Positions 1 through 64,000 of a stretch of 64,000 bases of DNA are shown piece after piece. The DNA comes from Halopseudomonas sabulinigri (GTDB taxonomy: Bacteria > Pseudomonadota > Gammaproteobacteria > Pseudomonadales > Pseudomonadaceae): assembly GCF_900105255.1 (NCBI RefSeq), contig NZ_LT629763.1, forward strand, positions 2,728,001 through 2,792,000. Reading direction: 5' to 3'. Each line of letters starts with the position of its first letter. Position 1 is the first letter of the stretch. The notes below the pieces were generated by a model, which was given only the letters and a program-made list of their open reading frames with translations, was not told the origin of the DNA and ran no database searches. The translations under genes and the position numbers were made by a program.

Positions 1-1
1 G

Positions 2-376
2 CTGGCCTGTACCGCCCTGTTGTGGGGGAACCGCCTGCTGCCGGTGACCTTGGGTGAGCGCGAGACCTGGGAGCTGCGGGTGTTCTTTGGTAGCTGGCTG
101 CTGGCGCTGCTGCATGCACGCGTGCGCCCGCCACTGCCGGCCTGGACCGAACAGCTGGCGCTGACAGGACTGTTGTTGCTGGCGTTGCCCTTGCTTGATC
201 TGCTCTGCACGCGGGAATCGCTGGATAGCCTGCGCCTCGGCGTAGACGCCGGCGCGGCCGCCCTGGGGGCGACGCTGCTGTGGGCGAGCTTCCGCGTGGC
301 CTCACGCCCGGTAGTGGATACCACCACGGCTCGGCGCGGCAATGCCCGGGCGGCGGCCAGGGGCGTCACGCCATGA
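2..376 (+). CDS. PepSY-associated membrane protein, C-terminal part (cut by window edge)
   Basis: The reading frame is open from the first bases of the window, so this is the 3' end of a longer gene. The visible 124 residues hold three hydrophobic segments separated by short polar loops and end in a basic Ala/Arg-rich tail. Its stop overlaps the start of the DUF3325 gene (ATGA). In Pseudomonas, a PepSY-TM protein followed by a DUF3325 protein is a common part of siderophore-uptake operons, and this supports the call. The fragment has no diagnostic motif of its own, so the assignment rests on context and hydrophobicity. The inferred role is at the inner membrane in iron-siderophore handling, perhaps reduction. 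Confidence 0.55.
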   Translation: MACTALLWGNRLLPVTLGERETWELRVFFGSWLLALLHARVRPPLPAWTEQLALTGLLLLALPLLDLLCTRESLDSLRLGVDAGAAALGATLLWASFRVASRPVVDTTTARRGNARAAARGVTP

Positions 377-708
377 GCCTGAGTCTGCTTGGCCTCGCCC
401 TGGCGCTTACCTACAGCGGCATGCTCGCCTTATGTCTGGCCATGGAGCGGCACTGGAAGCAGCTTGCCGCCGGCTGGCCGGCCAGTTGGCGCCGTGCCTG
501 TCGGCCACTGGGCTGTCTGTTGCTGTTGCTCGCCTGCTATCTGATGAGGCAGCTATGGCCGCCGGCCATGGCCTGGGTAGCCTGGCTAGGTTTGATGTCG
601 CTGAGCGGCGCCAGCCTGCTGTTCCTGCTGCCCTACGCACCCCGCCTGGTGCTCGGGCTACCGCTGTTAGCCGCGCTGCTAGCGGGGTTGAGTACACTCT
701 GGTCGTGA
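373..708 (+). CDS. DUF3325 family membrane protein
   Basis: A 111-residue protein with three or four hydrophobic helices (about residues 3-22, 48-66, 70-88 and 92-110) and a short basic loop. Size and layout match DUF3325 proteins, small inner-membrane proteins encoded beside PepSY proteins and TonB-dependent siderophore receptors. It is translationally coupled to the upstream gene by a 4-base ATGA overlap. No catalytic residues are evident and its biochemical role is unknown. A longer upstream start at 280 would lie inside the preceding gene and lacks support. Confidence 0.65.
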   Translation: MSLSLLGLALALTYSGMLALCLAMERHWKQLAAGWPASWRRACRPLGCLLLLLACYLMRQLWPPAMAWVAWLGLMSLSGASLLFLLPYAPRLVLGLPLLAALLAGLSTLWS

Positions 709-805
709 CCGGTGAGTGGTGCCTTAGCCTGGCCGGTTGAACCTGGCCGCTGAGGTCGCCAGCACCTTTGGTCATGCGGTGGCTGGCCTTTGTGCGCGCG
801 CCCTG

Positions 806-824
806 TATAATGCGAATCGTTCAC
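806..824 (+). promoter_or_regulatory. Fur box upstream of the TonB receptor
   Basis: Positions 806-824 match the 19-base consensus GATAATGATAATCATTATC at 13 positions by eye. The site includes TATAAT (806-811), which could be the -10 element. It lies about 70 bases before the receptor start, where iron-bound Fur would block transcription. Confidence 0.7.
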
Positions 825-892
825 ATTATTAATGATTCTGCTGTTGCGGTTTGGCCTCGGCTGAATCCGCACGCCATTCAGAGAGCCGCCCT

Positions 893-3082
893 ATGAGTCC
901 TTCCCTCGTGTTCAAGCGCACCGCGCTGTCGCTTGCCCTGTCTTCCGTGTTTGTCAGTGCGCTGACCCAGGCGCAGGAAGTCGATGAGCAAACCACTGAT
1001 GCTGTCGAGCTGCCTTCCATGACCGTCAGCGCCAGCGCTGACGCCTCGGCCGATGGCCTGCCCCCGGCTTATGCTGGTGGCCAGGTGGCGGCGGGGTCGC
1101 GGGTGGGCATTCTGGGCAACCAGGACTACATGGAAACGCCCTTCACCACCACCAGTTACACGCAGACGCTGATTCAGGATCAGCAGGCTGCGAGTATTGG
1201 TGACGTGTTGTTGAACGACCCTGCGGTGCGGGTGGCGCGCGGCTTCGGTAACTTCCAGCAGGTGTATATGGTGCGCGGTCTGCCGATCTTCTCGGACGAT
1301 ATCAGCTATAACGGCCTTTACGGCCTGCTGCCACGCCAGTACATGGGCACCGAGTTTGTCGAGCGGGTTGAAGTGCTGCGCGGGGCCAATGCCTTTCTCA
1401 ATGGTGCTGCGCCGGGTGGCAGCGGCTTGGGTGGGGCGATCAACATCGTGCCCAAGCGCGCACCCAACGAGGACTTGAACGAGGTTACTGCGGGCGTACG
1501 CTCCGGCGGTCAGTACTACACCGCCGGTGACTTTGGCCGCCGGTTCGCCGACGATCGCATCGGTGTGCGCCTGAATATGGCGCGTCGCGATGGCGATGTG
1601 GCAGTGGATGGCGAGTCCGGCGAGCTGGGTCTGTTGGCGCTGGGCGCCGATTATCGCGGCGACAACCTGCGCATTTCCGCCGACCTGGGTTATCAGAACC
1701 ACGAGGTGGACGCTGGCCAGCCGAATATCACCATTGGTGCCGGCGTACCTGTGCCCTCCGCGCCTGACGCCGATAAAAGTGTGGCGCAGAGCTGGACCTA
1801 CTCCAACGCCGAGGACACCTTTGGCACCCTGCGCGCTGAATACGACTTCAACGACTACGTGACCGGCTGGCTGGCCGGCGGTGTGCGCACCAGCGAGGAA
1901 GAGGGCAACTTCGCCAATCCGACCGTTATCAATACTGCGGGCGACACCAACGCCTACCGCTTCTACAACGTGCGCGAAGACGAGGTAGTCACCGGCGACA
2001 TGGGGCTGCGGTTCCGTTTTGATACTGGCCCGGTCAGCCATCAGTTGACCACCTCGGCCTCGACCTACGAGATGAAATCAGCGAACGCGTGGGGCGCCTC
2101 CAGCTTCGCTACCCGCGAGGTGCTGGGCAATATCAATAACCCGTTCGACAGCGCACAGCCCGCCGCAACTGCGGCCGGCGCCGGCTCGCTCAGCGACCCG
2201 GAAGTCACCGAGCGGACCCGCACCAGCAGTTACGCCATCGCTGACACCCTGGGTTTCATGGATGATCGCCTGCTGGTCACGCTGGGCGCCCGTCAGCAGA
2301 ACATCGCCACCTACAGCTACGCCTACGCAGATGGTTCACGTACCGCCTCTTACGATGATGATGCCATCACGCCGATTGCTGGCGTGGTCTATCGCGTCAC
2401 CCCTGAAGTGTCTGCCTACGCCAACTACATCGAAGGCCTGGTCAAGGGCGATGTCGCGCCCACCACCTCTGGTGGTGCCCCGGTCACCAACGGCGGTGAG
2501 GCGCTGGAGCCCTACGTCACCCGCCAGGCCGAGCTGGGCGTGAAGTACGATGGTGGCCGTCTGGGCGGTAGCCTGGGCGTGTTCCAGAGCCGCAGGCCGG
2601 TAGCGGGTGTGGACGCTAGCAACACCTATGGCGTGGTTGGTAAGCAGCGTTACCGTGGTTTGGAATTCAGCGCCTTTGGTCAGGCCACCAATGACCTGAC
2701 GGTACTGGGTGGTGTGAGCCTGCTCGACACCGAGCTGAACGGCAACGAAGGTATCGGCGCACCAGAATTGCAGGCCAGTGTCGGACTCGACTATCTGGTC
2801 CCCGGCGTCGACGGCCTGGCCTTTGACGGTCGCATGATCTACACCAGCGAGCAGTACATCGATGCCGCCAACACTCGTGATATTCCATCCTGGACGCGCT
2901 TCGATCTGGGTGCGCGTTACAGCATGCTGATCAATGACGCGCAGGAGCTGACGCTGCGTGCGCGGGTCGAGAACGTCGCCAATCGCGATTACTGGGCCTC
3001 GGCCGGTGGCTACCCCGGTTCCGGTTATCTGACGGTAGGCGCGCCGCGCACCCTGGTGGTGTCTACTACGCTGGATTTCTAA
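893..3082 (+). CDS. TonB-dependent siderophore receptor
   Basis: A 729-residue outer-membrane receptor. The N-terminus is a signal peptide with a basic start, a hydrophobic core and a likely cut after ALTQAQ. A plug domain follows (about residues 90-205: IGDVLLNDPAVRV, YMVRGLPIF, VERVEVLRGANAFLNG, GGAINIVPKR), then a beta-barrel ending in the terminal phenylalanine typical of barrel proteins (TTLDF). The ATG at 893 is chosen because it begins the signal peptide; the frame extends upstream to 851 without one. A Fur box precedes it. The siderophore cannot be told from sequence. The gene is monocistronic, followed by a strong terminator; the PepSY and DUF3325 genes upstream have no receptor of their own inside the window. 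Confidence 0.92.
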   Translation: MSPSLVFKRTALSLALSSVFVSALTQAQEVDEQTTDAVELPSMTVSASADASADGLPPAYAGGQVAAGSRVGILGNQDYMETPFTTTSYTQTLIQDQQAASIGDVLLNDPAVRVARGFGNFQQVYMVRGLPIFSDDISYNGLYGLLPRQYMGTEFVERVEVLRGANAFLNGAAPGGSGLGGAINIVPKRAPNEDLNEVTAGVRSGGQYYTAGDFGRRFADDRIGVRLNMARRDGDVAVDGESGELGLLALGADYRGDNLRISADLGYQNHEVDAGQPNITIGAGVPVPSAPDADKSVAQSWTYSNAEDTFGTLRAEYDFNDYVTGWLAGGVRTSEEEGNFANPTVINTAGDTNAYRFYNVREDEVVTGDMGLRFRFDTGPVSHQLTTSASTYEMKSANAWGASSFATREVLGNINNPFDSAQPAATAAGAGSLSDPEVTERTRTSSYAIADTLGFMDDRLLVTLGARQQNIATYSYAYADGSRTASYDDDAITPIAGVVYRVTPEVSAYANYIEGLVKGDVAPTTSGGAPVTNGGEALEPYVTRQAELGVKYDGGRLGGSLGVFQSRRPVAGVDASNTYGVVGKQRYRGLEFSAFGQATNDLTVLGGVSLLDTELNGNEGIGAPELQASVGLDYLVPGVDGLAFDGRMIYTSEQYIDAANTRDIPSWTRFDLGARYSMLINDAQELTLRARVENVANRDYWASAGGYPGSGYLTVGAPRTLVVSTTLDF

Positions 3083-3120
3083 ACCACCGCGGACACCTCA
3101 GCGGCGCTGAAACAGAGCGA

Positions 3121-3182
3121 AAAAAAGGCCGGAGAAGCCGATTTATCCTGGATAAATCGTGCTCCCCGGCCTTTTTCTTTTT
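3121..3182 (+). terminator. Bidirectional terminator after the TonB receptor
   Basis: A long hairpin: AAAAAGGCCGG (3122-3132) pairs with CCGGCCTTTTT (3166-3175), and an inner stem pairs ATTTATC with GATAAAT (3141-3157). A T-rich tail follows on the plus strand and an A-tract precedes it, so it can also stop minus-strand transcripts. Confidence 0.85.
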
Positions 3183-3258
3183 AGCGCCACGCCGATCGGC
3201 GCTTTGCTCAATAGCAAAACCAGGGCGGGCGACCTTTGGCCGCCCGCTTTATTCTCGC

Positions 3259-4347
3259 TCAGTAACGCTCAAGCCAGTGCGCGTAGGGCGCCGGCAGCGT
3301 CCACGATGGCTTGTCGATCTTCAGCTCGCGAGCGGCGTAATAGGCCCAATGCGGGTTGGCCAGATGCGCCTTGCCGACCATTACCAGGTCCAGCTGGCCG
3401 TCCTGCACGGCTTGTTCGGCAATATGAGGTTCGCCAAAGCCCCATGCCGAGGACACCGGTACACCCGCTTCATCACGCACGCGCTTGGCAATCGGGCCCA
3501 TAAAAGCAGGACCCCACGGAATCTTCGCGGTCGGGATGTTGAAGCCCATGCTCACGCTCATCATATCCATACCGCCGGCCTTGAATTGGCGAGTCAGGTC
3601 GATGGATTCGGCCATGGTCTGCTCGTCGTTACCGTCGAACTCGATCACGCCGAAACGGATGGTCAGCGGCAGGTGCTCCGGCCAAACTTCACGTACCGCA
3701 GCCAGGGTTTCGCGCAGGAAACGTCCGCGGTTATCGGCGTTCCCGCCGTAGGCATCAGTGCGCTGGTTGGCGTGTGGCGAGAAGAAACTCTGCGCCAGAT
3801 AGCCGTGGGCGAAGTGCAGCTCCAGCCATTCAAAGCCGACCGCCAGGGCGCGGCGTGCGGCAGCCACGAAGTCGGCCTTGACCCTTTCAATATCCTGCAG
3901 CGTCATCGCTTCCGGCACCTTGGGTAGATGCGCACCGAAAGGCACGGCAGAAGGCGCGATGGTTTGCCAACCGCGTGGGTCGTCATTGGCGATGTGGTCG
4001 TCTCCTTCCCAGGGGCGGTTGGCGCTGGCCTTGCGGCCGGCGTGGGCGATCTGGATGCCTGGCACTGAGCCGTGCGCCTTGATGGCCTTGACTACCGGAA
4101 TGAATGCGTCGGCGAGCTGATCGTTCCAGATACCAGCGCAGGCCGGCGTAATTCGGCCCTCCGGTGCGACCGCGGTCGCCTCAACAATCACTAGGCCGGC
4201 GCCACCGCGGGCCATGCCGGTGTAGTTGGCCAGGTGCCAATCGTTGATCAGCCCGTCGGTGGCCGAGTACTGGCACATGGGCGGCACAGCGATGCGGTTG
4301 CGCAGGGTGATATCTTTGAGTGAGAAGGGTTGAAACAGTGCAGACAT
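3259..4347 (-). CDS. xenA: NADH:flavin oxidoreductase / xenobiotic reductase XenA-like
   Basis: A 362-residue old yellow enzyme with an FMN-binding TIM barrel that uses NAD(P)H to reduce activated C=C bonds or nitro compounds. It closely follows what I know of Pseudomonas putida XenA: the start MSALFxPxxLKDxTLRNRI, the flavin-tuning cysteine at residue 25 (PPMCQY), IQIAHAGRKAS, ELHFAHGYL with the paired active-site histidine region, RFG, and the C-terminal PAPYAHWLERY. It is transcribed divergently from a small ArsR-type regulator, with 90 bases between them carrying repeated TTGGAA elements, so control by that regulator is likely. The physiological substrate is unknown. Confidence 0.9.
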   Translation of the reverse strand: MSALFQPFSLKDITLRNRIAVPPMCQYSATDGLINDWHLANYTGMARGGAGLVIVEATAVAPEGRITPACAGIWNDQLADAFIPVVKAIKAHGSVPGIQIAHAGRKASANRPWEGDDHIANDDPRGWQTIAPSAVPFGAHLPKVPEAMTLQDIERVKADFVAAARRALAVGFEWLELHFAHGYLAQSFFSPHANQRTDAYGGNADNRGRFLRETLAAVREVWPEHLPLTIRFGVIEFDGNDEQTMAESIDLTRQFKAGGMDMMSVSMGFNIPTAKIPWGPAFMGPIAKRVRDEAGVPVSSAWGFGEPHIAEQAVQDGQLDLVMVGKAHLANPHWAYYAARELKIDKPSWTLPAPYAHWLERY

Positions 4348-4356
4348 GGAAACTCC

Positions 4357-4410
4357 AATAACGTTGGAAAAGCCGTAGCGGGCTTGTTTAGTTGTTCGAT
4401 AATATTGGAA
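4357..4410. promoter_or_regulatory. Candidate operator: repeated ATAAYRTTGGAA elements
   Basis: The divergent xenA / ArsR intergenic region holds two 12-base direct copies, ATAACGTTGGAA (ending at 4369) and ATAATATTGGAA (4399-4410), identical at 10 of 12 positions. The first copy is also part of a short inverted repeat, TCCAA-N5-TTGGA (4354-4368). Position and repetition suggest binding sites for the adjacent ArsR-type regulator; this is inference. Confidence 0.5.
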
Positions 4411-4437
4411 CTATGGATCATAAGTAAAGCCTTGTGT

Positions 4438-4761
4438 ATGATTCGCCCCATGCGACCTTTCAAACATCCCCCGATAAGTGACTTCAGCCTTGAGCGCGTG
4501 CTCTATGCGCTGAGCGACCCGGTGCGCCTGGAAGTGGTACAGCGTCTGTCTGAAGTGGAGGAGGCCAGCTGTGGCGAGCTGGATGGCGGCCGGCCCAAAT
4601 CCAGCATGTCGCATCATTTTCGCGTGCTGCGCGATGCCGGGCTGGTGTGCACCAAGGGCGTTGGCACGACGCACATGAACTCGCTGCGCCGCCGTGAGCT
4701 GGATGAGCGTTTTCCTGGCCTGTTGGCGGCGATATTGGCGCAGCACGGGCGTCAGCAGTAG
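4438..4761 (+). CDS. ArsR-family winged-helix transcriptional regulator
   Basis: A 107-residue protein with the compact ArsR fold: an early helix (RVLYALSDPVRLEVVQRL), a recognition region (SSMSHHFRVLRDAGLV) and a wing (KGVGTTHMNSLR). There is no CxC metal-binding motif in the third helix, and only one cysteine in each of two separate places, so it is probably not an arsenic or zinc sensor. Starts are possible at 4438 or 4450 and the ribosome site is weak for both. It is divergent from the ene-reductase gene, and the likely job is repressing that gene until a reactive compound appears. Confidence 0.8.
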   Translation: MIRPMRPFKHPPISDFSLERVLYALSDPVRLEVVQRLSEVEEASCGELDGGRPKSSMSHHFRVLRDAGLVCTKGVGTTHMNSLRRRELDERFPGLLAAILAQHGRQQ

Positions 4762-4851
4762 CGCGCTGTCTTGCCGCGCGGCTTTACCGACCGTTGAAGT
4801 CGAGCTATGGTTCTCCGGTAATGGCAGGGCGCCATTGTGGAGGACTCATGG

Positions 4852-5526
4852 ATGGCCCGTATTCAGCGCACCGCGCTCTTTTCCGATCTGCTGATCCTGC
4901 TTGGGCGCCTGCCCTGGTGGATCAATCTGGTATTTGCCCTGTTGAGCTGGCTGTTGCTTCACCCCTTTGCCAGTAGTGCGCTGCCAGTACTTGGCCGTGT
5001 AGAAGCCGGCGGCGCTCTCACCGACTCCCTGTTTCGCCAATTGGCTCGCTTCGCTCAGTACCTGTTGCCGCTCGGCTTTTGCACTGTGGCCTTGGTCGCG
5101 CTGGGCTATCGCGTGGCACAGCATCGGCAAATGCGCTCAAGGCCGGCGCTGGCGCCGGCGGCGCTGTTGCAGAGTATGCAGTGGCCGGCGTTCCGGCTGC
5201 TGCTGGAACAGGCCTTTCGCAGCAAGGGCTATCGCGTGCTCGGTAACACGCTGGCCGGCACCGACGGCAGTTGCGACCTGCTGTTGCAACAGGCCGGTGA
5301 GCGCTATCTGGTGCACTGCCGTTATTGGCAGGCCCGGCGGTTGAAAGTGGCGCCTCTGCGCGAATTCTTTGCCCGCGTGGTGAGTGAGGGGGCCGCCGGT
5401 GGTGTTGTGGTGACCAAGGGCGAGTTCAGCGCTGAGGCAAGGGCCTTTGCCGCCGAGCGACAGCTTGAACTGGTCGATGGCACTCGTTTGCAGCGCTGGG
5501 TAGCGGTCAGCCGCAAGCGGGTCTAG
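4852..5526 (+). CDS. Membrane-anchored Mrr-like restriction-endonuclease-fold protein
   Basis: A 224-residue protein. Two transmembrane helices (about residues 15-35 and 60-85) are followed by a cytoplasmic domain with the Mrr-type core: a helix [16 protein letters not shown], then [20 protein letters not shown] and [11 protein letters not shown]. In active Mrr-like nucleases the third part usually reads QCK; here the lysine position is arginine, so cleavage activity is doubtful. The start at 4852 has GGAGGA seven bases upstream. The gene converges on modC, the two sharing one CTAG (5523-5526) as stop codons. No methylase or other restriction gene is nearby, which argues against a classical restriction system. 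Confidence 0.65.
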
Positions 5527-6599
5527 CCCAGCAACGCCACTGCTTTGATCTGCGCCCACAGCGCCTGTCCTGGTTGCAACCCGAGTTGATCGCTGGAGTA
5601 GCGGGTAATCCGCGCCAGCAGCGCGCTGCCCTGCATATCCAGTTGTACCAGCAGATGGGCCGGGTTGTCGGCGGCGGCCACCGCCATTACGCGTACCGGC
5701 AGCAGGTTGAGAATGCTGCTGTGCTGTGGCTGTTGCAAACTCAGGCTGACATCGCGCGCCTGTACCCGTAACCGCAGTGGCTGACCGTACGCGATTGGCT
5801 GATGTGCAACACGCAGGCGCAGGTCGCTGTGTGGCAGCCGCAGACTGAGCAGCTGATAGTCGCGGTCATACTCGGCGGCCGTGCCGTCGATCACCACGCT
5901 GGCGTCATCGCCCTGCGCCAGCGGCAGATCGAGGCGCGGTAGCATTGCCTGCAGCGGGCCACTGGCCAGTGCCCGGCCGCTGTCGAGCAGAACCAGATGA
6001 TCAGCCAAGCGTATGACCTCATCCAGCGCGTGACTGACGTACAGGATGGGGATATCCAGCTCGCCGTGCAGACGCTCCAGGTACGGCAGGATGTCGGCCT
6101 TGCGCGGAGCGTCCAGCGCACTCAGCGGCTCGTCGAGCAGGAGTATCCGCGGGCTGGTCAGTAATGCGCGAGCGATGCCCACGCGCTGGCGTTCGCCGCC
6201 GGACAGGTGCTGCGGCATGCGTTGCAGCAGGTCTTCGAGGCCGAGCAGCGCGACCGCCTGTTGTTGCTGCAAACGGCGGCCAGCGGCGGCGATGCGTTTC
6301 AGGCCAAAGCGAAGATTGTCTTGGACCGACAGGTGGGCAAACAGGCTCGCCTCCTGAAAGACGTAGCCGAGAGCGCGCTTGTGGGTTGGCACAAACCGCT
6401 TGCGCGCGCTGTCCTGCCAGCAGTCGTCACCCAGCGTCAGTTTGCCTTCCGGCGCCTGGGCCAGCCCCGCAATACAGCGCAGCAGGCTGGTTTTGCCGGA
6501 CCCCGAGGGGCCGAATAGTGCCGTCACGCCGCGTGCCGGCAGCTCAAGGTCGACATCCAGCGTGAAGCTGTCCAGCGGCAGACGAAAGCGCGCGTGCAT
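5523..6599 (-). CDS. modC: Molybdate ABC transporter ATP-binding protein ModC
   Basis: A 358-residue ATPase of the molybdate importer. The ABC domain shows Walker A (GPSGSGKTS), the Q-loop ([14 protein letters not shown]), the signature [16 protein letters not shown], Walker B ([12 protein letters not shown]) and the switch histidine (YVSHALDE). A C-terminal Mop/TOBE domain (about residues 285-358, [11 protein letters not shown]...) is the regulatory molybdate-binding part typical of ModC. The start at 6599 is preferred; an upstream extension to 6779 would run into modB. Last gene of modABC, 10 bases after modB. Confidence 0.95.
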
Positions 6600-6609
6600 G
6601 GTGTTCACC

Positions 6610-7287
6610 TCAGTTGAGCATGCGGCTGCGCCCGCGACTTTGCAGGGTGAGCAGGATGGCGAAAGAAAACACCAGCATGCCGGCAGCCAGCCAGTGTGCC
6701 TGCACGTATTCCATGGCCTCGACGTGGTTGAATATCTGCACGGAGACCACGCGGGTCTGATCGGGAATGTTGCCGCCAATCATCAAAACCACGCCAAATT
6801 CGCCGATCGTGTGGGCAAAGCCCAGTACGCTAGCGGTGATCAGGCCGGGGCGGGCGAGCGGCAGGGCGACATGCACGAAGCGGTCAAACGGACCAGCGCG
6901 CAGTGTGGCGGCGACCTCCAGCGGCCGCTCGCCCATGGCCTCAAAGGCGTTCTGGATTGGCTGCACCACGAACGGCAGGGAATAGAACAGCGAACCGACC
7001 ACCAGCCCGCTGAAGGTAAACGCCAGGGTGCCCAGGCCCAGACTCTGGGTCAGCGCTCCGACCGGGCCCTGCGGGCCCATGGCAACCAGCAGGTAGAAGC
7101 CGATCACCGTCGGCGGCAGTACCAGCGGCATGGCCACCAGGGCACCGACCGGCCTTTTCAGCCAGCTGCGGGTGCGGGCCAGCCACCAGGCCAGCGGCGT
7201 GCCGAGCAACAGCAGTAGGGCGGTGGTCAGGCTGGCCAGTTGCAGGGTCAGCCAGATGGCGGCAAGGTCGGCGGCAGATAGCGGCAT
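6610..7287 (-). CDS. modB: Molybdate ABC transporter permease ModB
   Basis: A 225-residue inner-membrane permease with about five transmembrane helices and the cytoplasmic EAA loop ([25 protein letters not shown]) that docks on ModC. N-terminal motifs [12 protein letters not shown] and [15 protein letters not shown] are characteristic of ModB. Full length, placed between modA and modC in the usual order, with 12 bases to modA. Confidence 0.95.
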
Positions 7288-7299
7288 CTGGCAGCGTGC

Positions 7300-8110
<811 letters not shown>

Positions 8111-8158
8111 AATGGCAAGCCCGGTGTGCCGCATCTCGGATAACAGGACAGCATCAGT

Positions 8159-8920
8159 ATGAAACTCGAAGGACAGCTCTGGTTCGCCCATGAGGGCCGG
8201 AATCTGGCAGGGCAGGGGCGTATTGAGCTACTGCAACAGATAGCGCAAACCGGCTCAATCAGCCAGGCCGCCAAGGCCGTCGGCATGAGCTATAAAACCG
8301 CCTGGGACGCGGTCGATGCGATGAACAAGGCTACCGGCTCGCCGTTGGTCGAGCGCTCCGTGGGTGGCAAGGGCGGTGGCGGTACGCGGCTGACGGCGCA
8401 GGGTGCAGAGCTGGTGGCGGCATTTCAGCGCTATCAGCAGGAGCACCAGACGTTTTTGCAGCGCCTGAGCGAAGACAGCAGCTTGCAACCCTATTTGCAG
8501 GTAATGAACCGTCTGCGCCTGCGCACCAGCGCGCGCAATCAACTGTACGCGCGGGTAGTCCGACTTGAAGCGCAGGATATGAACGACCGCATCACCCTGC
8601 AGCTCGATGGCGGCCAGCAATTGCTGGCGCTGATCACCCACGCCAGCACCGAGCGACTGGGCCTCAGCCAAGGCGCCGAAGTCTTTGCGCTGATCAAGGC
8701 GCCTTGGGTGCGTATCGCGCAAGCGCATGACAGCGAGAACCGGCTTGAAGGCACAGTTATGCAAGCGCAGCACAGCGGCAACAGCGCGGAGCTACAGGTG
8801 CAGCTAGCGGATGGGCCGCTGTTGGTCGCTTCGCTGAGCCAGGGCCAGCCGTTGCCGAAAATGGGTGAGTCAATCAGCCTGTGGGTTGAGCCAGAGCAGA
8901 TTATTCTCTGTGCGGTATGA
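8159..8920 (+). CDS. modE: Molybdate-responsive transcriptional regulator ModE
   Basis: A 253-residue regulator. The N-terminal LysR-like winged helix (about residues 20-115) has GSISQAAKAVGMSYKTAWDAVDAMN and the glycine-rich GGKGGGGTRLT wing typical of ModE. Two Mop (molbindin) repeats follow (about 120-185, SARNQLYARVV, and 195-253, NRLEGTVMQAQ), which bind molybdate at the dimer interface. Divergent from modABC across a ModE operator. Full length with both Mop domains. Confidence 0.95.
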   Translation: MKLEGQLWFAHEGRNLAGQGRIELLQQIAQTGSISQAAKAVGMSYKTAWDAVDAMNKATGSPLVERSVGGKGGGGTRLTAQGAELVAAFQRYQQEHQTFLQRLSEDSSLQPYLQVMNRLRLRTSARNQLYARVVRLEAQDMNDRITLQLDGGQQLLALITHASTERLGLSQGAEVFALIKAPWVRIAQAHDSENRLEGTVMQAQHSGNSAELQVQLADGPLLVASLSQGQPLPKMGESISLWVEPEQIILCAV

Positions 8921-8952
8921 CTCTTCGCTGTTCAATCCAGGAGCTAACCCGA

Positions 8953-9471
8953 ATGACCTCAGATATTCGCGCTCAAAAACAGGCCGGCGCCAACCATCAC
9001 CTGCGCTTTCATCGCGCCAGCCTGCATCTGGGCTAGGTTTTCGGTGATGGCTGGTTTGCGTTGAAGGCAGAGGCCTTTGCGCGCTTTTTTGGTACGCCGG
9101 TTTTTCTGCTAGCTCAAACGTTGATTGTGGCGCTGTGGATTGGCGTCAACGCCAGCGGGCTGATGCAGTTTGATTTGTATCCCTTCATCTTGCTCAACCT
9201 GGCGTTCAGCCTGCAGGCGGCCTATGCGGCGCCGTTGATCTTGCTGGCGCAGACCCGTCAGGCGGATCGCGACAAGGCATTGGCGCAGGCGGACGCGCAG
9301 CACCGTGAGGCGCTGGCCGAGGCTGCGGCGCAACAGGCCGACAAGATGCTGGTGCTGATGCAGCAGAACACGCGGCTAACCGAACTGACGCACCAGCTCA
9401 GTGAGCGGATCGAAGCCTTGACGCTGGAAATCCACAGTGGCGTGGTTCGCGGTGTGAAACCACAGGCCTGA
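8953..9471 (+). pseudogene. DUF1003 family membrane protein interrupted by an in-frame TAG
   Basis: The gene appears to start at the ATG at 8953 (GGAG nine bases upstream). Codons 1-27 encode NHHLRFHRASLHLG, which resembles the normal DUF1003 N-terminus; TAG at 9034-9036 (codon 28) then interrupts the frame. The same frame continues directly with VFGDGWFALKAEAFARFFGTP and the conserved membrane part (LIVALWIGVNASGL, LYPFILLNLAFSLQAAYAAPLILLAQTRQADRDK), two transmembrane helices and a C-terminal coiled coil. A TTG at 9061 could restart translation and give a 136-residue product that keeps both helices. A single CAG-to-TAG change would explain the break. Recent pseudogene, restart or sequencing error cannot be separated here. 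Confidence 0.75.
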
Positions 9472-9496
9472 ACCTCGCGCGCCGCCAGGACGAAGA

Positions 9497-10654
9497 TCAA
9501 CGGCGACGCAGCAGCTGCAATACCAACATGCCCAGCAGCAAGCCCCAGAATGCGCTGCCGATGTGGAACAGCGACAACCCCGAGGCGGTAACCAGAAAAG
9601 TCAAAAACGCCGCCTCCCGCTGGCTCTCGTCATGCAGCGCGGTGGCCAGGCTGTTGCCAATGGTGCCCAGCAGGGCAAGACCGGCGATGGCCATGATCAG
9701 CGCCTGCGGAAAGGCCGCGAACAGGCTGGCGACGGTCGCCCCGAACAATCCGGTAAGCAAGTAGAACAGCCCGCCCCAGATAGTCGCGCGGTAGCGCTGT
9801 GATGGGTCGGGATCAGCGTCCTTGCCGGCGCAGATGGCAGCACTGATGGCAGCGAGGTTGAAGGTGTAGCCGCCAAAGGGCGCCAGTAGCAGGCCGGTGA
9901 TCCCGGTCGTGGTCATCAGCGGCGAAGCCGGCACCTGATAGCCGTTGGCGCGCAGTACTGCCATACCGGGTACGTTCTGCGAGGCCATGGTAACGATGAA
10001 CATGGGAATCCCGACACCGATCAGCGCCGTCAGTGACACGGCCGGCGCTGTCCATACCGGTTGCGCCATGGACCAGTCCAGCGCATCCAGGTGCAGCTGG
10101 CTGCCCAGCGCAGCGATCAGCACGCCAACCAGCAGGGCCAGCGGTACCACGTAGCGCGGCAACAGCTGGCGCCCCAGCAGATAGGTGACCAGCATCGCGC
10201 CGACCATCAGGGTTTGCTGCTCAAGGGCGATAAACAGGTTCAGGCCGAACGGCAGCAAAACCCCCGCCAGCATGGCGCCAGCCAGGGAGGCGGGGATCAG
10301 CCGCATGATGCGGTCGAACCAGCCCAACAGCCCGCAGAGCGTGATCAAGGCGGCGTTAAACAGAAACACGCCAATCGCCTCGTTGAGGCTGAAGCCTGGC
10401 AGTCCAGTCGCCAGCAGCGCACCGCCTGGTGTACTCCAGGCAATCAGAATCGGCGAGCGATAGCGCAGCGACAGACCGATGCTGGTGATGGCCATGCCGA
10501 CACCCAGAGCCCACAGCCAGGAACTGATTTCCTGCGCGGTGGCGCCGGCGGCTTCGGCGGCTTGGAAAATGATTACCGCCGAGCTGGTGTAGCCGACCAG
10601 TACAGCAATAAAGCCGGCGGCGATATGTGAGGGGTTGAGCCAGGCCCGGATCAC
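9497..10654 (-). CDS. ydcO: BenE/YdcO-family benzoate/H+ symporter-like transporter
   Basis: A 385-residue inner-membrane transporter with 11-12 hydrophobic helices. Family signatures include GYTSSAVIIFQAAEAAGA, WSTPGGALLATG, the MASQNVPGMAVLRANGY segment and PFGGYTFNLAAISAAIC. A GTG at 10654 is chosen as start because GGAG lies seven bases upstream; a longer frame to 10720 would run through the operator. It is divergent from an HTH-cupin regulator, the same arrangement as E. coli ydcO and ydcN (sutR). Substrate unknown; benzoate is only the family name. Confidence 0.85.
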   Translation of the reverse strand: MIRAWLNPSHIAAGFIAVLVGYTSSAVIIFQAAEAAGATAQEISSWLWALGVGMAITSIGLSLRYRSPILIAWSTPGGALLATGLPGFSLNEAIGVFLFNAALITLCGLLGWFDRIMRLIPASLAGAMLAGVLLPFGLNLFIALEQQTLMVGAMLVTYLLGRQLLPRYVVPLALLVGVLIAALGSQLHLDALDWSMAQPVWTAPAVSLTALIGVGIPMFIVTMASQNVPGMAVLRANGYQVPASPLMTTTGITGLLLAPFGGYTFNLAAISAAICAGKDADPDPSQRYRATIWGGLFYLLTGLFGATVASLFAAFPQALIMAIAGLALLGTIGNSLATALHDESQREAAFLTFLVTASGLSLFHIGSAFWGLLLGMLVLQLLRRR

Positions 10655-10683
10655 GCGACATCTCCAGTCATAGTGGGGTGCTT

Positions 10684-10746
10684 GAGCGTTATAGCGCACA
10701 GCGGCACAATAGGCCGACAATGTAGCATTCGTGCGTTATAACGCAC
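10684..10746. promoter_or_regulatory. Twin palindromic operators between transporter and HTH-cupin regulator
   Basis: GTGCGTTATAACGCAC (10731-10746) is a perfect 16-base palindrome. A second copy at 10684-10699 (GAGCGTTATAGCGCAC) matches at 14 of 16 positions. The copies are 47 bases apart and lie in the divergent promoter region, one near each gene. This is the expected pattern for a dimeric repressor controlling itself and the transporter. Confidence 0.8.
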
Positions 10747-10769
10747 AAAATAAAATCGCAGGTTTTTGC

Positions 10770-11333
10770 ATGCAATCAGTGGGTGATTATCTGGGTCAGG
10801 TGCTGAAGCAGCTACGCAGTGAGCGCGGCTGGAGTCTGGATCGGGCTGCGCAGGCCTGCGGCGTCAGCAAGGCGATGCTGGGTCAGATAGAGCGGGCCGA
10901 ATCCAGCCCGACGCTGGCGACCCTGTGGAAAATTGCCGGCGGCTTCAAGGTCCCCCTCTCAGCCTTCATTGCCGCGCCGCCCAACGAGCTGGAAGTGCGT
11001 CAGGCCGAGCAACTGCGGCAGCGGCCGACCAGCGATGCGATGCTGGTGGCGCCGCTGTTCCCATTCGATCCTCGCTATGGTTTCGAGTTGCTGGAGCTGA
11101 CCTTGCCGGCGGGCTACGAACGCCTGTCCGAGCCCCATGACGCGGGGGTAACCGAGCACGTGACGGTGATACGGGGCGCTATGGCGCTGTTGGTCAACGG
11201 TCGCTGGCAGGCACTTGAGCAAGGCGCCGCCGTGCGCTTTGCCGCGGATGCGGCGCACGGCTATCGCAACCCGGGCAGCGAGCCGGCGGTCATCCATAAC
11301 CTGATCTGTTACCCCGTCCCTCAGTCGCGGTAG
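10770..11333 (+). CDS. XRE-family HTH regulator with C-terminal cupin (SutR/YdcN-like)
   Basis: A 187-residue regulator. Residues 5-65 form an XRE helix-turn-helix (LGQVLKQLRSERGWSL, CGVSKAMLGQIERAESSPTLATLWKIAGG). Residues 105-185 form a cupin sensor domain (LLELTLPAGYERLSEPHDAGVTEHVTVIRGAMALLVNG). Start at the ATG at 10770; the upstream GTG at 10731 falls inside the operator palindrome. The layout matches E. coli SutR (YdcN), also next to a BenE-type transporter. Its 3' end overlaps the convergent ppiC gene by 13 bases. Confidence 0.88.
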   Translation: MQSVGDYLGQVLKQLRSERGWSLDRAAQACGVSKAMLGQIERAESSPTLATLWKIAGGFKVPLSAFIAAPPNELEVRQAEQLRQRPTSDAMLVAPLFPFDPRYGFELLELTLPAGYERLSEPHDAGVTEHVTVIRGAMALLVNGRWQALEQGAAVRFAADAAHGYRNPGSEPAVIHNLICYPVPQSR

Positions 11334-11599
11334 AACACCTGCACCAGGTGATAGCCGAACTGGGTTTTTACCGGGCCGTGCACCACCTTCAACGGCTTCT
11401 TGAAGATGATCTGGTCGATGGCACGCACCATCTGGCCCGGACGTACCTCACCCAGATCACCGCCGCGTTTCTTGGAGGGGCAGGTGGAGTGTTTCTTGGC
11501 CAGCACATCAAAGGCCTCGCCCTCGGCGATACGCTTCTTCAGTGCGGCGGCTTCGGCTTCGGTTTTGACCAGAATATGGCGGGCCATGGCGACGGGCAT
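11321..11599 (-). CDS. ppiC: Parvulin-type peptidyl-prolyl isomerase PpiC
   Basis: A 92-residue single-domain parvulin with no signal peptide, so cytoplasmic. Conserved parts are ARHILVKTEAEA, the active-site region HSTCPSKKRGGDLGEVRPGQMV, and GPVKTQFGYHLVQV with the catalytic-pocket histidine. It speeds cis-trans isomerisation at prolines. The start at 11599 has GAGGA seven bases upstream. Length is as usual for PpiC (about 93 residues). Confidence 0.93.
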   Translation of the reverse strand: MPVAMARHILVKTEAEAAALKKRIAEGEAFDVLAKKHSTCPSKKRGGDLGEVRPGQMVRAIDQIIFKKPLKVVHGPVKTQFGYHLVQVFYRD

Positions 11600-11658
11600 G
11601 GGGGCGTCCTCGGATTACGGGCTAAGGGTGGCGATTATGTCAGAAGCACGCGCGCGAG

Positions 11659-12525
11659 TTACTCGGCGCTGTCTCCGCGGGCCTTGTTGGACAGGCGCAA
11701 GCCGCGCAGGCTGCGCTTTACGCTCTTGAGGTGGTTGACCAGCTCAGGCCCGCGGCGCATCGCCATGCCCATGGCCAGCACATCGATCACCACCAGGTGC
11801 GCGATACGGGAAGACAGTGGCGTATAGATGTCGGTGTCTTCCGGCACATCAATGGGGATGTGAATACGGCCCAATTCCGCCAGCGGTGTGCGGCTGGGGC
11901 ACAGGCTGATCAGCGTCGCGCCGGTTTCGGCCACCAGCCCGGCGGAATGCAGCAAATCCTTGGTGCGACCGGTCTGCGAGATGGCCACGGCGACGTCCTC
12001 CGGGCCCAGCGTCACGGCGGACATCGCTTGCATGTGCGGGTCGGAATAAGCCGCGGTAGAGACCTGCAGCCGAAAGAACTTGTGCTGAGCGTCGCTGGCC
12101 ACAGCACCGGAGGCGCCGAAACCGTAGAACTCGACGCGCCGCGCGTGGGTCAGGGCATCAATGGCGTGCTCGATGGCCGCTGGGTCCAGGCGCTCGCGCA
12201 CGTCCATCAGCGTGGCCAGTGTGGTATCGAAAATCTTGTGCGAGAGGGTGTCGACGCTGTCGTCTTCATTGATCGAGAACTGCCCGAAACTGGCGCCGGC
12301 AGCCAGGCTCTGGGCCAGCTTGAGCTTCAAATCCTGGAAACCGCTGCAGCCGATGGCGCGGCAGAAGCGTACTATGGTGGGCTCACTCACGCCGACCTGC
12401 TGGGCCAGGTCCGCCATGGAGGAATGCATTACCTGCGCGGCCTGCGCCAGCACGTAGTCGGCGACCTTCAGCTCGGACTTTCGGAGCAGGTCACGGCTGG
12501 CGGCGATGTGCTGGAGCAAGTTCAC
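11659..12525 (-). CDS. hexR: HexR, RpiR-family repressor of sugar catabolism
   Basis: A 288-residue RpiR-family regulator. The N-terminal helix-turn-helix (about residues 1-77) contains DLAQQVGVSEPTIVRFCRAIGCSGFQDLKLKLAQ. A SIS sugar-phosphate-binding domain follows (about 115-260: RRVEFYGFGASGAVASDAQ, AVAISQTGRTKDLL). In pseudomonads HexR senses 2-keto-3-deoxy-6-phosphogluconate and represses zwf and other Entner-Doudoroff genes. It is divergent from zwf, with a perfect HexR operator between them. Confidence 0.95.
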   Translation of the reverse strand: MNLLQHIAASRDLLRKSELKVADYVLAQAAQVMHSSMADLAQQVGVSEPTIVRFCRAIGCSGFQDLKLKLAQSLAAGASFGQFSINEDDSVDTLSHKIFDTTLATLMDVRERLDPAAIEHAIDALTHARRVEFYGFGASGAVASDAQHKFFRLQVSTAAYSDPHMQAMSAVTLGPEDVAVAISQTGRTKDLLHSAGLVAETGATLISLCPSRTPLAELGRIHIPIDVPEDTDIYTPLSSRIAHLVVIDVLAMGMAMRRGPELVNHLKSVKRSLRGLRLSNKARGDSAE

Positions 12526-12608
12526 GATGGCTTCATGTTAGTCTGCGGGTGAGTGGCTGCATGCGTGCAGTGCGGTTCAATGTGGGTTTCTGGCGCCCGG
12601 TAGGCGAC

Positions 12609-12635
12609 CGATTTTGTAGTTATACTACAAAATCG
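12609..12635. promoter_or_regulatory. HexR operator upstream of zwf
   Basis: A 27-base inverted repeat with 12-base perfect arms (CGATTTTGTAGT at 12609-12620, ACTACAAAATCG at 12624-12635) around TAT. It contains the TTGTAGT / ACTACAA core of known HexR sites and ends 29 bases before the zwf start codon. Confidence 0.92.
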
Positions 12636-12664
12636 CCCCCGGCGCTGTTTTCCGGGAGGGCGAC

Positions 12665-14137
12665 GTGGCGGCGCAAGACGGTATCAGCTGTGACATGGTG
12701 GTGTTTGGCGGCACCGGCGACCTGGCAATGCGCAAGCTGCTGCCGGCACTCTATTATCTGCACCGTGACGGTCACCTGCATGCGGGTACGCGGATCTTTG
12801 CACTGGCGCGCGCGCAGCATACGGTGGACAGCTACCGCAAGTTGGCCAGGCGTCACGTTAGCCAGCATGTCGCGCGCAGCGACTTTGACCAGCACGCCTG
12901 GGACAGCTTTGCCGCGCGTATGGACTACCTGTCGCTGGATGTCAGCCAGCGAGTTGAATTCCCCAAGTTGACCAAGCTGCTGAAAAAAAACAGTGGCCGC
13001 GTGCGGGTGTTCTATCTGGCCACCCTGCCCAGCCTGTTTGCGCCTACGGTGAAGCACCTGGCTTCGGTCGGTCTGGCCGACGAGCACGCCCGCGTGGTGC
13101 TCGAAAAGCCGCTGGGCGAGAGCCTGATCACGGCGAATCAGATCAACGACCAGATTGGCGCCGTGTTCGACGAGGCGCGGGTGTTCCGCATCGACCACTA
13201 CCTGGGCAAGGAGGCGGTGCAGAACCTGTTGGCGCTGCGCTTTGGCAATGCGCTGTTCGAACCGCTATGGCGCAACGCGCATATCGACCACGTACAGATC
13301 AGCGTGCTGGAAAGTGTGGGCGTGGAAAACCGCGGTGACTATTACGACCGCGCCGGCGCCATGCGCGACATGGTGCAGAATCACCTGCTGCAGCTGCTCT
13401 GCCTGGTGGCCATGGAAGCGCCAGTGCACTTCGAGCCGGAGGCCGTGCGTAACGAAAAGCTGAAGATTCTCGAGGCGCTGCGTCCGATCACCGGCATGGA
13501 TGTGCAGGACCGCACCGTTCGCGGCCAGTACGCGGCCGGCGAACGAGCGGGTGAGCGATTGCCCGCCTACTATTTTGAGAAGCGCGTAGACCACGACAGC
13601 AATACCGAAACCTTTGTCGCGCTGAAAACCGAAATCGACAACTGGCGCTGGGCTGGCGTGCCTTTCTACCTGCGTACCGGCAAATGCCTGGCCCAGCGCA
13701 AGTCGGAAATCGTCATCCAGTTCAAGCCAGTACCCTACCGGCTGTTCCCGCGCAGTGGCGACAACCCGGAAAACAACCGCCTGATCATCAGTCTGCAACC
13801 GGACGAGGGTATTCGCCTGTCGTTGATGGCGAAATCACCGGGACGCGGCATGGGGCTGCAGAACGTGGACCTGGATCTGGATTTTGCCGATGCCTTCAAG
13901 CGTCGACGCTGGGACGCCTATGAGCGTCTGCTGCTGGATGTGATCCAGGGGGACGCCACGCTGTTCATGCGGCGTGATGAGATTGAAGCGGCCTGGCGCT
14001 GGGTCGATCCGATTCTGGCGGGTTGGCAGGATTGTTATCGTTCGCCCAAGCGTTACCCGGCGGGCAGTTGGGGGCCGGATGCGGCCGACAGTCTGCTGGA
14101 GCGTCAGGGTCACCGCTGGCTGGATGAGCGCGAGTGA
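12665..14137 (+). CDS. zwf: Glucose-6-phosphate 1-dehydrogenase
   Basis: A 490-residue cytoplasmic enzyme oxidising glucose-6-phosphate to 6-phosphogluconolactone with NAD(P)+. It has the N-terminal nucleotide-binding motif (GGTGDLAMRKLLPALY), the catalytic signature RIDHYLGKE and the substrate-contact region FYLRTGKCL. It starts at GTG 12665 with GGGAGGG four bases upstream. In P. aeruginosa zwf is followed by pgl and eda; here it stands alone and its stop directly abuts the convergent GGDEF-EAL gene, with no pgl or eda in the window. Repression by HexR is expected. Confidence 0.97.
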   Translation: MAAQDGISCDMVVFGGTGDLAMRKLLPALYYLHRDGHLHAGTRIFALARAQHTVDSYRKLARRHVSQHVARSDFDQHAWDSFAARMDYLSLDVSQRVEFPKLTKLLKKNSGRVRVFYLATLPSLFAPTVKHLASVGLADEHARVVLEKPLGESLITANQINDQIGAVFDEARVFRIDHYLGKEAVQNLLALRFGNALFEPLWRNAHIDHVQISVLESVGVENRGDYYDRAGAMRDMVQNHLLQLLCLVAMEAPVHFEPEAVRNEKLKILEALRPITGMDVQDRTVRGQYAAGERAGERLPAYYFEKRVDHDSNTETFVALKTEIDNWRWAGVPFYLRTGKCLAQRKSEIVIQFKPVPYRLFPRSGDNPENNRLIISLQPDEGIRLSLMAKSPGRGMGLQNVDLDLDFADAFKRRRWDAYERLLLDVIQGDATLFMRRDEIEAAWRWVDPILAGWQDCYRSPKRYPAGSWGPDAADSLLERQGHRWLDERE

Positions 14138-16999
14138 TCAGCGGCGCTTGCGCAGATTCGGCATATCACTGCTGCTGCTCAGCAGCGCAGTGAACTCGTC
14201 GGCCGGGATGGGTCGGCTGATCAGGTAACCCTGCACTTCGTCACAGCCATTGGCTTTGAGGAACTCCAGCTGGCGCTCGTGCTCGACGCCCTCGGCGACC
14301 ACGTTGAGCGACAGGCTATGGGCCATGGCAATAATGGCGCGGATGATGGCGTCGTCGCAGTGCTCTTCATCCAGCTCGGCAACAAAGGCGCGGTCGATTT
14401 TCAGCGTACTGATCGGGAAGCGCTTGAGGTAGGCGAGCGATGAGTAACCGGTGCCGAAGTCGTCCACCGAGAGCGTCACGCCCAGTTCCTGCAGCGCTTC
14501 GATGTTGCTCGACACGGTCGGGCTGTGTTCCAGCAGCATGCTCTCGGTCAACTCCAGCTCCAGCAGCCTCGCCGGCAATTTGCAGCCGCGCAGGATGCGC
14601 GCCACATCGTCGGCGAAACCCTGCTGGCGCAACTGTTGCACCGATAGGTTCACTGATACCGCGACCGCTTGCGGGCCCTGCTGATACCACTGGCTGGCCT
14701 GGGCGCACGCCTGGCGCAGCACGCTGTCACCAAGGCGCACTATCATGCCGGATTCCTCGGCGATGCTGATGAACTCGCCGGGCATGATCAAGCCGCGTTG
14801 TGGGTGCTGCCAGCGCACCAGCGCCTCGGCGCTGCGGATGCGGTCACTGGCCAGGTGCAGCTTGGGTTGGTAAAAGACCACCAGTTGGTCGTCTTCCAGC
14901 GCCTTGCGCAGTTGGTTTTCCAGTTGCAGACGATCAAGGCTGTAGGCGCGCAGCTCATGGGTGAAGAACTGGGCGTTGTTGCCACCCAGCTGTTTGGCGT
15001 GCTGCATGGCCTGGTGTGCCTGGGTAATCATCAGCAGACTGTCGCGCGCTGTGGAGGGGAACAGACTGATGCCGATCGAGGCGGTCATGACCAGTTCCTG
15101 GCCGCCAATCTGCATGGGCTGTCGCACGGCCTCGAGTACACCGTTGGCGGTCATCGCCAGGGCCTTGTCGTTTTCCGGCTGCTCGATCAACAGCACAAAC
15201 TCGTCCGCGGAGAGGCGCGCCAGCAGGTCCTGCGGTTGTGCCGCGGCGCGCAGGCGCTTGGCGATTTCCTGCAACAGGCTGTCCGCCAGCGTATGCCCGA
15301 GGGTGACGTTGATCTGTTTGAAGCGGTCCAGGTCGATATGCAGCAATGCTACCTGATGCTCGTGCTGGCGGGCGCGACTGGTGGCTTCCTGCAGCCGCTC
15401 GTTGAACAGGTTGCGGTTGGCCAGTTGGGTCAGGGCATCGTAGTTGGTCAGGTACTGCAACTGTTCTTCGGTCTGGCGGTGGGTGGTCAGATCGGCAAAG
15501 AAACCCACGTAATGGGTGATCTGGCCGCTCTGGTCGCGCACTACGGCCAGCTGCAGCCAGATTGGAAACTGCTCGCCGGTGCGGCGCCTGGCGGTCAACT
15601 CACCCTGCCAGCGGTCCTGGTTGCTGAGCAGTTGGTGCAAATGTCTGAACTGTTCGCGAATCTCGTCGTCGCCGCTCAAGTCGAGAATGTTACGGCCTAC
15701 CGCGTCGGCGCTGGCCAGCCCGGTAATCACGCTGTAGGCCTGATTTACTGCCAGCACGTTCTGCTCCGGGTCGAGAATGAAAATGCCCTCGGAAGTGGCC
15801 TCGAACACGGTGGAGGCCAGCAGCGCCTGTTCATCCTGATACTTGCGGGCGGTGATGTCGCGACGGGTGCCGATCATGCGCGTCGCGCGGCCGTTGGCGT
15901 CGCGCTCGACCACCCGACCGGCGTCCTCGACCCAGACCCATTGGCCGCTCTGGTGCCGCACGCGGTATTCCATGCGATAGGCTTCGGTGTCACCTTTCAT
16001 GTGCCGCACCAGGGTCTTGCGCACCATGGCGGCATCGGCCGGATGCAGACGCGGCTTGAGGTCGAGCAACATGCTCATGCCGTCATCCTGGGCAATGCCG
16101 AAGATGGTATCGACCTGCGAATGGAAAACCCGGTCGGTCACCAGATCCCAGTCCCACAGGCCCAGCCGGCTGGCGTCCATGGCCAGGCTCAACTGGGCTT
16201 CACTGGCCTGCAGGTTATGGGTTGCGCGTTCCAGCTCGGCGGTGCGTTCCTGTACTCGCGCTTCCAGGGCTTCATGGCTTTCCCGCAGTGACTGCTCGGC
16301 GTTGCGGCGCTGGCTGATCTCACGGGTCAGCTGCTGGTTCAGCTCTTCGCTGCGCTGCTGGGTGCTGCCGAGGTTGGCCAGCAGGGCCTCATTACGCAGG
16401 TTGCTCATCAGCGCCTCAAGCACCGAGCGATGAATAAAGACCGCGCAGAGCACAATGCAGACAAACAGGATCAGACCCATCAAGGCCCAGGACTGGCTGA
16501 ATTCGTCCCGTTGTAGCAGCAGAAAGGCCACGGGCGGCAACCAGGCGGGAATGATGAAGCTGGCAAAGGCCGGGAAACGGCTGGCGTAGATCACCCCAAC
16601 ACACAGGGCAACGCCGCCGGCCAGACTGTAAACCGGCGCCTGCAGGGTGAAGTCGCCGACCGGCGTCAGCCCAACATAGACCCAGGCCAGGCACAAACCG
16701 GACGCCAGGTTGCCGAGATGGAAGAAAAAGCGCCAGCGGGCACGCAGGCGGTCGTGCGGCGGGCAGTTCTGATAGCGATTGACCAGGCGTTGGCGCAACA
16801 CCGCCAGCAGGCCAATCAGGGCAACCCAGCTGAGCAAACGCGTCGGGCTGGTGTGTTGCCAGAGCAGTGGCACGATCAGCAGCGCTACGCCGAGCATCAA
16901 CCATTGCGGCAGGCGCGAGTAGGCATACAGCTGATTGGTTTGCTGCAGGCGCAGGTCTAGCGCGGAGATGGGCGTGGTGCTGGAGCGCAAGATCGTCAT
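14138..16999 (-). CDS. Membrane PAS-GGDEF-EAL protein, likely cyclic-di-GMP phosphodiesterase
   Basis: A 953-residue signalling protein. Residues 1-200 hold about six transmembrane helices. A coiled coil follows (about 210-270), then two PAS domains (about 275-390 and 395-515), a GGDEF domain (about 520-685) and an EAL domain (about 695-945). The GGDEF signature reads LSADEF, so diguanylate cyclase activity is probably lost. The EAL domain keeps EALVRW, the NLS and ELTES motifs, DDFGTGYSSL, KIDRAFV, AEGVE and QGYLISRP, so it should hydrolyse cyclic-di-GMP. The degenerate GGDEF may act as a regulatory GTP-binding part. The signal sensed is unknown. Confidence 0.9.
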   Translation of the reverse strand: MTILRSSTTPISALDLRLQQTNQLYAYSRLPQWLMLGVALLIVPLLWQHTSPTRLLSWVALIGLLAVLRQRLVNRYQNCPPHDRLRARWRFFFHLGNLASGLCLAWVYVGLTPVGDFTLQAPVYSLAGGVALCVGVIYASRFPAFASFIIPAWLPPVAFLLLQRDEFSQSWALMGLILFVCIVLCAVFIHRSVLEALMSNLRNEALLANLGSTQQRSEELNQQLTREISQRRNAEQSLRESHEALEARVQERTAELERATHNLQASEAQLSLAMDASRLGLWDWDLVTDRVFHSQVDTIFGIAQDDGMSMLLDLKPRLHPADAAMVRKTLVRHMKGDTEAYRMEYRVRHQSGQWVWVEDAGRVVERDANGRATRMIGTRRDITARKYQDEQALLASTVFEATSEGIFILDPEQNVLAVNQAYSVITGLASADAVGRNILDLSGDDEIREQFRHLHQLLSNQDRWQGELTARRRTGEQFPIWLQLAVVRDQSGQITHYVGFFADLTTHRQTEEQLQYLTNYDALTQLANRNLFNERLQEATSRARQHEHQVALLHIDLDRFKQINVTLGHTLADSLLQEIAKRLRAAAQPQDLLARLSADEFVLLIEQPENDKALAMTANGVLEAVRQPMQIGGQELVMTASIGISLFPSTARDSLLMITQAHQAMQHAKQLGGNNAQFFTHELRAYSLDRLQLENQLRKALEDDQLVVFYQPKLHLASDRIRSAEALVRWQHPQRGLIMPGEFISIAEESGMIVRLGDSVLRQACAQASQWYQQGPQAVAVSVNLSVQQLRQQGFADDVARILRGCKLPARLLELELTESMLLEHSPTVSSNIEALQELGVTLSVDDFGTGYSSLAYLKRFPISTLKIDRAFVAELDEEHCDDAIIRAIIAMAHSLSLNVVAEGVEHERQLEFLKANGCDEVQGYLISRPIPADEFTALLSSSSDMPNLRKRR

Positions 17000-17206
17000 G
17001 ACGACGTGGGAGTCCTGGAACGCTGTGCGTTTCTTTTTATCATTGGCGGATCTTATAGCTGATCGAGGGCTTTATTCGGCCAACCTTACACCAGCGCATC
17101 GTTGCGGCACAGCCCCAAACGGGTAAAAAACTGCAACGCGGGCCTCTGGACCGGGAGATGCAGGCTTGGCTTTCGAGCCGAGCGTGGTCGCTGGTAGAAT
17201 GCCGCA

Positions 17207-19381
17207 ATGGATATCTCCCACCTGCTTAACTCTCTCAATGACGCCCAGCGCCAGGCGGTTACCGCCAGCCTCGGTCAACAGTTGGTCCTGGCTGGCGCCG
17301 GCTCCGGCAAAACCCGCGTGCTGGTGCATCGCATTGCCTGGCTGGTAGAGGTCGAAAAGGCCTCGCCCTGGAGCATTCTCTCGGTCACCTTCACCAACAA
17401 GGCGGCCTACGAAATGCGCGGGCGCATCGAACAGATGCTCGGTATCTCACCGCAGGGCATGTGGGTGGGCACATTCCACGGGCTGGCGCATCGACTGCTG
17501 CGGGCGCATTGGCGTGAGGCCGGTCTGGCCGAGCAGTTTCAGATTCTCGACAGCGATGACCAGTTGCGGCTGGTCAAGCGGGTAATCCGAGAGCTGGCGC
17601 TGGATGAGAACCAATGGGCGCCCAAGCAGGCGCAGTGGTGGATCAACGGGCAAAAGGATGAAGGCCTGCGACCGCAGCATATCCAAACCGCCGGTGATCT
17701 GTTTTTGACCACCATGGTGCGTATCTATACCGCCTACGAGCAAGCCTGCGCGCGCGCGGGTGCCGTGGATTTTGCCGAGTTGCTGCTGCGCTCGCTGGAG
17801 CTGTGGCGCGACAACCAGACCCTGCGCGAGCAATACCAGGCCCGCTTCAAGCACATGCTGGTCGACGAGTTTCAGGACACCAACGCTGTACAGTACGCCT
17901 GGTTGCGGCACCTGGCCGGCAAAAACCCCAGCCTCATGGTAGTGGGTGACGACGACCAGTCGATCTATGGCTGGCGCGGCGCACGGATTGAAAATATCCA
18001 GCAGTTTCAAACCGACTACCCGAATGCCGAGATGATTCGCCTGGAGCAGAACTACCGCTCCACCGCGACCATCCTCAAAGCCGCCAACGCCTTGATCGAC
18101 AACAATGCCGGGCGCCTCGGCAAGCAGTTGTGGACCGACGGCAACGAGGGCGAGCCGATTGCGCTTTATGCCGGGTTCAACGAGCAGGACGAGGCGCGCT
18201 TCATCGTCGAGCGCATCGAGCAGGCGGTGCGCGACGGCATGAGCCGCAGCGAAATCGCCATCCTCTACCGCTCCAATGCCCAGTCGCGGGTGCTGGAGGA
18301 GGCGCTACTGCGTAGCGGCGTTCCCTACCGCATTTACGGCGGCCAGCGCTTTTTCGAACGCGCCGAGATCAAGAACGCCATGGCCTACCTGCGGCTGATT
18401 GGCAACCGCGGCGACGATGGCGCATTGGAGCGGATCATCAACCTGCCCACCCGCGGCATTGGTGACAAAACCGTCGAAGCGCTACGCCAGCACGCCCGTG
18501 AGCAGGACGTATCGATGTGGCAAGCGGCTTGTGATCTGCTCGACAACAAGGGCCTGCCGGGCCGTGCCGCCAACGCGGTGCAGGGCTTCATGGTGCTGAT
18601 CGAGGAGCTCGCTGAGCGCGCCGAGGGCGTGCCGCTGTACAGCAAGGCGCAGATCGCCATCGAGCACAGTGGCCTGCTGCGGTTTCACGAGCAGGAGAAG
18701 GGCGAAAAGGCCCAAGCGCGTGTCGAGAACCTGGAAGAGCTGGTTTCTGCTGCACGTGGCTTCGAGAATGATATGGCCGAGGAGGACGAAGAGGGTGATG
18801 TGCTGCTGGCCTTCCTCGCCCACGCCTCGCTGGAGGCGGGCGAAACCCAGGCCGACCGGTTTGAAGATAGCGTACAGCTGATGACCCTGCACAGTGCGAA
18901 GGGTCTGGAGTTCCCGCTGGTGTTCATGGCTGGAGTAGAAGAGGGGCTTTTCCCGCACAAGATGAGCCTGGAAGACCCGGGGCGGTTGGAGGAGGAGCGC
19001 CGCCTCGCATATGTCGGCATTACCCGCGCCATGCAGCAACTGGTTATTACCTGGGCGGAAACACGCCGCTTGTATGGCAGTGAGACCTTCAACAAACTCT
19101 CGCGTTTCGTGCGCGAGGTGCCGGCGGAACTGATACAGGAAGTACGCCTGGGTAATCAGGTCAGTCGTCCGTTCGGCCCCGGCAAGACCGGCCTGTTCGC
19201 TGCCGATGCCAGCGAAAGTACCGGTTTTGCACTAGGACAGCGGGTAATGCATTCGCTGTTTGGCGAAGGTGTGGTGTTGAATTACGAAGGCCAAGGTGCG
19301 CAAGCGCGTATTCAGGTCAATTTTGATGATGAAGGCAGCAAGTGGCTGATGGTGGCGTACGCCAAGCTCGAAGCGCTCTGA
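17207..19381 (+). CDS. uvrD: DNA helicase II UvrD
   Basis: A 724-residue SF1A 3'-5' helicase for mismatch and nucleotide excision repair. Motifs include the Q-motif LNDAQRQAV, Walker A AGAGSGKT, TFTNKAAYEMRGR, DEFQDTN, GDDDQSIYGWRGA, LEQNYRST, TLHSAKGLEFPLVF and VGITRAMQQL. The last 60 residues (FALGQRVMHSLFGEGVVLNYEG...) form the Tudor-like C-terminal domain that binds RNA polymerase or partners. Length and end fit UvrD rather than Rep or PcrA. No LexA box was recognised upstream by eye. Confidence 0.95.
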   Translation: MDISHLLNSLNDAQRQAVTASLGQQLVLAGAGSGKTRVLVHRIAWLVEVEKASPWSILSVTFTNKAAYEMRGRIEQMLGISPQGMWVGTFHGLAHRLLRAHWREAGLAEQFQILDSDDQLRLVKRVIRELALDENQWAPKQAQWWINGQKDEGLRPQHIQTAGDLFLTTMVRIYTAYEQACARAGAVDFAELLLRSLELWRDNQTLREQYQARFKHMLVDEFQDTNAVQYAWLRHLAGKNPSLMVVGDDDQSIYGWRGARIENIQQFQTDYPNAEMIRLEQNYRSTATILKAANALIDNNAGRLGKQLWTDGNEGEPIALYAGFNEQDEARFIVERIEQAVRDGMSRSEIAILYRSNAQSRVLEEALLRSGVPYRIYGGQRFFERAEIKNAMAYLRLIGNRGDDGALERIINLPTRGIGDKTVEALRQHAREQDVSMWQAACDLLDNKGLPGRAANAVQGFMVLIEELAERAEGVPLYSKAQIAIEHSGLLRFHEQEKGEKAQARVENLEELVSAARGFENDMAEEDEEGDVLLAFLAHASLEAGETQADRFEDSVQLMTLHSAKGLEFPLVFMAGVEEGLFPHKMSLEDPGRLEEERRLAYVGITRAMQQLVITWAETRRLYGSETFNKLSRFVREVPAELIQEVRLGNQVSRPFGPGKTGLFAADASESTGFALGQRVMHSLFGEGVVLNYEGQGAQARIQVNFDDEGSKWLMVAYAKLEAL

Positions 19382-19408
19382 CCGCTGCCCGGCAAACGAG
19401 GACAACTG

Positions 19409-20512
19409 ATGGATCGTCGTAAACTGCTGACCGCTGCAGGTCTGGGACTTGGCGTTGCTGCGCTGGCTGGCTGCAAGGAAGAATCCGTGCCGGCCAACGG
19501 CGCTGAAAAAGCGCCAGCTGAACAGCGTTTTCGCTGGAAAATGGTCACCTCCTGGCCGGAGAACTTTCCCGGCCTGGGCACCACAGCGCAGCACTTTGCC
19601 GATACCGTTGCGCGCCTGTCCAATGGCCGCCTGAGTATTCAGGTGTTTGCCGCTGGCGCGCTGGTCCCGGCGCTGGAGGTGTTTGATGCGGTCTCCAGCG
19701 GTACCGCCGAGATGGGCCACAGCGCGGCTTATTACTGGAAGGGGAAAAGTGCCGCAGCGCCCTTCTTTACCGCCGTGCCCTTCGGTCTGAATGCACAGGA
19801 AATGAACGCCTGGTTATATGAAGGCGGTGGCTTGGCGTTGTGGCAAAAGGCCTACGAGTCACTCGGCGTGCTGCCCTTGCCTTGCGGCAACACCGGGGTG
19901 CAGATGGCCGGTTGGTTCAACAAGGAGATCAACAGCCTGGACGATCTGCAGGGCTTGAAGATCCGCATGCCGGGTTTTGGCGGCGAAGTGCTGTCGCGCG
20001 CCGGTGCCACCACGGTCAACCTGCCCGGCAGTGAGATATTCACCTCGCTACAGACCGGCGTCATCGACGCCACCGACTGGGTCAGCCCCTATAACGACCT
20101 GGCTTTCGGTCTTTATCAGGCCGCTAAATACTATTACTACCCCGGCTGGCAGGAGCCCTGCGCGGTGCTTGAATTGACCATTAACCAGCAGAAGCTGGCC
20201 GAGCTGCCGGCAGACCTGCAGGACATCGTCAAGGTCGCCGCCCGCGCCACCAACCAGGCGATGCTGGACGAGTACACCAAGCGCAATGCCGAGGCCCTGG
20301 ACACGCTGGTGAACGAGCACGGTGTGCAGCTACGCCGGCTGCCCGACGCAGTGCTGGAGCGTTTGCGTGATATCAGCCTGGATGTGCTGGAAGAAACCGC
20401 GGCAGCCAACCCGCTCAACCGGGAAGTATGGGACTCCATGCAAGCGTTCCGTGACAAGGTGAATGCCTGGCATGCGATCGGTGAGAGCGCCATGTACGCG
20501 CTACGTGACTGA
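19409..20512 (+). CDS. TRAP transporter solute-binding protein (DctP/TakP type)
   Basis: A 367-residue periplasmic binding protein. The N-terminus has an RR pair, a hydrophobic stretch and LAGC, compatible with a Tat or lipoprotein signal. The mature part contains WKMVTSWPENFPGL, GHSAAYYWKGK, the GLKIRMPGFGGEVLSRAGAT segment carrying the conserved carboxylate-binding arginine of DctP proteins, and DATDWVSPYNDLAFGLYQAAKYYYYPGW. The layout resembles keto-acid binders of the TakP group. Start at 19409 with GAGGA upstream. Its probable membrane partners, DctQ and DctM, lie 4 kb away on the opposite strand. Confidence 0.88.
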   Translation: MDRRKLLTAAGLGLGVAALAGCKEESVPANGAEKAPAEQRFRWKMVTSWPENFPGLGTTAQHFADTVARLSNGRLSIQVFAAGALVPALEVFDAVSSGTAEMGHSAAYYWKGKSAAAPFFTAVPFGLNAQEMNAWLYEGGGLALWQKAYESLGVLPLPCGNTGVQMAGWFNKEINSLDDLQGLKIRMPGFGGEVLSRAGATTVNLPGSEIFTSLQTGVIDATDWVSPYNDLAFGLYQAAKYYYYPGWQEPCAVLELTINQQKLAELPADLQDIVKVAARATNQAMLDEYTKRNAEALDTLVNEHGVQLRRLPDAVLERLRDISLDVLEETAAANPLNREVWDSMQAFRDKVNAWHAIGESAMYALRD

Positions 20513-20529
20513 CCCACCGAAACGCCGCC

Positions 20530-20561
20530 AAACCCGCCGATCAGGCGGGTTTTTTGTTTTT
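20530..20561 (+). terminator. Rho-independent terminator after dctP
   Basis: AAACCCGCC (20530-20538), loop GATCA, GGCGGGTTT (20544-20552), then a T-rich tail. It follows the binding-protein gene by 18 bases. Confidence 0.9.
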
Positions 20562-20729
20562 GCATGTTCGTTGCACTTGCCGGCGGAATAAACCACGTTT
20601 TGACTTGATGGCTGCAAGATGGGTATGGTTGTTGCTTGTTTCTTACAGACAGCAGTCAATAACAAGTTGCTCCGCAGGCAGCGCCGGCAGGCGCGCCATA
20701 CCGCGGCGGTGACGCTGAGGTGGAATGAA

Positions 20730-21452
20730 TTGAGCACATTACCCGAGCAGTACGCCAGCATGAATTTTGCCGACTGGTGGCAGCAACAAGGCGACTGGGT
20801 TGAAGAACCCAACGAACGACGCGACGGCCAGAGCGGTGTGCAATACTTGCACACCGGAGATGGCAAAACCCTGTATTGCAAGCGCCAGTGCGGCCATCTC
20901 AGCCGCTCGCTGCGCTACCCCTTCGGCCGCCCTACGGTGGTGCGTGAGCACCGCGCACTGGAAGCCTACCGCGCCGCGGGCGTGCGTGTTCCTAGCCTGG
21001 TATTTGCCGGTTCGCGCAGGCAGCAGGGCGTCTGGCAAGGGCTGTTGGTCACCGAAGAGCTGAAAGGTTTTATCAGCATGGATCAGTGGTACGCGGAGGA
21101 TGCGCCCAGCGTACGCGGCAACGCCACGCACCAGCATATGCTGCGCGAGCTGGCGAAAACCCTGAGTCTTGCGCATGCCGCCGGCTGGCAGCATGGTTGT
21201 CTGTACTCCAAGCATGTGTTTATCCGGGTGCGCAGTCAGGGCGTAGAGATTGCCCTGCTGGACCTGGAAAAGGCGCGCCATCGCCTGCGCAAGCATGCGG
21301 CCGTGCGCCACGATCTCAAGCAGTTTTACCGCCACCGTGGGCCGATGCCCGAAGCCGACTGGTTTACGCTGCTGCAGTACTATCAGGCGATCGGCACTAT
21401 TGAGCCGACGCAGAAGCTGCTGGGTGCCAAGACACCGGTGACGCCGCACTGA
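20730..21452 (+). CDS. InaA/lipopolysaccharide kinase-family protein
   Basis: A protein of about 240 residues with an RIO/LPS-kinase-like fold: NFADWWQQQGDWVEEPNERRDGQSGVQ, then YCKRQ with the probable ATP-contact lysine, REHRALEAYRAAGVRVPSLVFAG, LVTEELKGFISMDQWY, LAHAAGWQHGCLYSKHVFI (catalytic loop equivalent) and LLDLEKARHR (DFG-like acidic residue). InaA-type genes respond to weak acids in Pseudomonas; the true substrate is unproven. The start is uncertain: TTG at 20730 has GAGG nine bases upstream, ATG at 20760 is the alternative, and the frame is open to 20619. Confidence 0.8.
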   Translation: MSTLPEQYASMNFADWWQQQGDWVEEPNERRDGQSGVQYLHTGDGKTLYCKRQCGHLSRSLRYPFGRPTVVREHRALEAYRAAGVRVPSLVFAGSRRQQGVWQGLLVTEELKGFISMDQWYAEDAPSVRGNATHQHMLRELAKTLSLAHAAGWQHGCLYSKHVFIRVRSQGVEIALLDLEKARHRLRKHAAVRHDLKQFYRHRGPMPEADWFTLLQYYQAIGTIEPTQKLLGAKTPVTPH

Positions 21453-21482
21453 GATGGGCTGAACCCCAACAGGCCGGGCTGA

Positions 21483-23060
21483 CTATAGCGATTCCAGGTC
21501 GTCGAGTAGCTGTTCGGCCCGCGCCAGAATGGCCTCGCGCTGCGCCAGCGGTTTCTTCTGCCAGTTGGCATACACCATTTTGTTGCGCGGATTGGTGGCG
21601 AAATCGTGTTCGTGCTGCTGCATGAAGCGCCAATAAAGTGAGTTCAGCGGGCAGGCGTCGGCGCCGGTCACCTGCTTTACCTGGTAAGTGCAGTCGCTGC
21701 AGTAGTCGCTCATTTTCTGCACATAGTTGCCGCTGGCTGCGTAGGCCTTGGAGCCGACGATGCCGCCGTCGGCAAACTGACTCATGCCACGGGTGTTGGG
21801 TAATTCAACCCACTCGATGGCGTCGACATAGACCCCCAGATACCACTGGTCGACCTCATCCGGATCAATGCCGGTCAGCAGGCAGAAGTTGCCGGTGATC
21901 ATCAGGCGTTGAATGTGATGCGCGTAAGCAAACTCCAGCGATTGGCTGATCGCCTGCTTCTGACAGTTCATGCGGGTCTTGGCATCCCAGAACCAGGACG
22001 GTAGCGTGCGCTGCGCGGCCAGCGCATTCAACTGCGCGTAGTCCGGCATGTTGGCCCAATAGAGGCCACGGACAAATTCGCGCCAGCCGAGAATCTGCCG
22101 CACGAAGCCTTCGATCTGTGCGACCCCTATGCGTTCTTTGCGTGGATCGGCCTGATAGTGCTCGATGGCGACACGGATGACCTGCCGCGGGTCGAGCATC
22201 TTGCAGTTGAGCGCAAAGGACAGCCGTGAATGAAACAGCGTCCATTGTCGGGCGCGGTCACTGACGTCGAGCTTGCCGGTCATGGCGTCCTGATACCGGC
22301 CAAACTGCGGCAAGGCGTAGCGGCAGAAGTGCTCCAGCAGGCCGATTGCCTGCTGCCGGTTAACCGGCCAGGGCAGTGGCGTGATGGGTTTGCCCATGGT
22401 GTCGACGTTGTGGCGCCCCAAGCGCTCAAGGATCGGGCCGACCTCGTTGGCAAACAGTAGCGGCTCGGGTATCTGCTCCAGCTCGGCGGCCTTGAGCTTG
22501 TTGCGATTGTCGGCGTCGAAATTCCATTGCTCGCCCTGGGGCGCGGCGCCGTCCATCAGAATATCGAAGCGCACCCGCAGTTTGCGGTAAAAGGCTTCCA
22601 TCTGATGTCGCTTGCCAGGCTGAAAGTAGTGCGCGAGCTCTTGGTCACTGAGATAGAAGTGCTCGGTTTCCCAGGCGCTGGTGGTGACCGGCACTGCGCT
22701 GGCAAAATCGGCTAACTGCGTCCGCAGCCGGTATTCATCGGGCAACTGGTATTCGAAGCAGCTGACCCCGTATTGGGCGATCAACCGTGTCAGCAGCTCG
22801 GGGAGGGTGGCGTCGGCGCGGGTGTCATCCAGGTTCAGATGCAGCACTTCATGCCCGGCTTTGCCAAGCGCTTGGGCAAAGGCAGCCATGGCCGCGAAGA
22901 AGGCACAGATTTTCTGCACGTGGTGACGGGTATAGCCGGTTTCCTGGTGCAGCTCGGCAATCACGTAGAGCGTGTCGGCATCCTTTTCGCGATACCAGCT
23001 GTGGCGCGGGTTGAGTTGGTCACCCAATATCAGCCGCAAGCGTTTGTAGGTCTTGGCCAT
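21483..23060 (-). CDS. FeS-type prokaryotic photolyase/cryptochrome (PhrB/CryB class)
   Basis: A 525-residue member of the class with a 4Fe-4S cluster that repairs (6-4) photoproducts. It starts with the Rossmann-like antenna domain (LRLILGDQLNPRHSWY) and continues with a helical FAD-binding domain (FVRQILGWREFVRGLYWANMPDY, ITGNFCLLTGIDPDEVDQWYLGVYVDAIEWVELPNTRGMSQFADGG). Cluster ligands are visible as MNCQK, YCSDC and DACPL. Start at 23060, with GGAA eight bases upstream; an in-frame ATG at 23069 is less well placed. It heads towards a convergent InaA-type gene. Confidence 0.92.
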   Translation of the reverse strand: MAKTYKRLRLILGDQLNPRHSWYREKDADTLYVIAELHQETGYTRHHVQKICAFFAAMAAFAQALGKAGHEVLHLNLDDTRADATLPELLTRLIAQYGVSCFEYQLPDEYRLRTQLADFASAVPVTTSAWETEHFYLSDQELAHYFQPGKRHQMEAFYRKLRVRFDILMDGAAPQGEQWNFDADNRNKLKAAELEQIPEPLLFANEVGPILERLGRHNVDTMGKPITPLPWPVNRQQAIGLLEHFCRYALPQFGRYQDAMTGKLDVSDRARQWTLFHSRLSFALNCKMLDPRQVIRVAIEHYQADPRKERIGVAQIEGFVRQILGWREFVRGLYWANMPDYAQLNALAAQRTLPSWFWDAKTRMNCQKQAISQSLEFAYAHHIQRLMITGNFCLLTGIDPDEVDQWYLGVYVDAIEWVELPNTRGMSQFADGGIVGSKAYAASGNYVQKMSDYCSDCTYQVKQVTGADACPLNSLYWRFMQQHEHDFATNPRNKMVYANWQKKPLAQREAILARAEQLLDDLESL

Positions 23061-23179
23061 GCAGTGCATTCCGGTGCAAGCGAAGGGCGTTAGCCGACAG
23101 GTTCAGGCCTTCAAGCGGCCCAGCGTCCAGCTAGGTCGGCTGGGACGCGCAGGGCTCCAGTCTGGGGTATGCTGGCGCG

Positions 23180-23617
23180 ATGAACAACCGCGTATCGTCT
23201 ATCCGCCCCGTGCCGCCAGAGCGCATCATCCTGTTTGATGCGGTCTGCAAGCTGTGCAATGGCTGGGCGAACTTTCTTATCACGCATGATCACGGCCGGG
23301 TCTACCGGCTGTGCAGTGTGCAATCGACGGCTGGTGAGCAGCTGTTGCAGCAGTTCGGTTATCCGACCGACCAGGTCACCACCATGCTGGTGATTGAACA
23401 GGGCCGCTGTTGTGAGAAGAGCGAGGCTTTCTTTCGGGTGATGCGCGGGCTCGGCTGGCCATGGCGTGTACTGGTTATCCTGCGCCTGGTGCCGCGGCCG
23501 GTCCGTGATTGGCTGTACGATCGCATTGCCTTGAACCGCTACCGACTGTTTGGCCGCTATGATTATTGCAGGCTGCCCAGCGCCGACCACGCTGAACGCT
23601 TTCTGGATAACGACTGA
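23180..23617 (+). CDS. DCC-family thiol-disulfide oxidoreductase-like protein (DUF393)
   Basis: A 145-residue cytoplasmic protein. Near the N-terminus it carries ILFDAVCKLCNGWANFLI, the DxxCxxC motif that names the family (DUF393), followed by RLCSVQS and LVIEQGRCCEKSEAFFRVMRGLG. A CC pair occurs in the middle. The fold is thioredoxin-like but a physiological substrate is not established. It sits between the photolyase and lepB genes with a short spacer on each side. Confidence 0.85.
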   Translation: MNNRVSSIRPVPPERIILFDAVCKLCNGWANFLITHDHGRVYRLCSVQSTAGEQLLQQFGYPTDQVTTMLVIEQGRCCEKSEAFFRVMRGLGWPWRVLVILRLVPRPVRDWLYDRIALNRYRLFGRYDYCRLPSADHAERFLDND

Positions 23618-23732
23618 CCCCCAGCAGTGGCGCCTTGAGATGGCTTTGCCTGTGCTTCAGGGCTTACGGGGAATCTAGGCCACCGGGCGTGGTCACAGTT
23701 AGGCCTGTGCTGGCGCTCACCGAGGAGCTGTT

Positions 23733-24569
23733 TTGGCCACTGTCAGACCCCCGAAAATCTGGATTGCTGTGATACTGGGCATTTTTTTACAGCCCTTCGT
23801 CTTTTTGTATGTAAACCGCCCACGCCTGTTCTGGCCCTATTTGCTGGCGGCGCTGGTGGTCGCGGCAGTTGACTGGTATTTGGTGCTGGGCCTGCACCTG
23901 CTGTTCAGCCTGATCTGCCCATTGCATGCCTGCTGGATAATCCGGCGTGGCAAAAGCCTGCAGCCGCGCCGCTGGTATAGCCGGGTGTGGGTGGTGATCG
24001 GGTTTTATCTGGGATTGATGCTGGGTGTAATGCTGGTACGTGCTTTCCTTTACGAACCCTACGCCGTGCCGTCGGCGTCCATGCACCCGACGCTGGTGGA
24101 AGGCGATGTGGTCATCGTGCAGAAGTGGGGTTTTGCACAGGGGGCGTTATTCGGCCATGCCTTGCCGGGCGCGGAGGCGGTCGCACCGGAGCGGCTGCAG
24201 CGGGGCGAGGTCTATGTATTTTATCCGGCTGAGCGTGATGAGTTGTACGTTAAACGGTTGATGGCCTTGCCCGGCGATGTCATCGCGATTACCGAGCACG
24301 GTGTGGTAATCAATGGCGAGAGGCTAACGAGCCAGCGGCTGAGCGACACCGATAGCCTCAGTCTCTATGCAGAGACCGCAGAGGGAGAGTCCTACCGGAT
24401 TCAGTACCTCAAGGACGCACCACCGAGGGAAACGCGGACGTTCCGAGTGCCGGAAGGACGCTACTTCTTTCTCGGCGACAACCGCGACAACTCCGACGAC
24501 AGCCGCCACTGGGGCAGCGTGCCGGCTGAGCGCATTGTCGGCGAGGTGGTGGCGGTGGTGCCGAACTGA
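23733..24569 (+). CDS. lepB: Signal peptidase I, LepB-type
   Basis: A 278-residue membrane protease. Three hydrophobic segments lie in the first 110 residues, then the catalytic serine in VPSASMHPTLVEGD, the general-base lysine in LYVKRLMALPGDVI and the C-terminal box GDNRDNSDDSRHWGSVP. It starts at TTG 23733 with GAGGAG five bases upstream. The extra N-terminal membrane region and the absence of rnc/lepA neighbours suggest an accessory signal peptidase rather than the primary one; this is inference. Confidence 0.88.
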   Translation: MATVRPPKIWIAVILGIFLQPFVFLYVNRPRLFWPYLLAALVVAAVDWYLVLGLHLLFSLICPLHACWIIRRGKSLQPRRWYSRVWVVIGFYLGLMLGVMLVRAFLYEPYAVPSASMHPTLVEGDVVIVQKWGFAQGALFGHALPGAEAVAPERLQRGEVYVFYPAERDELYVKRLMALPGDVIAITEHGVVINGERLTSQRLSDTDSLSLYAETAEGESYRIQYLKDAPPRETRTFRVPEGRYFFLGDNRDNSDDSRHWGSVPAERIVGEVVAVVPN

Positions 24570-24578
24570 ATAGCCGGC

Positions 24579-25955
24579 TCAGTGCGTCATCAGCCCCGGC
24601 AGCCAGGTCACCAGCCCGGGCCAGCAGGCGGCGATGATCAGCATCAGTATCTGAATCGCGATGAAGGGCAACACACCGCGGTAGATGGCGGTGGTTGGTA
24701 CGCTGGCGGGGGTCACGCCGCGCAGATAGAACAGCGAGAAGCCGAACGGCGGCGTGAGGAAGGAGGTCTGCAGGTTCAGCGCGATCATCACGCCGAGCCA
24801 AACCGGATCCAGTCCCATGCTGAGCAGCACCGGGCCGACAATCGGCACCACCACGAAGGTGATCTCGATAAAGTCGAGAATAAACCCGAGCAGAAAAATC
24901 ACCAGCATGACCACCAGGGTGGCGGTGAACACGCCGCCCGGCAGTTGCTCGAACAGGTGGTGGATCAGATCGTCGCCACCGTAGCCGCGAAAGACCAGCG
25001 AGAAAATTGACGCGCCGAGCAGGATCATGAACACCATGGCGCTGATTTCAGTGGTGGCCTGGGCGACTTCACGTAGCTTGCCGAACCCCAGTTGCCGCTT
25101 GGCCAGCGCCAGCAGCGCTGCGCCGAGCGCGCCCACGGCGGCGGCTTCGGTCGGTGTGGCAATGCCGGCCAGAATCGAGCCGAGAACCGACATGATCAGC
25201 AGTAGCGGCGGTAGCAGGCTCATCAGTACCCGTCCCCAGGAGACTTCGCCGCGCTCCTCCGGTGACAACGCCGGCAACTTGTTGGGTTGCCACAGGGCCA
25301 CGCCCACCAGGTACAGCAGGTACAGGCCCACCAGCATCAGGCCCGGCAGCAGTGAGCCAATGAACAGGTCGCTTACGGTGACGGTCTTTGGCGAGAAGAT
25401 GCCCAGGCGTATCTGTGCCTGCTGATAGGCGTTGGACAACACATCACCCAGCAGCACCAGAATGATCGACGGCGGAATGATTTGCCCTAGGGTGCCGGTC
25501 GCGGCGAGGGTACCGGTGGCAACCGAGGGGTCGTAACCGCGCCGCAGCATGGTCGGCAGTGCGAGCAGCCCGAGGGTGACCACGGTGGCGCCAACGATGC
25601 CGGTGCTGGCGGCCAGCAAGGCGCCGACAATGCAGACAGAAAAGGCCAGCCCGCCGCGCAACCCGCCAAACAGGCGGGACATGGCGTCGAGCAGGTCTTC
25701 GGCAATGCGCGACTTTTCCAGCATCACGCCCATAAAGACGAACAGCGGCACGGCCAGCAGGGTCTGGTTGTTCATGGTGCCGAACAGGCGGCTGGGCAAG
25801 GCGCCGAGGAAGCTTGGCTCGAACAGATCCAGGGCCATGCCGGCGCCGGCAAACAACAGCGACATGCCGCCGAGGGTGAAGGCCACCGGAAACCCGGCCA
25901 TCAGTGCCAGGCAGATACAGATGAACAGCGCAATTGCCATGTATTCCACACCCAT
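24579..25955 (-). CDS. dctM: TRAP transporter large permease DctM
   Basis: A 458-residue membrane protein with about 12 hydrophobic helices. Family landmarks are the N-terminal FPVAFTLGGMSLLFA, VPLFVFMGVMLEKS, IGPGATVVTLG-type segment (GIVGATVVTLGLLALP), IIPPSIILVLLGD and the C-terminal LQTSFLTPPFGFSLFYLRG. It carries the Na+-coupled transport path. Its ATG overlaps the dctQ stop by one base and GAGGAG lies nine bases upstream, so translation is coupled to dctQ. The binding protein is encoded separately, near 19.4 kb. Confidence 0.93.
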   Translation of the reverse strand: MGVEYMAIALFICICLALMAGFPVAFTLGGMSLLFAGAGMALDLFEPSFLGALPSRLFGTMNNQTLLAVPLFVFMGVMLEKSRIAEDLLDAMSRLFGGLRGGLAFSVCIVGALLAASTGIVGATVVTLGLLALPTMLRRGYDPSVATGTLAATGTLGQIIPPSIILVLLGDVLSNAYQQAQIRLGIFSPKTVTVSDLFIGSLLPGLMLVGLYLLYLVGVALWQPNKLPALSPEERGEVSWGRVLMSLLPPLLLIMSVLGSILAGIATPTEAAAVGALGAALLALAKRQLGFGKLREVAQATTEISAMVFMILLGASIFSLVFRGYGGDDLIHHLFEQLPGGVFTATLVVMLVIFLLGFILDFIEITFVVVPIVGPVLLSMGLDPVWLGVMIALNLQTSFLTPPFGFSLFYLRGVTPASVPTTAIYRGVLPFIAIQILMLIIAACWPGLVTWLPGLMTH

Positions 25956-26515
25956 TACAGATGCTCCTCATGGCTGGCCGGAAGATGCGAGGGCAGGGCC
26001 CCAAAGATCACCGCCGCGGTTTTGATCAACTGTGACAGCGCCTGCAAAAACAGACTGATCACCAGCAACAGGATGAAGCTCTTCTGGATGTACACCCACG
26101 GCAAGCCGCCAGCATCGGCGGAGCGCTCCTGACGCTGCCAGGCGACGCTGACGTAGTCCCAGCAGTTCCAGGCCAGAAACAGGCACAGCGGTAACAGAAA
26201 CAGCAGGGTGCCGGAAAAGTCGATCAGCGCTTTGCCGCGCGAAGAAAAGCGGCGGAAGAAAATGTCGACCCGGACGTGGGCGTCGCGCTGCAGTGCCCAG
26301 GCGGCCGCGCCCATAAAGGCCAGCGAGTGACCGTACATGATGAGTTCTTGCGTGGCGGTCGCGCCGATGTTGAAGGCGTAGCGCAGCAGTACAATCAGGC
26401 AGGTGAGCAGTACCATCAGCACGCTCAGCCAGGCGACGCTGCGCCCCAGCAGGTTATTGGCGGCATCAATGGTGCGCGCCAGCCTGAGGCTGGCGGTGAA
26501 CAGCGGGCGGGGCAT
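25955..26515 (-). CDS. dctQ: TRAP transporter small permease DctQ
   Basis: A protein of about 186 residues with four transmembrane helices, matching the DctQ/YiaM subunit. It contains the conserved TQELIMYGHSLAFMGAAAWALQRDAHVRVDIFF segment (split here by its helix end). It pairs with DctM in the inner membrane. Start uncertain: ATG at 26515 or GTG at 26527; neither has a clear ribosome-binding site. It lies 54 bases downstream of a thioesterase gene on the same strand. Confidence 0.9.
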   Translation of the reverse strand: MPRPLFTASLRLARTIDAANNLLGRSVAWLSVLMVLLTCLIVLLRYAFNIGATATQELIMYGHSLAFMGAAAWALQRDAHVRVDIFFRRFSSRGKALIDFSGTLLFLLPLCLFLAWNCWDYVSVAWQRQERSADAGGLPWVYIQKSFILLLVISLFLQALSQLIKTAAVIFGALPSHLPASHEEHL

Positions 26516-26568
26516 ATCAGCGGGCACTCTATTGGGGTGGCGGCGCTGTTACTCCGGCCCGGTGGGCA

Positions 26569-26961
26569 TCAGGATGGAATAACGCGGGTTCGGCCACGGT
26601 CATCAATGGCAACGAAGACGAAGGTCGCTTCGGTTACCTTGCGGCTTTCATCGTGGGCCAGGTCTTCGCTCCAGACTTCGACCAGCATCTTGATCGAGCT
26701 GCGGCCAATATCCAGCACGTCGCAATGGAAGGCCAGCTGGGCACCGACCGGCACCGGAACCATGAAACCCATGCGATCAATCGCCACCGTGGCTACCCGG
26801 CCACGCGCAATGCGCGCTGCAGTGCTGGTGCCGGCTACATCCATCTGGGCAACCAGCCAGCCGCCATAAATATCGCCAAAGCTGTTGCAATCGCGGGGCA
26901 GGGTGGTGATTTTCAGCGCCAGTTCACCCTGCGGAACCGGGTCCATATCTAGATCGTGCAT
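26569..26961 (-). CDS. YciA-like acyl-CoA thioesterase
   Basis: A 130-residue single hotdog-fold protein of the YciA/BACH type. Conserved parts are LPRDCNSFGDIYGGWLVAQMDVAGTSTAARIARG (helix and catalytic aspartate region), AIDRMGFMVPVPVGAQLAFHCDVLDIGRSS and KVTEATFVFVAIDDRGR. It hydrolyses acyl-CoA; chain length preference is not readable. It precedes dctQM on the same strand and may share a transcript. From 26962 to 27210 there is no gene; the right part carries the pstS promoter. Confidence 0.88.
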   Translation of the reverse strand: MHDLDMDPVPQGELALKITTLPRDCNSFGDIYGGWLVAQMDVAGTSTAARIARGRVATVAIDRMGFMVPVPVGAQLAFHCDVLDIGRSSIKMLVEVWSEDLAHDESRKVTEATFVFVAIDDRGRTRVIPS

Positions 26962-27114
26962 TAAACACTCGAGTCTTGGTCTATTTGTATTTGTTTTGCT
27001 GGCCGGCGGCAGAAGGGCGCGGAAATCCGGCTAAGCCTTCTATGGTAAGGGATTGCGGCGGGTCGCTCAATCATTCTCTGTGGGGAAATGCAGGAGTTGG
27101 GCGCTGGTTGTTGC

Positions 27115-27158
27115 GTTTCACACAATTGTCATAATTCGTGAATAGAGTTGTCACATCA
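27115..27158 (+). promoter_or_regulatory. Pho box array upstream of pstS
   Basis: Eleven-base units in register: GTTTCACACAA (27115-27125), TTGTCATAATT (27126-27136), a poor unit (27137-27147) and TTGTCACATCA (27148-27158). They match the direct-repeat TGTCAYA core of PhoB sites. GATACT (27165-27170) is a possible -10. The array lies 53 bases before the pstS start. Confidence 0.82.
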
Positions 27159-27210
27159 CGCTTTGATACTGAGTCGCGTGTTGCAAACACTACCTCACTA
27201 GGAGAATGAC

Positions 27211-28179
27211 ATGAAACTCAAGCGTTTGTTCGCTGCTGTGACCTTCGCTGCCGCCGGCGTAGCCGCCAGCACCAGCTTTGCTGCCGTTGACCAGAGCCTG
27301 GAAGATTACCAGCGCGTTGGCGGTGTATCCGGCAACCTGTCCAGCGTTGGCTCTGACACACTGGCTAACATGATGACGCTGTGGGCTGAAGAGTTTAAGC
27401 GCATGTACCCGAACGTCAACATTCAGATCCAGGCCGCAGGTTCTTCCACTGCACCGCCGGCGCTGACTGAAGGTACATCCAACCTGGCTCCGATGAGCCG
27501 CATGATGAAGGACAGCGAAATCCAGGCCTTCGAAGAGCATTATGGTTACAAGCCGACTGCAGTACCGGTTGCCATCGATGCCCTGGCGGTCTTCGCTCAC
27601 AAGGATAACCCGATCGAAGGCCTGACCATGGCTCAGGTTGACGGTATCTTCTCTTCTACTCACCTGTGCGGCGGCGAAGAGCTGGCCACTTGGGGCAAGC
27701 TGGGACTGACCGGCGCCTGGGCTGACCGTGACATTCAGCTGTACGGCCGTAACTCGGTTTCCGGCACCTACGGTTACTTCAAAGAAAACGCACTGTGCAA
27801 AGGTGACTTCCGCAGCGGCGTGAACGAGCAGCCCGGTTCTGCTTCTGTTGTTCAGTCTGTCAGCCAGTCGCTGAACGCGGTTGGTTACTCCGGTCTGGGC
27901 TACAAGACCTCCAGCGTCCGCGCTATCCCGCTGGCCAAGGCTGAGGGCGAACCCTTCATCGAAGCCAACGAAGCAAACGCTATCGCCGGTACCTATCCGC
28001 TGTCTCGTTTCCTCTACGTTTACGTAAACAAGGCGCCGAACAAGGAACTGGCTCCGCTGGAGCGTGAGTTCGTCAAGATGATGCTGTCCAAGCAGGGTCA
28101 GGAAGTCGTCTTCAAGGACGGTTACGTGCCCATGCCCAAGCGCGCAGTTGACAAGGTTCACGCTGACCTCGGCTTCTGA
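27211..28179 (+). CDS. pstS: Phosphate-binding periplasmic protein PstS
   Basis: A 322-residue high-affinity phosphate binder. Signal peptide at residues 1-24 ([23 protein letters not shown]). Phosphate-site motifs are [36 protein letters not shown] and [25 protein letters not shown] precedes the ATG. It belongs to the Pseudomonas PstS group, larger than a bare E. coli-type paralogue loop set. It is followed by a terminator that probably limits read-through into pstC, so more binding protein than permease is made. Confidence 0.96.
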
Positions 28180-28210
28180 GCCGCGTCGGACTGGCAAGGA
28201 CGCCAGAGAG

Positions 28211-28244
28211 AAAGGGGTGTGTCTAAACGACATACCCCTTTTTT
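28211..28244 (+). terminator. Terminator/attenuator between pstS and pstC
   Basis: AAAGGGGTGTGTC (28211-28223), loop TAAAC, GACATACCCCTTT (28229-28241), then Ts. One G-U pair in a 13-base stem. Confidence 0.88.
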
Positions 28245-28246
28245 AC

Positions 28247-28279
28247 CGTCATACCGCTGTAACCATTTCGTCACATTGA
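28247..28279 (+). promoter_or_regulatory. Probable second Pho box before pstC
   Basis: CGTCATACCGC (28247-28257) and CGTCACATTGA (28269-28279) repeat with a 22-base period, the same phase as the pstS Pho box units. They lie between the pstS terminator and pstC, suggesting a separate PhoB-dependent start for pstCAB-phoU. Confidence 0.5.
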
Positions 28280-28297
28280 CCCTGTAGGGTGTGCGCC

Positions 28298-30574
28298 ATG
28301 ACTATGCAATCATCACCCAAGACGTCCCGCGTCGATTTCAATACGCCAGCGATGCAGCGCCACCGAGCCATGCGTCACTTCAAGGATCACTTTACCCGTT
28401 GGTACGTCGCGATCGGCGGCCTGGGTGTGATCGTCGCCGTGCTGTTGATCTTCCTCTATCTGTTGTCGGAAGTGCTGCCGCTGTTTGGTGGTGCCGATAT
28501 GGAGCAGAAGGAACGCTATTCCACCAGTTGGCTGAGCCCGGCGGACCCGCCATTGATGCTGGCCATGGAGGAGCAGGGTGAGGTCGCGATTCGCGTGTCT
28601 GCCGCGGGCCAGGTGGCGTTTTTCAAGACCGCCGACGGTGGGCTTGTCGCTGAGCAGCGGCTGCCGATCCCCGAGGGCGCGACGGTTTCCAGTTTTAGCG
28701 TTGAGAGTCCCAATACCCGCCGGTTTGTGGTTGGTCTGAGCAATGGTCAGGCAATCATCGGCCAGCATAATTACCGGGTTACCTACCCGAATGACGTAAG
28801 GCTTATTACCCCCGAATTGAAGTTCCCGTTTGGCGCTGAGCCGGTGACTCTTGATAAGCAAGGTCGCGCGCTGGAGCACATCGCCATGAGTGCCAACGAC
28901 AGCGGCATGACGCTGGCGGCAAACGTGGGACGCGAACTGCTGGTGACCAGTATCAGCCGGCAGGAAAACATCATGACCGGTGAGGTCAGTACCTCACAAA
29001 GTGATCTGACCCTGAACCCGTCGCAGGGCGATATCAGCAATATCCTGATTGATCCCTTGCGCCAGTGGATGTACGTGTTCAATGGCAATCAATACGTCGA
29101 CGTACTGTCACTGCGTGCCAATGGCGAGCTGAACGGCCATTACAAGGTGGTTGACGGCAATGGCGTGCGGGTTACCGCCAGTAACCTCATGCTGGGTGGC
29201 ATTTCGTTGATCATTGGCGACAGCAGCGGTGGCCTGCAGCAGTGGTTCATGGTGCGCGGCAACGGCAAACCGACCCTGACCCCGGTGCGCAGTTTCGATC
29301 AGCAGGCCGGTGAAGCGATTCAACTGATCCAGCCGGAAGAGCGGCGCAAGGTATTCCTGACGACCGACGTCGACGGTCAGTTGGGTATTTACAACTCCAC
29401 CGCCCACAACAACCTGCTGGTTGAGCCGCTGGACGACCAACCGGTGCGATCCTTTGCGATTGGCCCACGGGCTGATCATCTGCTGGTTGAGCACGAAGAC
29501 GGTCAACTGAGCTATTGGGATGTAGAGAACGAGCACCCGGAAATCTCCTGGTCATCGCTGTGGGGCAAGGTCTGGTACGAGAGCTACCCCGAGCCTGACT
29601 ACGTTTGGCAGTCGACCTCGGCGACCTCCGAGTTCGAGCCCAAGTTGAGCCTGGCGCCGCTGACTTTTGGTACCTTGAAGGCGGCGTTCTACGCGATGAT
29701 TCTGGCGACCCCGATTGCCATTGCGGCGGCAGTTTATACCGCTTACTTCATGGCCCCCGGCATGCGCCGCAAGGTCAAGCCGGTAATCGAGTTGATGGAA
29801 GCGCTACCCACGGTGATTCTCGGTTTTCTGGCCGGTCTCTGGCTGGCGCCGGCACTGGAGGACAACCTGCCGGGCATTGTCTCGCTGCTGATTCTCACGC
29901 CTATCGTATTTATTGCCTTTGCCTTCGCCTGGAGTCGTCTGCCGGAGCGCGTGCGGCTGACCGTGCCGGACGGCTGGGAGGCGGCGCTGCTGATTCCGGT
30001 CACGCTGATCATGGGCTGGTTCTGCTTCGAGATGAGCGTGTATATCGAGGCCTGGTTCTTCGGTGGCGACATGCGGGTTTACCTGACCCGCGATCTGGGC
30101 ATCGACTTTGATCAGCGCAACTCGCTGGTGGTGGGTCTGGCCATGGGCTTTGCCGTCATCCCGACCATTTTCTCGATTGCCGAAGATGCGGTGTTCAGCG
30201 TGCCACGGCACCTTACCCAGGGCTCGCTGGCGCTGGGTGCCACGCCCTGGCAGACCATGAGCCGGGTGGTCATCCTGACCGCCAGCCCGGGTATTTTCTC
30301 GGCCGTGATGATCGGCATGGGCCGCGCCGTTGGCGAAACCATGATCGTGCTGATGGCCACCGGCAACACGCCGATTATGGACTGGAACATCTTTGAAGGC
30401 ATGCGCACGCTGTCGGCCAATATCGCGGTAGAAATGCCCGAGTCGGAGGTTGGCAGTACCCATTACCGCGTGCTCTTCCTTGCCGCACTGGTGTTGCTCA
30501 GCTTCACCTTCCTGATGAACACGGCAGCAGAGCTGATACGTCAGCGCCTGCGCAAGAAATATGCCTCACTCTGA
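28298..30574 (+). CDS. pstC: Phosphate ABC transporter permease PstC (long form)
   Basis: A 758-residue inner-membrane permease. One helix near residues 40-60 is followed by a large extracytoplasmic domain (about 70-440) with WD/beta-propeller-like strands, then five or six helices with the permease core: LAPLTFGTLKAAFYAMILATPIA, ELMEALPTVILGFLAGLWLAP and the EAA loop LTQGSLALGATPWQTMSRVVILTASPG. Long PstC versions with this inserted domain are normal in Pseudomonas, unlike the short E. coli protein. Start at 28298 chosen over GTG 28289 for its better placed AGGG. Ten bases to pstA. Confidence 0.95.
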   Translation: MTMQSSPKTSRVDFNTPAMQRHRAMRHFKDHFTRWYVAIGGLGVIVAVLLIFLYLLSEVLPLFGGADMEQKERYSTSWLSPADPPLMLAMEEQGEVAIRVSAAGQVAFFKTADGGLVAEQRLPIPEGATVSSFSVESPNTRRFVVGLSNGQAIIGQHNYRVTYPNDVRLITPELKFPFGAEPVTLDKQGRALEHIAMSANDSGMTLAANVGRELLVTSISRQENIMTGEVSTSQSDLTLNPSQGDISNILIDPLRQWMYVFNGNQYVDVLSLRANGELNGHYKVVDGNGVRVTASNLMLGGISLIIGDSSGGLQQWFMVRGNGKPTLTPVRSFDQQAGEAIQLIQPEERRKVFLTTDVDGQLGIYNSTAHNNLLVEPLDDQPVRSFAIGPRADHLLVEHEDGQLSYWDVENEHPEISWSSLWGKVWYESYPEPDYVWQSTSATSEFEPKLSLAPLTFGTLKAAFYAMILATPIAIAAAVYTAYFMAPGMRRKVKPVIELMEALPTVILGFLAGLWLAPALEDNLPGIVSLLILTPIVFIAFAFAWSRLPERVRLTVPDGWEAALLIPVTLIMGWFCFEMSVYIEAWFFGGDMRVYLTRDLGIDFDQRNSLVVGLAMGFAVIPTIFSIAEDAVFSVPRHLTQGSLALGATPWQTMSRVVILTASPGIFSAVMIGMGRAVGETMIVLMATGNTPIMDWNIFEGMRTLSANIAVEMPESEVGSTHYRVLFLAALVLLSFTFLMNTAAELIRQRLRKKYASL

Positions 30575-30583
30575 CCTACAGGA

Positions 30584-32263
30584 ATGCACACAGTGAAACA
30601 GAGCAACTTCACAACCTGGTTTAAATCAGGCAGCCCCTGGGTCTGGATGAATGCAGGCGCGGTCGCCATCGCGGTGATCATGACCCTGGGCCTGCTGATT
30701 CTGATTGCAGTCCGCGGCCTCAGCCACTTCTGGCCGGCCGACATCGTCGAAGCCGAATACACTATCCCCGGCCAGCCGGCGATTACCCTGCTGGGCGAGG
30801 TAACCACCCGCGAACAGGTGCCAACCGAGCGCCTGCAGGGCGCCGGCCTGCCGGTGGATCCGGAAAAGACCGAGTTCATGGATCGCGAGTTGCTGAAAGT
30901 CGGCAACCGTGATCTGTACGGCGCCGACTTCCGCTGGATCGTCGCCGACTGGCTGAGCGATGAGCGCTACCCGGAAGACGTCATTGCGATCGAACGTCGT
31001 GAATGGGGCAACTTCTACGGTTATCTGCTGAGCGTCAGTCACGACGGCAAAGTGGTAGCCGAGGGCGAGCAGGCGATCGACGCCTTGCAAGCCGCCGTTG
31101 AACGCGCCTCCGGCATCTATGACGAAATACACTCGCTGGAAACCGGTGCCATCGGCAAGATCAATACCGAGCTGGAGCGCCTGCGGCTGCGTGAGCGCGG
31201 CTACGAGCTGGACAACGCGCTGACAGCGGATCGTCAGGCCGAATTGGAAGCCGAGCGCGCGGTGCAGAATGCCCGTTACGCCGAACTCGAGAGCGAGCTG
31301 GTTGATCTGTATCGCGAATTCAATCGCGACAGCATCATGACTCGTGCCATGGACGGGCAGGAAAAGCGCATCAGCCTGTCGGCTATCGTGCGGGTATTTC
31401 AGCCCAACGCCATGGGCATTACCGACAAGATTGGTCACTACTTCGCCAAGCTGTGGGAGTTCGTCAGCGACGAACCGCGTGAGGCCAACACCGAGGGCGG
31501 TGTGTTCCCCGCGATCTTCGGCACCGTACTCATGGTGCTGCTGATGTCGATCATCGTGACCCCCTTTGGCGTGCTCGCGGCGGTATACCTGCGTGAATAC
31601 GCCAAACAGGGGTTCGTGACCCGCACCATCCGTATTGCAGTGAACAATCTGGCCGGCGTGCCGTCGATTGTGTACGGCGTGTTCGGGCTGGGCTTCTTTA
31701 TCTACTTCCTGGGCGGCAATATCGACCAGCTATTTTTTCGCGAGGCGCTGCCCTCGCCCACGCTGGGCACCGGCGGCATGCTTTGGGCCTCGTTGACCCT
31801 GGCGCTGTTGACCGTGCCGGTGGTGATTGTCGCCACTGAAGAAGGCTTGACGCGGATTCCCCGCTCCCTGCGTGAAGGTTCGCTGGCGCTGGGTGCGACC
31901 AAGGCTGAGACGCTGTGGAAGGTGATTCTGCCGATGTCCAGCCCGGCGATGATGACCGGTCTGATCCTGGCCGTGGCCCGCGCTGCCGGTGAGGTAGCGC
32001 CGCTGATGCTGGTGGGCGTAGTCAAGCTGGCGCCGACGCTGCCGCTGAACGCCAACTACCCTTACTTGCACCTGGATCAGAAGTTCATGCACCTGGGCTT
32101 TCATATCTACGACGTTGGCTTTCAGAGCCCGAACGTCGAGGCGGCCCGGCCGCTGGTTTATGCCACCGCGCTGTTGCTGGTGGGCGTGATTGCCTCGCTG
32201 AACTTTGCGGCGGTTGCGATTCGAAATCACCTGCGCGAAAAATACAAAGCGCTGGAAAACTGA
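30584..32263 (+). CDS. pstA: Phosphate ABC transporter permease PstA (long form)
   Basis: A 559-residue permease. A first helix (about residues 22-45) is followed by a long periplasmic region (50-280) containing a coiled coil (about 155-250, rich in Glu, Arg and Leu). The core permease follows with VFPAIFGTVLMVLLMSIIVTPFGVLAAVYL, NNLAGVPSIVYGVFGLGFF and the EAA loop LREGSLALGATKAETLWKVILPMSSPA. The periplasmic coiled coil is usual in the Pseudomonas type. ATG at 30584; GTG at 30593 is an alternative. Confidence 0.95.
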   Translation: MHTVKQSNFTTWFKSGSPWVWMNAGAVAIAVIMTLGLLILIAVRGLSHFWPADIVEAEYTIPGQPAITLLGEVTTREQVPTERLQGAGLPVDPEKTEFMDRELLKVGNRDLYGADFRWIVADWLSDERYPEDVIAIERREWGNFYGYLLSVSHDGKVVAEGEQAIDALQAAVERASGIYDEIHSLETGAIGKINTELERLRLRERGYELDNALTADRQAELEAERAVQNARYAELESELVDLYREFNRDSIMTRAMDGQEKRISLSAIVRVFQPNAMGITDKIGHYFAKLWEFVSDEPREANTEGGVFPAIFGTVLMVLLMSIIVTPFGVLAAVYLREYAKQGFVTRTIRIAVNNLAGVPSIVYGVFGLGFFIYFLGGNIDQLFFREALPSPTLGTGGMLWASLTLALLTVPVVIVATEEGLTRIPRSLREGSLALGATKAETLWKVILPMSSPAMMTGLILAVARAAGEVAPLMLVGVVKLAPTLPLNANYPYLHLDQKFMHLGFHIYDVGFQSPNVEAARPLVYATALLLVGVIASLNFAAVAIRNHLREKYKALEN

Positions 32264-32290
32264 TAACCCTTTCAACGCGGACTCAAGACT

Positions 32291-33124
32291 ATGTCTAACA
32301 GTACCAAAACCCACGCAATGGATATGAGCGCCCTGGGTCGCCCGCAGCAAGACATGAGCATGGATCAGGAAAGCATCGCGCTGGAAGTGCCTGGCCTGAG
32401 CCTGTTCTACGATACCAAGCAGGCGCTGCACAACGTCAGCATCAAGATTCCACGCAATCGCGTAACTGCCTTTATCGGTCCGTCCGGTTGCGGCAAATCC
32501 ACCCTGCTGCGCTGCTTCAACCGCATGAACGACCTGGTCGACAGCTGCCGCGTCGACGGGCAGATTCTGCTCGACGGCAAGGACATCTACGCCAAGGGCG
32601 TGAACGTGTCCGAGCTGCGCCGCCGCGTGGGTATGGTGTTCCAGAAGCCCAATCCGTTCCCCAAATCGATCTACGAAAACGTTGCCTACGGCCTGCGCAT
32701 TCAAGGCGTCAACAACAAGCGTACGCTGGATGAAGCCGTTGAATGGTCGCTCAAGGGCGCCGCGCTGTGGGATGAGGTGAAGGATCGTCTGAACGAGTCG
32801 GCCCTGGGCATGTCCGGCGGTCAACAGCAGCGTCTGGTGATCGCCCGGACCATCGCCGTGGAACCCGAAGTGCTGCTGCTGGATGAACCGGCTTCGGCGC
32901 TGGACCCGATCTCGACGCTGAAAATCGAAGAGCTGATCAACGAGCTGAAGTCGAAGTTCACCATTGTCATCGTGACCCACAACATGCAGCAGGCGGCGCG
33001 GGTATCCGACTACACTGCGTTCATGTACATGGGCGAGCTGATCGAGTTTGGTGACACCAACACCCTGTTCACCAACCCGTCGAAGAAACAGACGGAAGAC
33101 TACATCACTGGCCGCTACGGCTAA
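32291..33124 (+). CDS. pstB: Phosphate ABC transporter ATPase PstB
   Basis: A 277-residue ATPase. Motifs: Walker [22 protein letters not shown]-loop [16 protein letters not shown], signature [17 protein letters not shown], Walker [17 protein letters not shown] and switch histidine [12 protein letters not shown]. The C-terminal [16 protein letters not shown] is typical PstB. The N-terminus has about 25 extra residues ahead of the ABC core, common in Pseudomonas. 27 bases after pstA. Confidence 0.97.
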
Positions 33125-33139
33125 CCGGGGATTTTCACC

Positions 33140-33871
33140 ATGCCAGATAAAGAATTGTTTAATCAGCACATCTCCCAGCAATTCAACGCTGAGTTGGAGG
33201 AAATCCGTACCCAGCTGCTGGAGATGGGCGGTTTGGTCGAGAAGCAGATCAACGACGCCATAGTGGCGCTGATCGAAGGTGACGCCAAGCTGGCCGAGCA
33301 GGTCCGCGAAAAGGACGAGGCCATCAACCAGATGGAGCTGGATATCGACCAGGAGTGCATGCGCATTCTCGCTCGCCGCCAGCCTGCGGCCAGCGACCTG
33401 CGTCTGGTTATCAGCATCAGCAAGATCATCGTTGACCTGGAGCGCATTGGCGACGAGGCCTCCAAGATCGCCCGGCGCGCCATTGATCTGGTGGAAGCCG
33501 GTCAAGCACCCAAGGGTTACGTCGAGTGCCGCCACATCGGACATCATGTGCGCCGCATGGTGCAGGAAGCGCTCGACGCCTTTGCCCGTATGGACACCGA
33601 TCAGGCGTTCTCGGTAGCGCGCGAAGACAAGTCGGTGGATCAGGAATACAAATCGGCGATGCGCGAGATGATCACCTTCATGATGGAAGATCCACGCTCC
33701 ATCTCGCGGGTGCTCAATATCCTCTGGGTACTGCGTTCACTGGAGCGGGTGGGCGACCACGCGCGTAATGTGGCGGAGCATGTGATCTATCTGGTCAAGG
33801 GTACCGATGTGCGTCACATAGGCCTCAAGCGCATGGAAGCCGAGGTACGCAAGGACAGCGCGCCGGAGTAA
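33140..33871 (+). CDS. phoU: Phosphate signalling regulator PhoU
   Basis: A 243-residue protein of two PhoU three-helix repeats (about residues 15-110 and 115-220), with metal-contact motifs ERIGDEASKIARR and ERVGDHARNVAEH. It links the Pst transporter to PhoR and shuts off the Pho response in high phosphate. Fifteen bases after pstB, ending in a strong terminator. In P. aeruginosa the next genes are the PA5364 regulator region; here ten unrelated genes intervene. Confidence 0.96.
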   Translation: MPDKELFNQHISQQFNAELEEIRTQLLEMGGLVEKQINDAIVALIEGDAKLAEQVREKDEAINQMELDIDQECMRILARRQPAASDLRLVISISKIIVDLERIGDEASKIARRAIDLVEAGQAPKGYVECRHIGHHVRRMVQEALDAFARMDTDQAFSVAREDKSVDQEYKSAMREMITFMMEDPRSISRVLNILWVLRSLERVGDHARNVAEHVIYLVKGTDVRHIGLKRMEAEVRKDSAPE

Positions 33872-33889
33872 CCCATGCTCTGGCTGTGC

Positions 33890-33921
33890 ACAAAAAACCC
33901 GCCGAATGGCGGGTTTTTTGT
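33890..33921. terminator. Bidirectional terminator between phoU and cytochrome c-551
   Basis: A perfect 14-base stem, ACAAAAAACCCGCC (33890-33903) and GGCGGGTTTTTTGT (33908-33921), loop GAAT. A and T tracts on both sides let it serve both convergent genes. Confidence 0.92.
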
Positions 33922-33932
33922 CGGTGGCGGAC

Positions 33933-34247
33933 TCAGTTGTGGCTGAGCACCCACTCGGCCAATATCTTGGCCTCTTCGTCGGTTACCTGATTCGGTGGCA
34001 TGGGAATCGGGCCCCAGATGCCGGAGACGCCATTCTTGATATGCCCGGCGACGGTTTCGACCGCGCCGTCCTGGCCGGCGTACTTTTTGGCCACCTCGGT
34101 GTAGGCGGGGCCAACCAACTTGGTGTCGATCTGGTGGCAGGCGACACACGCCTTGCTCTTGTACAGGTCTTCACCTTCGCTGGCGAAGCCCGAGCCGGCG
34201 GCGAAAAGCGCGCTGGCGGTCAGTACCGGTAACAGTAGGCGTTTCAT
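33933..34247 (-). CDS. nirM: Cytochrome c-551 (NirM-like)
   Basis: A 104-residue monohaem cytochrome. Signal peptide at residues 1-22 (ending AAGSGFAS), then haem attachment CVACHQID, the segment [20 protein letters not shown] and axial methionine in [27 protein letters not shown]. This is very close to Pseudomonas cytochrome c-551, a periplasmic electron donor to nitrite reductase and other acceptors. No nir genes are visible here, so its partner is elsewhere. It is downstream of the ten-gene cluster on the same strand, 147 bases away, and probably has its own promoter. Confidence 0.92.
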
Positions 34248-34394
34248 AAGACAGTCCTCACGAGCTGAACGGATTAGGCAGGTTGACCTGCTTTTAATGG
34301 ACGCTTTGCGCGCGTCTTTCTGCGTTTAAACATGAACGCAAAGTGGCTACTTGGCAAGTGACGCTTTGCCACGCCCTGTTGCCGCTCGCGAGCT

Positions 34395-35072
34395 TCAGCT
34401 GAAGCTGACCTGAATCTGCGCGCCAGCGATGCTGATTTCGCCCGCTTCGGGCTGTTGCCCGGTGATTTTCTTGTTGCTCGGCGGCGCGTCCAGCGGCTCA
34501 CCGTTCTTGTCTACCGCGATGACCTCAAGGGCAAAGCGCGCTGCCAGCGCCTCTGCCTCCTCCAGCAGTTTGCCCAGCATGGCCGGCACTACGCGGATCT
34601 CGCTAGCGCGGCCGGGCGCTGGCACGGGTACGATACGGAACTGAATCTTGGCGGCGGCGCTGGCCTGAAAGCCGTACCTGTTGGTCAGGTCGGCATTCAC
34701 CGGTGCGGCGTACACCTTGGCCGCCGGCAGGCGTGGCAGAAAACGCTCGGCCAAGCTCAGCGCCTTGCTGCGAACCGCCGGCTGAGTGGCGGGCGCTGCA
34801 GTACTGGCAGTGTTGTTCTGCCCGCTGATGCTGAGGGCAACCTGAATCTCGCCGGTCGTGTCGGGCAGCGCGTAAAAGGTAGGTTGATAGCCAATCTCCT
34901 GCAGCAAACGGAGTTCTTCGCTGTCGCTGTCATGGTAGATGGCCAGCACCTGCGCCAGCGACGCGCGGTCGAGCGCTTCCTGCGCCTGGGCTACGCCCTG
35001 ACCAACCGAGGCAATGATGTCGCCAATCGGTGCGGCCATGACGTCGTGGACCAGATCTTTGATAGTGGGCAT
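34395..35072 (-). CDS. Cluster gene 10: GFTPxFY-family protein with PASTA-like C-terminus
   Basis: A 225-residue protein of unknown function. N-terminal helix motif APIGDIIASVGQGVAQAQEALDRAS (residues 14-38), then IGYQPTFYALPDTTGEIQVALSISG, a variant of the LGFTPxFY motif of its neighbours. After a low-complexity linker comes FQASAAAKIQFRIVPVPAP, matching the family's VPVPAP end. The last 60 residues (LLEEAEALAARFALEVIAV, then ITGQQPEAGEISIAGAQIQVSF) fit a PASTA-like repeat. No signal peptide. Last gene of the cluster, 53 bases after the preceding gene. Confidence 0.7.
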   Translation of the reverse strand: MPTIKDLVHDVMAAPIGDIIASVGQGVAQAQEALDRASLAQVLAIYHDSDSEELRLLQEIGYQPTFYALPDTTGEIQVALSISGQNNTASTAAPATQPAVRSKALSLAERFLPRLPAAKVYAAPVNADLTNRYGFQASAAAKIQFRIVPVPAPGRASEIRVVPAMLGKLLEEAEALAARFALEVIAVDKNGEPLDAPPSNKKITGQQPEAGEISIAGAQIQVSFS

Positions 35073-35125
35073 GGCGTGTGTCCTGTGCAGTTGGGGTTGT
35101 CAGCCGCGCGGCTGTTGGCGCGTTC

Positions 35126-36481
35126 TCAGGCTTGGGTGAAGACCACCAGCACCACCTCACCGGGCGGCAGAGTCTTGCCCTTGGCGGGTATCTGGCGGAT
35201 CGCCTGACCGACTGCTTGGGCGCTGTCGCCGATGCTCTGGTATGCCGCTTCCAGCTGCAGGCCCAGATCGCCTGCCAGACGCCTGGCGAGGGTTTCGGTC
35301 AGGTCGCTGAAATCTGGCACCGTAACCAGCGGCTCGCTGGTCTGGCTGTCGCTGCTGTCGGGCAGATACTCCAGCGCGACATCGGTAAAAATCCCGCTGC
35401 TGCCCTTGTCGATCTCGGCCAGGGTGGGCAGCGTCATGCTGTTGCCGCTCACCAGGGTTTTCAGGTTCAGCGACACCTTGCCCAGCCGATAGGGCACGCC
35501 ATCCTCGTTGAGTTTGCTCTGCGCCTGCTGCAGTTGCCGGGCGATGTTGCTGTATAGCTCGCCGGCATCCACCTGGGTTTCCATCTGGCTTTTCAGGCGT
35601 TCACTTTCCTCGCGGGCACTGGCGGCCTCTGCGGCCGCTTCACTGCGCTGCTTGCTCAGCACTTCAAGGCGTTCGGAGACCTGTGCCAACTCCAGGTTCT
35701 TTTGGTTCAGATTGCGTTGCAGGCTGGCGGTGGACAGCTCGAACTCGGTGGACTGGCGCAGAATCTGCTCGTTCAGCTGCAGCTTGATCTGGTTGGTCGC
35801 CAGCTCGATCTGCTCGCTCCCGGCAGCGGCCGGTTTGCTTTGCAACTGCTTTTCCAGCGTCTGGATTTTCAGCTGTGCCTGCTTCAGTTCGTTGCCGGTG
35901 CTTTGTTTGTCGCGCTCCAGGGTGTTGATCAGTTGCGCCTTCTGGTTCAACTCCAGCGATTGCACCTCGATCTGCTTGCTCAGATCAGCCTGCAGCTTGA
36001 GTTGATTGCTGCTGACCGGTTGTACCTGCGGCTGAGCTCTGACCACCTGCGGGTTGATACGCAGGCTGGCCATGTTCAGGGTCAGCTTGACGATTTCTTT
36101 CGGCATGCCGGCCAACAGGTAGTCGTCGGCGGCGCTGAACGGGCTGTCACGTTCGCTGCGCGCCACAGCGTTGTCACCCAGGCGTTCGATGTCGCCGTAG
36201 GACAGGCGCACCAGCTTGCCTGGCTCGACCTTGATCAGGCCACCTTCGGCCAGCACGCGGCTCGGTTGGTTGGCTTTGCTGGCTTCGCACAGACGGACGG
36301 CGGGTAGCATTTTGTCTTCGGCCAGGTCGAGCTTCAGGGCGAAGTCGCCCTTGGCGTTCAGGCTGCCTTTGGCCGCGCTGCGCCAAACCTGTCTGGCCAT
36401 GTCATAGAGTTGCAGTTCGACCTGGCCGCTGGCGGGTTTGCCGTCTGCCTCGAACACGCTACCGGTGATGCTCCATTGCAT
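35126..36481 (-). CDS. Cluster gene 9: beta-sandwich, coiled-coil and PASTA protein
   Basis: A 451-residue protein. Residues 1-100 resemble a transthyretin/carboxypeptidase-regulatory beta-sandwich (ITGSVFEADGKPASGQVELQLYD, SLNAKGDFALKLD). Residues about 160-335 are a long coiled coil rich in Gln, Glu and Leu. Residues 345-385 are beta-rich (LGKVSLNLKTLVSG). Residues about 385-451 form a PASTA domain (LVTVPDFSDLTETLARRLAGDLGL, AIRQIPAKGKTLPPGEVVLVVF). No signal peptide and no membrane helix, which is odd for a PASTA protein. The elongated layout suggests a tether or spacer. Twelve bases after gene 8. Confidence 0.75.
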   Translation of the reverse strand: MQWSITGSVFEADGKPASGQVELQLYDMARQVWRSAAKGSLNAKGDFALKLDLAEDKMLPAVRLCEASKANQPSRVLAEGGLIKVEPGKLVRLSYGDIERLGDNAVARSERDSPFSAADDYLLAGMPKEIVKLTLNMASLRINPQVVRAQPQVQPVSSNQLKLQADLSKQIEVQSLELNQKAQLINTLERDKQSTGNELKQAQLKIQTLEKQLQSKPAAAGSEQIELATNQIKLQLNEQILRQSTEFELSTASLQRNLNQKNLELAQVSERLEVLSKQRSEAAAEAASAREESERLKSQMETQVDAGELYSNIARQLQQAQSKLNEDGVPYRLGKVSLNLKTLVSGNSMTLPTLAEIDKGSSGIFTDVALEYLPDSSDSQTSEPLVTVPDFSDLTETLARRLAGDLGLQLEAAYQSIGDSAQAVGQAIRQIPAKGKTLPPGEVVLVVFTQA

Positions 36482-36493
36482 GGGAGTGTAGTC

Positions 36494-37225
36494 CTATGGG
36501 GTCAGGATTAGCTGGGTGAGGGTGGCGCCGCTGTTGATCAGCAGAACCAGATTGGCATTGGCCGGCAGGGCTTTGGTCAGGGTGGTGCCGACCAGGGCGC
36601 TGCCTTGTTGATCGGTCTGCACCAAGCGTTGCTCCAGTTGCACGGCGGTGCGCAGCTGGTCTTCGGTGAGATTGTTGGCGCCGGCGGCCTCGCTGAGTTG
36701 CAGACTGGCCAGCAGATCGAGATTCAGTTCAACCGGTGCCTCGGCGATGCGCTCACCGGCGCTGTTGCTGAGTTCGATCAACACTTCGCGGTGCAGTGGG
36801 CTGGCGGCGTCGGGCACGCGCTCGCGGGCGCTGATACGCAGGGTCGGCAGGCTGTTGCTGGGCGGTACCGACACCAGCCGGCCACTGAAGGTGCTGGTCA
36901 GTTCGGTGGAACCGCTGCCGGCTTCATTGCTGCGTTTGAGGTCGGGCAGCTGCAATTTCAGTTGCGGGATGCGACTGGCCTTGATGGCGCTGGTGCGCAG
37001 GTTGCGCACCGCTGCTGCGGGTTCCTGCTCGCTGGGCAGGCTGGCCTGCACCGTTGCCTTGATGCTGAAGTCGAGGTAGGGCAGGTGGTAGCTACTTTGC
37101 GGCCGCCCGAAGGCGTCGGTCGGCGGAATGTCATCCAGCACCGCCTGGGCGTCGCGCAGGCCGCGCGCCAGCCCCAGCAGTATTTGCTCGATCGAGCCGC
37201 TGACGAAGTCACTGGAGTTGCTCAT
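36494..37225 (-). CDS. Cluster gene 8: divergent GFTPxFY-family protein
   Basis: A 243-residue protein of unknown function. The N-terminal helix SGSIEQILLGLARGLRDAQAVLDD (residues 9-32) corresponds to the family helix of genes 3-6. It is followed by YLDFSIKATVQASLP in place of the LGFTPxFY strand region and by FSGRLVSVPPSNSLPTLRIS, a version of the RLVPVPAP end. A further 110 residues, mostly beta-strand and short helix, have no motif I recognise. No signal peptide. Only two bases separate it from gene 7, so the genes are translated together. Confidence 0.65.
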   Translation of the reverse strand: MSNSSDFVSGSIEQILLGLARGLRDAQAVLDDIPPTDAFGRPQSSYHLPYLDFSIKATVQASLPSEQEPAAAVRNLRTSAIKASRIPQLKLQLPDLKRSNEAGSGSTELTSTFSGRLVSVPPSNSLPTLRISARERVPDAASPLHREVLIELSNSAGERIAEAPVELNLDLLASLQLSEAAGANNLTEDQLRTAVQLEQRLVQTDQQGSALVGTTLTKALPANANLVLLINSGATLTQLILTP

Positions 37226-37227
37226 AA

Positions 37228-37998
37228 TTAGTCGGTACTCAGTTGTGGGCGTTGGCTGCGGCGTTCGGCGGCACGTTGCTGCAGCAGGTCCTGCTGGCGC
37301 TCGGCGCGGCGTGCTTCGCGGCGCTGTTCTAGCCGCCGCTCCTGCGCCTGTTCGCGGCGCTGCGCCAATTGTTCAAGCGGCCCGGTTTCGACCCCGAGCA
37401 GTCTGCGTTGACGCTGCGCGTAGCGATCGTCAAAGCTTGGCAGGCTGGTTGGCTCGCGCAGGGCTGGCGGGCTAGCGGCTGTACCGTCAAAGGCCGTATT
37501 CAGGCGGTCGGTGAGCGGCCGCAGGAGCGGCTCGCGCAGGGTTTCGCTGCGCTCCTGTTGCAGCCGGGACAAGGCATTGCTGCGCGCCTGTGCCACGCGC
37601 TGATCCAGCCGCTGCGTCAGGTTCACCTGTCCCAGTTGCTGACGGGCGGCGGCGTCCCTGGCCTGGGCTACCTGACCATCGCGCGCCTGCCACCATTGCT
37701 GCAGCGGCGTGCTGTCTGTTGCAGGTGCGCTGTGCTGCTGGGCCCGCCGCCGCTCCCAATCAGCCTGCTCGGCGCGGCGGTCAGCGCTGCTGGCTACCGG
37801 GTAAACGCGGCTGGCAGAGCCTTCCTGCGGCTGACCGCCCAGCGCGCGCATTTGCTGTTCGAGCGTCTCGCGCTGTTGCAGCAGACGCTGCAGGCCGGGC
37901 ACCTGTGCGCTGAGTTGGCCAAGGCTGGCCGCTGGCGGGCTGGCGGAGCCACTGCCAGCCTGTTGGCGGGCCAGGTCGCGCCAGGTCTTGCGGCTCAT
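37228..37998 (-). CDS. Cluster gene 7: Arg/Gln-rich helical protein
   Basis: A 256-residue strongly basic protein, rich in Arg, Gln and Ala, predicted to be mostly helix and coiled coil (residues 35-55, 95-160 and 190-250). The C-terminal 50 residues are almost wholly RREARRAERQQ-type repeats. No family is recognised. It may bind nucleic acid or act as a scaffold; this is a guess from composition. Its ATG overlaps the stop of gene 6 (ATGA), which is strong support that it is translated. Confidence 0.65.
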   Translation of the reverse strand: MSRKTWRDLARQQAGSGSASPPAASLGQLSAQVPGLQRLLQQRETLEQQMRALGGQPQEGSASRVYPVASSADRRAEQADWERRRAQQHSAPATDSTPLQQWWQARDGQVAQARDAAARQQLGQVNLTQRLDQRVAQARSNALSRLQQERSETLREPLLRPLTDRLNTAFDGTAASPPALREPTSLPSFDDRYAQRQRRLLGVETGPLEQLAQRREQAQERRLEQRREARRAERQQDLLQQRAAERRSQRPQLSTD

Positions 37999-38519
37999 TC
38001 CTCGGCCTCCAGCAGGGCGCGAATGCGTTCCTCCAGCACCGCCGGCGCAGGGACGGGTACCAGCTTGGTGCGCATGACCGAGCTGCCTTCGGCCGAGTAC
38101 TGATACTTGCTGGCATAGCTGGCGCTGACCGAGCTGGCGCTGACCGATCCTGCCGCGAAGAAAGGCAGGCCCACGCCCTTGGCGCTGGCTTTTACCTGGG
38201 TGCGTTTGTAGGTAGAACTGCGCTCACTGTTGATGCTGATGGACAGCTTCAGCTCGATTACGGTATCCACAAACTGGTAGAAACTGGGGGTAAAACCCAG
38301 TTCCAGCAGGCTGTAGGACTTGCCGTTGCTGAACTCGACCTTGTAGGGCGCGTCCGGCGTGTCTTCGTCTTCATCACTGCCGGTGGCGAAACCGGCCATC
38401 ATGCGCGCGATCTGCAGTGAGACCAGGTCCAGTTCAAGTTGGGCTTCGGCAATACCGACGCCCATGTTGCGCACAATCAGTGGAAAGGGCGCATTCAATA
38501 GTTCTGTGCCAACACTCAT
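37995..38519 (-). CDS. Cluster gene 6: GFTPxFY-family protein (compact form)
   Basis: A 174-residue protein and a clean example of the cluster's family. N-terminal helix APFPLIVRNMGVGIAEAQLELDLVS (residues 9-33), an acidic loop (about 45-58), SLLELGFTPSFYQFVDTVIELKLSIS (about 70-95), an SSYKRTQ-type polar stretch, then SYASKYQYSAEGSSVMRTKLVPVPAPAVLEERIRALL to near the C-terminus. Very similar to gene 5 (shared KYxYSAEGSS, RTKL, LEERIR). No signal peptide. Function unknown; likely a beta-rich subunit that pairs with its paralogues. Confidence 0.75.
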   Translation of the reverse strand: MSVGTELLNAPFPLIVRNMGVGIAEAQLELDLVSLQIARMMAGFATGSDEDEDTPDAPYKVEFSNGKSYSLLELGFTPSFYQFVDTVIELKLSISINSERSSTYKRTQVKASAKGVGLPFFAAGSVSASSVSASYASKYQYSAEGSSVMRTKLVPVPAPAVLEERIRALLEAEE

Positions 38520-38543
38520 GGTGCTAGTCCTCCGTCAGCGCGG

Positions 38544-39245
38544 TTATTCGTCAACCGGTTCAGCCGGTTGGCGGCGAGCCTCAGCGGCTTCCATCATGCT
38601 GCGGATGCGTTCTTCGAGAATCGGCGGTGGCGGCACGGGTGAGAGCTTGGTGCGCAACAGGCTGGAGCCTTCGGCCGAGTAGGAATACTTGGAGGAGTAG
38701 CTGGCGTCGACCTGGCTGGTGGACACCGTCGAGGAGGATTTGTCCTTGCCACCAAAAATCTTGCCGAACACGCCGCTGCCCTTCTTGCTGTTGCTGTTAC
38801 GGGTGGTCTTGTTGCTGCTGGTACGGCCGTATTCCGAGGTGCGGGTGATCTTGATCGCGATCTTCACCTCGATGATGGTATCGACGAAGTTGTAGAACAC
38901 CGGGGTAAAGCCCAGCTCCAGCATGGACAGGCGAGTGGGTACGCGAATCTGGCCATCTTCGGTCTGGAATTTCTTGGCCGCGGCGACGATCTCGGTATAG
39001 CCCTTGTCGGTAGCAGCCAAACTGTCGGCTTCGGCAGGCGTCATGTATTCGTGGCCGAAGAAGATGCGGCTATCATCAAAGGTAATGTTGCCGTCGTCGT
39101 CGTAGATGGTGCGCAGGCCGCCCATCATTTCCGCCACCTCGATCGAACTTTCATCCAGCTTTACCTGGGCCTCGGCGATGGCGAAGGCCATCTGGCGAAT
39201 CATGTCCCCCATGGGGACGTTCAGCAGTTCCTGTCCAATACTCAT
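38544..39245 (-). CDS. Cluster gene 5: GFTPxFY-family protein (long loop form)
   Basis: A 233-residue paralogue of gene 6. N-terminal helix VPMGDMIRQMAFAIAEAQVKLDESS (residues 9-33), an extra acidic segment (about 45-90), SMLELGFTPVFYNFVDTIIEVKIAIKI, a Ser/Lys-rich insert with KGSGVFGKIFGGKDK, then SYSSKYSYSAEGSSLLRTKLSPVPPPPILEERIRSMM. Start at 39245 with AAGGAG upstream; the frame is open to 39425 but the family motif begins right after this ATG. 24 bases precede gene 6. Cytoplasmic by prediction. Confidence 0.75.
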   Translation of the reverse strand: MSIGQELLNVPMGDMIRQMAFAIAEAQVKLDESSIEVAEMMGGLRTIYDDDGNITFDDSRIFFGHEYMTPAEADSLAATDKGYTEIVAAAKKFQTEDGQIRVPTRLSMLELGFTPVFYNFVDTIIEVKIAIKITRTSEYGRTSSNKTTRNSNSKKGSGVFGKIFGGKDKSSSTVSTSQVDASYSSKYSYSAEGSSLLRTKLSPVPPPPILEERIRSMMEAAEARRQPAEPVDE

Positions 39246-39276
39246 TGTGATGCTCCTTTCAATAGGCAGTCGCCAA

Positions 39277-39756
39277 TCAGCTGTTTGCTCCGGGCAGACC
39301 CTCGTCGTAGAGGCGCCGCAGGACTTCGTTGAGGGCTTCGGGGGCGGGCAGCGATACCAGGCGTGCGGCAATCGAACTCGACCCTTCGGCGGATACCGAA
39401 AATTTTCGCGCGTAGGACACATCAACGCTGGCGGCCACCATGACCACGCCGTAGTTGACCTTGGCGGTCACCCCGGCCGAGACCGAGGTTTCCGTGGTTT
39501 CCGTCATACTGAACGAGAGCTTGGCTTCCACCGTGGCTTCGGTGAACGCATAGAAGCTGGGCGTGAAGCCCAGGGTCAGCAGGTTGTAGGTTTCGCCGCC
39601 CAACTCCACCGGCGTCTCGGCCATGCTTTTGGCCACGGCCACCGAGTTGGCGTCGAGCGCCGACTGCGCCTGGGCGATGGCGACGCCCAGGCGCTCGATG
39701 ATCTGCGGCAGCGGGGCACTGACCAGCGAGCGGGTAACACTGACGGTCTCGCTCAT
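39277..39756 (-). CDS. Cluster gene 4: GFTPxFY-family protein (minimal form)
   Basis: A 159-residue protein that best defines the minimal module: APLPQIIERLGVAIAQAQSALDANS (residues 14-38), NLLTLGFTPSFYAFTEATVEAKLSFS (about 57-82), a beta-rich middle, then SYARKFSVSAEGSSSIAARLVSLPAPEALNEVLRRL. It shares its C-terminal half with gene 3 (SSISARLVSIPAP) and its N-terminal half with genes 5 and 6. Three bases after gene 3, 31 before gene 5. Function unknown. Confidence 0.75.
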   Translation of the reverse strand: MSETVSVTRSLVSAPLPQIIERLGVAIAQAQSALDANSVAVAKSMAETPVELGGETYNLLTLGFTPSFYAFTEATVEAKLSFSMTETTETSVSAGVTAKVNYGVVMVAASVDVSYARKFSVSAEGSSSIAARLVSLPAPEALNEVLRRLYDEGLPGANS

Positions 39757-39759
39757 GGT

Positions 39760-41484
39760 CTAGTCCCTCAGGTAGCTGCGAATGGTGTCGAGAAATTCCG
39801 GCGGTGCCGGGATGGACACCAGGCGCGCCGAGATAGACGAATTGCCCGTGACATCCAGCTCGAATTGCCGCGCATGGCGCACATCCAGGGTGGCGCCAAA
39901 GGCCACTGTGCTGTTGCCGGTGCGGCGAGTGGTTTCGCGCTCGCTGCTACTGTTGGCGAACTGCTCGCTGATGGTGATGCTTTCACTGCTGGTCATGCGC
40001 AGGTCGCGGCTCGAGGTACTGATCAGGTGCAACTGCACCGGGTCGCTCCTGCGTGCCAGGTTGCAGACTGCGCCACCGGCGGAAGCGCTGATCTGGCTGT
40101 CGCTGTCGGCGTTGATGCTGTTGGCCAGGTTTTTCGCGAAGGCTTGCGGGCTATCGGCAGCAAGGCCTTCGACAGCCGCGCCGGACAGCGTCCAGCTGCG
40201 GCCTTCGGCGGTCACCTGCTTGCCGTTCACACCGCTCATGTCGTTGGCGTCGAAGGTGTGAATCCAACCGTTGCTGGCAGGCTCCGAATGATCACGCCGG
40301 TCCGGCTCCACGCCGCTGATCACCTGGCCGTTGGCCCCCTGGATAACCAGCAGGTCAACATCCAGCAGAATCTGTACGCGGCGATGCGCCTGGTCATGGG
40401 GGATACCCTCCGCGCCACCGGGATTGGCCGCCGCCTCGCCCTCGGCAACCGACGCGGTAATCTGCGCCGGATCAACGCCATTGGCGATCAGTTGGCGACG
40501 CACCTCATCGACGCGGCGCTGCGACAACGCCAGGTTGTAGCCGGGGCTGGCGGGTGCATCGGCATGCCCGACCAGGCGAAAGGGCAGGCCGGCGCGGGCC
40601 AGCATTTGCGCGGTTTCCTGCAGCTCGTCACGTTGGTCGGCGCGGATGGCGTTGCGGTCGATGTCGAACAGCACTTCGTGTATCGCCTCACCCGGGGGCC
40701 AATGGGTCACGCTGTAACCGGCATCGGTAAAGGCGGTTTTTACCTTGCGCGCGTAGTTGCCGACGCTGTTGGAGCGGGTGACGGCGAGGCTGGTATCGGG
40801 GTTGGCAACGAAGGTGGTATCGCTGTTGCTGGCGATACGAATTACCCCGCCGGCATAGCCGAAGGCGCGAAAGGCCACGGCATTGGGCGACACTATGACC
40901 TGCCGCGGGCTGGCGTCGGTGGTGGGGTTGATTGGCGTTTCGTTGCGCTCAAACGCGACCGCGGTAATGTCGGCATTGCCCGCCAGACCATCGACCAGGC
41001 TGCTCAGGCGGCTGTCCAGATCCGGCCCGCTGACGGCCACACGGCTGTCGTTGATGCGCACTTCGCCGGCCGAGCGCGCGGTGATCTGCAGACTGGCTTC
41101 GCGGTTACGGGTTTCACTGCGGCTGCCGCTACTACTGCTGGAAGAGCTGCTTTCGCTGTCGTCATTGCTGGTTTCGGCATTGTTGTAGGCGCCGTTGATG
41201 CCGAAATCGACCCCGGTCGACTCTTCCACGCGCAGATGCAGATTCATTGAACAGGTGATGTCGGCGTGCTGATAGTGATAAAAGGCCGGGCTGAAGCCCA
41301 TTTCGATCAATGTCTTGCCACCCAAGCCGGGAATCGGCTGAATGAAGCTGTCGAGCTGCTCAATCGAGTTGGTGTCCAGCGCCTGCTGCGCGCGGGCGAT
41401 GCCCAGACCCAGGCTGGAGATGAAATCGGCGACACTGGCGTCTGCCAGTATCTCGCCGGGACGCAGACCGTTGTAATCGCTCAT
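39760..41484 (-). CDS. Cluster gene 3: GFTPxFY-family protein with an inserted OmpA-like domain
   Basis: A 574-residue protein. Residues 10-85 are the family N-terminal half (DFISSLGLGIARAQQALDTNS, LIEMGFSPAFYHYQHADI). A Ser-rich linker and two beta-rich stretches follow. Residues about 265-375 form an OmpA-type peptidoglycan-binding domain (VLFDIDRNAIRADQRDEL, LVGHADAPASPGYNLALSQRRVDEV with the conserved Asp and Arg, HRRVQILLDV). The family C-terminal half (LDVRHARQFELDVTGNSSISARLVSIPAP) closes the protein. There is no signal peptide, lipobox or membrane helix, so how the OmpA domain would meet peptidoglycan is unclear. Twelve bases after gene 2. Confidence 0.78.
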   Translation of the reverse strand: MSDYNGLRPGEILADASVADFISSLGLGIARAQQALDTNSIEQLDSFIQPIPGLGGKTLIEMGFSPAFYHYQHADITCSMNLHLRVEESTGVDFGINGAYNNAETSNDDSESSSSSSSSGSRSETRNREASLQITARSAGEVRINDSRVAVSGPDLDSRLSSLVDGLAGNADITAVAFERNETPINPTTDASPRQVIVSPNAVAFRAFGYAGGVIRIASNSDTTFVANPDTSLAVTRSNSVGNYARKVKTAFTDAGYSVTHWPPGEAIHEVLFDIDRNAIRADQRDELQETAQMLARAGLPFRLVGHADAPASPGYNLALSQRRVDEVRRQLIANGVDPAQITASVAEGEAAANPGGAEGIPHDQAHRRVQILLDVDLLVIQGANGQVISGVEPDRRDHSEPASNGWIHTFDANDMSGVNGKQVTAEGRSWTLSGAAVEGLAADSPQAFAKNLANSINADSDSQISASAGGAVCNLARRSDPVQLHLISTSSRDLRMTSSESITISEQFANSSSERETTRRTGNSTVAFGATLDVRHARQFELDVTGNSSISARLVSIPAPPEFLDTIRSYLRD

Positions 41485-41496
41485 GCCACACTCCTG

Positions 41497-42075
41497 CTAA
41501 AAGGGGATCGCCGCACGGGTGCCTTGCAGGCGCTCGGGCGGCAGGGGGATCGCACGCGCCGGGTCAACCAGCGCCTTGCGCACAATGAAATACTGGTGTC
41601 GCTGCTGGGCGTCGCCCAGTTGGCGGCTGCCGACCGTGAGGCCCCGCTGGTGCCAGCCGGTAAGCTCGCGTGCCAGTGGCAAGCGGTCGGGGGCGGCGAG
41701 CTGCTGCGCCTGCTCGAAACTCGACATGGCCGCATCCAGCTGCTGCAGGCGCAGCAGAATGCAGCCGCGCCGCTGCAGGTTTTCTGCTCGGTCACGGCGT
41801 ACCAGCGGCAGGCTGTCAGTCAGGCGCTGGTAGTGTTGTTCGGCTTCGTCGCAGTAGCGCAGCACGGCGTCGAGCTCGCCGCTCAGCTCCAGGCTTTCCA
41901 TCACGCATTGGGTGTAATGGCGGAAAAATACCTCGGGTGACCGGCTGCTGACGGCTAGCCGCAGCGCTTCGCGATAATGCTCCAGCGCGGCCTGATGTTT
42001 ACCCTTCAGGGCCAGCAGCTTGCCTTGCTCGGCGATGCCCAGATGCAGCTTCAGGCTTTGCTCAGTGGCGGCCAT
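41497..42075 (-). CDS. Cluster gene 2: TPR protein
   Basis: A 192-residue helical protein with tetratricopeptide-like repeats, for example KGKHQAALEHYREALRLA (about residues 24-41), GELDAVLRYCDEAEQHYQRL (about 64-84) and LQQLDAAMSSFEQAQQLA (about 106-123). TPRs usually mediate protein contacts, so a chaperone or adaptor role for the cluster's assembly is plausible, not shown. Its ATG overlaps the end of gene 1 by 14 bases, coupling their translation. Confidence 0.75.
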   Translation of the reverse strand: MAATEQSLKLHLGIAEQGKLLALKGKHQAALEHYREALRLAVSSRSPEVFFRHYTQCVMESLELSGELDAVLRYCDEAEQHYQRLTDSLPLVRRDRAENLQRRGCILLRLQQLDAAMSSFEQAQQLAAPDRLPLARELTGWHQRGLTVGSRQLGDAQQRHQYFIVRKALVDPARAIPLPPERLQGTRAAIPF

Positions 42076-43177
42076 CGTCCATTTCCTCCCAGCTGTGCTC
42101 TATGCCCAGTTGCTCCAGTGCCTGTTGCAGCCAGCGCGGCATCAGCTCGCCGTAGATCACCGGCGAGCGCCAGGGCAGCGGAAGGCGGGTTTGGCTGTGC
42201 TCCACCAGGCCGGCTTGCGCCAGCAGCGGCAGGGCGACATCGGCATTGCCGCCGACGGTGAGTGCCAGACGGCACTGGCGCAGGGTAACCGGCACGGCCT
42301 GCACCGGTAGCTTGGCGCTGCGCCAGGCCGCAAGCCGGCTATCGAGGTTCTGGGCGGCGACGCCTTCCTCGACCACCACCGGCAGGTTGGCCAGCACGCA
42401 ATCAATCAGCTCGGCCGGCAGGCCGGCAAGCCTGGGCAACTGGCTGGTGTCACTATCGGCTTGCAGTGCGCCGAGGCTCAGGTCATAGCGCATGAAGGTC
42501 AGGTCGAGCAGGCGGATGCCGCCGGCCGACTGATGCCGGCGCCACAGGTACAGTGCCTGGCGGGTGTCGATGGCCTGAAGCACCTCGCAGCTGTCCGGGT
42601 CGTACCGAATGCCCTGCTGGTGCAGGTCATGCAACAGGCTATCTAGCCCGGGGCCGGGTGCGCGGTTGATCAGCAGCTGATAGCGCGCCTCGGCGCGGGT
42701 TGAGCAGCTAAGCTCCACCTCAAGATCGGCCAGATGGCGCTGCAGCGCCTGCGCCGTCGCCTCGCTGACGTCCCCCAGTACCACGCCGGGTGGGGTGAGC
42801 AGCATGTTCAGTGCCGCCTCGGGCCGGCAGCCGAGAAAGTGCGCGAGGCGCTGGCAGCACTCTGGCAGCTGCGCGATGTTGCGCACATAGAGGGCGATGT
42901 CCAGCGTCTTACCCGGTTGCGGGCGGGGTGTGTCGGACGCTTCCAGGCGAATATGCAGGCCGGCCTGCTGCAGAATGCTGGCCAGCCCCTCGGCCTGTGC
43001 GGGTGGCAGGTCTTCAAGCAGCACCGAGGGCGCGCGGTAGAGCGCATTGGCCACGCGGCTGGCAGGCAAACCCAGCTGCCGCGCGAGCAGGCCAGCGAGG
43101 CCGGGCTGCGCGGAGCCGACCGATTCGACGACGACCCGCTGAGCACTGGTCAGGTGGGGATGAATGGATGCGTCCAT
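42062..43177 (-). CDS. Cluster gene 1: protein with two L7/L12 C-terminal-like repeats
   Basis: A 371-residue protein of unknown function. Residues about 14-80 (LLARQLGLPASRVANALYRA, VLLEDLPPAQAEGLASILQQAGLHIRLE) and about 91-158 (RLAHFLGCRPEAALNMLLTP, GVVLGDVSEATAQALQRHLADLEVEL) follow the pattern of the ribosomal protein L7/L12 C-terminal domain (helix-helix-P-x-V-hairpin-AExxxxxLexAG-strand). The remaining 210 residues are not recognised. First gene of the cluster; the start at 43177 has a strong TAAGGAGA nine bases upstream. No signal peptide. Confidence 0.7.
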   Translation of the reverse strand: MDASIHPHLTSAQRVVVESVGSAQPGLAGLLARQLGLPASRVANALYRAPSVLLEDLPPAQAEGLASILQQAGLHIRLEASDTPRPQPGKTLDIALYVRNIAQLPECCQRLAHFLGCRPEAALNMLLTPPGVVLGDVSEATAQALQRHLADLEVELSCSTRAEARYQLLINRAPGPGLDSLLHDLHQQGIRYDPDSCEVLQAIDTRQALYLWRRHQSAGGIRLLDLTFMRYDLSLGALQADSDTSQLPRLAGLPAELIDCVLANLPVVVEEGVAAQNLDSRLAAWRSAKLPVQAVPVTLRQCRLALTVGGNADVALPLLAQAGLVEHSQTRLPLPWRSPVIYGELMPRWLQQALEQLGIEHSWEEMDDGRH

Positions 43178-43627
43178 GGCGAGGTCTCCTTAAGTCCGCA
43201 GCACGTGTACAGAGCACGCGCCCTCGAGCGGGAAATGGGTGTCGGGTCTTGGCAGGTGTGAAGCCGTATGGCGGTGTGAGATGGCCGGAGCGCCAGAGGC
43301 TGCGTTAACACGGGAAGGCGCGGCTTCGGCAGGCGTGACAGCGGCGCCGCCAACGTGCGCGGCGGGATGCTCATCGCAACGGGATAAGCGCAGTACAGGG
43401 GCTGCGCCGGTATTGTTGGACTTCGCCAAAACCCACACCTCCGTGTCGGGAATCGACGACAGCGACGCGGGTCAGGCGTCCGACGATCAAAAAGGAAAAT
43501 TACCGCTCGCAGATCAACATAGTTCAGCGCAAAAAACTGTCAATGGTGGCCCTTTGCTGCGAAGCTGCTGGGGTTTTTGTGCCGCTCTACGCTAAGCTAG
43601 GGGCAATATTCGAGGAACCGTAAAACC
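43178..43627. other. 450-base intergenic region between the ten-gene cluster and the response regulator
   Basis: No convincing gene. The left 330 bases would be an untranslated leader of the cluster if transcription starts at the promoter described at 43516-43543. It contains short GC-rich inverted segments but no riboswitch or hairpin-T terminator I recognise. The right end carries GAGGA for the response regulator. Short frames on the minus strand (43150-43438) lack ribosome sites and look non-coding. Confidence 0.5.
43516..43543 (-). promoter_or_regulatory. Candidate sigma-70 promoter for the ten-gene cluster
   Basis: On the minus strand TTGACA (43543-43538), a 16-base spacer and TATGTT (43521-43516). 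The -35 is consensus and the -10 matches 4 of 6. It points at gene 1, about 330 bases away; I found no closer match by eye. Confidence 0.45.
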
Positions 43628-44533
43628 ATGGCAAAAGTGTCTGTGCTGATTGTTGATGACGCCCCCTTTATCCGCGATCTGGTGAAGAAGGCGCTGCGTA
43701 GCCACTTCCCGGGCTTGCAGATCGAGGAAGCGATCAATGGTCGCAAGGCCCAGCAGATGCTCTCGCGCAGCAGTTTTGATCTGATCCTTTGCGACTGGGA
43801 GATGCCGGAAATGGGTGGTCTTGAGTTGCTCCAGTGGTTTCGGGGCCAGCCGGGTATGGAGGCCATTCCCTTCATCATGGTGACCAGCCGTGGTGACAAG
43901 GAGAACGTGGTTGAAGCGATTCAGTCGGGTGTGAGTGATTACGTTGGCAAGCCTTTCACTAATGAACAGCTGCTCGCCAAGGTCAAAAAGGCGTTGCAGC
44001 GCGCCGGCAAGCTGGCGAAGTTGCAGGGCCCGCAAGCGCCGCGTCCGAGTGTTGGTACGGCGCAGGACTCTATCGCCAATCTGACCGGCGGTCGGAAAGT
44101 CGAAGCGCCGGCTGCGCCAGCGCGTCCCGCCGCTCCCGCAAAGCCAGCGGAAGCGCCGGCTGCGACCAAGGCACCCGCGGCGGCCAGCGCGCAATCGGTG
44201 CGTGGCCAGGCGCAGCTGCGTTTGGCCGGTCAGCAGTTTGCCTGCGTGATCAAGACCCTTAGCCTGCGCGATGCGCTGGTGGTGGTGCGCCGTAGTGAGC
44301 GCCTGCCGCAACTGTTTGAAAGTGGTGTGCTGGATCTGGAGCAGGACAGCGATCAGAGCGTCGCGCGCATCAATGCCTACGTCCACGCGGTGGCCGCGCT
44401 GGAGCCAAAGATGGACTCGGAGTGGGTTCGGGTGACGCTGAAATTTGTCGATCAGGATCCGGACAAACTCAACTACCTGTCACGGCTGATCGCTTCGGGT
44501 ACCGCGCAGCAGCATTACAGCCCCGGCGCCTGA
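43628..44533 (+). CDS. CheY-like response regulator with C-terminal PilZ-like domain (PA5364-type)
   Basis: A 301-residue protein. The receiver domain (residues 1-120) has D10, D11, phosphoacceptor D56 (LCDWEMP), T86 and K108 (GKPF), all in place. A Pro/Ala-rich linker spans about 140-190. The C-terminal domain (195-300: VRGQAQLRLAGQQFACVIKTLSLRDALVVV, ending KLNYLSRLI) has a PilZ-like strand pattern but no clear RxxxR, so c-di-GMP binding is uncertain. In P. aeruginosa the equivalent lies between phoU and phoR. No sensor kinase is adjacent. Convergent with phoR, six bases between stops. Confidence 0.8.
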   Translation: MAKVSVLIVDDAPFIRDLVKKALRSHFPGLQIEEAINGRKAQQMLSRSSFDLILCDWEMPEMGGLELLQWFRGQPGMEAIPFIMVTSRGDKENVVEAIQSGVSDYVGKPFTNEQLLAKVKKALQRAGKLAKLQGPQAPRPSVGTAQDSIANLTGGRKVEAPAAPARPAAPAKPAEAPAATKAPAAASAQSVRGQAQLRLAGQQFACVIKTLSLRDALVVVRRSERLPQLFESGVLDLEQDSDQSVARINAYVHAVAALEPKMDSEWVRVTLKFVDQDPDKLNYLSRLIASGTAQQHYSPGA

Positions 44534-44539
44534 CGCCGT

Positions 44540-45832
44540 TCAGGGACGACGTTTGGCCGGGAAGTGGCAGATGAAAGTGCTGCCTTCACCTGCCTTGCTG
44601 AGAATTTCCAGCCGGCCCTGATGGCGTAGCAGCACATGCTTGACGATGGCCAGACCCAGACCGGTGCCGCCGGTATTGGTGCTGCGGCTTGAATCGACCC
44701 GGTAGAAGCGCTCGGTCAAACGGTTGATATGCTGGGGCGCAATGCCCACGCCGTTGTCCTTGACCGCCAGGTGCTGGCCCTTGTCGTCACTCCACCAGTG
44801 CAGCTCAATGTCACCCTGTTCCGGGGTGTACTTCACCGCGTTGAACGCCAGGTTGGAAAATGCGCTGCGCAGCTCGCCTTCCACGCCCTGCAGTCGGGTG
44901 TTGCCGTCTATTTGCAGACTGATGTGATGGCGTTGCTCGCCAGACAGCGATTGGGCGTCCTTGCGGATACTTTCCAGCATGGGCGCAACGTCGACGTTTT
45001 CGTCTTCGCTGGTGTGGTCGGAGGTTTCCAGGCGGGCGAGAAGCAGCAGGTCGTTGAGCAGGCTTTGCATGCGGTTTGACTGCTGTTGCATCTGCTGTAG
45101 CGGCCGCTTCCAGCGCGGGTTCATCTGCTCTTCACTGTCGAGCAGGGTCTCTACATAGCCGACCACCACCGTCAGCGGCGTTCGCAGCTCATGGGAGACG
45201 TTCGCCACAAAATCTTTGCGCATTTGCTCAAGATTGTGCAGCCGCGTAACGTCGCGCACGACCATCAAACGATCCCCTGGCCCATAGCGGGTGACGGCAT
45301 ACTGCAGCTGGGTGTTGAGGTCTATTGGCGAATGAATTTCCAGCGGTTCGCGAAAGTCGCCATGCTCAAAATACTCGATAAAGCGTGGGTCGCGAATCAG
45401 GTTGTTCACGTGCTGGCCGCTGTCGTCCGGGGTACGCAGCCCGAGCAGGCGCTCGGCAGCGTGGTTCCACCACTCCAGGTGGCCGTCCTTGTCGATCATC
45501 ACCACCGCGTCGCGCAGTGCCGAGGTGGAAGACTGGATACGATCAATCACCGCCTGCAGGCGCGCGCGCATGCGCCCGTCACGCCGTTGCAGGTGGTAGA
45601 TGCTGTCGAAGATTTCGCCCCAGACGCCCTTGGCTTCGGGTGGTGGCTCGTTTGGGTGGGTGCTGAGCCACTCATAGAAGCGCGACATCTGACGCAACGT
45701 CCAGGCCAGATAGAAGCCCAGGCCTAAGACCAGGGTCCAGGCGGGTTGCTCGATGATCCAGCCAATCAGCAGACAGGCCAGCACCAGCAGTAGCAGCTGC
45801 CCCAGGACCCGACTGAAACTGTTTTTACTCAC
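44540..45832 (-). CDS. phoR: Phosphate-regulon sensor histidine kinase PhoR
   Basis: A 430-residue membrane kinase. Two helices at residues 8-45, a charged linker, a PAS domain (about 95-195: AVVMIDKDGHLEWWNHAAERLLGL), the HisKA dimerisation motif FVANVSHELRTPLTVVVGYVETL with the phosphorylated histidine, and an ATPase domain with NLAFNAVKYTPEQGDI, DNGVGI and STNTGGTGLGLAIVKHVL. It phosphorylates PhoB under low phosphate and is held inactive through Pst-PhoU. 65 bases after phoB. Confidence 0.96.
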   Translation of the reverse strand: MSKNSFSRVLGQLLLLVLACLLIGWIIEQPAWTLVLGLGFYLAWTLRQMSRFYEWLSTHPNEPPPEAKGVWGEIFDSIYHLQRRDGRMRARLQAVIDRIQSSTSALRDAVVMIDKDGHLEWWNHAAERLLGLRTPDDSGQHVNNLIRDPRFIEYFEHGDFREPLEIHSPIDLNTQLQYAVTRYGPGDRLMVVRDVTRLHNLEQMRKDFVANVSHELRTPLTVVVGYVETLLDSEEQMNPRWKRPLQQMQQQSNRMQSLLNDLLLLARLETSDHTSEDENVDVAPMLESIRKDAQSLSGEQRHHISLQIDGNTRLQGVEGELRSAFSNLAFNAVKYTPEQGDIELHWWSDDKGQHLAVKDNGVGIAPQHINRLTERFYRVDSSRSTNTGGTGLGLAIVKHVLLRHQGRLEILSKAGEGSTFICHFPAKRRP

Positions 45833-45897
45833 AGGCGCTCCCCAGATTCAGCTACTTCTACATGCTTTTGCGCGTGAGCTGCAATGGCACGCTGCCC

Positions 45898-46587
45898 TCA
45901 GGCCTTGGTCGAGAATCGATAACCGGTGCCGCGCACGGTTTGTACCAGATGCTCGTAGTTGCTGCCAAGCGCCTTGCGCAGACGCCGAATGTGCACATCG
46001 ACGGTACGCTCTTCAACGTACACATTGCCGCCCCAGACCTGATCAAGCAACTGCCCGCGGGTGTAGGCACGTTCCTGGTGGGTCATGAAGAACTGCAGCA
46101 GGCGATATTCGGTGGGGCCCATTTCGGCGGCGCTGTCGTCGATGGTGACGCGGTGGCTGACCGGGTCCAGGTGCAGGCCGGCAACCTCGATGGGGGCTTC
46201 GCTGTCGACCGGGCCGGCGCGGCGCAGCACGGCCTTGAGCCGGGCGACCAGTTCACGCGGGGAAAAGGGCTTGGTGATGTAATCGTCGGCGCCGACTTCC
46301 AGGCCCTGGATCTTGTTGTCCTCTTCGCCCTTGGCGGTGAGCATGATGATCGGAATGTCCGTGGTCATCTCATCGCGCTTGAGGCGGCGCGCCAGTTCGA
46401 TGCCGGTGGTGCCGGGCAACATCCAGTCGAGCAGGATCAGGTCCGGCTTGCAGTCAATGATGCTGGCGTGGGCCTGTTGGGTGTTTTCGGCTTCGAGGCA
46501 GTCGTAGCCTGCCATTTCCAGTGCAACCGCGATCATTTCGCGGATTGGAGCTTCGTCATCGACGATCAGAATGGTTTTGCCTGACAT
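45898..46587 (-). CDS. phoB: Phosphate-regulon response regulator PhoB
   Basis: A 229-residue OmpR-type activator. The receiver has D10, D11 and phosphoacceptor D54 ([10 protein letters not shown]). The winged-helix DNA-binding domain (about 130-229) has [27 protein letters not shown] and [12 protein letters not shown], then GTGYRFS. It activates pstS and other genes through Pho boxes such as those at 27.1 kb. A probable own Pho box lies upstream (46637-46658), implying autoregulation. Confidence 0.97.
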
Positions 46588-46636
46588 GGTTTACCGTCTC
46601 GTTGCAGATTTCTGACATGCGCCGATTAGATAACAT

Positions 46637-46658
46637 TTTTATTTCAGTTATGTGACTG
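46637..46658 (-). promoter_or_regulatory. Probable Pho box upstream of phoB
   Basis: On the minus strand two adjacent 11-base units, CAGTCACATAA and CTGAAATAAAA, match the Pho unit at about 7 and 8 positions. A possible -10 lies just downstream (around 46625-46634). It sits 50 bases before the phoB start. Confidence 0.5.
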
Positions 46659-46700
46659 TGCCGGGTCAGGTCGATGAAAGTGTGCTGCGCCGCGCCTTTT

Positions 46701-47591
46701 TCAGCCCAGCCAGTAGTCGAGCGCCAGGCCGATAAACACCAGCATGCCCGCCCAGTGATTGGACAGGAAAGCGCTCAGGCAGGCATCGGCGTCGCGCTCG
46801 CGGATCAGCCAGTGTTGCCAGGCAAAGCCGAGCACCATGCCCAGCAGGCCGAGGTAGTAGTACAGGCCCAGATCAAAGCGCGCGCCAACCAGCAGCAGGC
46901 AGAGCAGCGTCAGTCCCTGCAGCATGCCGATGATGGCGCGGTCTGCCTCGCCAAACAGGATGGCGGTGGACTTGATGCCGATGCGCAGGTCGTCTTCACG
47001 GTCGCACATGGCGTACTCAGTGTCATAGGCCACGGTCCACAGCAGGTTGGCCAGAAACAGCAGCCAGAGCGCCGGTGGCAGGCTGCCGGCTTCGGCGGCA
47101 AAGGCCATGGGTATCGCCCAGGAGAACGCCGCGCCCAGTACCACCTGCGGGTAGAACGTAAAGCGCTTGCAGAACGGGTACAGCGCGGCCAGCGCCACGC
47201 CACCGAACGACAGCAGGATGGTCAACTGGTTGGTGAACAGCACCAGTACCGCACTGAGCGCCACCAACACGGAAAACAGAATCAGCGCCTGTTTGGCGCT
47301 GATCCGGCCGGTGGCCAGTGGGCGTTGCTGGGTGCGCCGCACGTGCCCATCGAAATCGCGGTCAGCGTAGTCGTTGATCACACAACCGGCGGCGCGCATC
47401 AGAATCACACCAAGTACAAAGATGATCAGGTTGGCGGTGCCGGGTACGCCTTCGGCGGCCAGCCACAGTGCCCACAGGGTCGGCCAGAGCAGCAGGTAGG
47501 TGCCGATCGGGCGGTCGAGCCGCATCAGCTGAATATAGTCGTTGGCTTTCGGGTGCAGGCGCCCCAGCGGTTTGATCAGCAGACCCAGCAA
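46701..47591 (-). CDS. ubiA: 4-hydroxybenzoate octaprenyltransferase UbiA
   Basis: A 296-residue inner-membrane prenyltransferase with eight or nine helices. It joins the polyprenyl tail to 4-hydroxybenzoate in ubiquinone synthesis. The two Mg-diphosphate motifs are [15 protein letters not shown] and [32 protein letters not shown] near residue 28 is the UbiA opening. 26 bases downstream of ubiC. Confidence 0.96.
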
Positions 47592-47617
47592 GGTGTCACT
47601 CCAGACAGGATAAAGGT

Positions 47618-48139
47618 TCAGGTGCCGGCCGGTGGCCAGCCCTGCAAGAATACTTCACAAACCAGCAGCTGCAAGTCGCCGTCAGAAAAGTGTGAACGCC
47701 GTGCCCAAAGCCCCTCAGCCGCAAAGTCGCGAGGCAGCCAGGCGGCCGGGTAGCGGGCGATTTCGATGGGCCCACGGCGAATCTGCGGGTTACGAAACAG
47801 CAGGTGGCCCAGGCTGGTGGTACCCAGGCCGTTGAGCTCGACGGCAGCGCTGCCGAGGGCGCTGAGCGGTGCCACCGAGCGCGCAAATACCCTGGGCGCA
47901 CCATCGGTGTGCAGCAGCACCTGACGCACCCACACCGGTTGCCCAGCAGCAATGCCGAGGGCCTGTGCTTCGTCGGCGCGTGCGGGTTGCTCCTCCTGGG
48001 CGAGCAGTTCAACCCGGAAATCATCATTGCCGGCGTCGGTCAGTCGCTGGGTCAGTGAGCCTTCGGCGCACAGCCAGTTGAACAGCGGAGCAGGGGGTAG
48101 TGCCGGGTGGCGATCGGCGGCAAACCAGTCGGGCAGCAT
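47618..48139 (-). CDS. ubiC: Chorismate lyase UbiC
   Basis: A 173-residue cytoplasmic enzyme that makes 4-hydroxybenzoate and pyruvate from chorismate. Recognisable parts are [16 protein letters not shown], the arginine in [24 protein letters not shown], and [27 protein letters not shown] start it at 48139 because the protein family begins near LPDWFAADR; the frame stays open to 48331 but the extra residues look non-coding. It precedes ubiA, feeding the same pathway. Confidence 0.9.
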
Positions 48140-48330
48140 TGCGAAAAAACATCTCCGGCGGGCGGTTGAACGGGTGCCCGGCAGAGTACCACGAAACACC
48201 GTTGCACCGCGCTGGCGCGCGCTGAGACGCAGTGTTGCAGGGCGCGTGCCGGTGGGCTGGCCTTGGACTTGCATCGCAATTGCGGTAGTGTCGCCAGCAG
48301 ATTGATTCCAACTATATGTGGGTAGCAGCA

Positions 48331-48498
48331 ATGAAGAAGTGGCAGTGCATCGTGTGTGGTTTTATTTACGACGAAGCCGAAGGCTGGCCGGATGACGGCA
48401 TTGCCGCCGGCACGCCCTGGGAAGATGTCCCGGCAGACTGGATGTGTCCGGACTGCGGTGTGGGCAAGGAAGACTTTGAAATGATCGAGATCGGCTGA
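48331..48498 (+). CDS. rubA: Rubredoxin
   Basis: A 55-residue iron protein with both CxxC knuckles: [29 protein letters not shown] and [15 protein letters not shown]. The four cysteines hold one Fe. In Pseudomonas, rubredoxins carry electrons from rubredoxin reductase to alkane hydroxylase or oxidative-stress enzymes. P. aeruginosa has two genes (rubA1, rubA2) here; only one is present. 24 bases before the reductase gene, so one operon. Confidence 0.96.
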
Positions 48499-48522
48499 CG
48501 CAAACAGCAGGGAGATACACAG

Positions 48523-49689
48523 GTGAGTGACGAGGCCCCGCTGGTTATCGTGGGCACTGGATTGGCGGGTTACAACCTGGCCAAGGAAGTGCGCAAGCTG
48601 GACACTGAGCGTGAACTCTTGCTGATTACCGCCGATGACGGCCGGTTTTATTCCAAGCCGTTGTTGTCCACCGGCTTCGCCAAGGCCAAGGAGGCCGACG
48701 AACTGGCAGCGCACAGCGCCGCCAGCATGGCCGAGCAGTTGAATGCTTGCGTGCTGGACCACACCCAGGTGACGGCAATTGATCCCCAGCAGCGCCTGCT
48801 GCGGCTGGGTGAGCGCCAGCAGGCCTACTCCGAGCTGGTGTTGGCGGTCGGCGCAGAACCACGCCGCCTGCCGTGGGCCGATGAGTTGGGCGAGCAGCTG
48901 CTGTCGATCAATGACCTGCATGACTACGGGCGTTTTCGCGCTGTATTGCAGGGCAAGCAGCGGGTGGTCATCATCGGTGCCGGCCTGATTGGCTGCGAGT
49001 TCGCCAATGATCTGGTGGCGGGTGGCTTTCAGGTGAGCGTGGTCGCCTCTGACCCTTACCTTATGCCGCAGCTGATTCCCGAACCGGTCGCCGCTGCCGT
49101 GCAGGCGCAGTTGGAAGCGCTGGGTGTGGTTTTTCATCTGGGCTGTGCCATCGAATCGCTGGAACCTAACGGGCATGGCGTGCAGCTGCGCCTGAATGAC
49201 GGCAGCCAGGTCGATGCCGATCAGGCACTCTCAGCCATCGGGCTGGCGCCACGATTGGCATTGGCCGAGCAGGCGGGGTTGGAGCTCGGTCGCGGGATAG
49301 TGGTCGATCGGCATCTGGCGACCAGTCAGCCGCACATTTACGCGTTGGGCGACTGCGCCGAGGTACAGGGCCTGAACCTGATGTATGTAATGCCGCTGAT
49401 GACGGCGGCGCGCGCGCTGGCCAAGACCCTGTGTGGTGAGCGCAGCGCCCTGAGTTACCCGGCGATGCCAGTGATGGTCAAGACCCCGGCTTGCCCGCTG
49501 GTTGTCGCGCCACCGCTGACGGCCGAGTCAGGGCACTGGGTTACGACGGGTGAAGGGACCGACCTGCAAGCGCTGTTTCACGATGAGCAGGGCCAGCTGC
49601 ATGGCTTTGCCCTGACCGGCAGCCGGGTCGCTGAAAAGTTGAAACTGACGCGCGAGTTGCCGGGCTGGCTACTGCCGGCGGCCGGCTGA
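48523..49689 (+). CDS. rubB: Rubredoxin-NAD+ reductase
   Basis: A 388-residue FAD enzyme passing electrons from NADH to rubredoxin. FAD motif VIVGTGLAGYNLAKEVRKLD at the start, NAD motif VVIIGAGLIGCEFANDL near residue 148, and the second FAD motif IYALGDCAEV near 277. It starts at GTG 48523 with GGGAG upstream. It forms a pair with the preceding rubredoxin gene. From 49690 to 49889 there is no gene beyond the HU promoter region. Confidence 0.93.
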   Translation: MSDEAPLVIVGTGLAGYNLAKEVRKLDTERELLLITADDGRFYSKPLLSTGFAKAKEADELAAHSAASMAEQLNACVLDHTQVTAIDPQQRLLRLGERQQAYSELVLAVGAEPRRLPWADELGEQLLSINDLHDYGRFRAVLQGKQRVVIIGAGLIGCEFANDLVAGGFQVSVVASDPYLMPQLIPEPVAAAVQAQLEALGVVFHLGCAIESLEPNGHGVQLRLNDGSQVDADQALSAIGLAPRLALAEQAGLELGRGIVVDRHLATSQPHIYALGDCAEVQGLNLMYVMPLMTAARALAKTLCGERSALSYPAMPVMVKTPACPLVVAPPLTAESGHWVTTGEGTDLQALFHDEQGQLHGFALTGSRVAEKLKLTRELPGWLLPAAG

Positions 49690-49889
49690 ATGAGGCACTT
49701 TGGCCTTTTGTCGGGAAAATGTGGTTTGCGGCACGGCTTAAGCCCTATGGTGGCTGGCGTAATCGGATCAGTCGTGCCATGCTGAACGGGCTGTGGCAGA
49801 GCGCCTGGGCCTTGCGTCCGGGTGCCTAATCACTCCCGCTGCGAGGATGCGGCGGTAACAACAAAAACAACAGATTAATGAGGCTTTAT

Positions 49890-50162
49890 ATGCGTAAACC
49901 GGATCTCGCGGCGGCGATTGCCGACAAGGCTGACCTGAGCAAGGATCAGGCAAACCGAGTACTCAATGCCGTACTGGATGAAATCACTCAAGCCCTCAGC
50001 CGCCAGGATTCAGTGACCCTGGTTGGTTTTGGAACCTTCCTGCAACGTCATCGCGGTGCCCGCACCGGCAAGAACCCGCAAACCGGCGCTCCCGTTCAGA
50101 TCAAAGCCAGTAACACAGTGTCTTTCAAGCCAGGTAAAAGTCTCAAAGACGCCGTCAACTGA
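49890..50162 (+). CDS. hupA: DNA-binding protein HU-alpha
   Basis: A 90-residue histone-like protein: MRKPDLAAAIADKADLSKDQANRVLNAVLDEI, VTLVGFGTFLQRHRGARTGKNPQTG (the DNA-binding arm) and FKPGKSLKDAVN at the end. It dimerises and bends DNA. Start at 49890 with GAGG six bases upstream; an in-frame ATG at 49878 would add four residues not found in the family. Confidence 0.94.
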   Translation: MRKPDLAAAIADKADLSKDQANRVLNAVLDEITQALSRQDSVTLVGFGTFLQRHRGARTGKNPQTGAPVQIKASNTVSFKPGKSLKDAVN

Positions 50163-50171
50163 TTGCACTGC

Positions 50172-50203
50172 GTAACAGGGGCCGAGCCTCGGTCCCTGTT
50201 ACC
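50172..50203. terminator. Hairpin between HU and the HDOD gene
   Basis: GTAACAGGG-CCGAG (50172-50185) pairs with CTCGG-CCCTGTTAC (from 50188), a 15-pair stem with one G-T mismatch. No T-tract follows, so it may be a weak or Rho-assisted terminator between convergent genes. Confidence 0.55.
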
Positions 50204-50225
50204 GTAAAGCCTTGTTCGCGGGCTT

Positions 50226-51632
50226 TCAGTTCGCCGCCTGATACTTGTTGACCAGCACCCGCAGCGCATCGCGCGCCTCCAGCACCTTGCCCACAACCTC
50301 TTCCGCCTTGTCTTCGCTCAGGCCGAGCCGTGCCAGCAGTGCGTCTGGAATTGGCATCTGTGGGCCCGAGCCGATCTGATGCCGGCTGAGCAGTGCCAGC
50401 GTCAGATACACCAGATTGGCATACACATGCTCTTCGCCCTGATAGTGCGGATTGTGCTGGTGGCGCAGGGCGATGCTGACTTCATCCGGCATGTCCCAGC
50501 AGCGTGACAGCCAGCTGCCGATCTGATCACGGGTTACCCCGATCAGGTGCTGCTCAATCAGATGAGGGGCCACATGGGGGTTGGCCTCAACGTGGCGGCA
50601 GATCATCTTGAAGTACGGCGGGAAGATGTAAGCTAGCACCAGATAACCAAAGTTGTGCAGCAGTCCGGCGAGGTAGTTCAGGCCCAGCTCAGGGCGCTTC
50701 TCGCGGGGCATGGCCTTGGCCAGTCCTTCGATTACCGCCGCGGTATAGATGGCCTGCTCCCAGTAGGGAGTACTGCGCTCGGGCGCATCTTTCGGCAGTT
50801 TGAAGGTCTTGCCCAGCGCCAGCCCCACGGCGAGGTTGATCACCAGATCAAAACCCAGCACCCGCCCAATGGCATCTTCTACCGAGCGAATCTTGCCGGG
50901 CGCGGCGTAATAGGGCGAGGCGGCCCAGCTGACCACCTGTGCGGCAAGGCTGGGATCGGTCTCCACCACATCGGCCAGATCCTCAACATCAGCATCGGGA
51001 TTGACCCGCAGCTTCATGATCTTCTGCGCGGACTCTGGCAGCGGGGGGATTTCGATGGTCTCCTCCAGCCGCTGTTTCATGCGCAGGGCAGTGAAATTCT
51101 GCACCGCGTCGGTCAGGTCCTGGCTGTCCTGTTCGGGGCTGCCGGCCGGATCGTTCAAGCTGCTCAACGGCACCGCGAAGCGCGCCATGCTGGCCTTGGC
51201 CATCAGTGTGCGCGCATCGTTCTGGCTAAGTTGCAGGCACCAACCGGGCAGGCCGCTGTCGAGGCTCACGTAGTTATGGTCGAGCAGGCTCTGCTCGCAT
51301 ACGCAGGGCGAATTGAACAGGATTGGCAGGCCCGGTAACTCGCTCAGCTGGTGTTTGCTCAGAATGCGTTGCAGCTCGCCGTCGCGCACCGGCTGAAGGT
51401 CGCGCCCCAGCAGACTGCCAACGCGTTTCAGATCAAGCAGATGATCCTTCGGAATCAGTGACAGCACGGTGCCGATGCTGTCGCACAGCAGGCAGGCCTG
51501 CACCTGTTGGGCTACCGGCCCGGCATACTCGAGGGGCCGCAGTTGATAGGCAATGCCCTGCTGCTGCAGGAGTTTTTCAATAAGATCGGGCAGGCTGGTG
51601 CCGTGGGTGTCGCGGACTGCTTCAGTGGTCAT
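50226..51632 (-). CDS. Aminoacyl-tRNA deacylase-like (YbaK) and HDOD fusion protein
   Basis: A 468-residue protein. Residues 10-155 resemble the YbaK/ProX editing domain (IEKLLQQQGIAYQLRPLEYAG, LLCDSIGTVLSLIPKDHLLDLKRV), and residues about 195-400 form an HDOD domain (IEIPPLPESAQKIMKLRVNPDADVEDLADVVETDPSLAAQVVSWAASPYYA, LLHNFGYLVLAYIFPPYF). The combination is known in Pseudomonas genomes; the function is likely regulatory. HDOD domains lack the HD metal pair and do not hydrolyse. The start at 51632 has AAGGA eight bases upstream. The frame is open to 51698. Confidence 0.85.
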   Translation of the reverse strand: MTTEAVRDTHGTSLPDLIEKLLQQQGIAYQLRPLEYAGPVAQQVQACLLCDSIGTVLSLIPKDHLLDLKRVGSLLGRDLQPVRDGELQRILSKHQLSELPGLPILFNSPCVCEQSLLDHNYVSLDSGLPGWCLQLSQNDARTLMAKASMARFAVPLSSLNDPAGSPEQDSQDLTDAVQNFTALRMKQRLEETIEIPPLPESAQKIMKLRVNPDADVEDLADVVETDPSLAAQVVSWAASPYYAAPGKIRSVEDAIGRVLGFDLVINLAVGLALGKTFKLPKDAPERSTPYWEQAIYTAAVIEGLAKAMPREKRPELGLNYLAGLLHNFGYLVLAYIFPPYFKMICRHVEANPHVAPHLIEQHLIGVTRDQIGSWLSRCWDMPDEVSIALRHQHNPHYQGEEHVYANLVYLTLALLSRHQIGSGPQMPIPDALLARLGLSEDKAEEVVGKVLEARDALRVLVNKYQAAN

Positions 51633-51728
51633 TGCACTTTCCTTGATCCGTAGGCTGAGACGGGCTAAGGGTGTCAGGCTTTTCTTTGATCTTAGCATGG
51701 TAGTCTGACCCCCTGAGCATAGCTGGCC

Positions 51729-53813
51729 TCAGACCTGCGCAAAATGCTGGCCCTGGGCTATCCAGCGATCCAGCAATGGCTGTACATGGCCGGGGTGTTG
51801 GCTGGCCAGTTGTTGCGCCGCCTGTTGCACCGCGGGCAGCAGGTCGGCATCGCGCACAAGGTCGGCGACGCGAAATTGTACCAGCCCGGTCTGGCGGGTG
51901 CCGAGCACCTCGCCGGGGCCGCGCAGCGCCAGATCCTTCTCGGCAATCACGAAGCCGTCGCTGCTTTCACGCATGATGCCCAGACGCTCGCGGCCAAGAG
52001 CTGACAACGGCGCGTGGTACAGCAGTACGCAATGGCTGGCTGCGCTGCCGCGGCCGACGCGGCCGCGCAGCTGGTGCAGTTGCGCCAGCCCGAGACGCTC
52101 GGGGTTTTCGATCACCATCAGGCTGGCATTGGGTACATCCACGCCGACCTCAATGACGGTTGTTGCCACCAGCAAATGCAGATCGCCGCCCTTGAACGCT
52201 GCCATGATCTCGGCCTTCTCGGCAGCCTTCATGCGGCCGTGAATCAGCCCGATCGACAGTTCCGGCAGGCTGCTGCACAGATCCTCCCAGGCGCTTTCGG
52301 CGGCTTGCGCCTGTAACTGTTCGGACTCTTCAATCAGTGTGCAGACCCAGTAGGCCTGGCGCCCTTCGGCGCAGCCGGCGCGTACCCGCTCGATGACTTC
52401 GGGGCGGCGGCTATCGGACACCAGTACGGTGTTCACCGGCGTGCGCCCCGGTGGCAACTCATCCAGCACCGAGGTATCCAGGTCGGCGTAGGCGCTCATT
52501 GCCAGGGTCCGCGGGATAGGCGTGGCGGTCATGATCAACTGGTGCGGTGAGAAGCCGCCGGCGGCGCCCTTGTCGCGTAGCGCCAAGCGTTGCTGGACGC
52601 CAAAGCGGTGCTGCTCGTCGATGATCGCCAGCCCCAGATTGTGAAACTGGACCTCGTTCTGAAACAGCGCGTGGGTGCCCACCACCATCGCCGCTTCACC
52701 GGTGGCGATCATCTGTAACTGATTGGCGCGGGCCTTGCCCTTGAGCTTGCCGGCGACCCAGGCCACCGACAGGCCCAAAGCGGAAAACCAGCGCTGAAAG
52801 TTGTTGAAGTGCTGTTCGGCGAGAATTTCCGTGGGTGCCATGAGCGCCACCTGCCAACCGGCCTCGAGCGCCTGCAGGGCAGCCAGGGCGGCGACCACCG
52901 TTTTGCCGGCGCCGACGTCGCCCTGTACCAGCCGCAGCATGGGTTGGGGTTGGCGCAAGTCAGCCAGGATTTCAGCGGCGATGCGCGCCTGGGCGCCGGT
53001 CAACGGAAAGCCCAGTTGCTGCAAAAAGGCGCTGGCCAGGGTGCCTTCTGCCTGCATGACCGGGGCGCGGTGCGCGCGCATCTGGGCGCGTAAGCGCAGC
53101 ATCGCCAACTGGTGTGCCATCAGCTCCTCAAAGGCGAGGCGGTGTTGGGCCCAGTGGCGGCCGTCCTGCAGCGCCTCAAGGTCAATGTCGGGCGGTGGGC
53201 GGTGCAGTATCTGTACGGCCTGATGCAGTGAGGAAAGCTGGTATTGGTCGGCCAGCGCCGGCGGCAGCCACTCCGGCAGATGGTTGCCGTTGGCCAGCCA
53301 AGCCAGTGCCGCCTCGCTGAGACTACGCAGGCGCTGCTGCGAGAGCCCTTCGGTAGCGGGGTAGATCGGCGTCAGGGTCTGGTTCACCGGCAGCGGCTCG
53401 GCGCCGTCCAGGTTTTGCATCTCGGGGTGATAGATTTCCAGCCCGGAGGCGCCCGGGCGCACTTCGCCATAGCAACGCCAATGGCTGCCGCGGCTCAGAT
53501 TGGCCTTGAGCGCGGCGGAAAAATAATAGAAGCGCAGGCTGATGGTGCCGCTGCCGTCCTGAATGCGGCAAAGCAGGCTGCGGCGGCGCCCCATGACCAC
53601 ATCGGCGCCTACCACCACGCCCTCGATGACCGCGTCGAGCCCTGGTTGCAGCGCGCCGATGGGCGTCACCCGGGTGCGATCCTGGTAGCGCAGCGGTAGG
53701 TGGAAAAGCACGTCCTGCACGCTGTTCAGGCCGAGCTTGCCGAGCTTTTCTGCCAGTGCCGGGCCGATGCCCTTGAGCACGGTCAGCGGCGTGTGTTCGG
53801 CGACGCTACTCAC
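51729..53813 (-). CDS. recG: ATP-dependent DNA helicase RecG
   Basis: A 694-residue helicase that reverses stalled forks and unwinds Holliday junctions and R-loops. An N-terminal wedge domain (about 1-200, TVLKGIGPALAEKLGKLGL; LRFYYFSAALKANL) is followed by helicase motifs LVQGDVGAGKTVVAALAAL, APTEILAEQH, IIDEQHRFG, MTATPIPRTLAM, IHGRMKAAEK, TTVIEVGVDVPNASLMVIENPERLGLAQLHQLRGRVGR. GTG at 53813 overlaps the oxyR stop (GTGA), which supports this start over 53837. Same order as P. aeruginosa oxyR-recG. Confidence 0.96.
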   Translation of the reverse strand: MSSVAEHTPLTVLKGIGPALAEKLGKLGLNSVQDVLFHLPLRYQDRTRVTPIGALQPGLDAVIEGVVVGADVVMGRRRSLLCRIQDGSGTISLRFYYFSAALKANLSRGSHWRCYGEVRPGASGLEIYHPEMQNLDGAEPLPVNQTLTPIYPATEGLSQQRLRSLSEAALAWLANGNHLPEWLPPALADQYQLSSLHQAVQILHRPPPDIDLEALQDGRHWAQHRLAFEELMAHQLAMLRLRAQMRAHRAPVMQAEGTLASAFLQQLGFPLTGAQARIAAEILADLRQPQPMLRLVQGDVGAGKTVVAALAALQALEAGWQVALMAPTEILAEQHFNNFQRWFSALGLSVAWVAGKLKGKARANQLQMIATGEAAMVVGTHALFQNEVQFHNLGLAIIDEQHRFGVQQRLALRDKGAAGGFSPHQLIMTATPIPRTLAMSAYADLDTSVLDELPPGRTPVNTVLVSDSRRPEVIERVRAGCAEGRQAYWVCTLIEESEQLQAQAAESAWEDLCSSLPELSIGLIHGRMKAAEKAEIMAAFKGGDLHLLVATTVIEVGVDVPNASLMVIENPERLGLAQLHQLRGRVGRGSAASHCVLLYHAPLSALGRERLGIMRESSDGFVIAEKDLALRGPGEVLGTRQTGLVQFRVADLVRDADLLPAVQQAAQQLASQHPGHVQPLLDRWIAQGQHFAQV

Positions 53814-54724
53814 TTGGGCGGCTGACCCACCGAGCACAGGCGAATCGAGTCGCTGAGCAGCTCTACGGCCTTGGGCCGCGGGAAGCTCGCGCGCCAGGCA
53901 ATGGCGACGGTGCGGTAGGGCGCCGGCGCTGCAAAGCTCTTGGTCACCAGCAGCTCCGAGCTGTAGTAGCGATCATCAGCGGCCGACATGGGTAACACCG
54001 TCATGCCGATGCCGGAAGCGACCATATGCCGAATGGTTTCCAGCGAGCTGGATTCCACCGTGGTGTGCTTGTGTTGCTCATCACCCTTGCGCAGCGTGGG
54101 GCAGGCCTCCAGCACCTGATCGCGGAAGCAGTGACCCTCGCCGAGCAGCAGCAGCTTGTTGTCGTCCAGCTCATCCAGGGTGACGCTGGTGCGCTCTGCC
54201 CAGGGGTGGCTGGCAGGAATCAGCAGGCTGAACGGCTCGTCGTACAGCGGCATAGTTAGTACGTCCGGTTCCTGGAAGGGCAGCGCGATGATGATCGCGT
54301 CCAGGTCGCCGTTGCGCAGCTTGTCGCGCAGTACGTGGGTAAAGTTTTCCTCGATGTACAGCGGCATTTCCGGCGCCACCCGGTGCAGCTGCGGCACCAG
54401 GTGCGGGAACAGGTACGGCCCGATGGTGTAGATGGCGCCCACCTTGAGCGGCGCGGCCAGCTGATTTTTGCCGGCGCTGGCCAGCTCGCGAATGGCCAAG
54501 GCTTCTTCCAATACCTTCTGCGCCTGGGCCACGATGCGCTCACCAATCGGGGTCACCCGCACCGCGCTTTTGCTGCGTTCGAAAATCATGATGCCCAGTT
54601 CTTCTTCCAGCTTCTTCACCCCCACGCTGAGTGTTGGCTGGGACACATGGCAGCGTTCGGCGGCGTGGCCGAAATGCTGTTCTTGGGCGAGGGTGACTAT
54701 GTAGCGTAATTCGGTCAGGGTCAT
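53810..54724 (-). CDS. oxyR: Hydrogen peroxide-sensing regulator OxyR
   Basis: A 304-residue LysR-family activator. HTH: TELRYIVTLAQEQHFGHAAERCHVSQPTLSVGVKKLEEELG. The sensing domain has the redox pair C199 and C208 in GHCFRDQVLEACPTLRK, spaced as in E. coli OxyR. The start at 54724 is chosen because it begins the family motif MTLTELRY; the frame extends to 54814. It is translationally coupled to recG. Confidence 0.96.
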   Translation of the reverse strand: MTLTELRYIVTLAQEQHFGHAAERCHVSQPTLSVGVKKLEEELGIMIFERSKSAVRVTPIGERIVAQAQKVLEEALAIRELASAGKNQLAAPLKVGAIYTIGPYLFPHLVPQLHRVAPEMPLYIEENFTHVLRDKLRNGDLDAIIIALPFQEPDVLTMPLYDEPFSLLIPASHPWAERTSVTLDELDDNKLLLLGEGHCFRDQVLEACPTLRKGDEQHKHTTVESSSLETIRHMVASGIGMTVLPMSAADDRYYSSELLVTKSFAAPAPYRTVAIAWRASFPRPKAVELLSDSIRLCSVGQPPK

Positions 54725-54878
54725 GACGTCGCGGCCTGCGCTGGCAACTGGGAAGGGTCGGGCTCTAGCATAGCCCTTTGGTCGATAGAGTAAAACAATC
54801 AGGCGACGGCGCATGCAAGGTTATCTCTGCCGCAGGGGCTGCTAGAGTGTGCCCTTGGCACTCATCAACGAGGTGATT

Positions 54879-55721
54879 ATGAAACAGGTGGTCATTGCCG
54901 GTTGTGGCGATGTGGGTAGCGCGTTGGGGTTGCAGCTGCAGGCACGCGGTTGGCAGGTATACGGATTGCGCCGTGACCCCTCGGCGCTGCCGGACGGCAT
55001 TCTGCCCATCGCGGCCGATCTGACCCAGGCGACCAAACCAGCGGACTGGCCGGCCAAGGTCGACTACCTGGTCTACTGCCCGGCGGCCGGCAAACGTGAC
55101 GCGGCGCTGTATCAGCGCCTGTATGTCGAAGGTTTGCAACATGTGCTGGGTTGGATCAAGGACAGCCGGCAGCGCTTGCAGTACCTGCTGCAGGTATCAA
55201 GTACCGGCGTTTACGCCCAGGCGGACGGCGAATGGGTTACCGAAAACAGCCGCGCGGAGGCGGATTCAGCGACCGCGAAACAACTGTTGGCAGCCGAAGA
55301 CGTGGCGCTGCGTAGCGGCGTGCCGGCCAGCGTGGTCCGCCTGGGTGGCATCTATGGGCCGGGGCGCAACCGCTTGATCGAGCAGGTACGCACGGGCTTG
55401 CAGGTGCCGGAAGAGCCGCCGCAGTACACCAACCGTATTCATCGTGACGATGCCGCCGGCCTGCTCGCGCATCTGCTGGCGCTGGCCGAGCGGCGTGAGC
55501 TCTTGGCGCCCTGCTATTTGGGCGTGGACGACGACCCGGCCAGCCTGTTTGAGGTCACCAACTGGCTGGCCGGGCAGCTGGGTACCAGCCTGCAACCGGA
55601 CGGCCCGCGTTCGACCCGCAGTGGCAGCAAGCGTTGCAGCAACGAGCTGGCCCGCGAATCCGGCTGGCATCCGGCGTATCCCAGTTACCGCGAAGGTTAC
55701 GCCGAGCTGCTCAAGGGTTGA
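54879..55721 (+). CDS. NAD(P)-dependent SDR-family epimerase-like protein (YeeZ type)
   Basis: A 280-residue protein of the extended SDR fold. Nucleotide motif VVIAGCGDVGSALGLQLQARGWQVYGL, then YLLQVSSTGVYAQADGEWVTENS (the usual catalytic YxxxK is not preserved; the SSTGVYAQ segment aligns to it), VVRLGGIYGPGRNRL and NRIHRDDAAGLLAHLL. Similar proteins are annotated YeeZ or NAD-dependent epimerase; the substrate is unknown. Start at 54879, GAGG six bases upstream. Convergent with the PQQ dehydrogenase gene, three bases between stops. Confidence 0.85.
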   Translation: MKQVVIAGCGDVGSALGLQLQARGWQVYGLRRDPSALPDGILPIAADLTQATKPADWPAKVDYLVYCPAAGKRDAALYQRLYVEGLQHVLGWIKDSRQRLQYLLQVSSTGVYAQADGEWVTENSRAEADSATAKQLLAAEDVALRSGVPASVVRLGGIYGPGRNRLIEQVRTGLQVPEEPPQYTNRIHRDDAAGLLAHLLALAERRELLAPCYLGVDDDPASLFEVTNWLAGQLGTSLQPDGPRSTRSGSKRCSNELARESGWHPAYPSYREGYAELLKG

Positions 55722-55724
55722 GGC

Positions 55725-57050
55725 TCAAGGCTGGGCGCTGCTGACCCGCCAGATGACGTTGCCGACGTCATCGGCCACCAGCAGCGCGCCTTCGCCGTCT
55801 ATGGCAACGCCGACCGGGCGCCCTTGCGCCTCGCCCTGTTCATTCAGGAACCCGTCCAGCACGGTGTAGGGCGCGTCGTTCGGTCGCCCCTCCTTGAACG
55901 GCACAAACAGCACCTGATAACCGCTGTGCGGCTCGCGGTTCCAGGAACCGTGCTGGCCGATAAACAAGCCTTCGGTGAAGGGCGCAGGCAGGCGGCTGCC
56001 CACGGCGTTGCTCAAACCCAGCGAGGCGGTGTGTGAACCCAGGGCATAATCCGGTACCAGCGCCTTGGCGACCAGCTCAGGATTTTGCGGCGTCACCCGC
56101 TCATCCAGATGCTGACCAAAGTAGCTGAAGGGCCAGCCATAGAAGCCGCCATCCTGTACCGAGGTCATGTAATCCGGTACCAGATCGTTGCCCAGGCCGT
56201 CGCGCTCGTTGACTACCGTCCAGAGCGCGCCGCTGTGCGGCTCCCACGCCATGCCCACCGGGTTGCGCAGGCCGCTGGCAAACAACCGCTTGCTGCCGTC
56301 GGCGGGGTTGATTTCCCAGATGGCGGCGCGGCCCTGCTCATGCGCCAACCCGTTCTCGGCCACGTTACTGTTGGAACCCACAGCGGCGTACAGTCTGCTG
56401 CCGTCCGGGCTGGCGATCAGGTTCTTGGTCCAGTGATGGTTCAGCGCCCCGGCGGGCAGGCTGGTAATGAGCTCACCGGGTGCGGTGATCTGTGTCTGAT
56501 CAGCGCGGTACGGGAAGCGCAGCACGCCATCGGTGTTGGCTACGTAAAGGTCGTTGCCGACCAGTGCCATGCCAAATGGTGAGTGCAGGCCGGCGATAAA
56601 CACCGTGCGCTGGTCGACCACGCCGTCGCCATTGCTGTCGCGCAGTAGGCTGATGCGATCGGCGCTCGGTGTGGCAGCACCCGCCTTGGCCATGGCTTTC
56701 TTGGTCAGCCAGGCCTTCACTCCGCCGTCATCCTCGGGCTTGGCGGGGGCGTTGCTTTCAGCCACCAGCACATCGCCATTGGGCAGCACGTGCAGCCAGC
56801 GTGGATGATCCAGACCGCCGGCAAACGCGTGCACCTGCAAGCCCTTGCCGGCTTGCGGTTTGGCACCGGCCGACCAACCGACCGCAGGCGCGATATTCAC
56901 AATGGGCAGCAAGCCGGCTTGTGGTTCGGGCAGGGCAGGGTGCGGACCCATGCCGGCGGTGATCGGCAAGGCCGGTTGGTTGCCGCTGCAACCGCTGAGG
57001 ATTAGCGCCATACCAAGCAATGGCAGATAGACGCGCGGGGAATTATTCAC
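55725..57050 (-). CDS. PQQ-type sugar (sorbosone-like) dehydrogenase lipoprotein
   Basis: A 441-residue exported protein. Lipoprotein signal (LLGMALILSGC, Cys at 21), then a six-bladed beta-propeller of the soluble glucose/sorbosone dehydrogenase type: LDHPRWLHVLPNGDVLVAES, SPFGMALVGNDLYVANTDGVLRF, HHWTKNLIASPDGSRLYAAVGSNSNVAENG, GLRNPVGMAWEPHSGALWTVVNERDGLGNDLVPDY, FIGQHGSWNREPHSGYQV and GRPVGVAIDGEGALLVADDVGNVIWRV. It would oxidise aldose sugars in the periplasm if it binds PQQ. The EF-like DSNGDGVVDQ motif suggests calcium binding. Confidence 0.88.
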   Translation of the reverse strand: MNNSPRVYLPLLGMALILSGCSGNQPALPITAGMGPHPALPEPQAGLLPIVNIAPAVGWSAGAKPQAGKGLQVHAFAGGLDHPRWLHVLPNGDVLVAESNAPAKPEDDGGVKAWLTKKAMAKAGAATPSADRISLLRDSNGDGVVDQRTVFIAGLHSPFGMALVGNDLYVANTDGVLRFPYRADQTQITAPGELITSLPAGALNHHWTKNLIASPDGSRLYAAVGSNSNVAENGLAHEQGRAAIWEINPADGSKRLFASGLRNPVGMAWEPHSGALWTVVNERDGLGNDLVPDYMTSVQDGGFYGWPFSYFGQHLDERVTPQNPELVAKALVPDYALGSHTASLGLSNAVGSRLPAPFTEGLFIGQHGSWNREPHSGYQVLFVPFKEGRPNDAPYTVLDGFLNEQGEAQGRPVGVAIDGEGALLVADDVGNVIWRVSSAQP

Positions 57051-57225
57051 GGGATTTCCTTGTCGGTGTTAAGGCAGCCGGAGAAAAGCTCAGTTTAGGT
57101 GAGCTGCTGGAGAACCTCTATCACTGACCCTTTCAGGGTAGGGATGTTCACCCGGCTGGCTCGATTCCGCATGACGCCGCTGGTCAATCGGCTAGCGGCG
57201 CAACTCGCAAAACGAGGAGATACAG

Positions 57226-57648
57226 ATGAAAAAGTCAGCATCCGCGCATTGGGAAGGCTCGCTGAAGGAAGGTAAAGGCACGATTTCTACCGAGAGCGGT
57301 GCGCTCAAGGCCAACCCTTACGGTTTCAACACCCGCTTTGAAGATCAACCAGGTACCAATCCCGAAGAGTTGATTGGCGCGGCGCATGCCGGCTGCTTTT
57401 CGATGGCCTTTTCCATGTTGCTGGGCGAGGCCGGGTATACCCCGGACAGCGTCGACACCAAAGCGGTGGTCACGCTGAGCAAGCAGGACGATGGCTTTGC
57501 CGTCACCGCGGTAGCGCTGACCATGAACGCGGTGATTCCGGGTATCGAGCAGAAAGAGTTTGATGAAATTGCCGGCAAGGCCAAGAGTGGTTGCCCGATC
57601 TCCAAGCTGTTGAATGCCGACATCAGCCTTGAGGCGAAGCTCGGCTAA
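57226..57648 (+). CDS. osmC: OsmC-family peroxiredoxin
   Basis: A 140-residue protein of the OsmC type that reduces organic hydroperoxides. Conserved cysteines are in GAAHAGCFSMAFSMLLG and KSGCPISKLLNADISL; the arginine in NTRFEDQPGTNPEELI is the usual active-site partner. The first residues MKKSASAHWEGSLKEGKGTIST match OsmC. AGGAGA precedes the ATG. Length is normal. Confidence 0.94.
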   Translation: MKKSASAHWEGSLKEGKGTISTESGALKANPYGFNTRFEDQPGTNPEELIGAAHAGCFSMAFSMLLGEAGYTPDSVDTKAVVTLSKQDDGFAVTAVALTMNAVIPGIEQKEFDEIAGKAKSGCPISKLLNADISLEAKLG

Positions 57649-57735
57649 CGCGGCGCCGCCAGCTGCAAGCCTTAAGCTTTATGCTTCAAGCAAAAAGCAG
57701 GCTTGTGTTGGCGTGAGGGTAGTGAGGCTATTTCA

Positions 57736-57784
57736 AGCTGAAAAAAAACCGCGCGGTTTCGACCTGCGCGGTTTTTTTTCAGCT
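57736..57784. terminator. Bidirectional terminator between osmC and ridA
   Basis: AGCTGAAAAAAAACCGCGC (57736-57754) and GCGCGGTTTTTTTTCAGCT (57766-57784) form a perfect 19-base inverted repeat around an 11-base loop. It serves the convergent osmC and ridA/spoT transcripts. Just left of it (57664-57704) is a small CAAGC/GCTTG-rich imperfect repeat of a kind often seen between Pseudomonas genes. Confidence 0.93.
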
Positions 57785-57811
57785 TTCAGTTTTCAGCTCG
57801 GGAGGCGAACG

Positions 57812-58192
57812 TCAGCCCACTACCATAATCCCGTCCATTTCTACCGGCACGCCCTTGGGCAGCGCGGCAACGCCAATCGCGGCGCGGGCCGGGTAGGGCT
57901 TTTCGAAGTAACGCTCCATGATCTCGTTGACCGTGGTGAAGTTGCTCAGATCGGTCAGGAAGATATTCAGCTTAACGATATCCTGCAGCTTGCCACCGGC
58001 GGCTTCGGCAACGGCGGTCAGGTTGTCGAATACGCGGCAGACCTGGGCTTCAAAGCCTTCAACCACTTCCATGGTGGCGGGGTCGAGCGGAATCTGGCCA
58101 GACAGGTAAACCGTGTTACCCACCTTGATGGCCTGGGAATAGGGCCCGATAGCGGCAGGTGCCTGCTCGCTGGTGATGACTTGCTTGTTCAT
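57812..58192 (-). CDS. ridA: RidA-family enamine/imine deaminase
   Basis: A 126-residue protein. It has the RidA signature: [25 protein letters not shown], the arginine in [32 protein letters not shown], and [24 protein letters not shown] with the catalytic arginine. It hydrolyses reactive 2-aminoacrylate and related enamines. Fifteen bases after spoT in the same operon, as in P. aeruginosa. Confidence 0.96.
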
Positions 58193-58207
58193 GTGTGCTC
58201 CGGAAAA

Positions 58208-60355
58208 TCAGTTTTTCAGACGGGTAATACGCATCACGCCGTTGAGCGAGCGAATGCGTTTGATGAGTTGTGACAGGTGCAGGCGGTCGCGCACCCGGAT
58301 AACCAGTTGAACCACGCTGATACGACCGTCGCGTTCGTCCACGCTGATCTTGTCGATACTGGCGTCGGCGACGGTGATGCCGGTAGCCAGCTGGGCAATA
58401 ATGCCGCGCTGGTGTTCCAGCTCCACCCTGAGTTCAACGGTAAATTCGCCGCTGACATCCTTGTCCCAGGTCAGATGCATGGTCTTTTCGGTGTTGTGGC
58501 GGCTGTCGACCAGGTTTTTACAGTTCTCCTGATGGATAACCATACCTTTGCCGGAAGACAGATAACCCACAATCGGGTCGCCCGGAATCGGGTTACAGCA
58601 GCGCGCGAAGCTGACCACCAGGCCTTCGGTGCCGCGGATTGCCAGCGGACTTTCGCCACTGCCGGTGTCGTCCGGGCTCTGGTCGATACGTTGTTTTTCT
58701 GTCTCTTCTACGCCGCCGTCCGCCGCCAGTAGCCGGCGTGCGACCACATACGCCATGCGGTTGCCCAGGCCGATGTCCGACAGCAGGTCTTCCAGGTGCT
58801 CCATGCCGCAGTCCTTCAACACCCGGTCAATGCGCGGCTGCGGAATCTCGCCCAGGTGGGTATCAAAGCTGGTCAGCACCTTGTCGAGTAGCCGCTCGCC
58901 CAGGGCGATGGATTCGGAATGACGCTGATGCTTGAGAAAGTGACGGATGTTGCTACGCGCCTTGCCGGTAATCACGAAGCTCAGCCAAGCGGGGTTGGGC
59001 CTGGCGCCAGGCGCGGTGATGACTTCGACGGTCTCGCCGCTTTGCAGCGGTTCGGAGAGCGGGGCTAGCCGCCGGTTGACGCGACAGGCAATGCAGCTGT
59101 TGCCCACATCGGTATGGACGGCGTAGGCAAAGTCGACCGGAGTCGACCCCTTGGGCAGCTCCATGATGCGGCCTTTGGGGGTGAAGATGTAGACTTCGTC
59201 GGGGAACAGGTCGATCTTGACGTTTTCGATGAACTCCAGCGAGTTACCGGCGTTCTGCTGCAGCTCGAGCACGCTTTTGAGCCACTGGCGGGTGCGCGCG
59301 TGATTACCGTTGATCACGTCGTCCTTGGATTTGTACACCCAGTGCGCGGCGATGCCGCTATTGGCCAGCTCTTCCATCTCTTCGGTGCGAATCTGAATCT
59401 CGATCGGTACCCCGTGCATGCCGAACAGCGTGGTATGCAGTGACTGGTAGCCGTTCGCCTTGGGGATCGCGATGTAGTCCTTGAAGCGGCCGGGGAAGGG
59501 CTTGTACAGGCTGTGCACGGCGCCGAGGACGCGGTAGCAGGTGTCGGCCTTGTCGACGATGATGCGGAAGGCGTAGACATCCATGATCTCGGTAAAGGCC
59601 TTACGCTTGCCGCGCATCTTTTGATAAATGCCGTACAGGTGTTTCTCGCGGCCCATCACCTTGCCCTGCAGGCCTTCGCGCTCGAGGCAGGCCTGCAGTG
59701 AATCAAGAATGCGGTTGAGCAGCTCCTTGCGGTTGCCCCGGGCACTGCGTACGGCGCGGTCGATCAGCTGCGAGCGCATCGGATACATGGCCTTGAAGCC
59801 AAGGTCTTCGAACTCGGTGCTCAGGCTGTGCATGCCCAGGCGTGCGGCGATGGGCGCGTAGATCTCCAGGGTTTCCTTGGCGATGCGGCGGCGCTTTTCC
59901 GGCGCCAGAGCGCCCAGGGTGCGCATGTTGTGCAGGCGGTCGGCCAGCTTGACCAGGATCACGCGAATATCGCGCGCCATCGCCAGGGCCATTTTCTGGA
60001 AGTTCTCGGCCTGCGCTTCGGCCTTGGTCTCGAAGGTCATCTGGGTCAGCTTGCTGACGCCATCAACCAGTTCGGCCACGGTGTCGCCAAACTGCGCGAC
60101 CAGCGCATCCTTTGGTATGCCGGTGTCTTCGATCACATCGTGCAGCATGGCCGCCATCAGGCTCTGATGGTCCATGTGCATGTCGGCCAGGATATGGGCT
60201 ACTGCGAGGGGGTGGGTGACGTAGGGCTCACCGCTGCGACGGGTCTGACCGTCGTGCGCCTGTTCGGCGTAGAAATACGCGCGCCGGACCAGGTTGACCT
60301 GCTCCGGCTCAAGATAACTGCCGAGGTTGTCGGCAAAGACTTCTATCGCAGACAT
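58208..60355 (-). CDS. spoT: Bifunctional (p)ppGpp synthetase/hydrolase SpoT
   Basis: A 715-residue stringent-response enzyme. HD hydrolase domain at residues 25-180 (YVTHPLAVAHILADMHMD, MAAMLHDVIEDTGI), synthetase domain about 210-340 (IPKANGYQSLHTTLFG), TGS domain about 390-450 (IMELPKGSTPVDFAYAVHTDVG), helical region and C-terminal ACT domain (about 640-715). Both active sites look intact, as expected for SpoT rather than RelA. It is downstream of rpoZ. Confidence 0.97.
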   Translation of the reverse strand: MSAIEVFADNLGSYLEPEQVNLVRRAYFYAEQAHDGQTRRSGEPYVTHPLAVAHILADMHMDHQSLMAAMLHDVIEDTGIPKDALVAQFGDTVAELVDGVSKLTQMTFETKAEAQAENFQKMALAMARDIRVILVKLADRLHNMRTLGALAPEKRRRIAKETLEIYAPIAARLGMHSLSTEFEDLGFKAMYPMRSQLIDRAVRSARGNRKELLNRILDSLQACLEREGLQGKVMGREKHLYGIYQKMRGKRKAFTEIMDVYAFRIIVDKADTCYRVLGAVHSLYKPFPGRFKDYIAIPKANGYQSLHTTLFGMHGVPIEIQIRTEEMEELANSGIAAHWVYKSKDDVINGNHARTRQWLKSVLELQQNAGNSLEFIENVKIDLFPDEVYIFTPKGRIMELPKGSTPVDFAYAVHTDVGNSCIACRVNRRLAPLSEPLQSGETVEVITAPGARPNPAWLSFVITGKARSNIRHFLKHQRHSESIALGERLLDKVLTSFDTHLGEIPQPRIDRVLKDCGMEHLEDLLSDIGLGNRMAYVVARRLLAADGGVEETEKQRIDQSPDDTGSGESPLAIRGTEGLVVSFARCCNPIPGDPIVGYLSSGKGMVIHQENCKNLVDSRHNTEKTMHLTWDKDVSGEFTVELRVELEHQRGIIAQLATGITVADASIDKISVDERDGRISVVQLVIRVRDRLHLSQLIKRIRSLNGVMRITRLKN

Positions 60356-60419
60356 GTAGCTCTCCCGCGTCCACCGAGGTGGACGTATACGTCAGGAATG
60401 CCCGGCCTGCGCAATCTGC

Positions 60420-60677
60420 TTACTCGGCCTCGTCGGCTTCCAGCGAGTACAGAGGTTCTTGCTGATCCTGCAGGGCTTCTTCAGCCATGATCTGATTGGT
60501 CACCAGACCTTCAGCAATTTCGCGCAGGGCAACCACGGTCGGCTTGTCGTTTTCCAGGGCTACCTTGGCATCTTTGCCGCCGGTCGCCAGCTGACGTGAA
60601 CGCTTGGAGGCCAGCATGACCAGCTCAAAACGGTTTTCTACATTTTCCAGGCAGTCTTCAACGGTGACGCGGGCCAT
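60420..60677 (-). CDS. rpoZ: RNA polymerase omega subunit
   Basis: An 85-residue subunit: [48 protein letters not shown] and an acidic tail. It helps assemble RNA polymerase and forms part of a ppGpp site. Start at 60677, where the family begins with MARVTVED. It lies between gmk and spoT, as in most gammaproteobacteria. Confidence 0.96.
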
Positions 60678-60769
60678 GGTGTTACTCCGGAACGGGTATC
60701 TGTGAAATCGGGTTGCGTGCAATCAAGGTTGCTTGGCAACGGCTTGATAGTAACGCAGGACCGAGCAGT

Positions 60770-61453
<684 letters not shown>

Positions 61454-61528
61454 TTATAGGGAGTTTGCTCGCCGCCGTCATGGGTAACCTTTGTTGGGCG
61501 CATTCCGTTAAGCTTGAGCTTCAGTGAA

Positions 61529-62806
61529 ATGGCAAACAAGGTGCGCTTCGATATGATCTCCAAATGGCAGTGGTTGCTGGCGCAGTTGACCCGCATGCTC
61601 TGGGTGCGGGCATCCCTGTTTGCCCTGCTGGCGGTGCTTGCCGCGTTGCTGGCCACCGCGGCCGACCGGGTGATGCCTGAGGGTTTGCCGCTCAGCATTG
61701 GCGCTGAATCGGTGGAGCCGATTCTGAATATCCTCGCTTCCAGCATGCTGACCGTCACCACCTTTTCGTTGACCGTCATGGTCTCGGCCTACGCTGCCGC
61801 CACCACCAGCGTGACGCCCCGCGGTGTGCGGTTACTGATGCAGGACACCACCACGCAGAACGTGCTGGGTACCTTTCTGGGCTCGTTCCTGTTCAGTCTG
61901 GTGGCGATCATCGCCTTGAGCACGAACGCCTACGGCGAGCGCGGGCGCATCGTGCTATTTGCCTTCACCTTGCTGGTCATACTCATCATTGTGGTCACCA
62001 TGCTGCGCTGGATCGACCATCTGTCACGCTTTGGCCGCGTGGGAGATACCACCGACCGGGTCGAGCAGGCGACCCTGGCGGCCTTGCAGAACCGCGTCGA
62101 CAACCCCTGCATGGGCGCGCGACCCTGGCTGGATGGTGTTCTACCGGCCGATGTGGTGCCGATCTACGCCGATTGCGTGGGTTACGTTCAGCATGTGGAT
62201 GTAGAAAAGCTGCAGGAGGCGGTGGCCACACAAGACTTGCAGGTGCATGTCACCACGCTGCCCGGCGGCTTTGTCGATGCTGGGCGTGCCCTGGCCTGGG
62301 TGGGCGCCGCCGCAGATGTGCAAACGCGCAATGAGCTGAGCGCCGCCTTTACCGTCGGCAAGGAACGCTCCTTCGATCAGGACCCGCGTTTCGGCCTGGC
62401 GGTCTTGGCGGAAATTGCCTCTCGCGCGCTGTCGCCGGCAATGAACGATCCCGGTACCGCGATCGACGTGGTCGGTCGGGGTGTGCGTACGCTGTCGTGC
62501 TGGCCTGCCGACCCGGGTACCGTCCTGTCCAAGGCCATACACTACCCGCAAGTGAGCGTGCCGCCGCTGGCATTGGGTGATTTGTTCGACGATGTATTTG
62601 CCCCCATTGCCCGTGACGGCGCCAGCCTGCTCGAGGTGCAGTCGCGGCTGCAAAAGGCCTATGCGGGGCTGGCGGCCAAAGGCGGCAGTTTTCAGGCAGA
62701 GGCGCAGCGGCATGCCGCGCTGGCGCTCAAACGCGCCGAAACTGCGATGACGCTGGAGGAGGATCTGGCCAGGGTACGCGCGCTTGCGGCGCCGCTGGTG
62801 AGTTGA
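61529..62806 (+). CDS. DUF2254 family membrane protein
   Basis: A 425-residue inner-membrane protein. Four helices lie in the first 155 residues (about 20-40, 60-82, 110-130, 135-155), followed by a long soluble region with ALAEIASRALSPAMNDPGTAIDVVGRG, a conserved DUF2254 segment (family landmarks SPAxNDPxTA). The function of the family is unknown. Start at ATG 61529; TTG 61514 and ATG 61553 are alternatives. It is divergent from gmk across about 120 bases. Confidence 0.85.
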   Translation: MANKVRFDMISKWQWLLAQLTRMLWVRASLFALLAVLAALLATAADRVMPEGLPLSIGAESVEPILNILASSMLTVTTFSLTVMVSAYAAATTSVTPRGVRLLMQDTTTQNVLGTFLGSFLFSLVAIIALSTNAYGERGRIVLFAFTLLVILIIVVTMLRWIDHLSRFGRVGDTTDRVEQATLAALQNRVDNPCMGARPWLDGVLPADVVPIYADCVGYVQHVDVEKLQEAVATQDLQVHVTTLPGGFVDAGRALAWVGAAADVQTRNELSAAFTVGKERSFDQDPRFGLAVLAEIASRALSPAMNDPGTAIDVVGRGVRTLSCWPADPGTVLSKAIHYPQVSVPPLALGDLFDDVFAPIARDGASLLEVQSRLQKAYAGLAAKGGSFQAEAQRHAALALKRAETAMTLEEDLARVRALAAPLVS

Positions 62807-62887
62807 TCGCGTCGCTGCTGTTGCTCGGCCGCGGCGCCAGCCGTATACAATAGCCCCCCGTTTGCCCGTATTCGAGAGACCGCTTTG

Positions 62888-63643
62888 ATGACTGATCACC
62901 GCTCACCGCCCGAGGCGACCCGCGCTGAGCCGGATTCTGCTACCGCACCGGCACCCGACCGGCCCAAGGGCGCGTTGCGTCAGGATGCCATTTATCGCGC
63001 GATCAGCGATGCGGTGATCGAGCACCGTCTCAAGCCCGGCGCGCGCCTGCGTGAGGATGCGCTGGCGGAGGTGTTTGGTATCAGCCGCACCGGTATTCGC
63101 AAGGTGTTGCAACGCTTGGCACTGGAGCAGCTGATCACCCTGACGCCCGGCAAAGGCGCGGCAGTGACCCGCCCATCGGCCGAGGAAGCGCGGGAGATAT
63201 TTGATGCCCGGCGCTTGACCGAATGCGCCTTGATGGCGCGCCTGGCAACGCGTATCCAACCCGCCGAGCTGGCGCAATTGCGCGCCTTGGCCGGTGATGA
63301 ACAGCTGGCCTTGCAGGGCCACGAGCAGAGTGTGGCGATTCGCCTGTCGGCGGATTTTCACGCGCGGCTGGCGGAGCTGGCGGGGAACCAGACACTGGCG
63401 CGTTTTGTTGGCCAGTTGTGCTCGCGCTCATCGCTGATTCTGGCGGTGTATGGGCATGCCGGGAATCTGGGCTGCGAGTGCAACGATCACAATCAGTTGG
63501 TCGACCTGCTGCAGGCCGGCGATAGCGAGCAGGCAGCGGCCTTCATGCGCCGTCATCTGGATTCGATCGAAGCGTCGCTGTCGATCGACGAGGCCCCGGA
63601 TGAGGCCCCGGACCTGCGCGACATTTTCTCAACCTACCGATAA
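62888..63643 (+). CDS. GntR/FadR-family transcriptional regulator
   Basis: A 251-residue regulator. After a disordered N-terminus, the winged helix covers about residues 30-95 (DAIYRAISDAVIEHRLKPGARLREDALAEVFGISRTGIRKVLQRLALEQLI), followed by an FCD effector domain (about 105-235: EIFDARRLTECALMARLATR, ADFHARLAELAGN with a metal-binding histidine, and HNQLVDLLQAGD). It lies next to an NCS1 purine/pyrimidine-type transporter, so control of nucleobase or hydantoin use is likely but unproven. Start at ATG 62888. Confidence 0.88.
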   Translation: MTDHRSPPEATRAEPDSATAPAPDRPKGALRQDAIYRAISDAVIEHRLKPGARLREDALAEVFGISRTGIRKVLQRLALEQLITLTPGKGAAVTRPSAEEAREIFDARRLTECALMARLATRIQPAELAQLRALAGDEQLALQGHEQSVAIRLSADFHARLAELAGNQTLARFVGQLCSRSSLILAVYGHAGNLGCECNDHNQLVDLLQAGDSEQAAAFMRRHLDSIEASLSIDEAPDEAPDLRDIFSTYR

Positions 63644-63666
63644 GCCCCAAACGGCCACTGGTAAGC

Positions 63667-63701
63667 CAGGCTGAACGCAACCGGACGCTGCGTTCAGCCT
63701 G
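63667..63701. terminator. Hairpin between the GntR regulator and the NCS1 transporter
   Basis: CAGGCTGAACGCA (63667-63679) and TGCGTTCAGCCTG (63689-63701) form a perfect 13-base stem with a nine-base loop. No T-tract follows. It lies between convergent genes and probably ends both transcripts. Confidence 0.6.
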
Positions 63702-63707
63702 CGCGGA

Positions 63708-64000
63708 TTACTGCCGGAAACGCTGGCAGGGCGCCCAGTACATCATCAACAGGTAGTAGCTCAACCCAGCCGGAATCAGACTGGCATACCAGGAGACGGT
63801 GGCGACATTCAGCGCCACGATAGCGCCGATGGCGGTAGCGATCAGCGCTGCATAGTTGACGCCGCGGTATGGGCCTTGGGCGTCGTAGAGGTGCTCCAGG
63901 TTCAGCGTACGCTTGCGCAGTAGGTAGTAATCCACCACCAGGATGGCGAAGATCGGGCCGAGGAACGCCGAGTAGGTCTGCACGAAAACCTGCAGGCCGG
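63708..64000 (-). CDS. NCS1-family nucleobase:cation symporter, C-terminal part (cut by window edge)
   Basis: The visible 97 residues are the C-terminal end of a membrane transporter: QTYSAFLGPIFAILVVDYYLLRKRTLNLEHLYD, then GPYRGVNYAALIATAIGAIVALN and a final helix. The IFAILVVDYYLLRK motif is typical of NCS1 permeases (allantoin, uracil, hydantoin types). The gene continues beyond the window. The FadR-type regulator beside it is convergent. Confidence 0.85.
   Translation of the reverse strand, partial: GLQVFVQTYSAFLGPIFAILVVDYYLLRKRTLNLEHLYDAQGPYRGVNYAALIATAIGAIVALNVATVSWYASLIPAGLSYYLLMMYWAPCQRFRQ

Follow-up and report, generated by a model that had tools for sequence, protein, structure and literature searches.

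Trypco2 (PF19631) owes its name to its occurrence with trypsin in the VMAP ternary conflict systems of PMC7159879, a paper in which lysozyme-type and peptidoglycan-peptidase domains are the likely effectors of another system. DUF2589 (PF11655) is a Pfam family of uncharacterised function, and PMC3949148 reports a DUF2589 region in Archaeoglobus. Domains resembling both families occur in a ten-gene cassette of Halopseudomonas sabulinigri, which also bears a likeness to tailocins, extracellular contractile injection systems, and gene-transfer agents (GTAs), by analogy only. No published description of it was found in the open-licence PMC literature, and it is unlike any described system that we found.

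A ten-gene cassette conserved across phyla

The window analysed here, a 64,000-nt stretch of H. sabulinigri (NZ_LT629763.1, positions 2,728,001–2,792,000, forward strand), contains ten genes on the minus strand (g01–g10, window positions 34395–43177) that form a tight operon (Table 1). The original prediction had described ten packed genes, and all ten ORFs were found, with intergenic distances from g01 to g10 of −14, 12, 3, 31, 24, −4, 2, 12, and 53 bases. Homology places the start of g05 at the ATG at 39245, and the TTG at 39425 given in the ORF list is not favoured. A TTGACA-16-TATGTT motif hints at an operon promoter; the consensus scan returned three sites in the region vs. 1.1 (sd 1.2) in shuffled sequences.

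Table 1. Features of the cassette (window coordinates)
Feature	Position	Strand	Basis
Whole cassette, discrete insertion	34374..43536	-	flanks near-contiguous in sister genome
Candidate operon promoter TTGACA-16-TATGTT at cassette edge	43516..43543	-	consensus scan 10/12
g01, 371 aa, L7/L12-CTD-like repeats, adaptor-like	42062..43177	-	hhalign to ribosomal L7/L12
g02, 192 aa, TPR protein	41497..42075	-	Pfam TPR_2, E 1.9e-8
g03, 574 aa, paralogue domain interrupted by insert with OmpA-like domain	39760..41484	-	OmpA match and profile comparison
g04, 159 aa, core paralogue	39277..39756	-	genus identities and DUF2589 profile match
g05, 233 aa, core paralogue	38544..39245	-	profile comparison, genus homologues
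g06, 174 aa, core paralogue	37995..38519	-	profile comparison
g07, 256 aa, Arg/Gln-rich by eye	37228..37998	-	family in 78/80 loci
g08, 243 aa, divergent paralogue	36494..37225	-	profile match to g06 and g10 N-domain
g09, 451 aa, variable N-part, coiled-coil-type middle, Trypco2-like ~307-375, PASTA 386-448	35126..36481	-	Pfam and profiles
g10, 225 aa, divergent paralogue domain and C-terminal PASTA-like stretch	34395..35072	-	profile and sub-threshold PASTA

Within the genus, seven of 36 other genomes carry all ten genes. A distant search restricted to one genome per species found 167 relatives, 80 of which were kept; the exact ten-gene order recurs in 58 of these 80 loci, and six more differ by an extra or split gene. 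This full order (64/80 loci) spans five phyla, as titled in the records, and partial or divergent gene sets occur in five further phyla. The original prediction had set as its check that the ten families be found together in distant taxa; they were, which supports the cassette being one system. Its recurrent gene order, together with dN values lower than dS in each of the ten genes for three listed pairs, makes the cassette more than a chance arrangement. Nothing was found in favour of an assemblage of unrelated neighbours with ordinary functions, which is already refuted by the recurrence of one order across 64 of 80 loci in five phyla and keeps a vanishingly small likelihood.

Presence is rare and patchy, with one carrier among 398 genomes of the phylum, namely the window's own. 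In a sister genome (L175, G013), blastn aligns window positions 32106–34373 and 43537–45999 to segments separated by 161 bases; the cassette is one conserved unit, either wholly there or wholly missing. A tree suggests that the sporadic distribution is partly horizontal. The best conserved of the ten genes in most genus pairs is g04 (88–99% identity in seven genus relatives), and within the genus g04–g06 keep 80–99% identity, while g01, g07, g08, and g09 drop to 43–56% in the two farthest relatives.

Neighbours shared between loci (25 largest groups, all-against-all BLAST) comprised only relatives from one genus and generic domains. A conserved eleventh gene was rejected, the largest neighbour group (21 loci) being judged generic two-component domains, and so was a phage, plasmid, or prophage origin, with no relative of A1 confirmed in viral contigs, no g06 relative in phages, and one weak plasmid match. 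A reduced variant on a plasmid of Sphaerotilus sulfidivorans (L140) differs from the cassette in having four genes instead of ten, with a hypothetical annotation: two paralogues, a protein similar to the C-terminal part of g09, and a protein that appears by eye to be coiled-coil stand next to one another.

Six paralogues and their kinship to DUF2589

The four clear and two divergent paralogues proposed earlier were confirmed as a family of six (g03–g06, g08, and g10) by profile–profile comparisons restricted to window columns. Both halves of g03, as well as g05, g06, and g10, scored 96–100% against g04, g06, and the N-terminal domain of g10 (e.g. 99.9% and 98.7% for the N- and C-terminal halves of g03 vs. 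g04, and 99.8% for the g10 domain vs. g04), with the C-terminal half of g03 vs. g10 (82.8%) as the one exception. The divergent g08 matched g06 (98.6%), g10 (94.9%), and g04 (61.1%), and the controls g01, g02, and g07 scored at most 0.8% against the paralogue profiles. Among 394 distant paralogue copies, 386 match best to their own operon position, indicating that the paralogues split before the cassette spread. Six fixed, position-specific, and strongly conserved paralogues are an indirect sign of possible self-assembly.

Judged by profile similarity, these six proteins are remote relatives of DUF2589. The scores were 91.3% for g05 (42 columns), 89.2% for g04 (144 columns), 74.6% for g06 (155 columns), and 64.7% for the N-terminal half of g03, with weak values for g08 (31.3%) and the g10 N-domain (32.4%); the C-terminal half of g03 showed no kinship to the DUF2589 profile (0.2%), and the controls g01, g02, and g07 scored 0.1%. 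In addition, two DUF2589 proteins were direct hits of an iterated g04 profile (E 2.7e-5 and 3.9e-4). The kinship lies below the Pfam gathering cut-off: hmmscan gave no PF11655 match in the six window paralogues at E up to 1, and DUF2589 was not one of the 10 families to which 65 g06 relatives gave matches (E up to 0.1). Two DUF2589 copies are adjacent in five of seven DUF2589 loci, and Amidase_3, GH19, or DUF922 is a neighbour in three, just as a hydrolase stands beside some of the window-type cassettes; the tested neighbours in the other four include no hydrolase. Unlike the cassette, these seven loci yielded no match to g01, g07, or g09 at E up to 0.01; the single match to the TPR protein g02 was weak and lay 5 kb away, in L138.

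Domain content and variable parts

Several domain assignments of the original prediction stood. The repeats of g01 matched ribosomal L7/L12 at 88.7, 86.5, 62.2, and 35.6% in hhalign (89.0% in a rerun; at most 0.6% for the remaining cassette families), and Pfam recovered both the TPR of g02 and the PASTA domain of g09 (E 1.1e-6). Three features had been overlooked. An OmpA domain lies within g03 (residues 272–355, Pfam E 3.7e-14), and an OmpA-like region is found in 69 of 80 g03 copies, the window included, and is missing or replaced in 11. A PASTA match in g10 reaches 22.9 bits, just below the 23.2 cut-off. The region of g09 preceding its PASTA domain resembles Trypco2 over 68–70 of 77 columns (87.8–93.5%, profile–profile), whereas Pfam gave no PF19631 match in the window protein at E up to 1; the Trypco2 and DUF2589 profiles showed no mutual match (0.3%). 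One g09 copy (L110) contains six Laminin_G_3 stretches, and the profile of the widespread g07 family has a biased composition.

The claim that none of the proteins has a signal peptide or membrane helix is consistent with a maximum 19-residue Kyte–Doolittle mean of 1.59 (g01), compared with 2.81 for PstA. This is a weak test, because a neighbouring cytochrome with a signal-like start reaches just 1.74 and a predicted holin (L083) also scores 1.59.

Neighbouring peptidoglycan hydrolases

A new observation is that 15 of 79 loci have endolysin-type peptidoglycan hydrolases of unrelated families next to the cassette. They comprise Amidase_2, PG_binding_1 with M15_4, PG_binding_1 with CHAP, M74 with PG_binding_1, and GH108 with PG_binding_3, the last accompanied by a GTA_holin_3TM holin that was seen once (L083); of three PG_binding_1 flanking ORFs, two were traced to L057 and L082. 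These neighbours resemble phage endolysins without a hydrophobic start. In the remaining 64 loci, no hydrolase adjoins the cassette with the seeds used, and none was read near the cassette in the window, whose genome (4.03 Mb) has two matches to Amidase_2 and none to CHAP. Where no hydrolase adjoins the cassette, it is presumably encoded elsewhere. The hydrolase neighbours and the OmpA insert, both missed by the original prediction, are the leads bearing most on function.

We tentatively favour, just short of calling it probable, a hetero-oligomer built in the cytoplasm, with exchangeable binding tips, that cooperates with a wall hydrolase of the lysis type. Six distinct subunits sharing one fold (DUF2589-like), each in a fixed place, would form a multi-subunit particle or complex; g03 with its OmpA insert and g09 with its exchangeable N-part, coiled coil, Trypco2-like, and PASTA regions may bind peptidoglycan or a surface as tips or anchors, and g01, g02, and g07 may act as adaptors or scaffold or help in assembly. 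The complex would act at or across the cell wall, where the hydrolase would most likely permit its release or its passage through the wall. Cytoplasmic location, particle assembly, hydrolase role, release, and target are what we infer from the conserved order, the discrete insertion, the position-specific paralogues, the variable tips, and the 15 hydrolase-associated loci. Against this reading stand the 64 of 79 loci lacking an adjoining hydrolase, the single holin, the failure to recognise any capsid, tube, sheath, ATPase, or secretion gene, poor AlphaFold models without a PDB fold in Foldseek, the weak hydropathy test, and the four of seven DUF2589 loci without a hydrolase, and PASTA and OmpA-like domains may serve other roles. 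The DUF2589 region reported in Archaeoglobus, an archaeon without murein, also counts against this reading.

The same neighbours bear on two other explanations. A resident scaffold or organelle, such as an envelope-linked cytoskeletal or storage assembly whose hydrolase remodels the wall with nothing being released, would fit the purifying selection, PASTA and OmpA domains compatible with wall contact, and the lack of a visible export signal (in a weak test). We consider it rather unlikely in view of the endolysin-like neighbours without a hydrophobic start, the predicted holin in L083, and the rare, patchy presence (1/398 genomes). Alternatively, the hydrolase might be the payload of an antibacterial weapon that delivers it to rivals in the manner of certain secretion systems, which would accommodate unrelated hydrolases at similar places and variable binding tips; this appears improbable, as most loci (64/79) lack an adjoining hydrolase and neither an immunity gene nor a delivery ATPase was recognised in the general, untargeted searches.

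Comparison with known systems

The earlier view that the locus fits no known secretion, phage-tail, gas-vesicle, or microcompartment system was borne out, and most genes match no characterised system. The ten genes yielded no sheath, tube, spike, or baseplate match in Pfam, NCBIfam, or PHROGs, although a remote structural likeness may exist, no capsid, portal, or terminase match in PHROGs, and no GvpA or BMC shell domain in Pfam at E up to 1. The only overlaps with tail or secretion systems were those of the OmpA domain with TssL and of the coiled coil with a tape-measure family (E 0.003), and no ATPase or secretion gene was recognised in the cassette. Searching PDB by sequence returned nothing for A2, A3, and g09, and weak xylanase matches of g01 (E 0.086 or more) were taken as chance. 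AlphaFold monomers were poor (mean pLDDT 61.0 for g06, and 67.9 for g04 with its beta region unresolved), and Foldseek found no fold in PDB, its best E value of 4.8 being meaningless. With tailocins, contractile injection systems, and GTAs that carry lysis modules, the cassette shares, by analogy, the absence of a visible export signal, a variable fibre-like part, a wall-binding domain, a neighbour of endolysin type, and, in one locus, a holin of GTA type; it differs from them in giving no match to an AAA+ ATPase, a capsid or terminase, or a sheath, tube, or spike protein.

A Trypco2-like domain in g09 raises the alternative of a conflict or abortive-infection system, in which the complex would sense an invader via adaptor domains and set off the neighbouring hydrolase to damage the wall and kill the cell. 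The nearest relative of this domain belongs to conflict systems, and the sporadic, according to the tree partly horizontal, distribution also agrees with such a role. However, the ten genes contain no trypsin-like peptidase, MoxR, vWA, or VMAP domain, in contrast to Trypco2/VMAP systems, and no recognised NTPase, peptidase, or nucleotide enzyme; trypsin, MoxR, and vWA kinds are also absent from the 25 commonest of 127 flank families in other loci. PADLOC matched only the coiled-coil region of g09 (LmuB and JetC, E 5e-4 or weaker), and 112 flanking ORFs gave just seven PADLOC families with one member each. Given also the slow evolution of g04–g06 and the 64 of 79 loci with no adjoining hydrolase, we regard this alternative as unlikely, if worth serious consideration.

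Implications

A ten-gene block that keeps its order over several phyla and is almost unannotated is unusual. It might represent a class of protein nanomachine in its own right, linked to lysis or crossing the wall and not derived from phage tails, with six DUF2589-superfamily subunits and exchangeable tips (OmpA, PASTA, and laminin-G), encoded by a ten-gene cassette passed among phyla, and with DUF2589 operons as simpler relatives, a possibility we hold to be somewhat doubtful. Sharp boundaries, an empty site, and named environmental carriers, such as Halopseudomonas pachastrellae JCM 12285 (L043), make the cassette directly testable. Should its product be a particle, the cassette would extend the bacterial nanomachines by another class alongside the tail-derived ones and provide a first handle on the uncharacterised families DUF2589 and Trypco2.

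A discrete cassette at a conserved site

The cassette is a discrete unit. In the single-contig, 4.03-Mb genome of Halopseudomonas sabulinigri, its ten genes (g01–g10) lie on the minus strand between a cytochrome-like gene beside phoU and a response-regulator-type gene beside phoR, both flanks being named by reading. Our gene calls and gaps agree with those of the original prediction of a ten-gene operon encoding a multi-subunit system, except at the start of g05. Within the genus, seven of 36 other genomes carry the cassette, always with all ten genes and, where the flanks are on the contig, beside the same pst/phoU and response-regulator genes; several have an extra stretch separating g10 from the cytochrome gene. 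It was found in none of 21 genomes of the order outside the genus. In G013, a sister genome without a cassette match, the flanks (window 34373 and 43537) are only 161 bases apart. The response-regulator-type gene is matched in all 37 genus genomes (window's included), with or without the cassette, and thus belongs to the site, not to the system.

Pfam assigns TPR to g02, OmpA to g03, and PASTA to g09; a PASTA match in g10 falls slightly below the cut-off, and g04–g08 gave none at all at E up to 1. NCBIfam and PHROGs added only OmpA-type (g03), coiled-coil-type (g09), and weak sub-threshold matches; g04 matched LppK below threshold (E 5.5e-5, 23.2 bits, cut-off 125). Profile comparison identified four L7/L12-CTD-like repeats in g01, two of them strong. 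AlphaFold was confident for helices only, plus one short hairpin in g04, and Foldseek searches found nothing.

Features at the cassette site and in related loci
Feature	Locus	Coordinates	Position	Remark
Promoter-like site	window	43543-43516	cassette edge	a hint at most
Response-regulator-type gene	window	43628-44533	divergent from cassette	
Amidase_2	L045, L046, L047, L119		downstream of g10	
Amidase_2, two genes	L084		downstream of g10	one at 25.8 bits, cut-off 26
Amidase_2	L100		upstream	
PG_binding_1 with M15_4	L082		upstream	
PG_binding_1 with sub-threshold CHAP	L057		upstream	
GH108 with PG_binding_3, then GTA_holin_3TM protein	L083			
M74 with PG_binding_1	L096			
Amidase_2 domain, then CobU domain	L046; L047	13928-14962; 13894-15000		odd fusion, single ORF
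Additional paralogue gene	L083; L109	14213-15142; 14799-15755	past g10	both loci divergent
471-aa protein	L117 (Neptuniibacter)	14265-15677	past cassette	no Pfam match at E up to 0.01
476-aa protein	L118		same place as in L117	
Two paralogues, g09-C-like and coiled-coil-looking protein	L140 (Sphaerotilus plasmid)	8992-11422		reduced four-gene variant
Insert-bearing layout (by eye)	L122; L139	7424-8242; 7354-8028	between/beside DUF2589 genes	same layout; matches no Pfam family

Six paralogues with fixed positions

The paralogue family first read from the sequence was recovered by profile–profile comparison over window columns, with six members: g03 (two halves round an insert), g04, g05, g06, g08, and g10. 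Of 394 copies from beyond the genus, 386 had their top score against the profile for the operon position they occupy (68/68 for each of g04, g05, and g06, 64/64 for g08, 58/58 for g10, and 60/68 for g03), in a count that excluded six loci from the genus and another six whose assignment is uncertain (L068, L073, L076, L091, L093, and L110). The eight off-position copies are all g03 and belong to the eleven in which no OmpA-like region was detected. These own-position matches indicate that the six paralogues predate the spread of the cassette, which would fit a putative complex of fixed, non-interchangeable subunits. Across the seven genus relatives, g04–g06 retain 80–99% identity; the two most distant ones show 43–56% for g01, g07, g08, and g09 and 67–68% for g03. 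For all ten genes, dN was below dS in the three listed pairs, with dS near saturation.

Distribution and possible horizontal transfer

The cassette is widespread but rare. Among 398 genomes of the phylum, the paralogue profile matched only the window's own; scanning a one-genome-per-species collection with 19 sequences of g04–g06 yielded 246 pattern stretches and 167 confirmed relatives, with 80 loci kept. Iterated profiles over 6108 mechanical ORFs found g01 in 73, g02 in 75, g07 in 78, and g09 in 75 of these 80. In 58 loci the genes run exactly g01 g02 P P P P g07 P g09 P (P, paralogue gene); another six carry an additional terminal gene (g09-like or paralogue) or have g07 or g09 split, and the remaining 16 are divergent, partial, or at contig ends. 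With phyla taken from record titles, the order, exact or with an extra or split gene, occurs in Pseudomonadota (48/55), Bacteroidota (12/16), Gemmatimonadota (2/2), Verrucomicrobiota (1/1), and Balneolota (1/1). Latescibacterota, Acidobacteriota, Actinomycetota, Chloroflexota, and Planctomycetota contribute single loci that are partial, divergent, or cut by contig ends; gene order differs in L110 (Anaerolineales). Outside Pseudomonadota and Bacteroidota, the records are titled MAG and may be misbinned; Fluviicola chungangensis (Bacteroidota, L108) is a non-MAG record.

A concatenated tree (75 rows, LG+G4, quick run, with composition and long-branch warnings) pairs a Latescibacterota row with a Gemmatimonadota row amid Halomonas rows and places rhodobacter-type rows beside Oceanospirillaceae and Saccharospirillum. 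These placements suggest horizontal transfer of the cassette, with misbinning as the alternative for MAG rows. The cassette of a record titled Glaciecola amylolytica (L107; CP034120.1, 216314-236796) groups with Fluviicola-type rows (L104–L108), and its downstream ORFs are almost equal in size to those of Fluviicola-type loci; a labelling error in the record or transfer of the region could explain this.

Variable candidate tips and remote relatives

Of 80 g03 copies, the window's counted, 69 carry an OmpA-like region. The other 11 include three with an uncertain or truncated g03 (L091, L110, and L114) and two with a 560-aa g03 whose insert is unmatched by any Pfam model (L083 and L109). In L110, six Laminin_G_3 stretches precede the coiled coil of g09. 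Laminin-G, PASTA, and OmpA-like domains typically function at surfaces or on peptidoglycan.

Profile–profile comparison with DUF2589 gave 89.2% for g04 (144 columns), 91.3% for g05 (42), 74.6% for g06 (155), and 64.7% for the N half of g03, with weaker values for g08 and g10 (31–32%) and the C half of g03 (0.2%); g01, g02, and g07 remained at 0.1%. An iterated g04 profile matched two DUF2589 proteins directly (E 2.7e-5 and 3.9e-4). Residues 300–382 of g09 matched Trypco2 (93.5% and 87.8% in two set-ups) and also g06 (70.1%) and g04 (64.9%), so this stretch could represent one more, distantly related copy of the paralogue fold. Trypco2 has been described as a trypsin-co-occurring domain of conflict systems (PMC7159879); among the open-licence papers searched, DUF2589 appeared only in PMC3949148.

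Searches of 143 and 299 genomes supplied DUF2589 proteins from one and six genomes, respectively, seven in all. Three of the seven loci have a hydrolase-type neighbour, namely Amidase_3 (L136), GH19 (L137), and DUF922 (L138), and four gave no hydrolase-type match among the neighbours tested. One DUF2589 neighbour in L139 (115 aa) is M15-like by eye, without a convincing Pfam match.

Wall hydrolases and possible function

Among 112 flanking ORFs scanned against Pfam (133 chosen), Amidase_2 was the commonest family (6); PG_binding_1 and SH3_3 had 3 each. Searches by phmmer with hydrolase seeds added L048, L051, L088, L092, and L044, giving 15 of 79 loci (L073 not counted); as the seeds were chosen for adjacency, this shows only that their homologues do not lie dispersed along the flanking sequence. 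The hydrolase matches listed all lie within 1.6 kb of the cassette, on the operon strand in 13 loci and on the opposite strand in two (L057 and L092). In the same-genus locus L044 (G032 contig), the gene ends 17 bases ahead of g01, with a weak match (E 8.6e-5) and a CHAP-like part by eye. Lineages are partly non-independent (L046–L048, L045/L051, L082/L088, L057/L092, and L084/L119), yet span five unrelated hydrolase types. The window genome has two Amidase_2 and no CHAP matches, so chance as the cause of this recurrent adjacency looks unlikely. All-against-all BLAST of flanking ORFs for a shared neighbour gave, among the 25 largest groups, only close-relative, generic-domain, and extra-paralogue groups.

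The recurrence of non-homologous hydrolases next to this cassette suggests a role that would include wall cutting. A hydropathy window, a weak test and the only one applied to cassette export segments, showed no hydrophobic start in the 12 hydrolases checked. The absence of a visible export signal in cassette and hydrolases, together with one predicted holin, resembles phage-type lysis or release.

Several component domains are known; the system as a whole is not, and could not be placed within the family libraries, structures, and open-licence PMC papers searched. Given the hydrolase neighbours and the likeness to phage lysis, we tentatively favour, at somewhat less than even confidence, a putative complex ahead of three readings that we consider unlikely, in descending order of probability: a conflict system that would act through wall damage, a resident scaffold, and the hydrolase as payload. 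Such a complex would be built in the cytoplasm and would then act at or through the wall.
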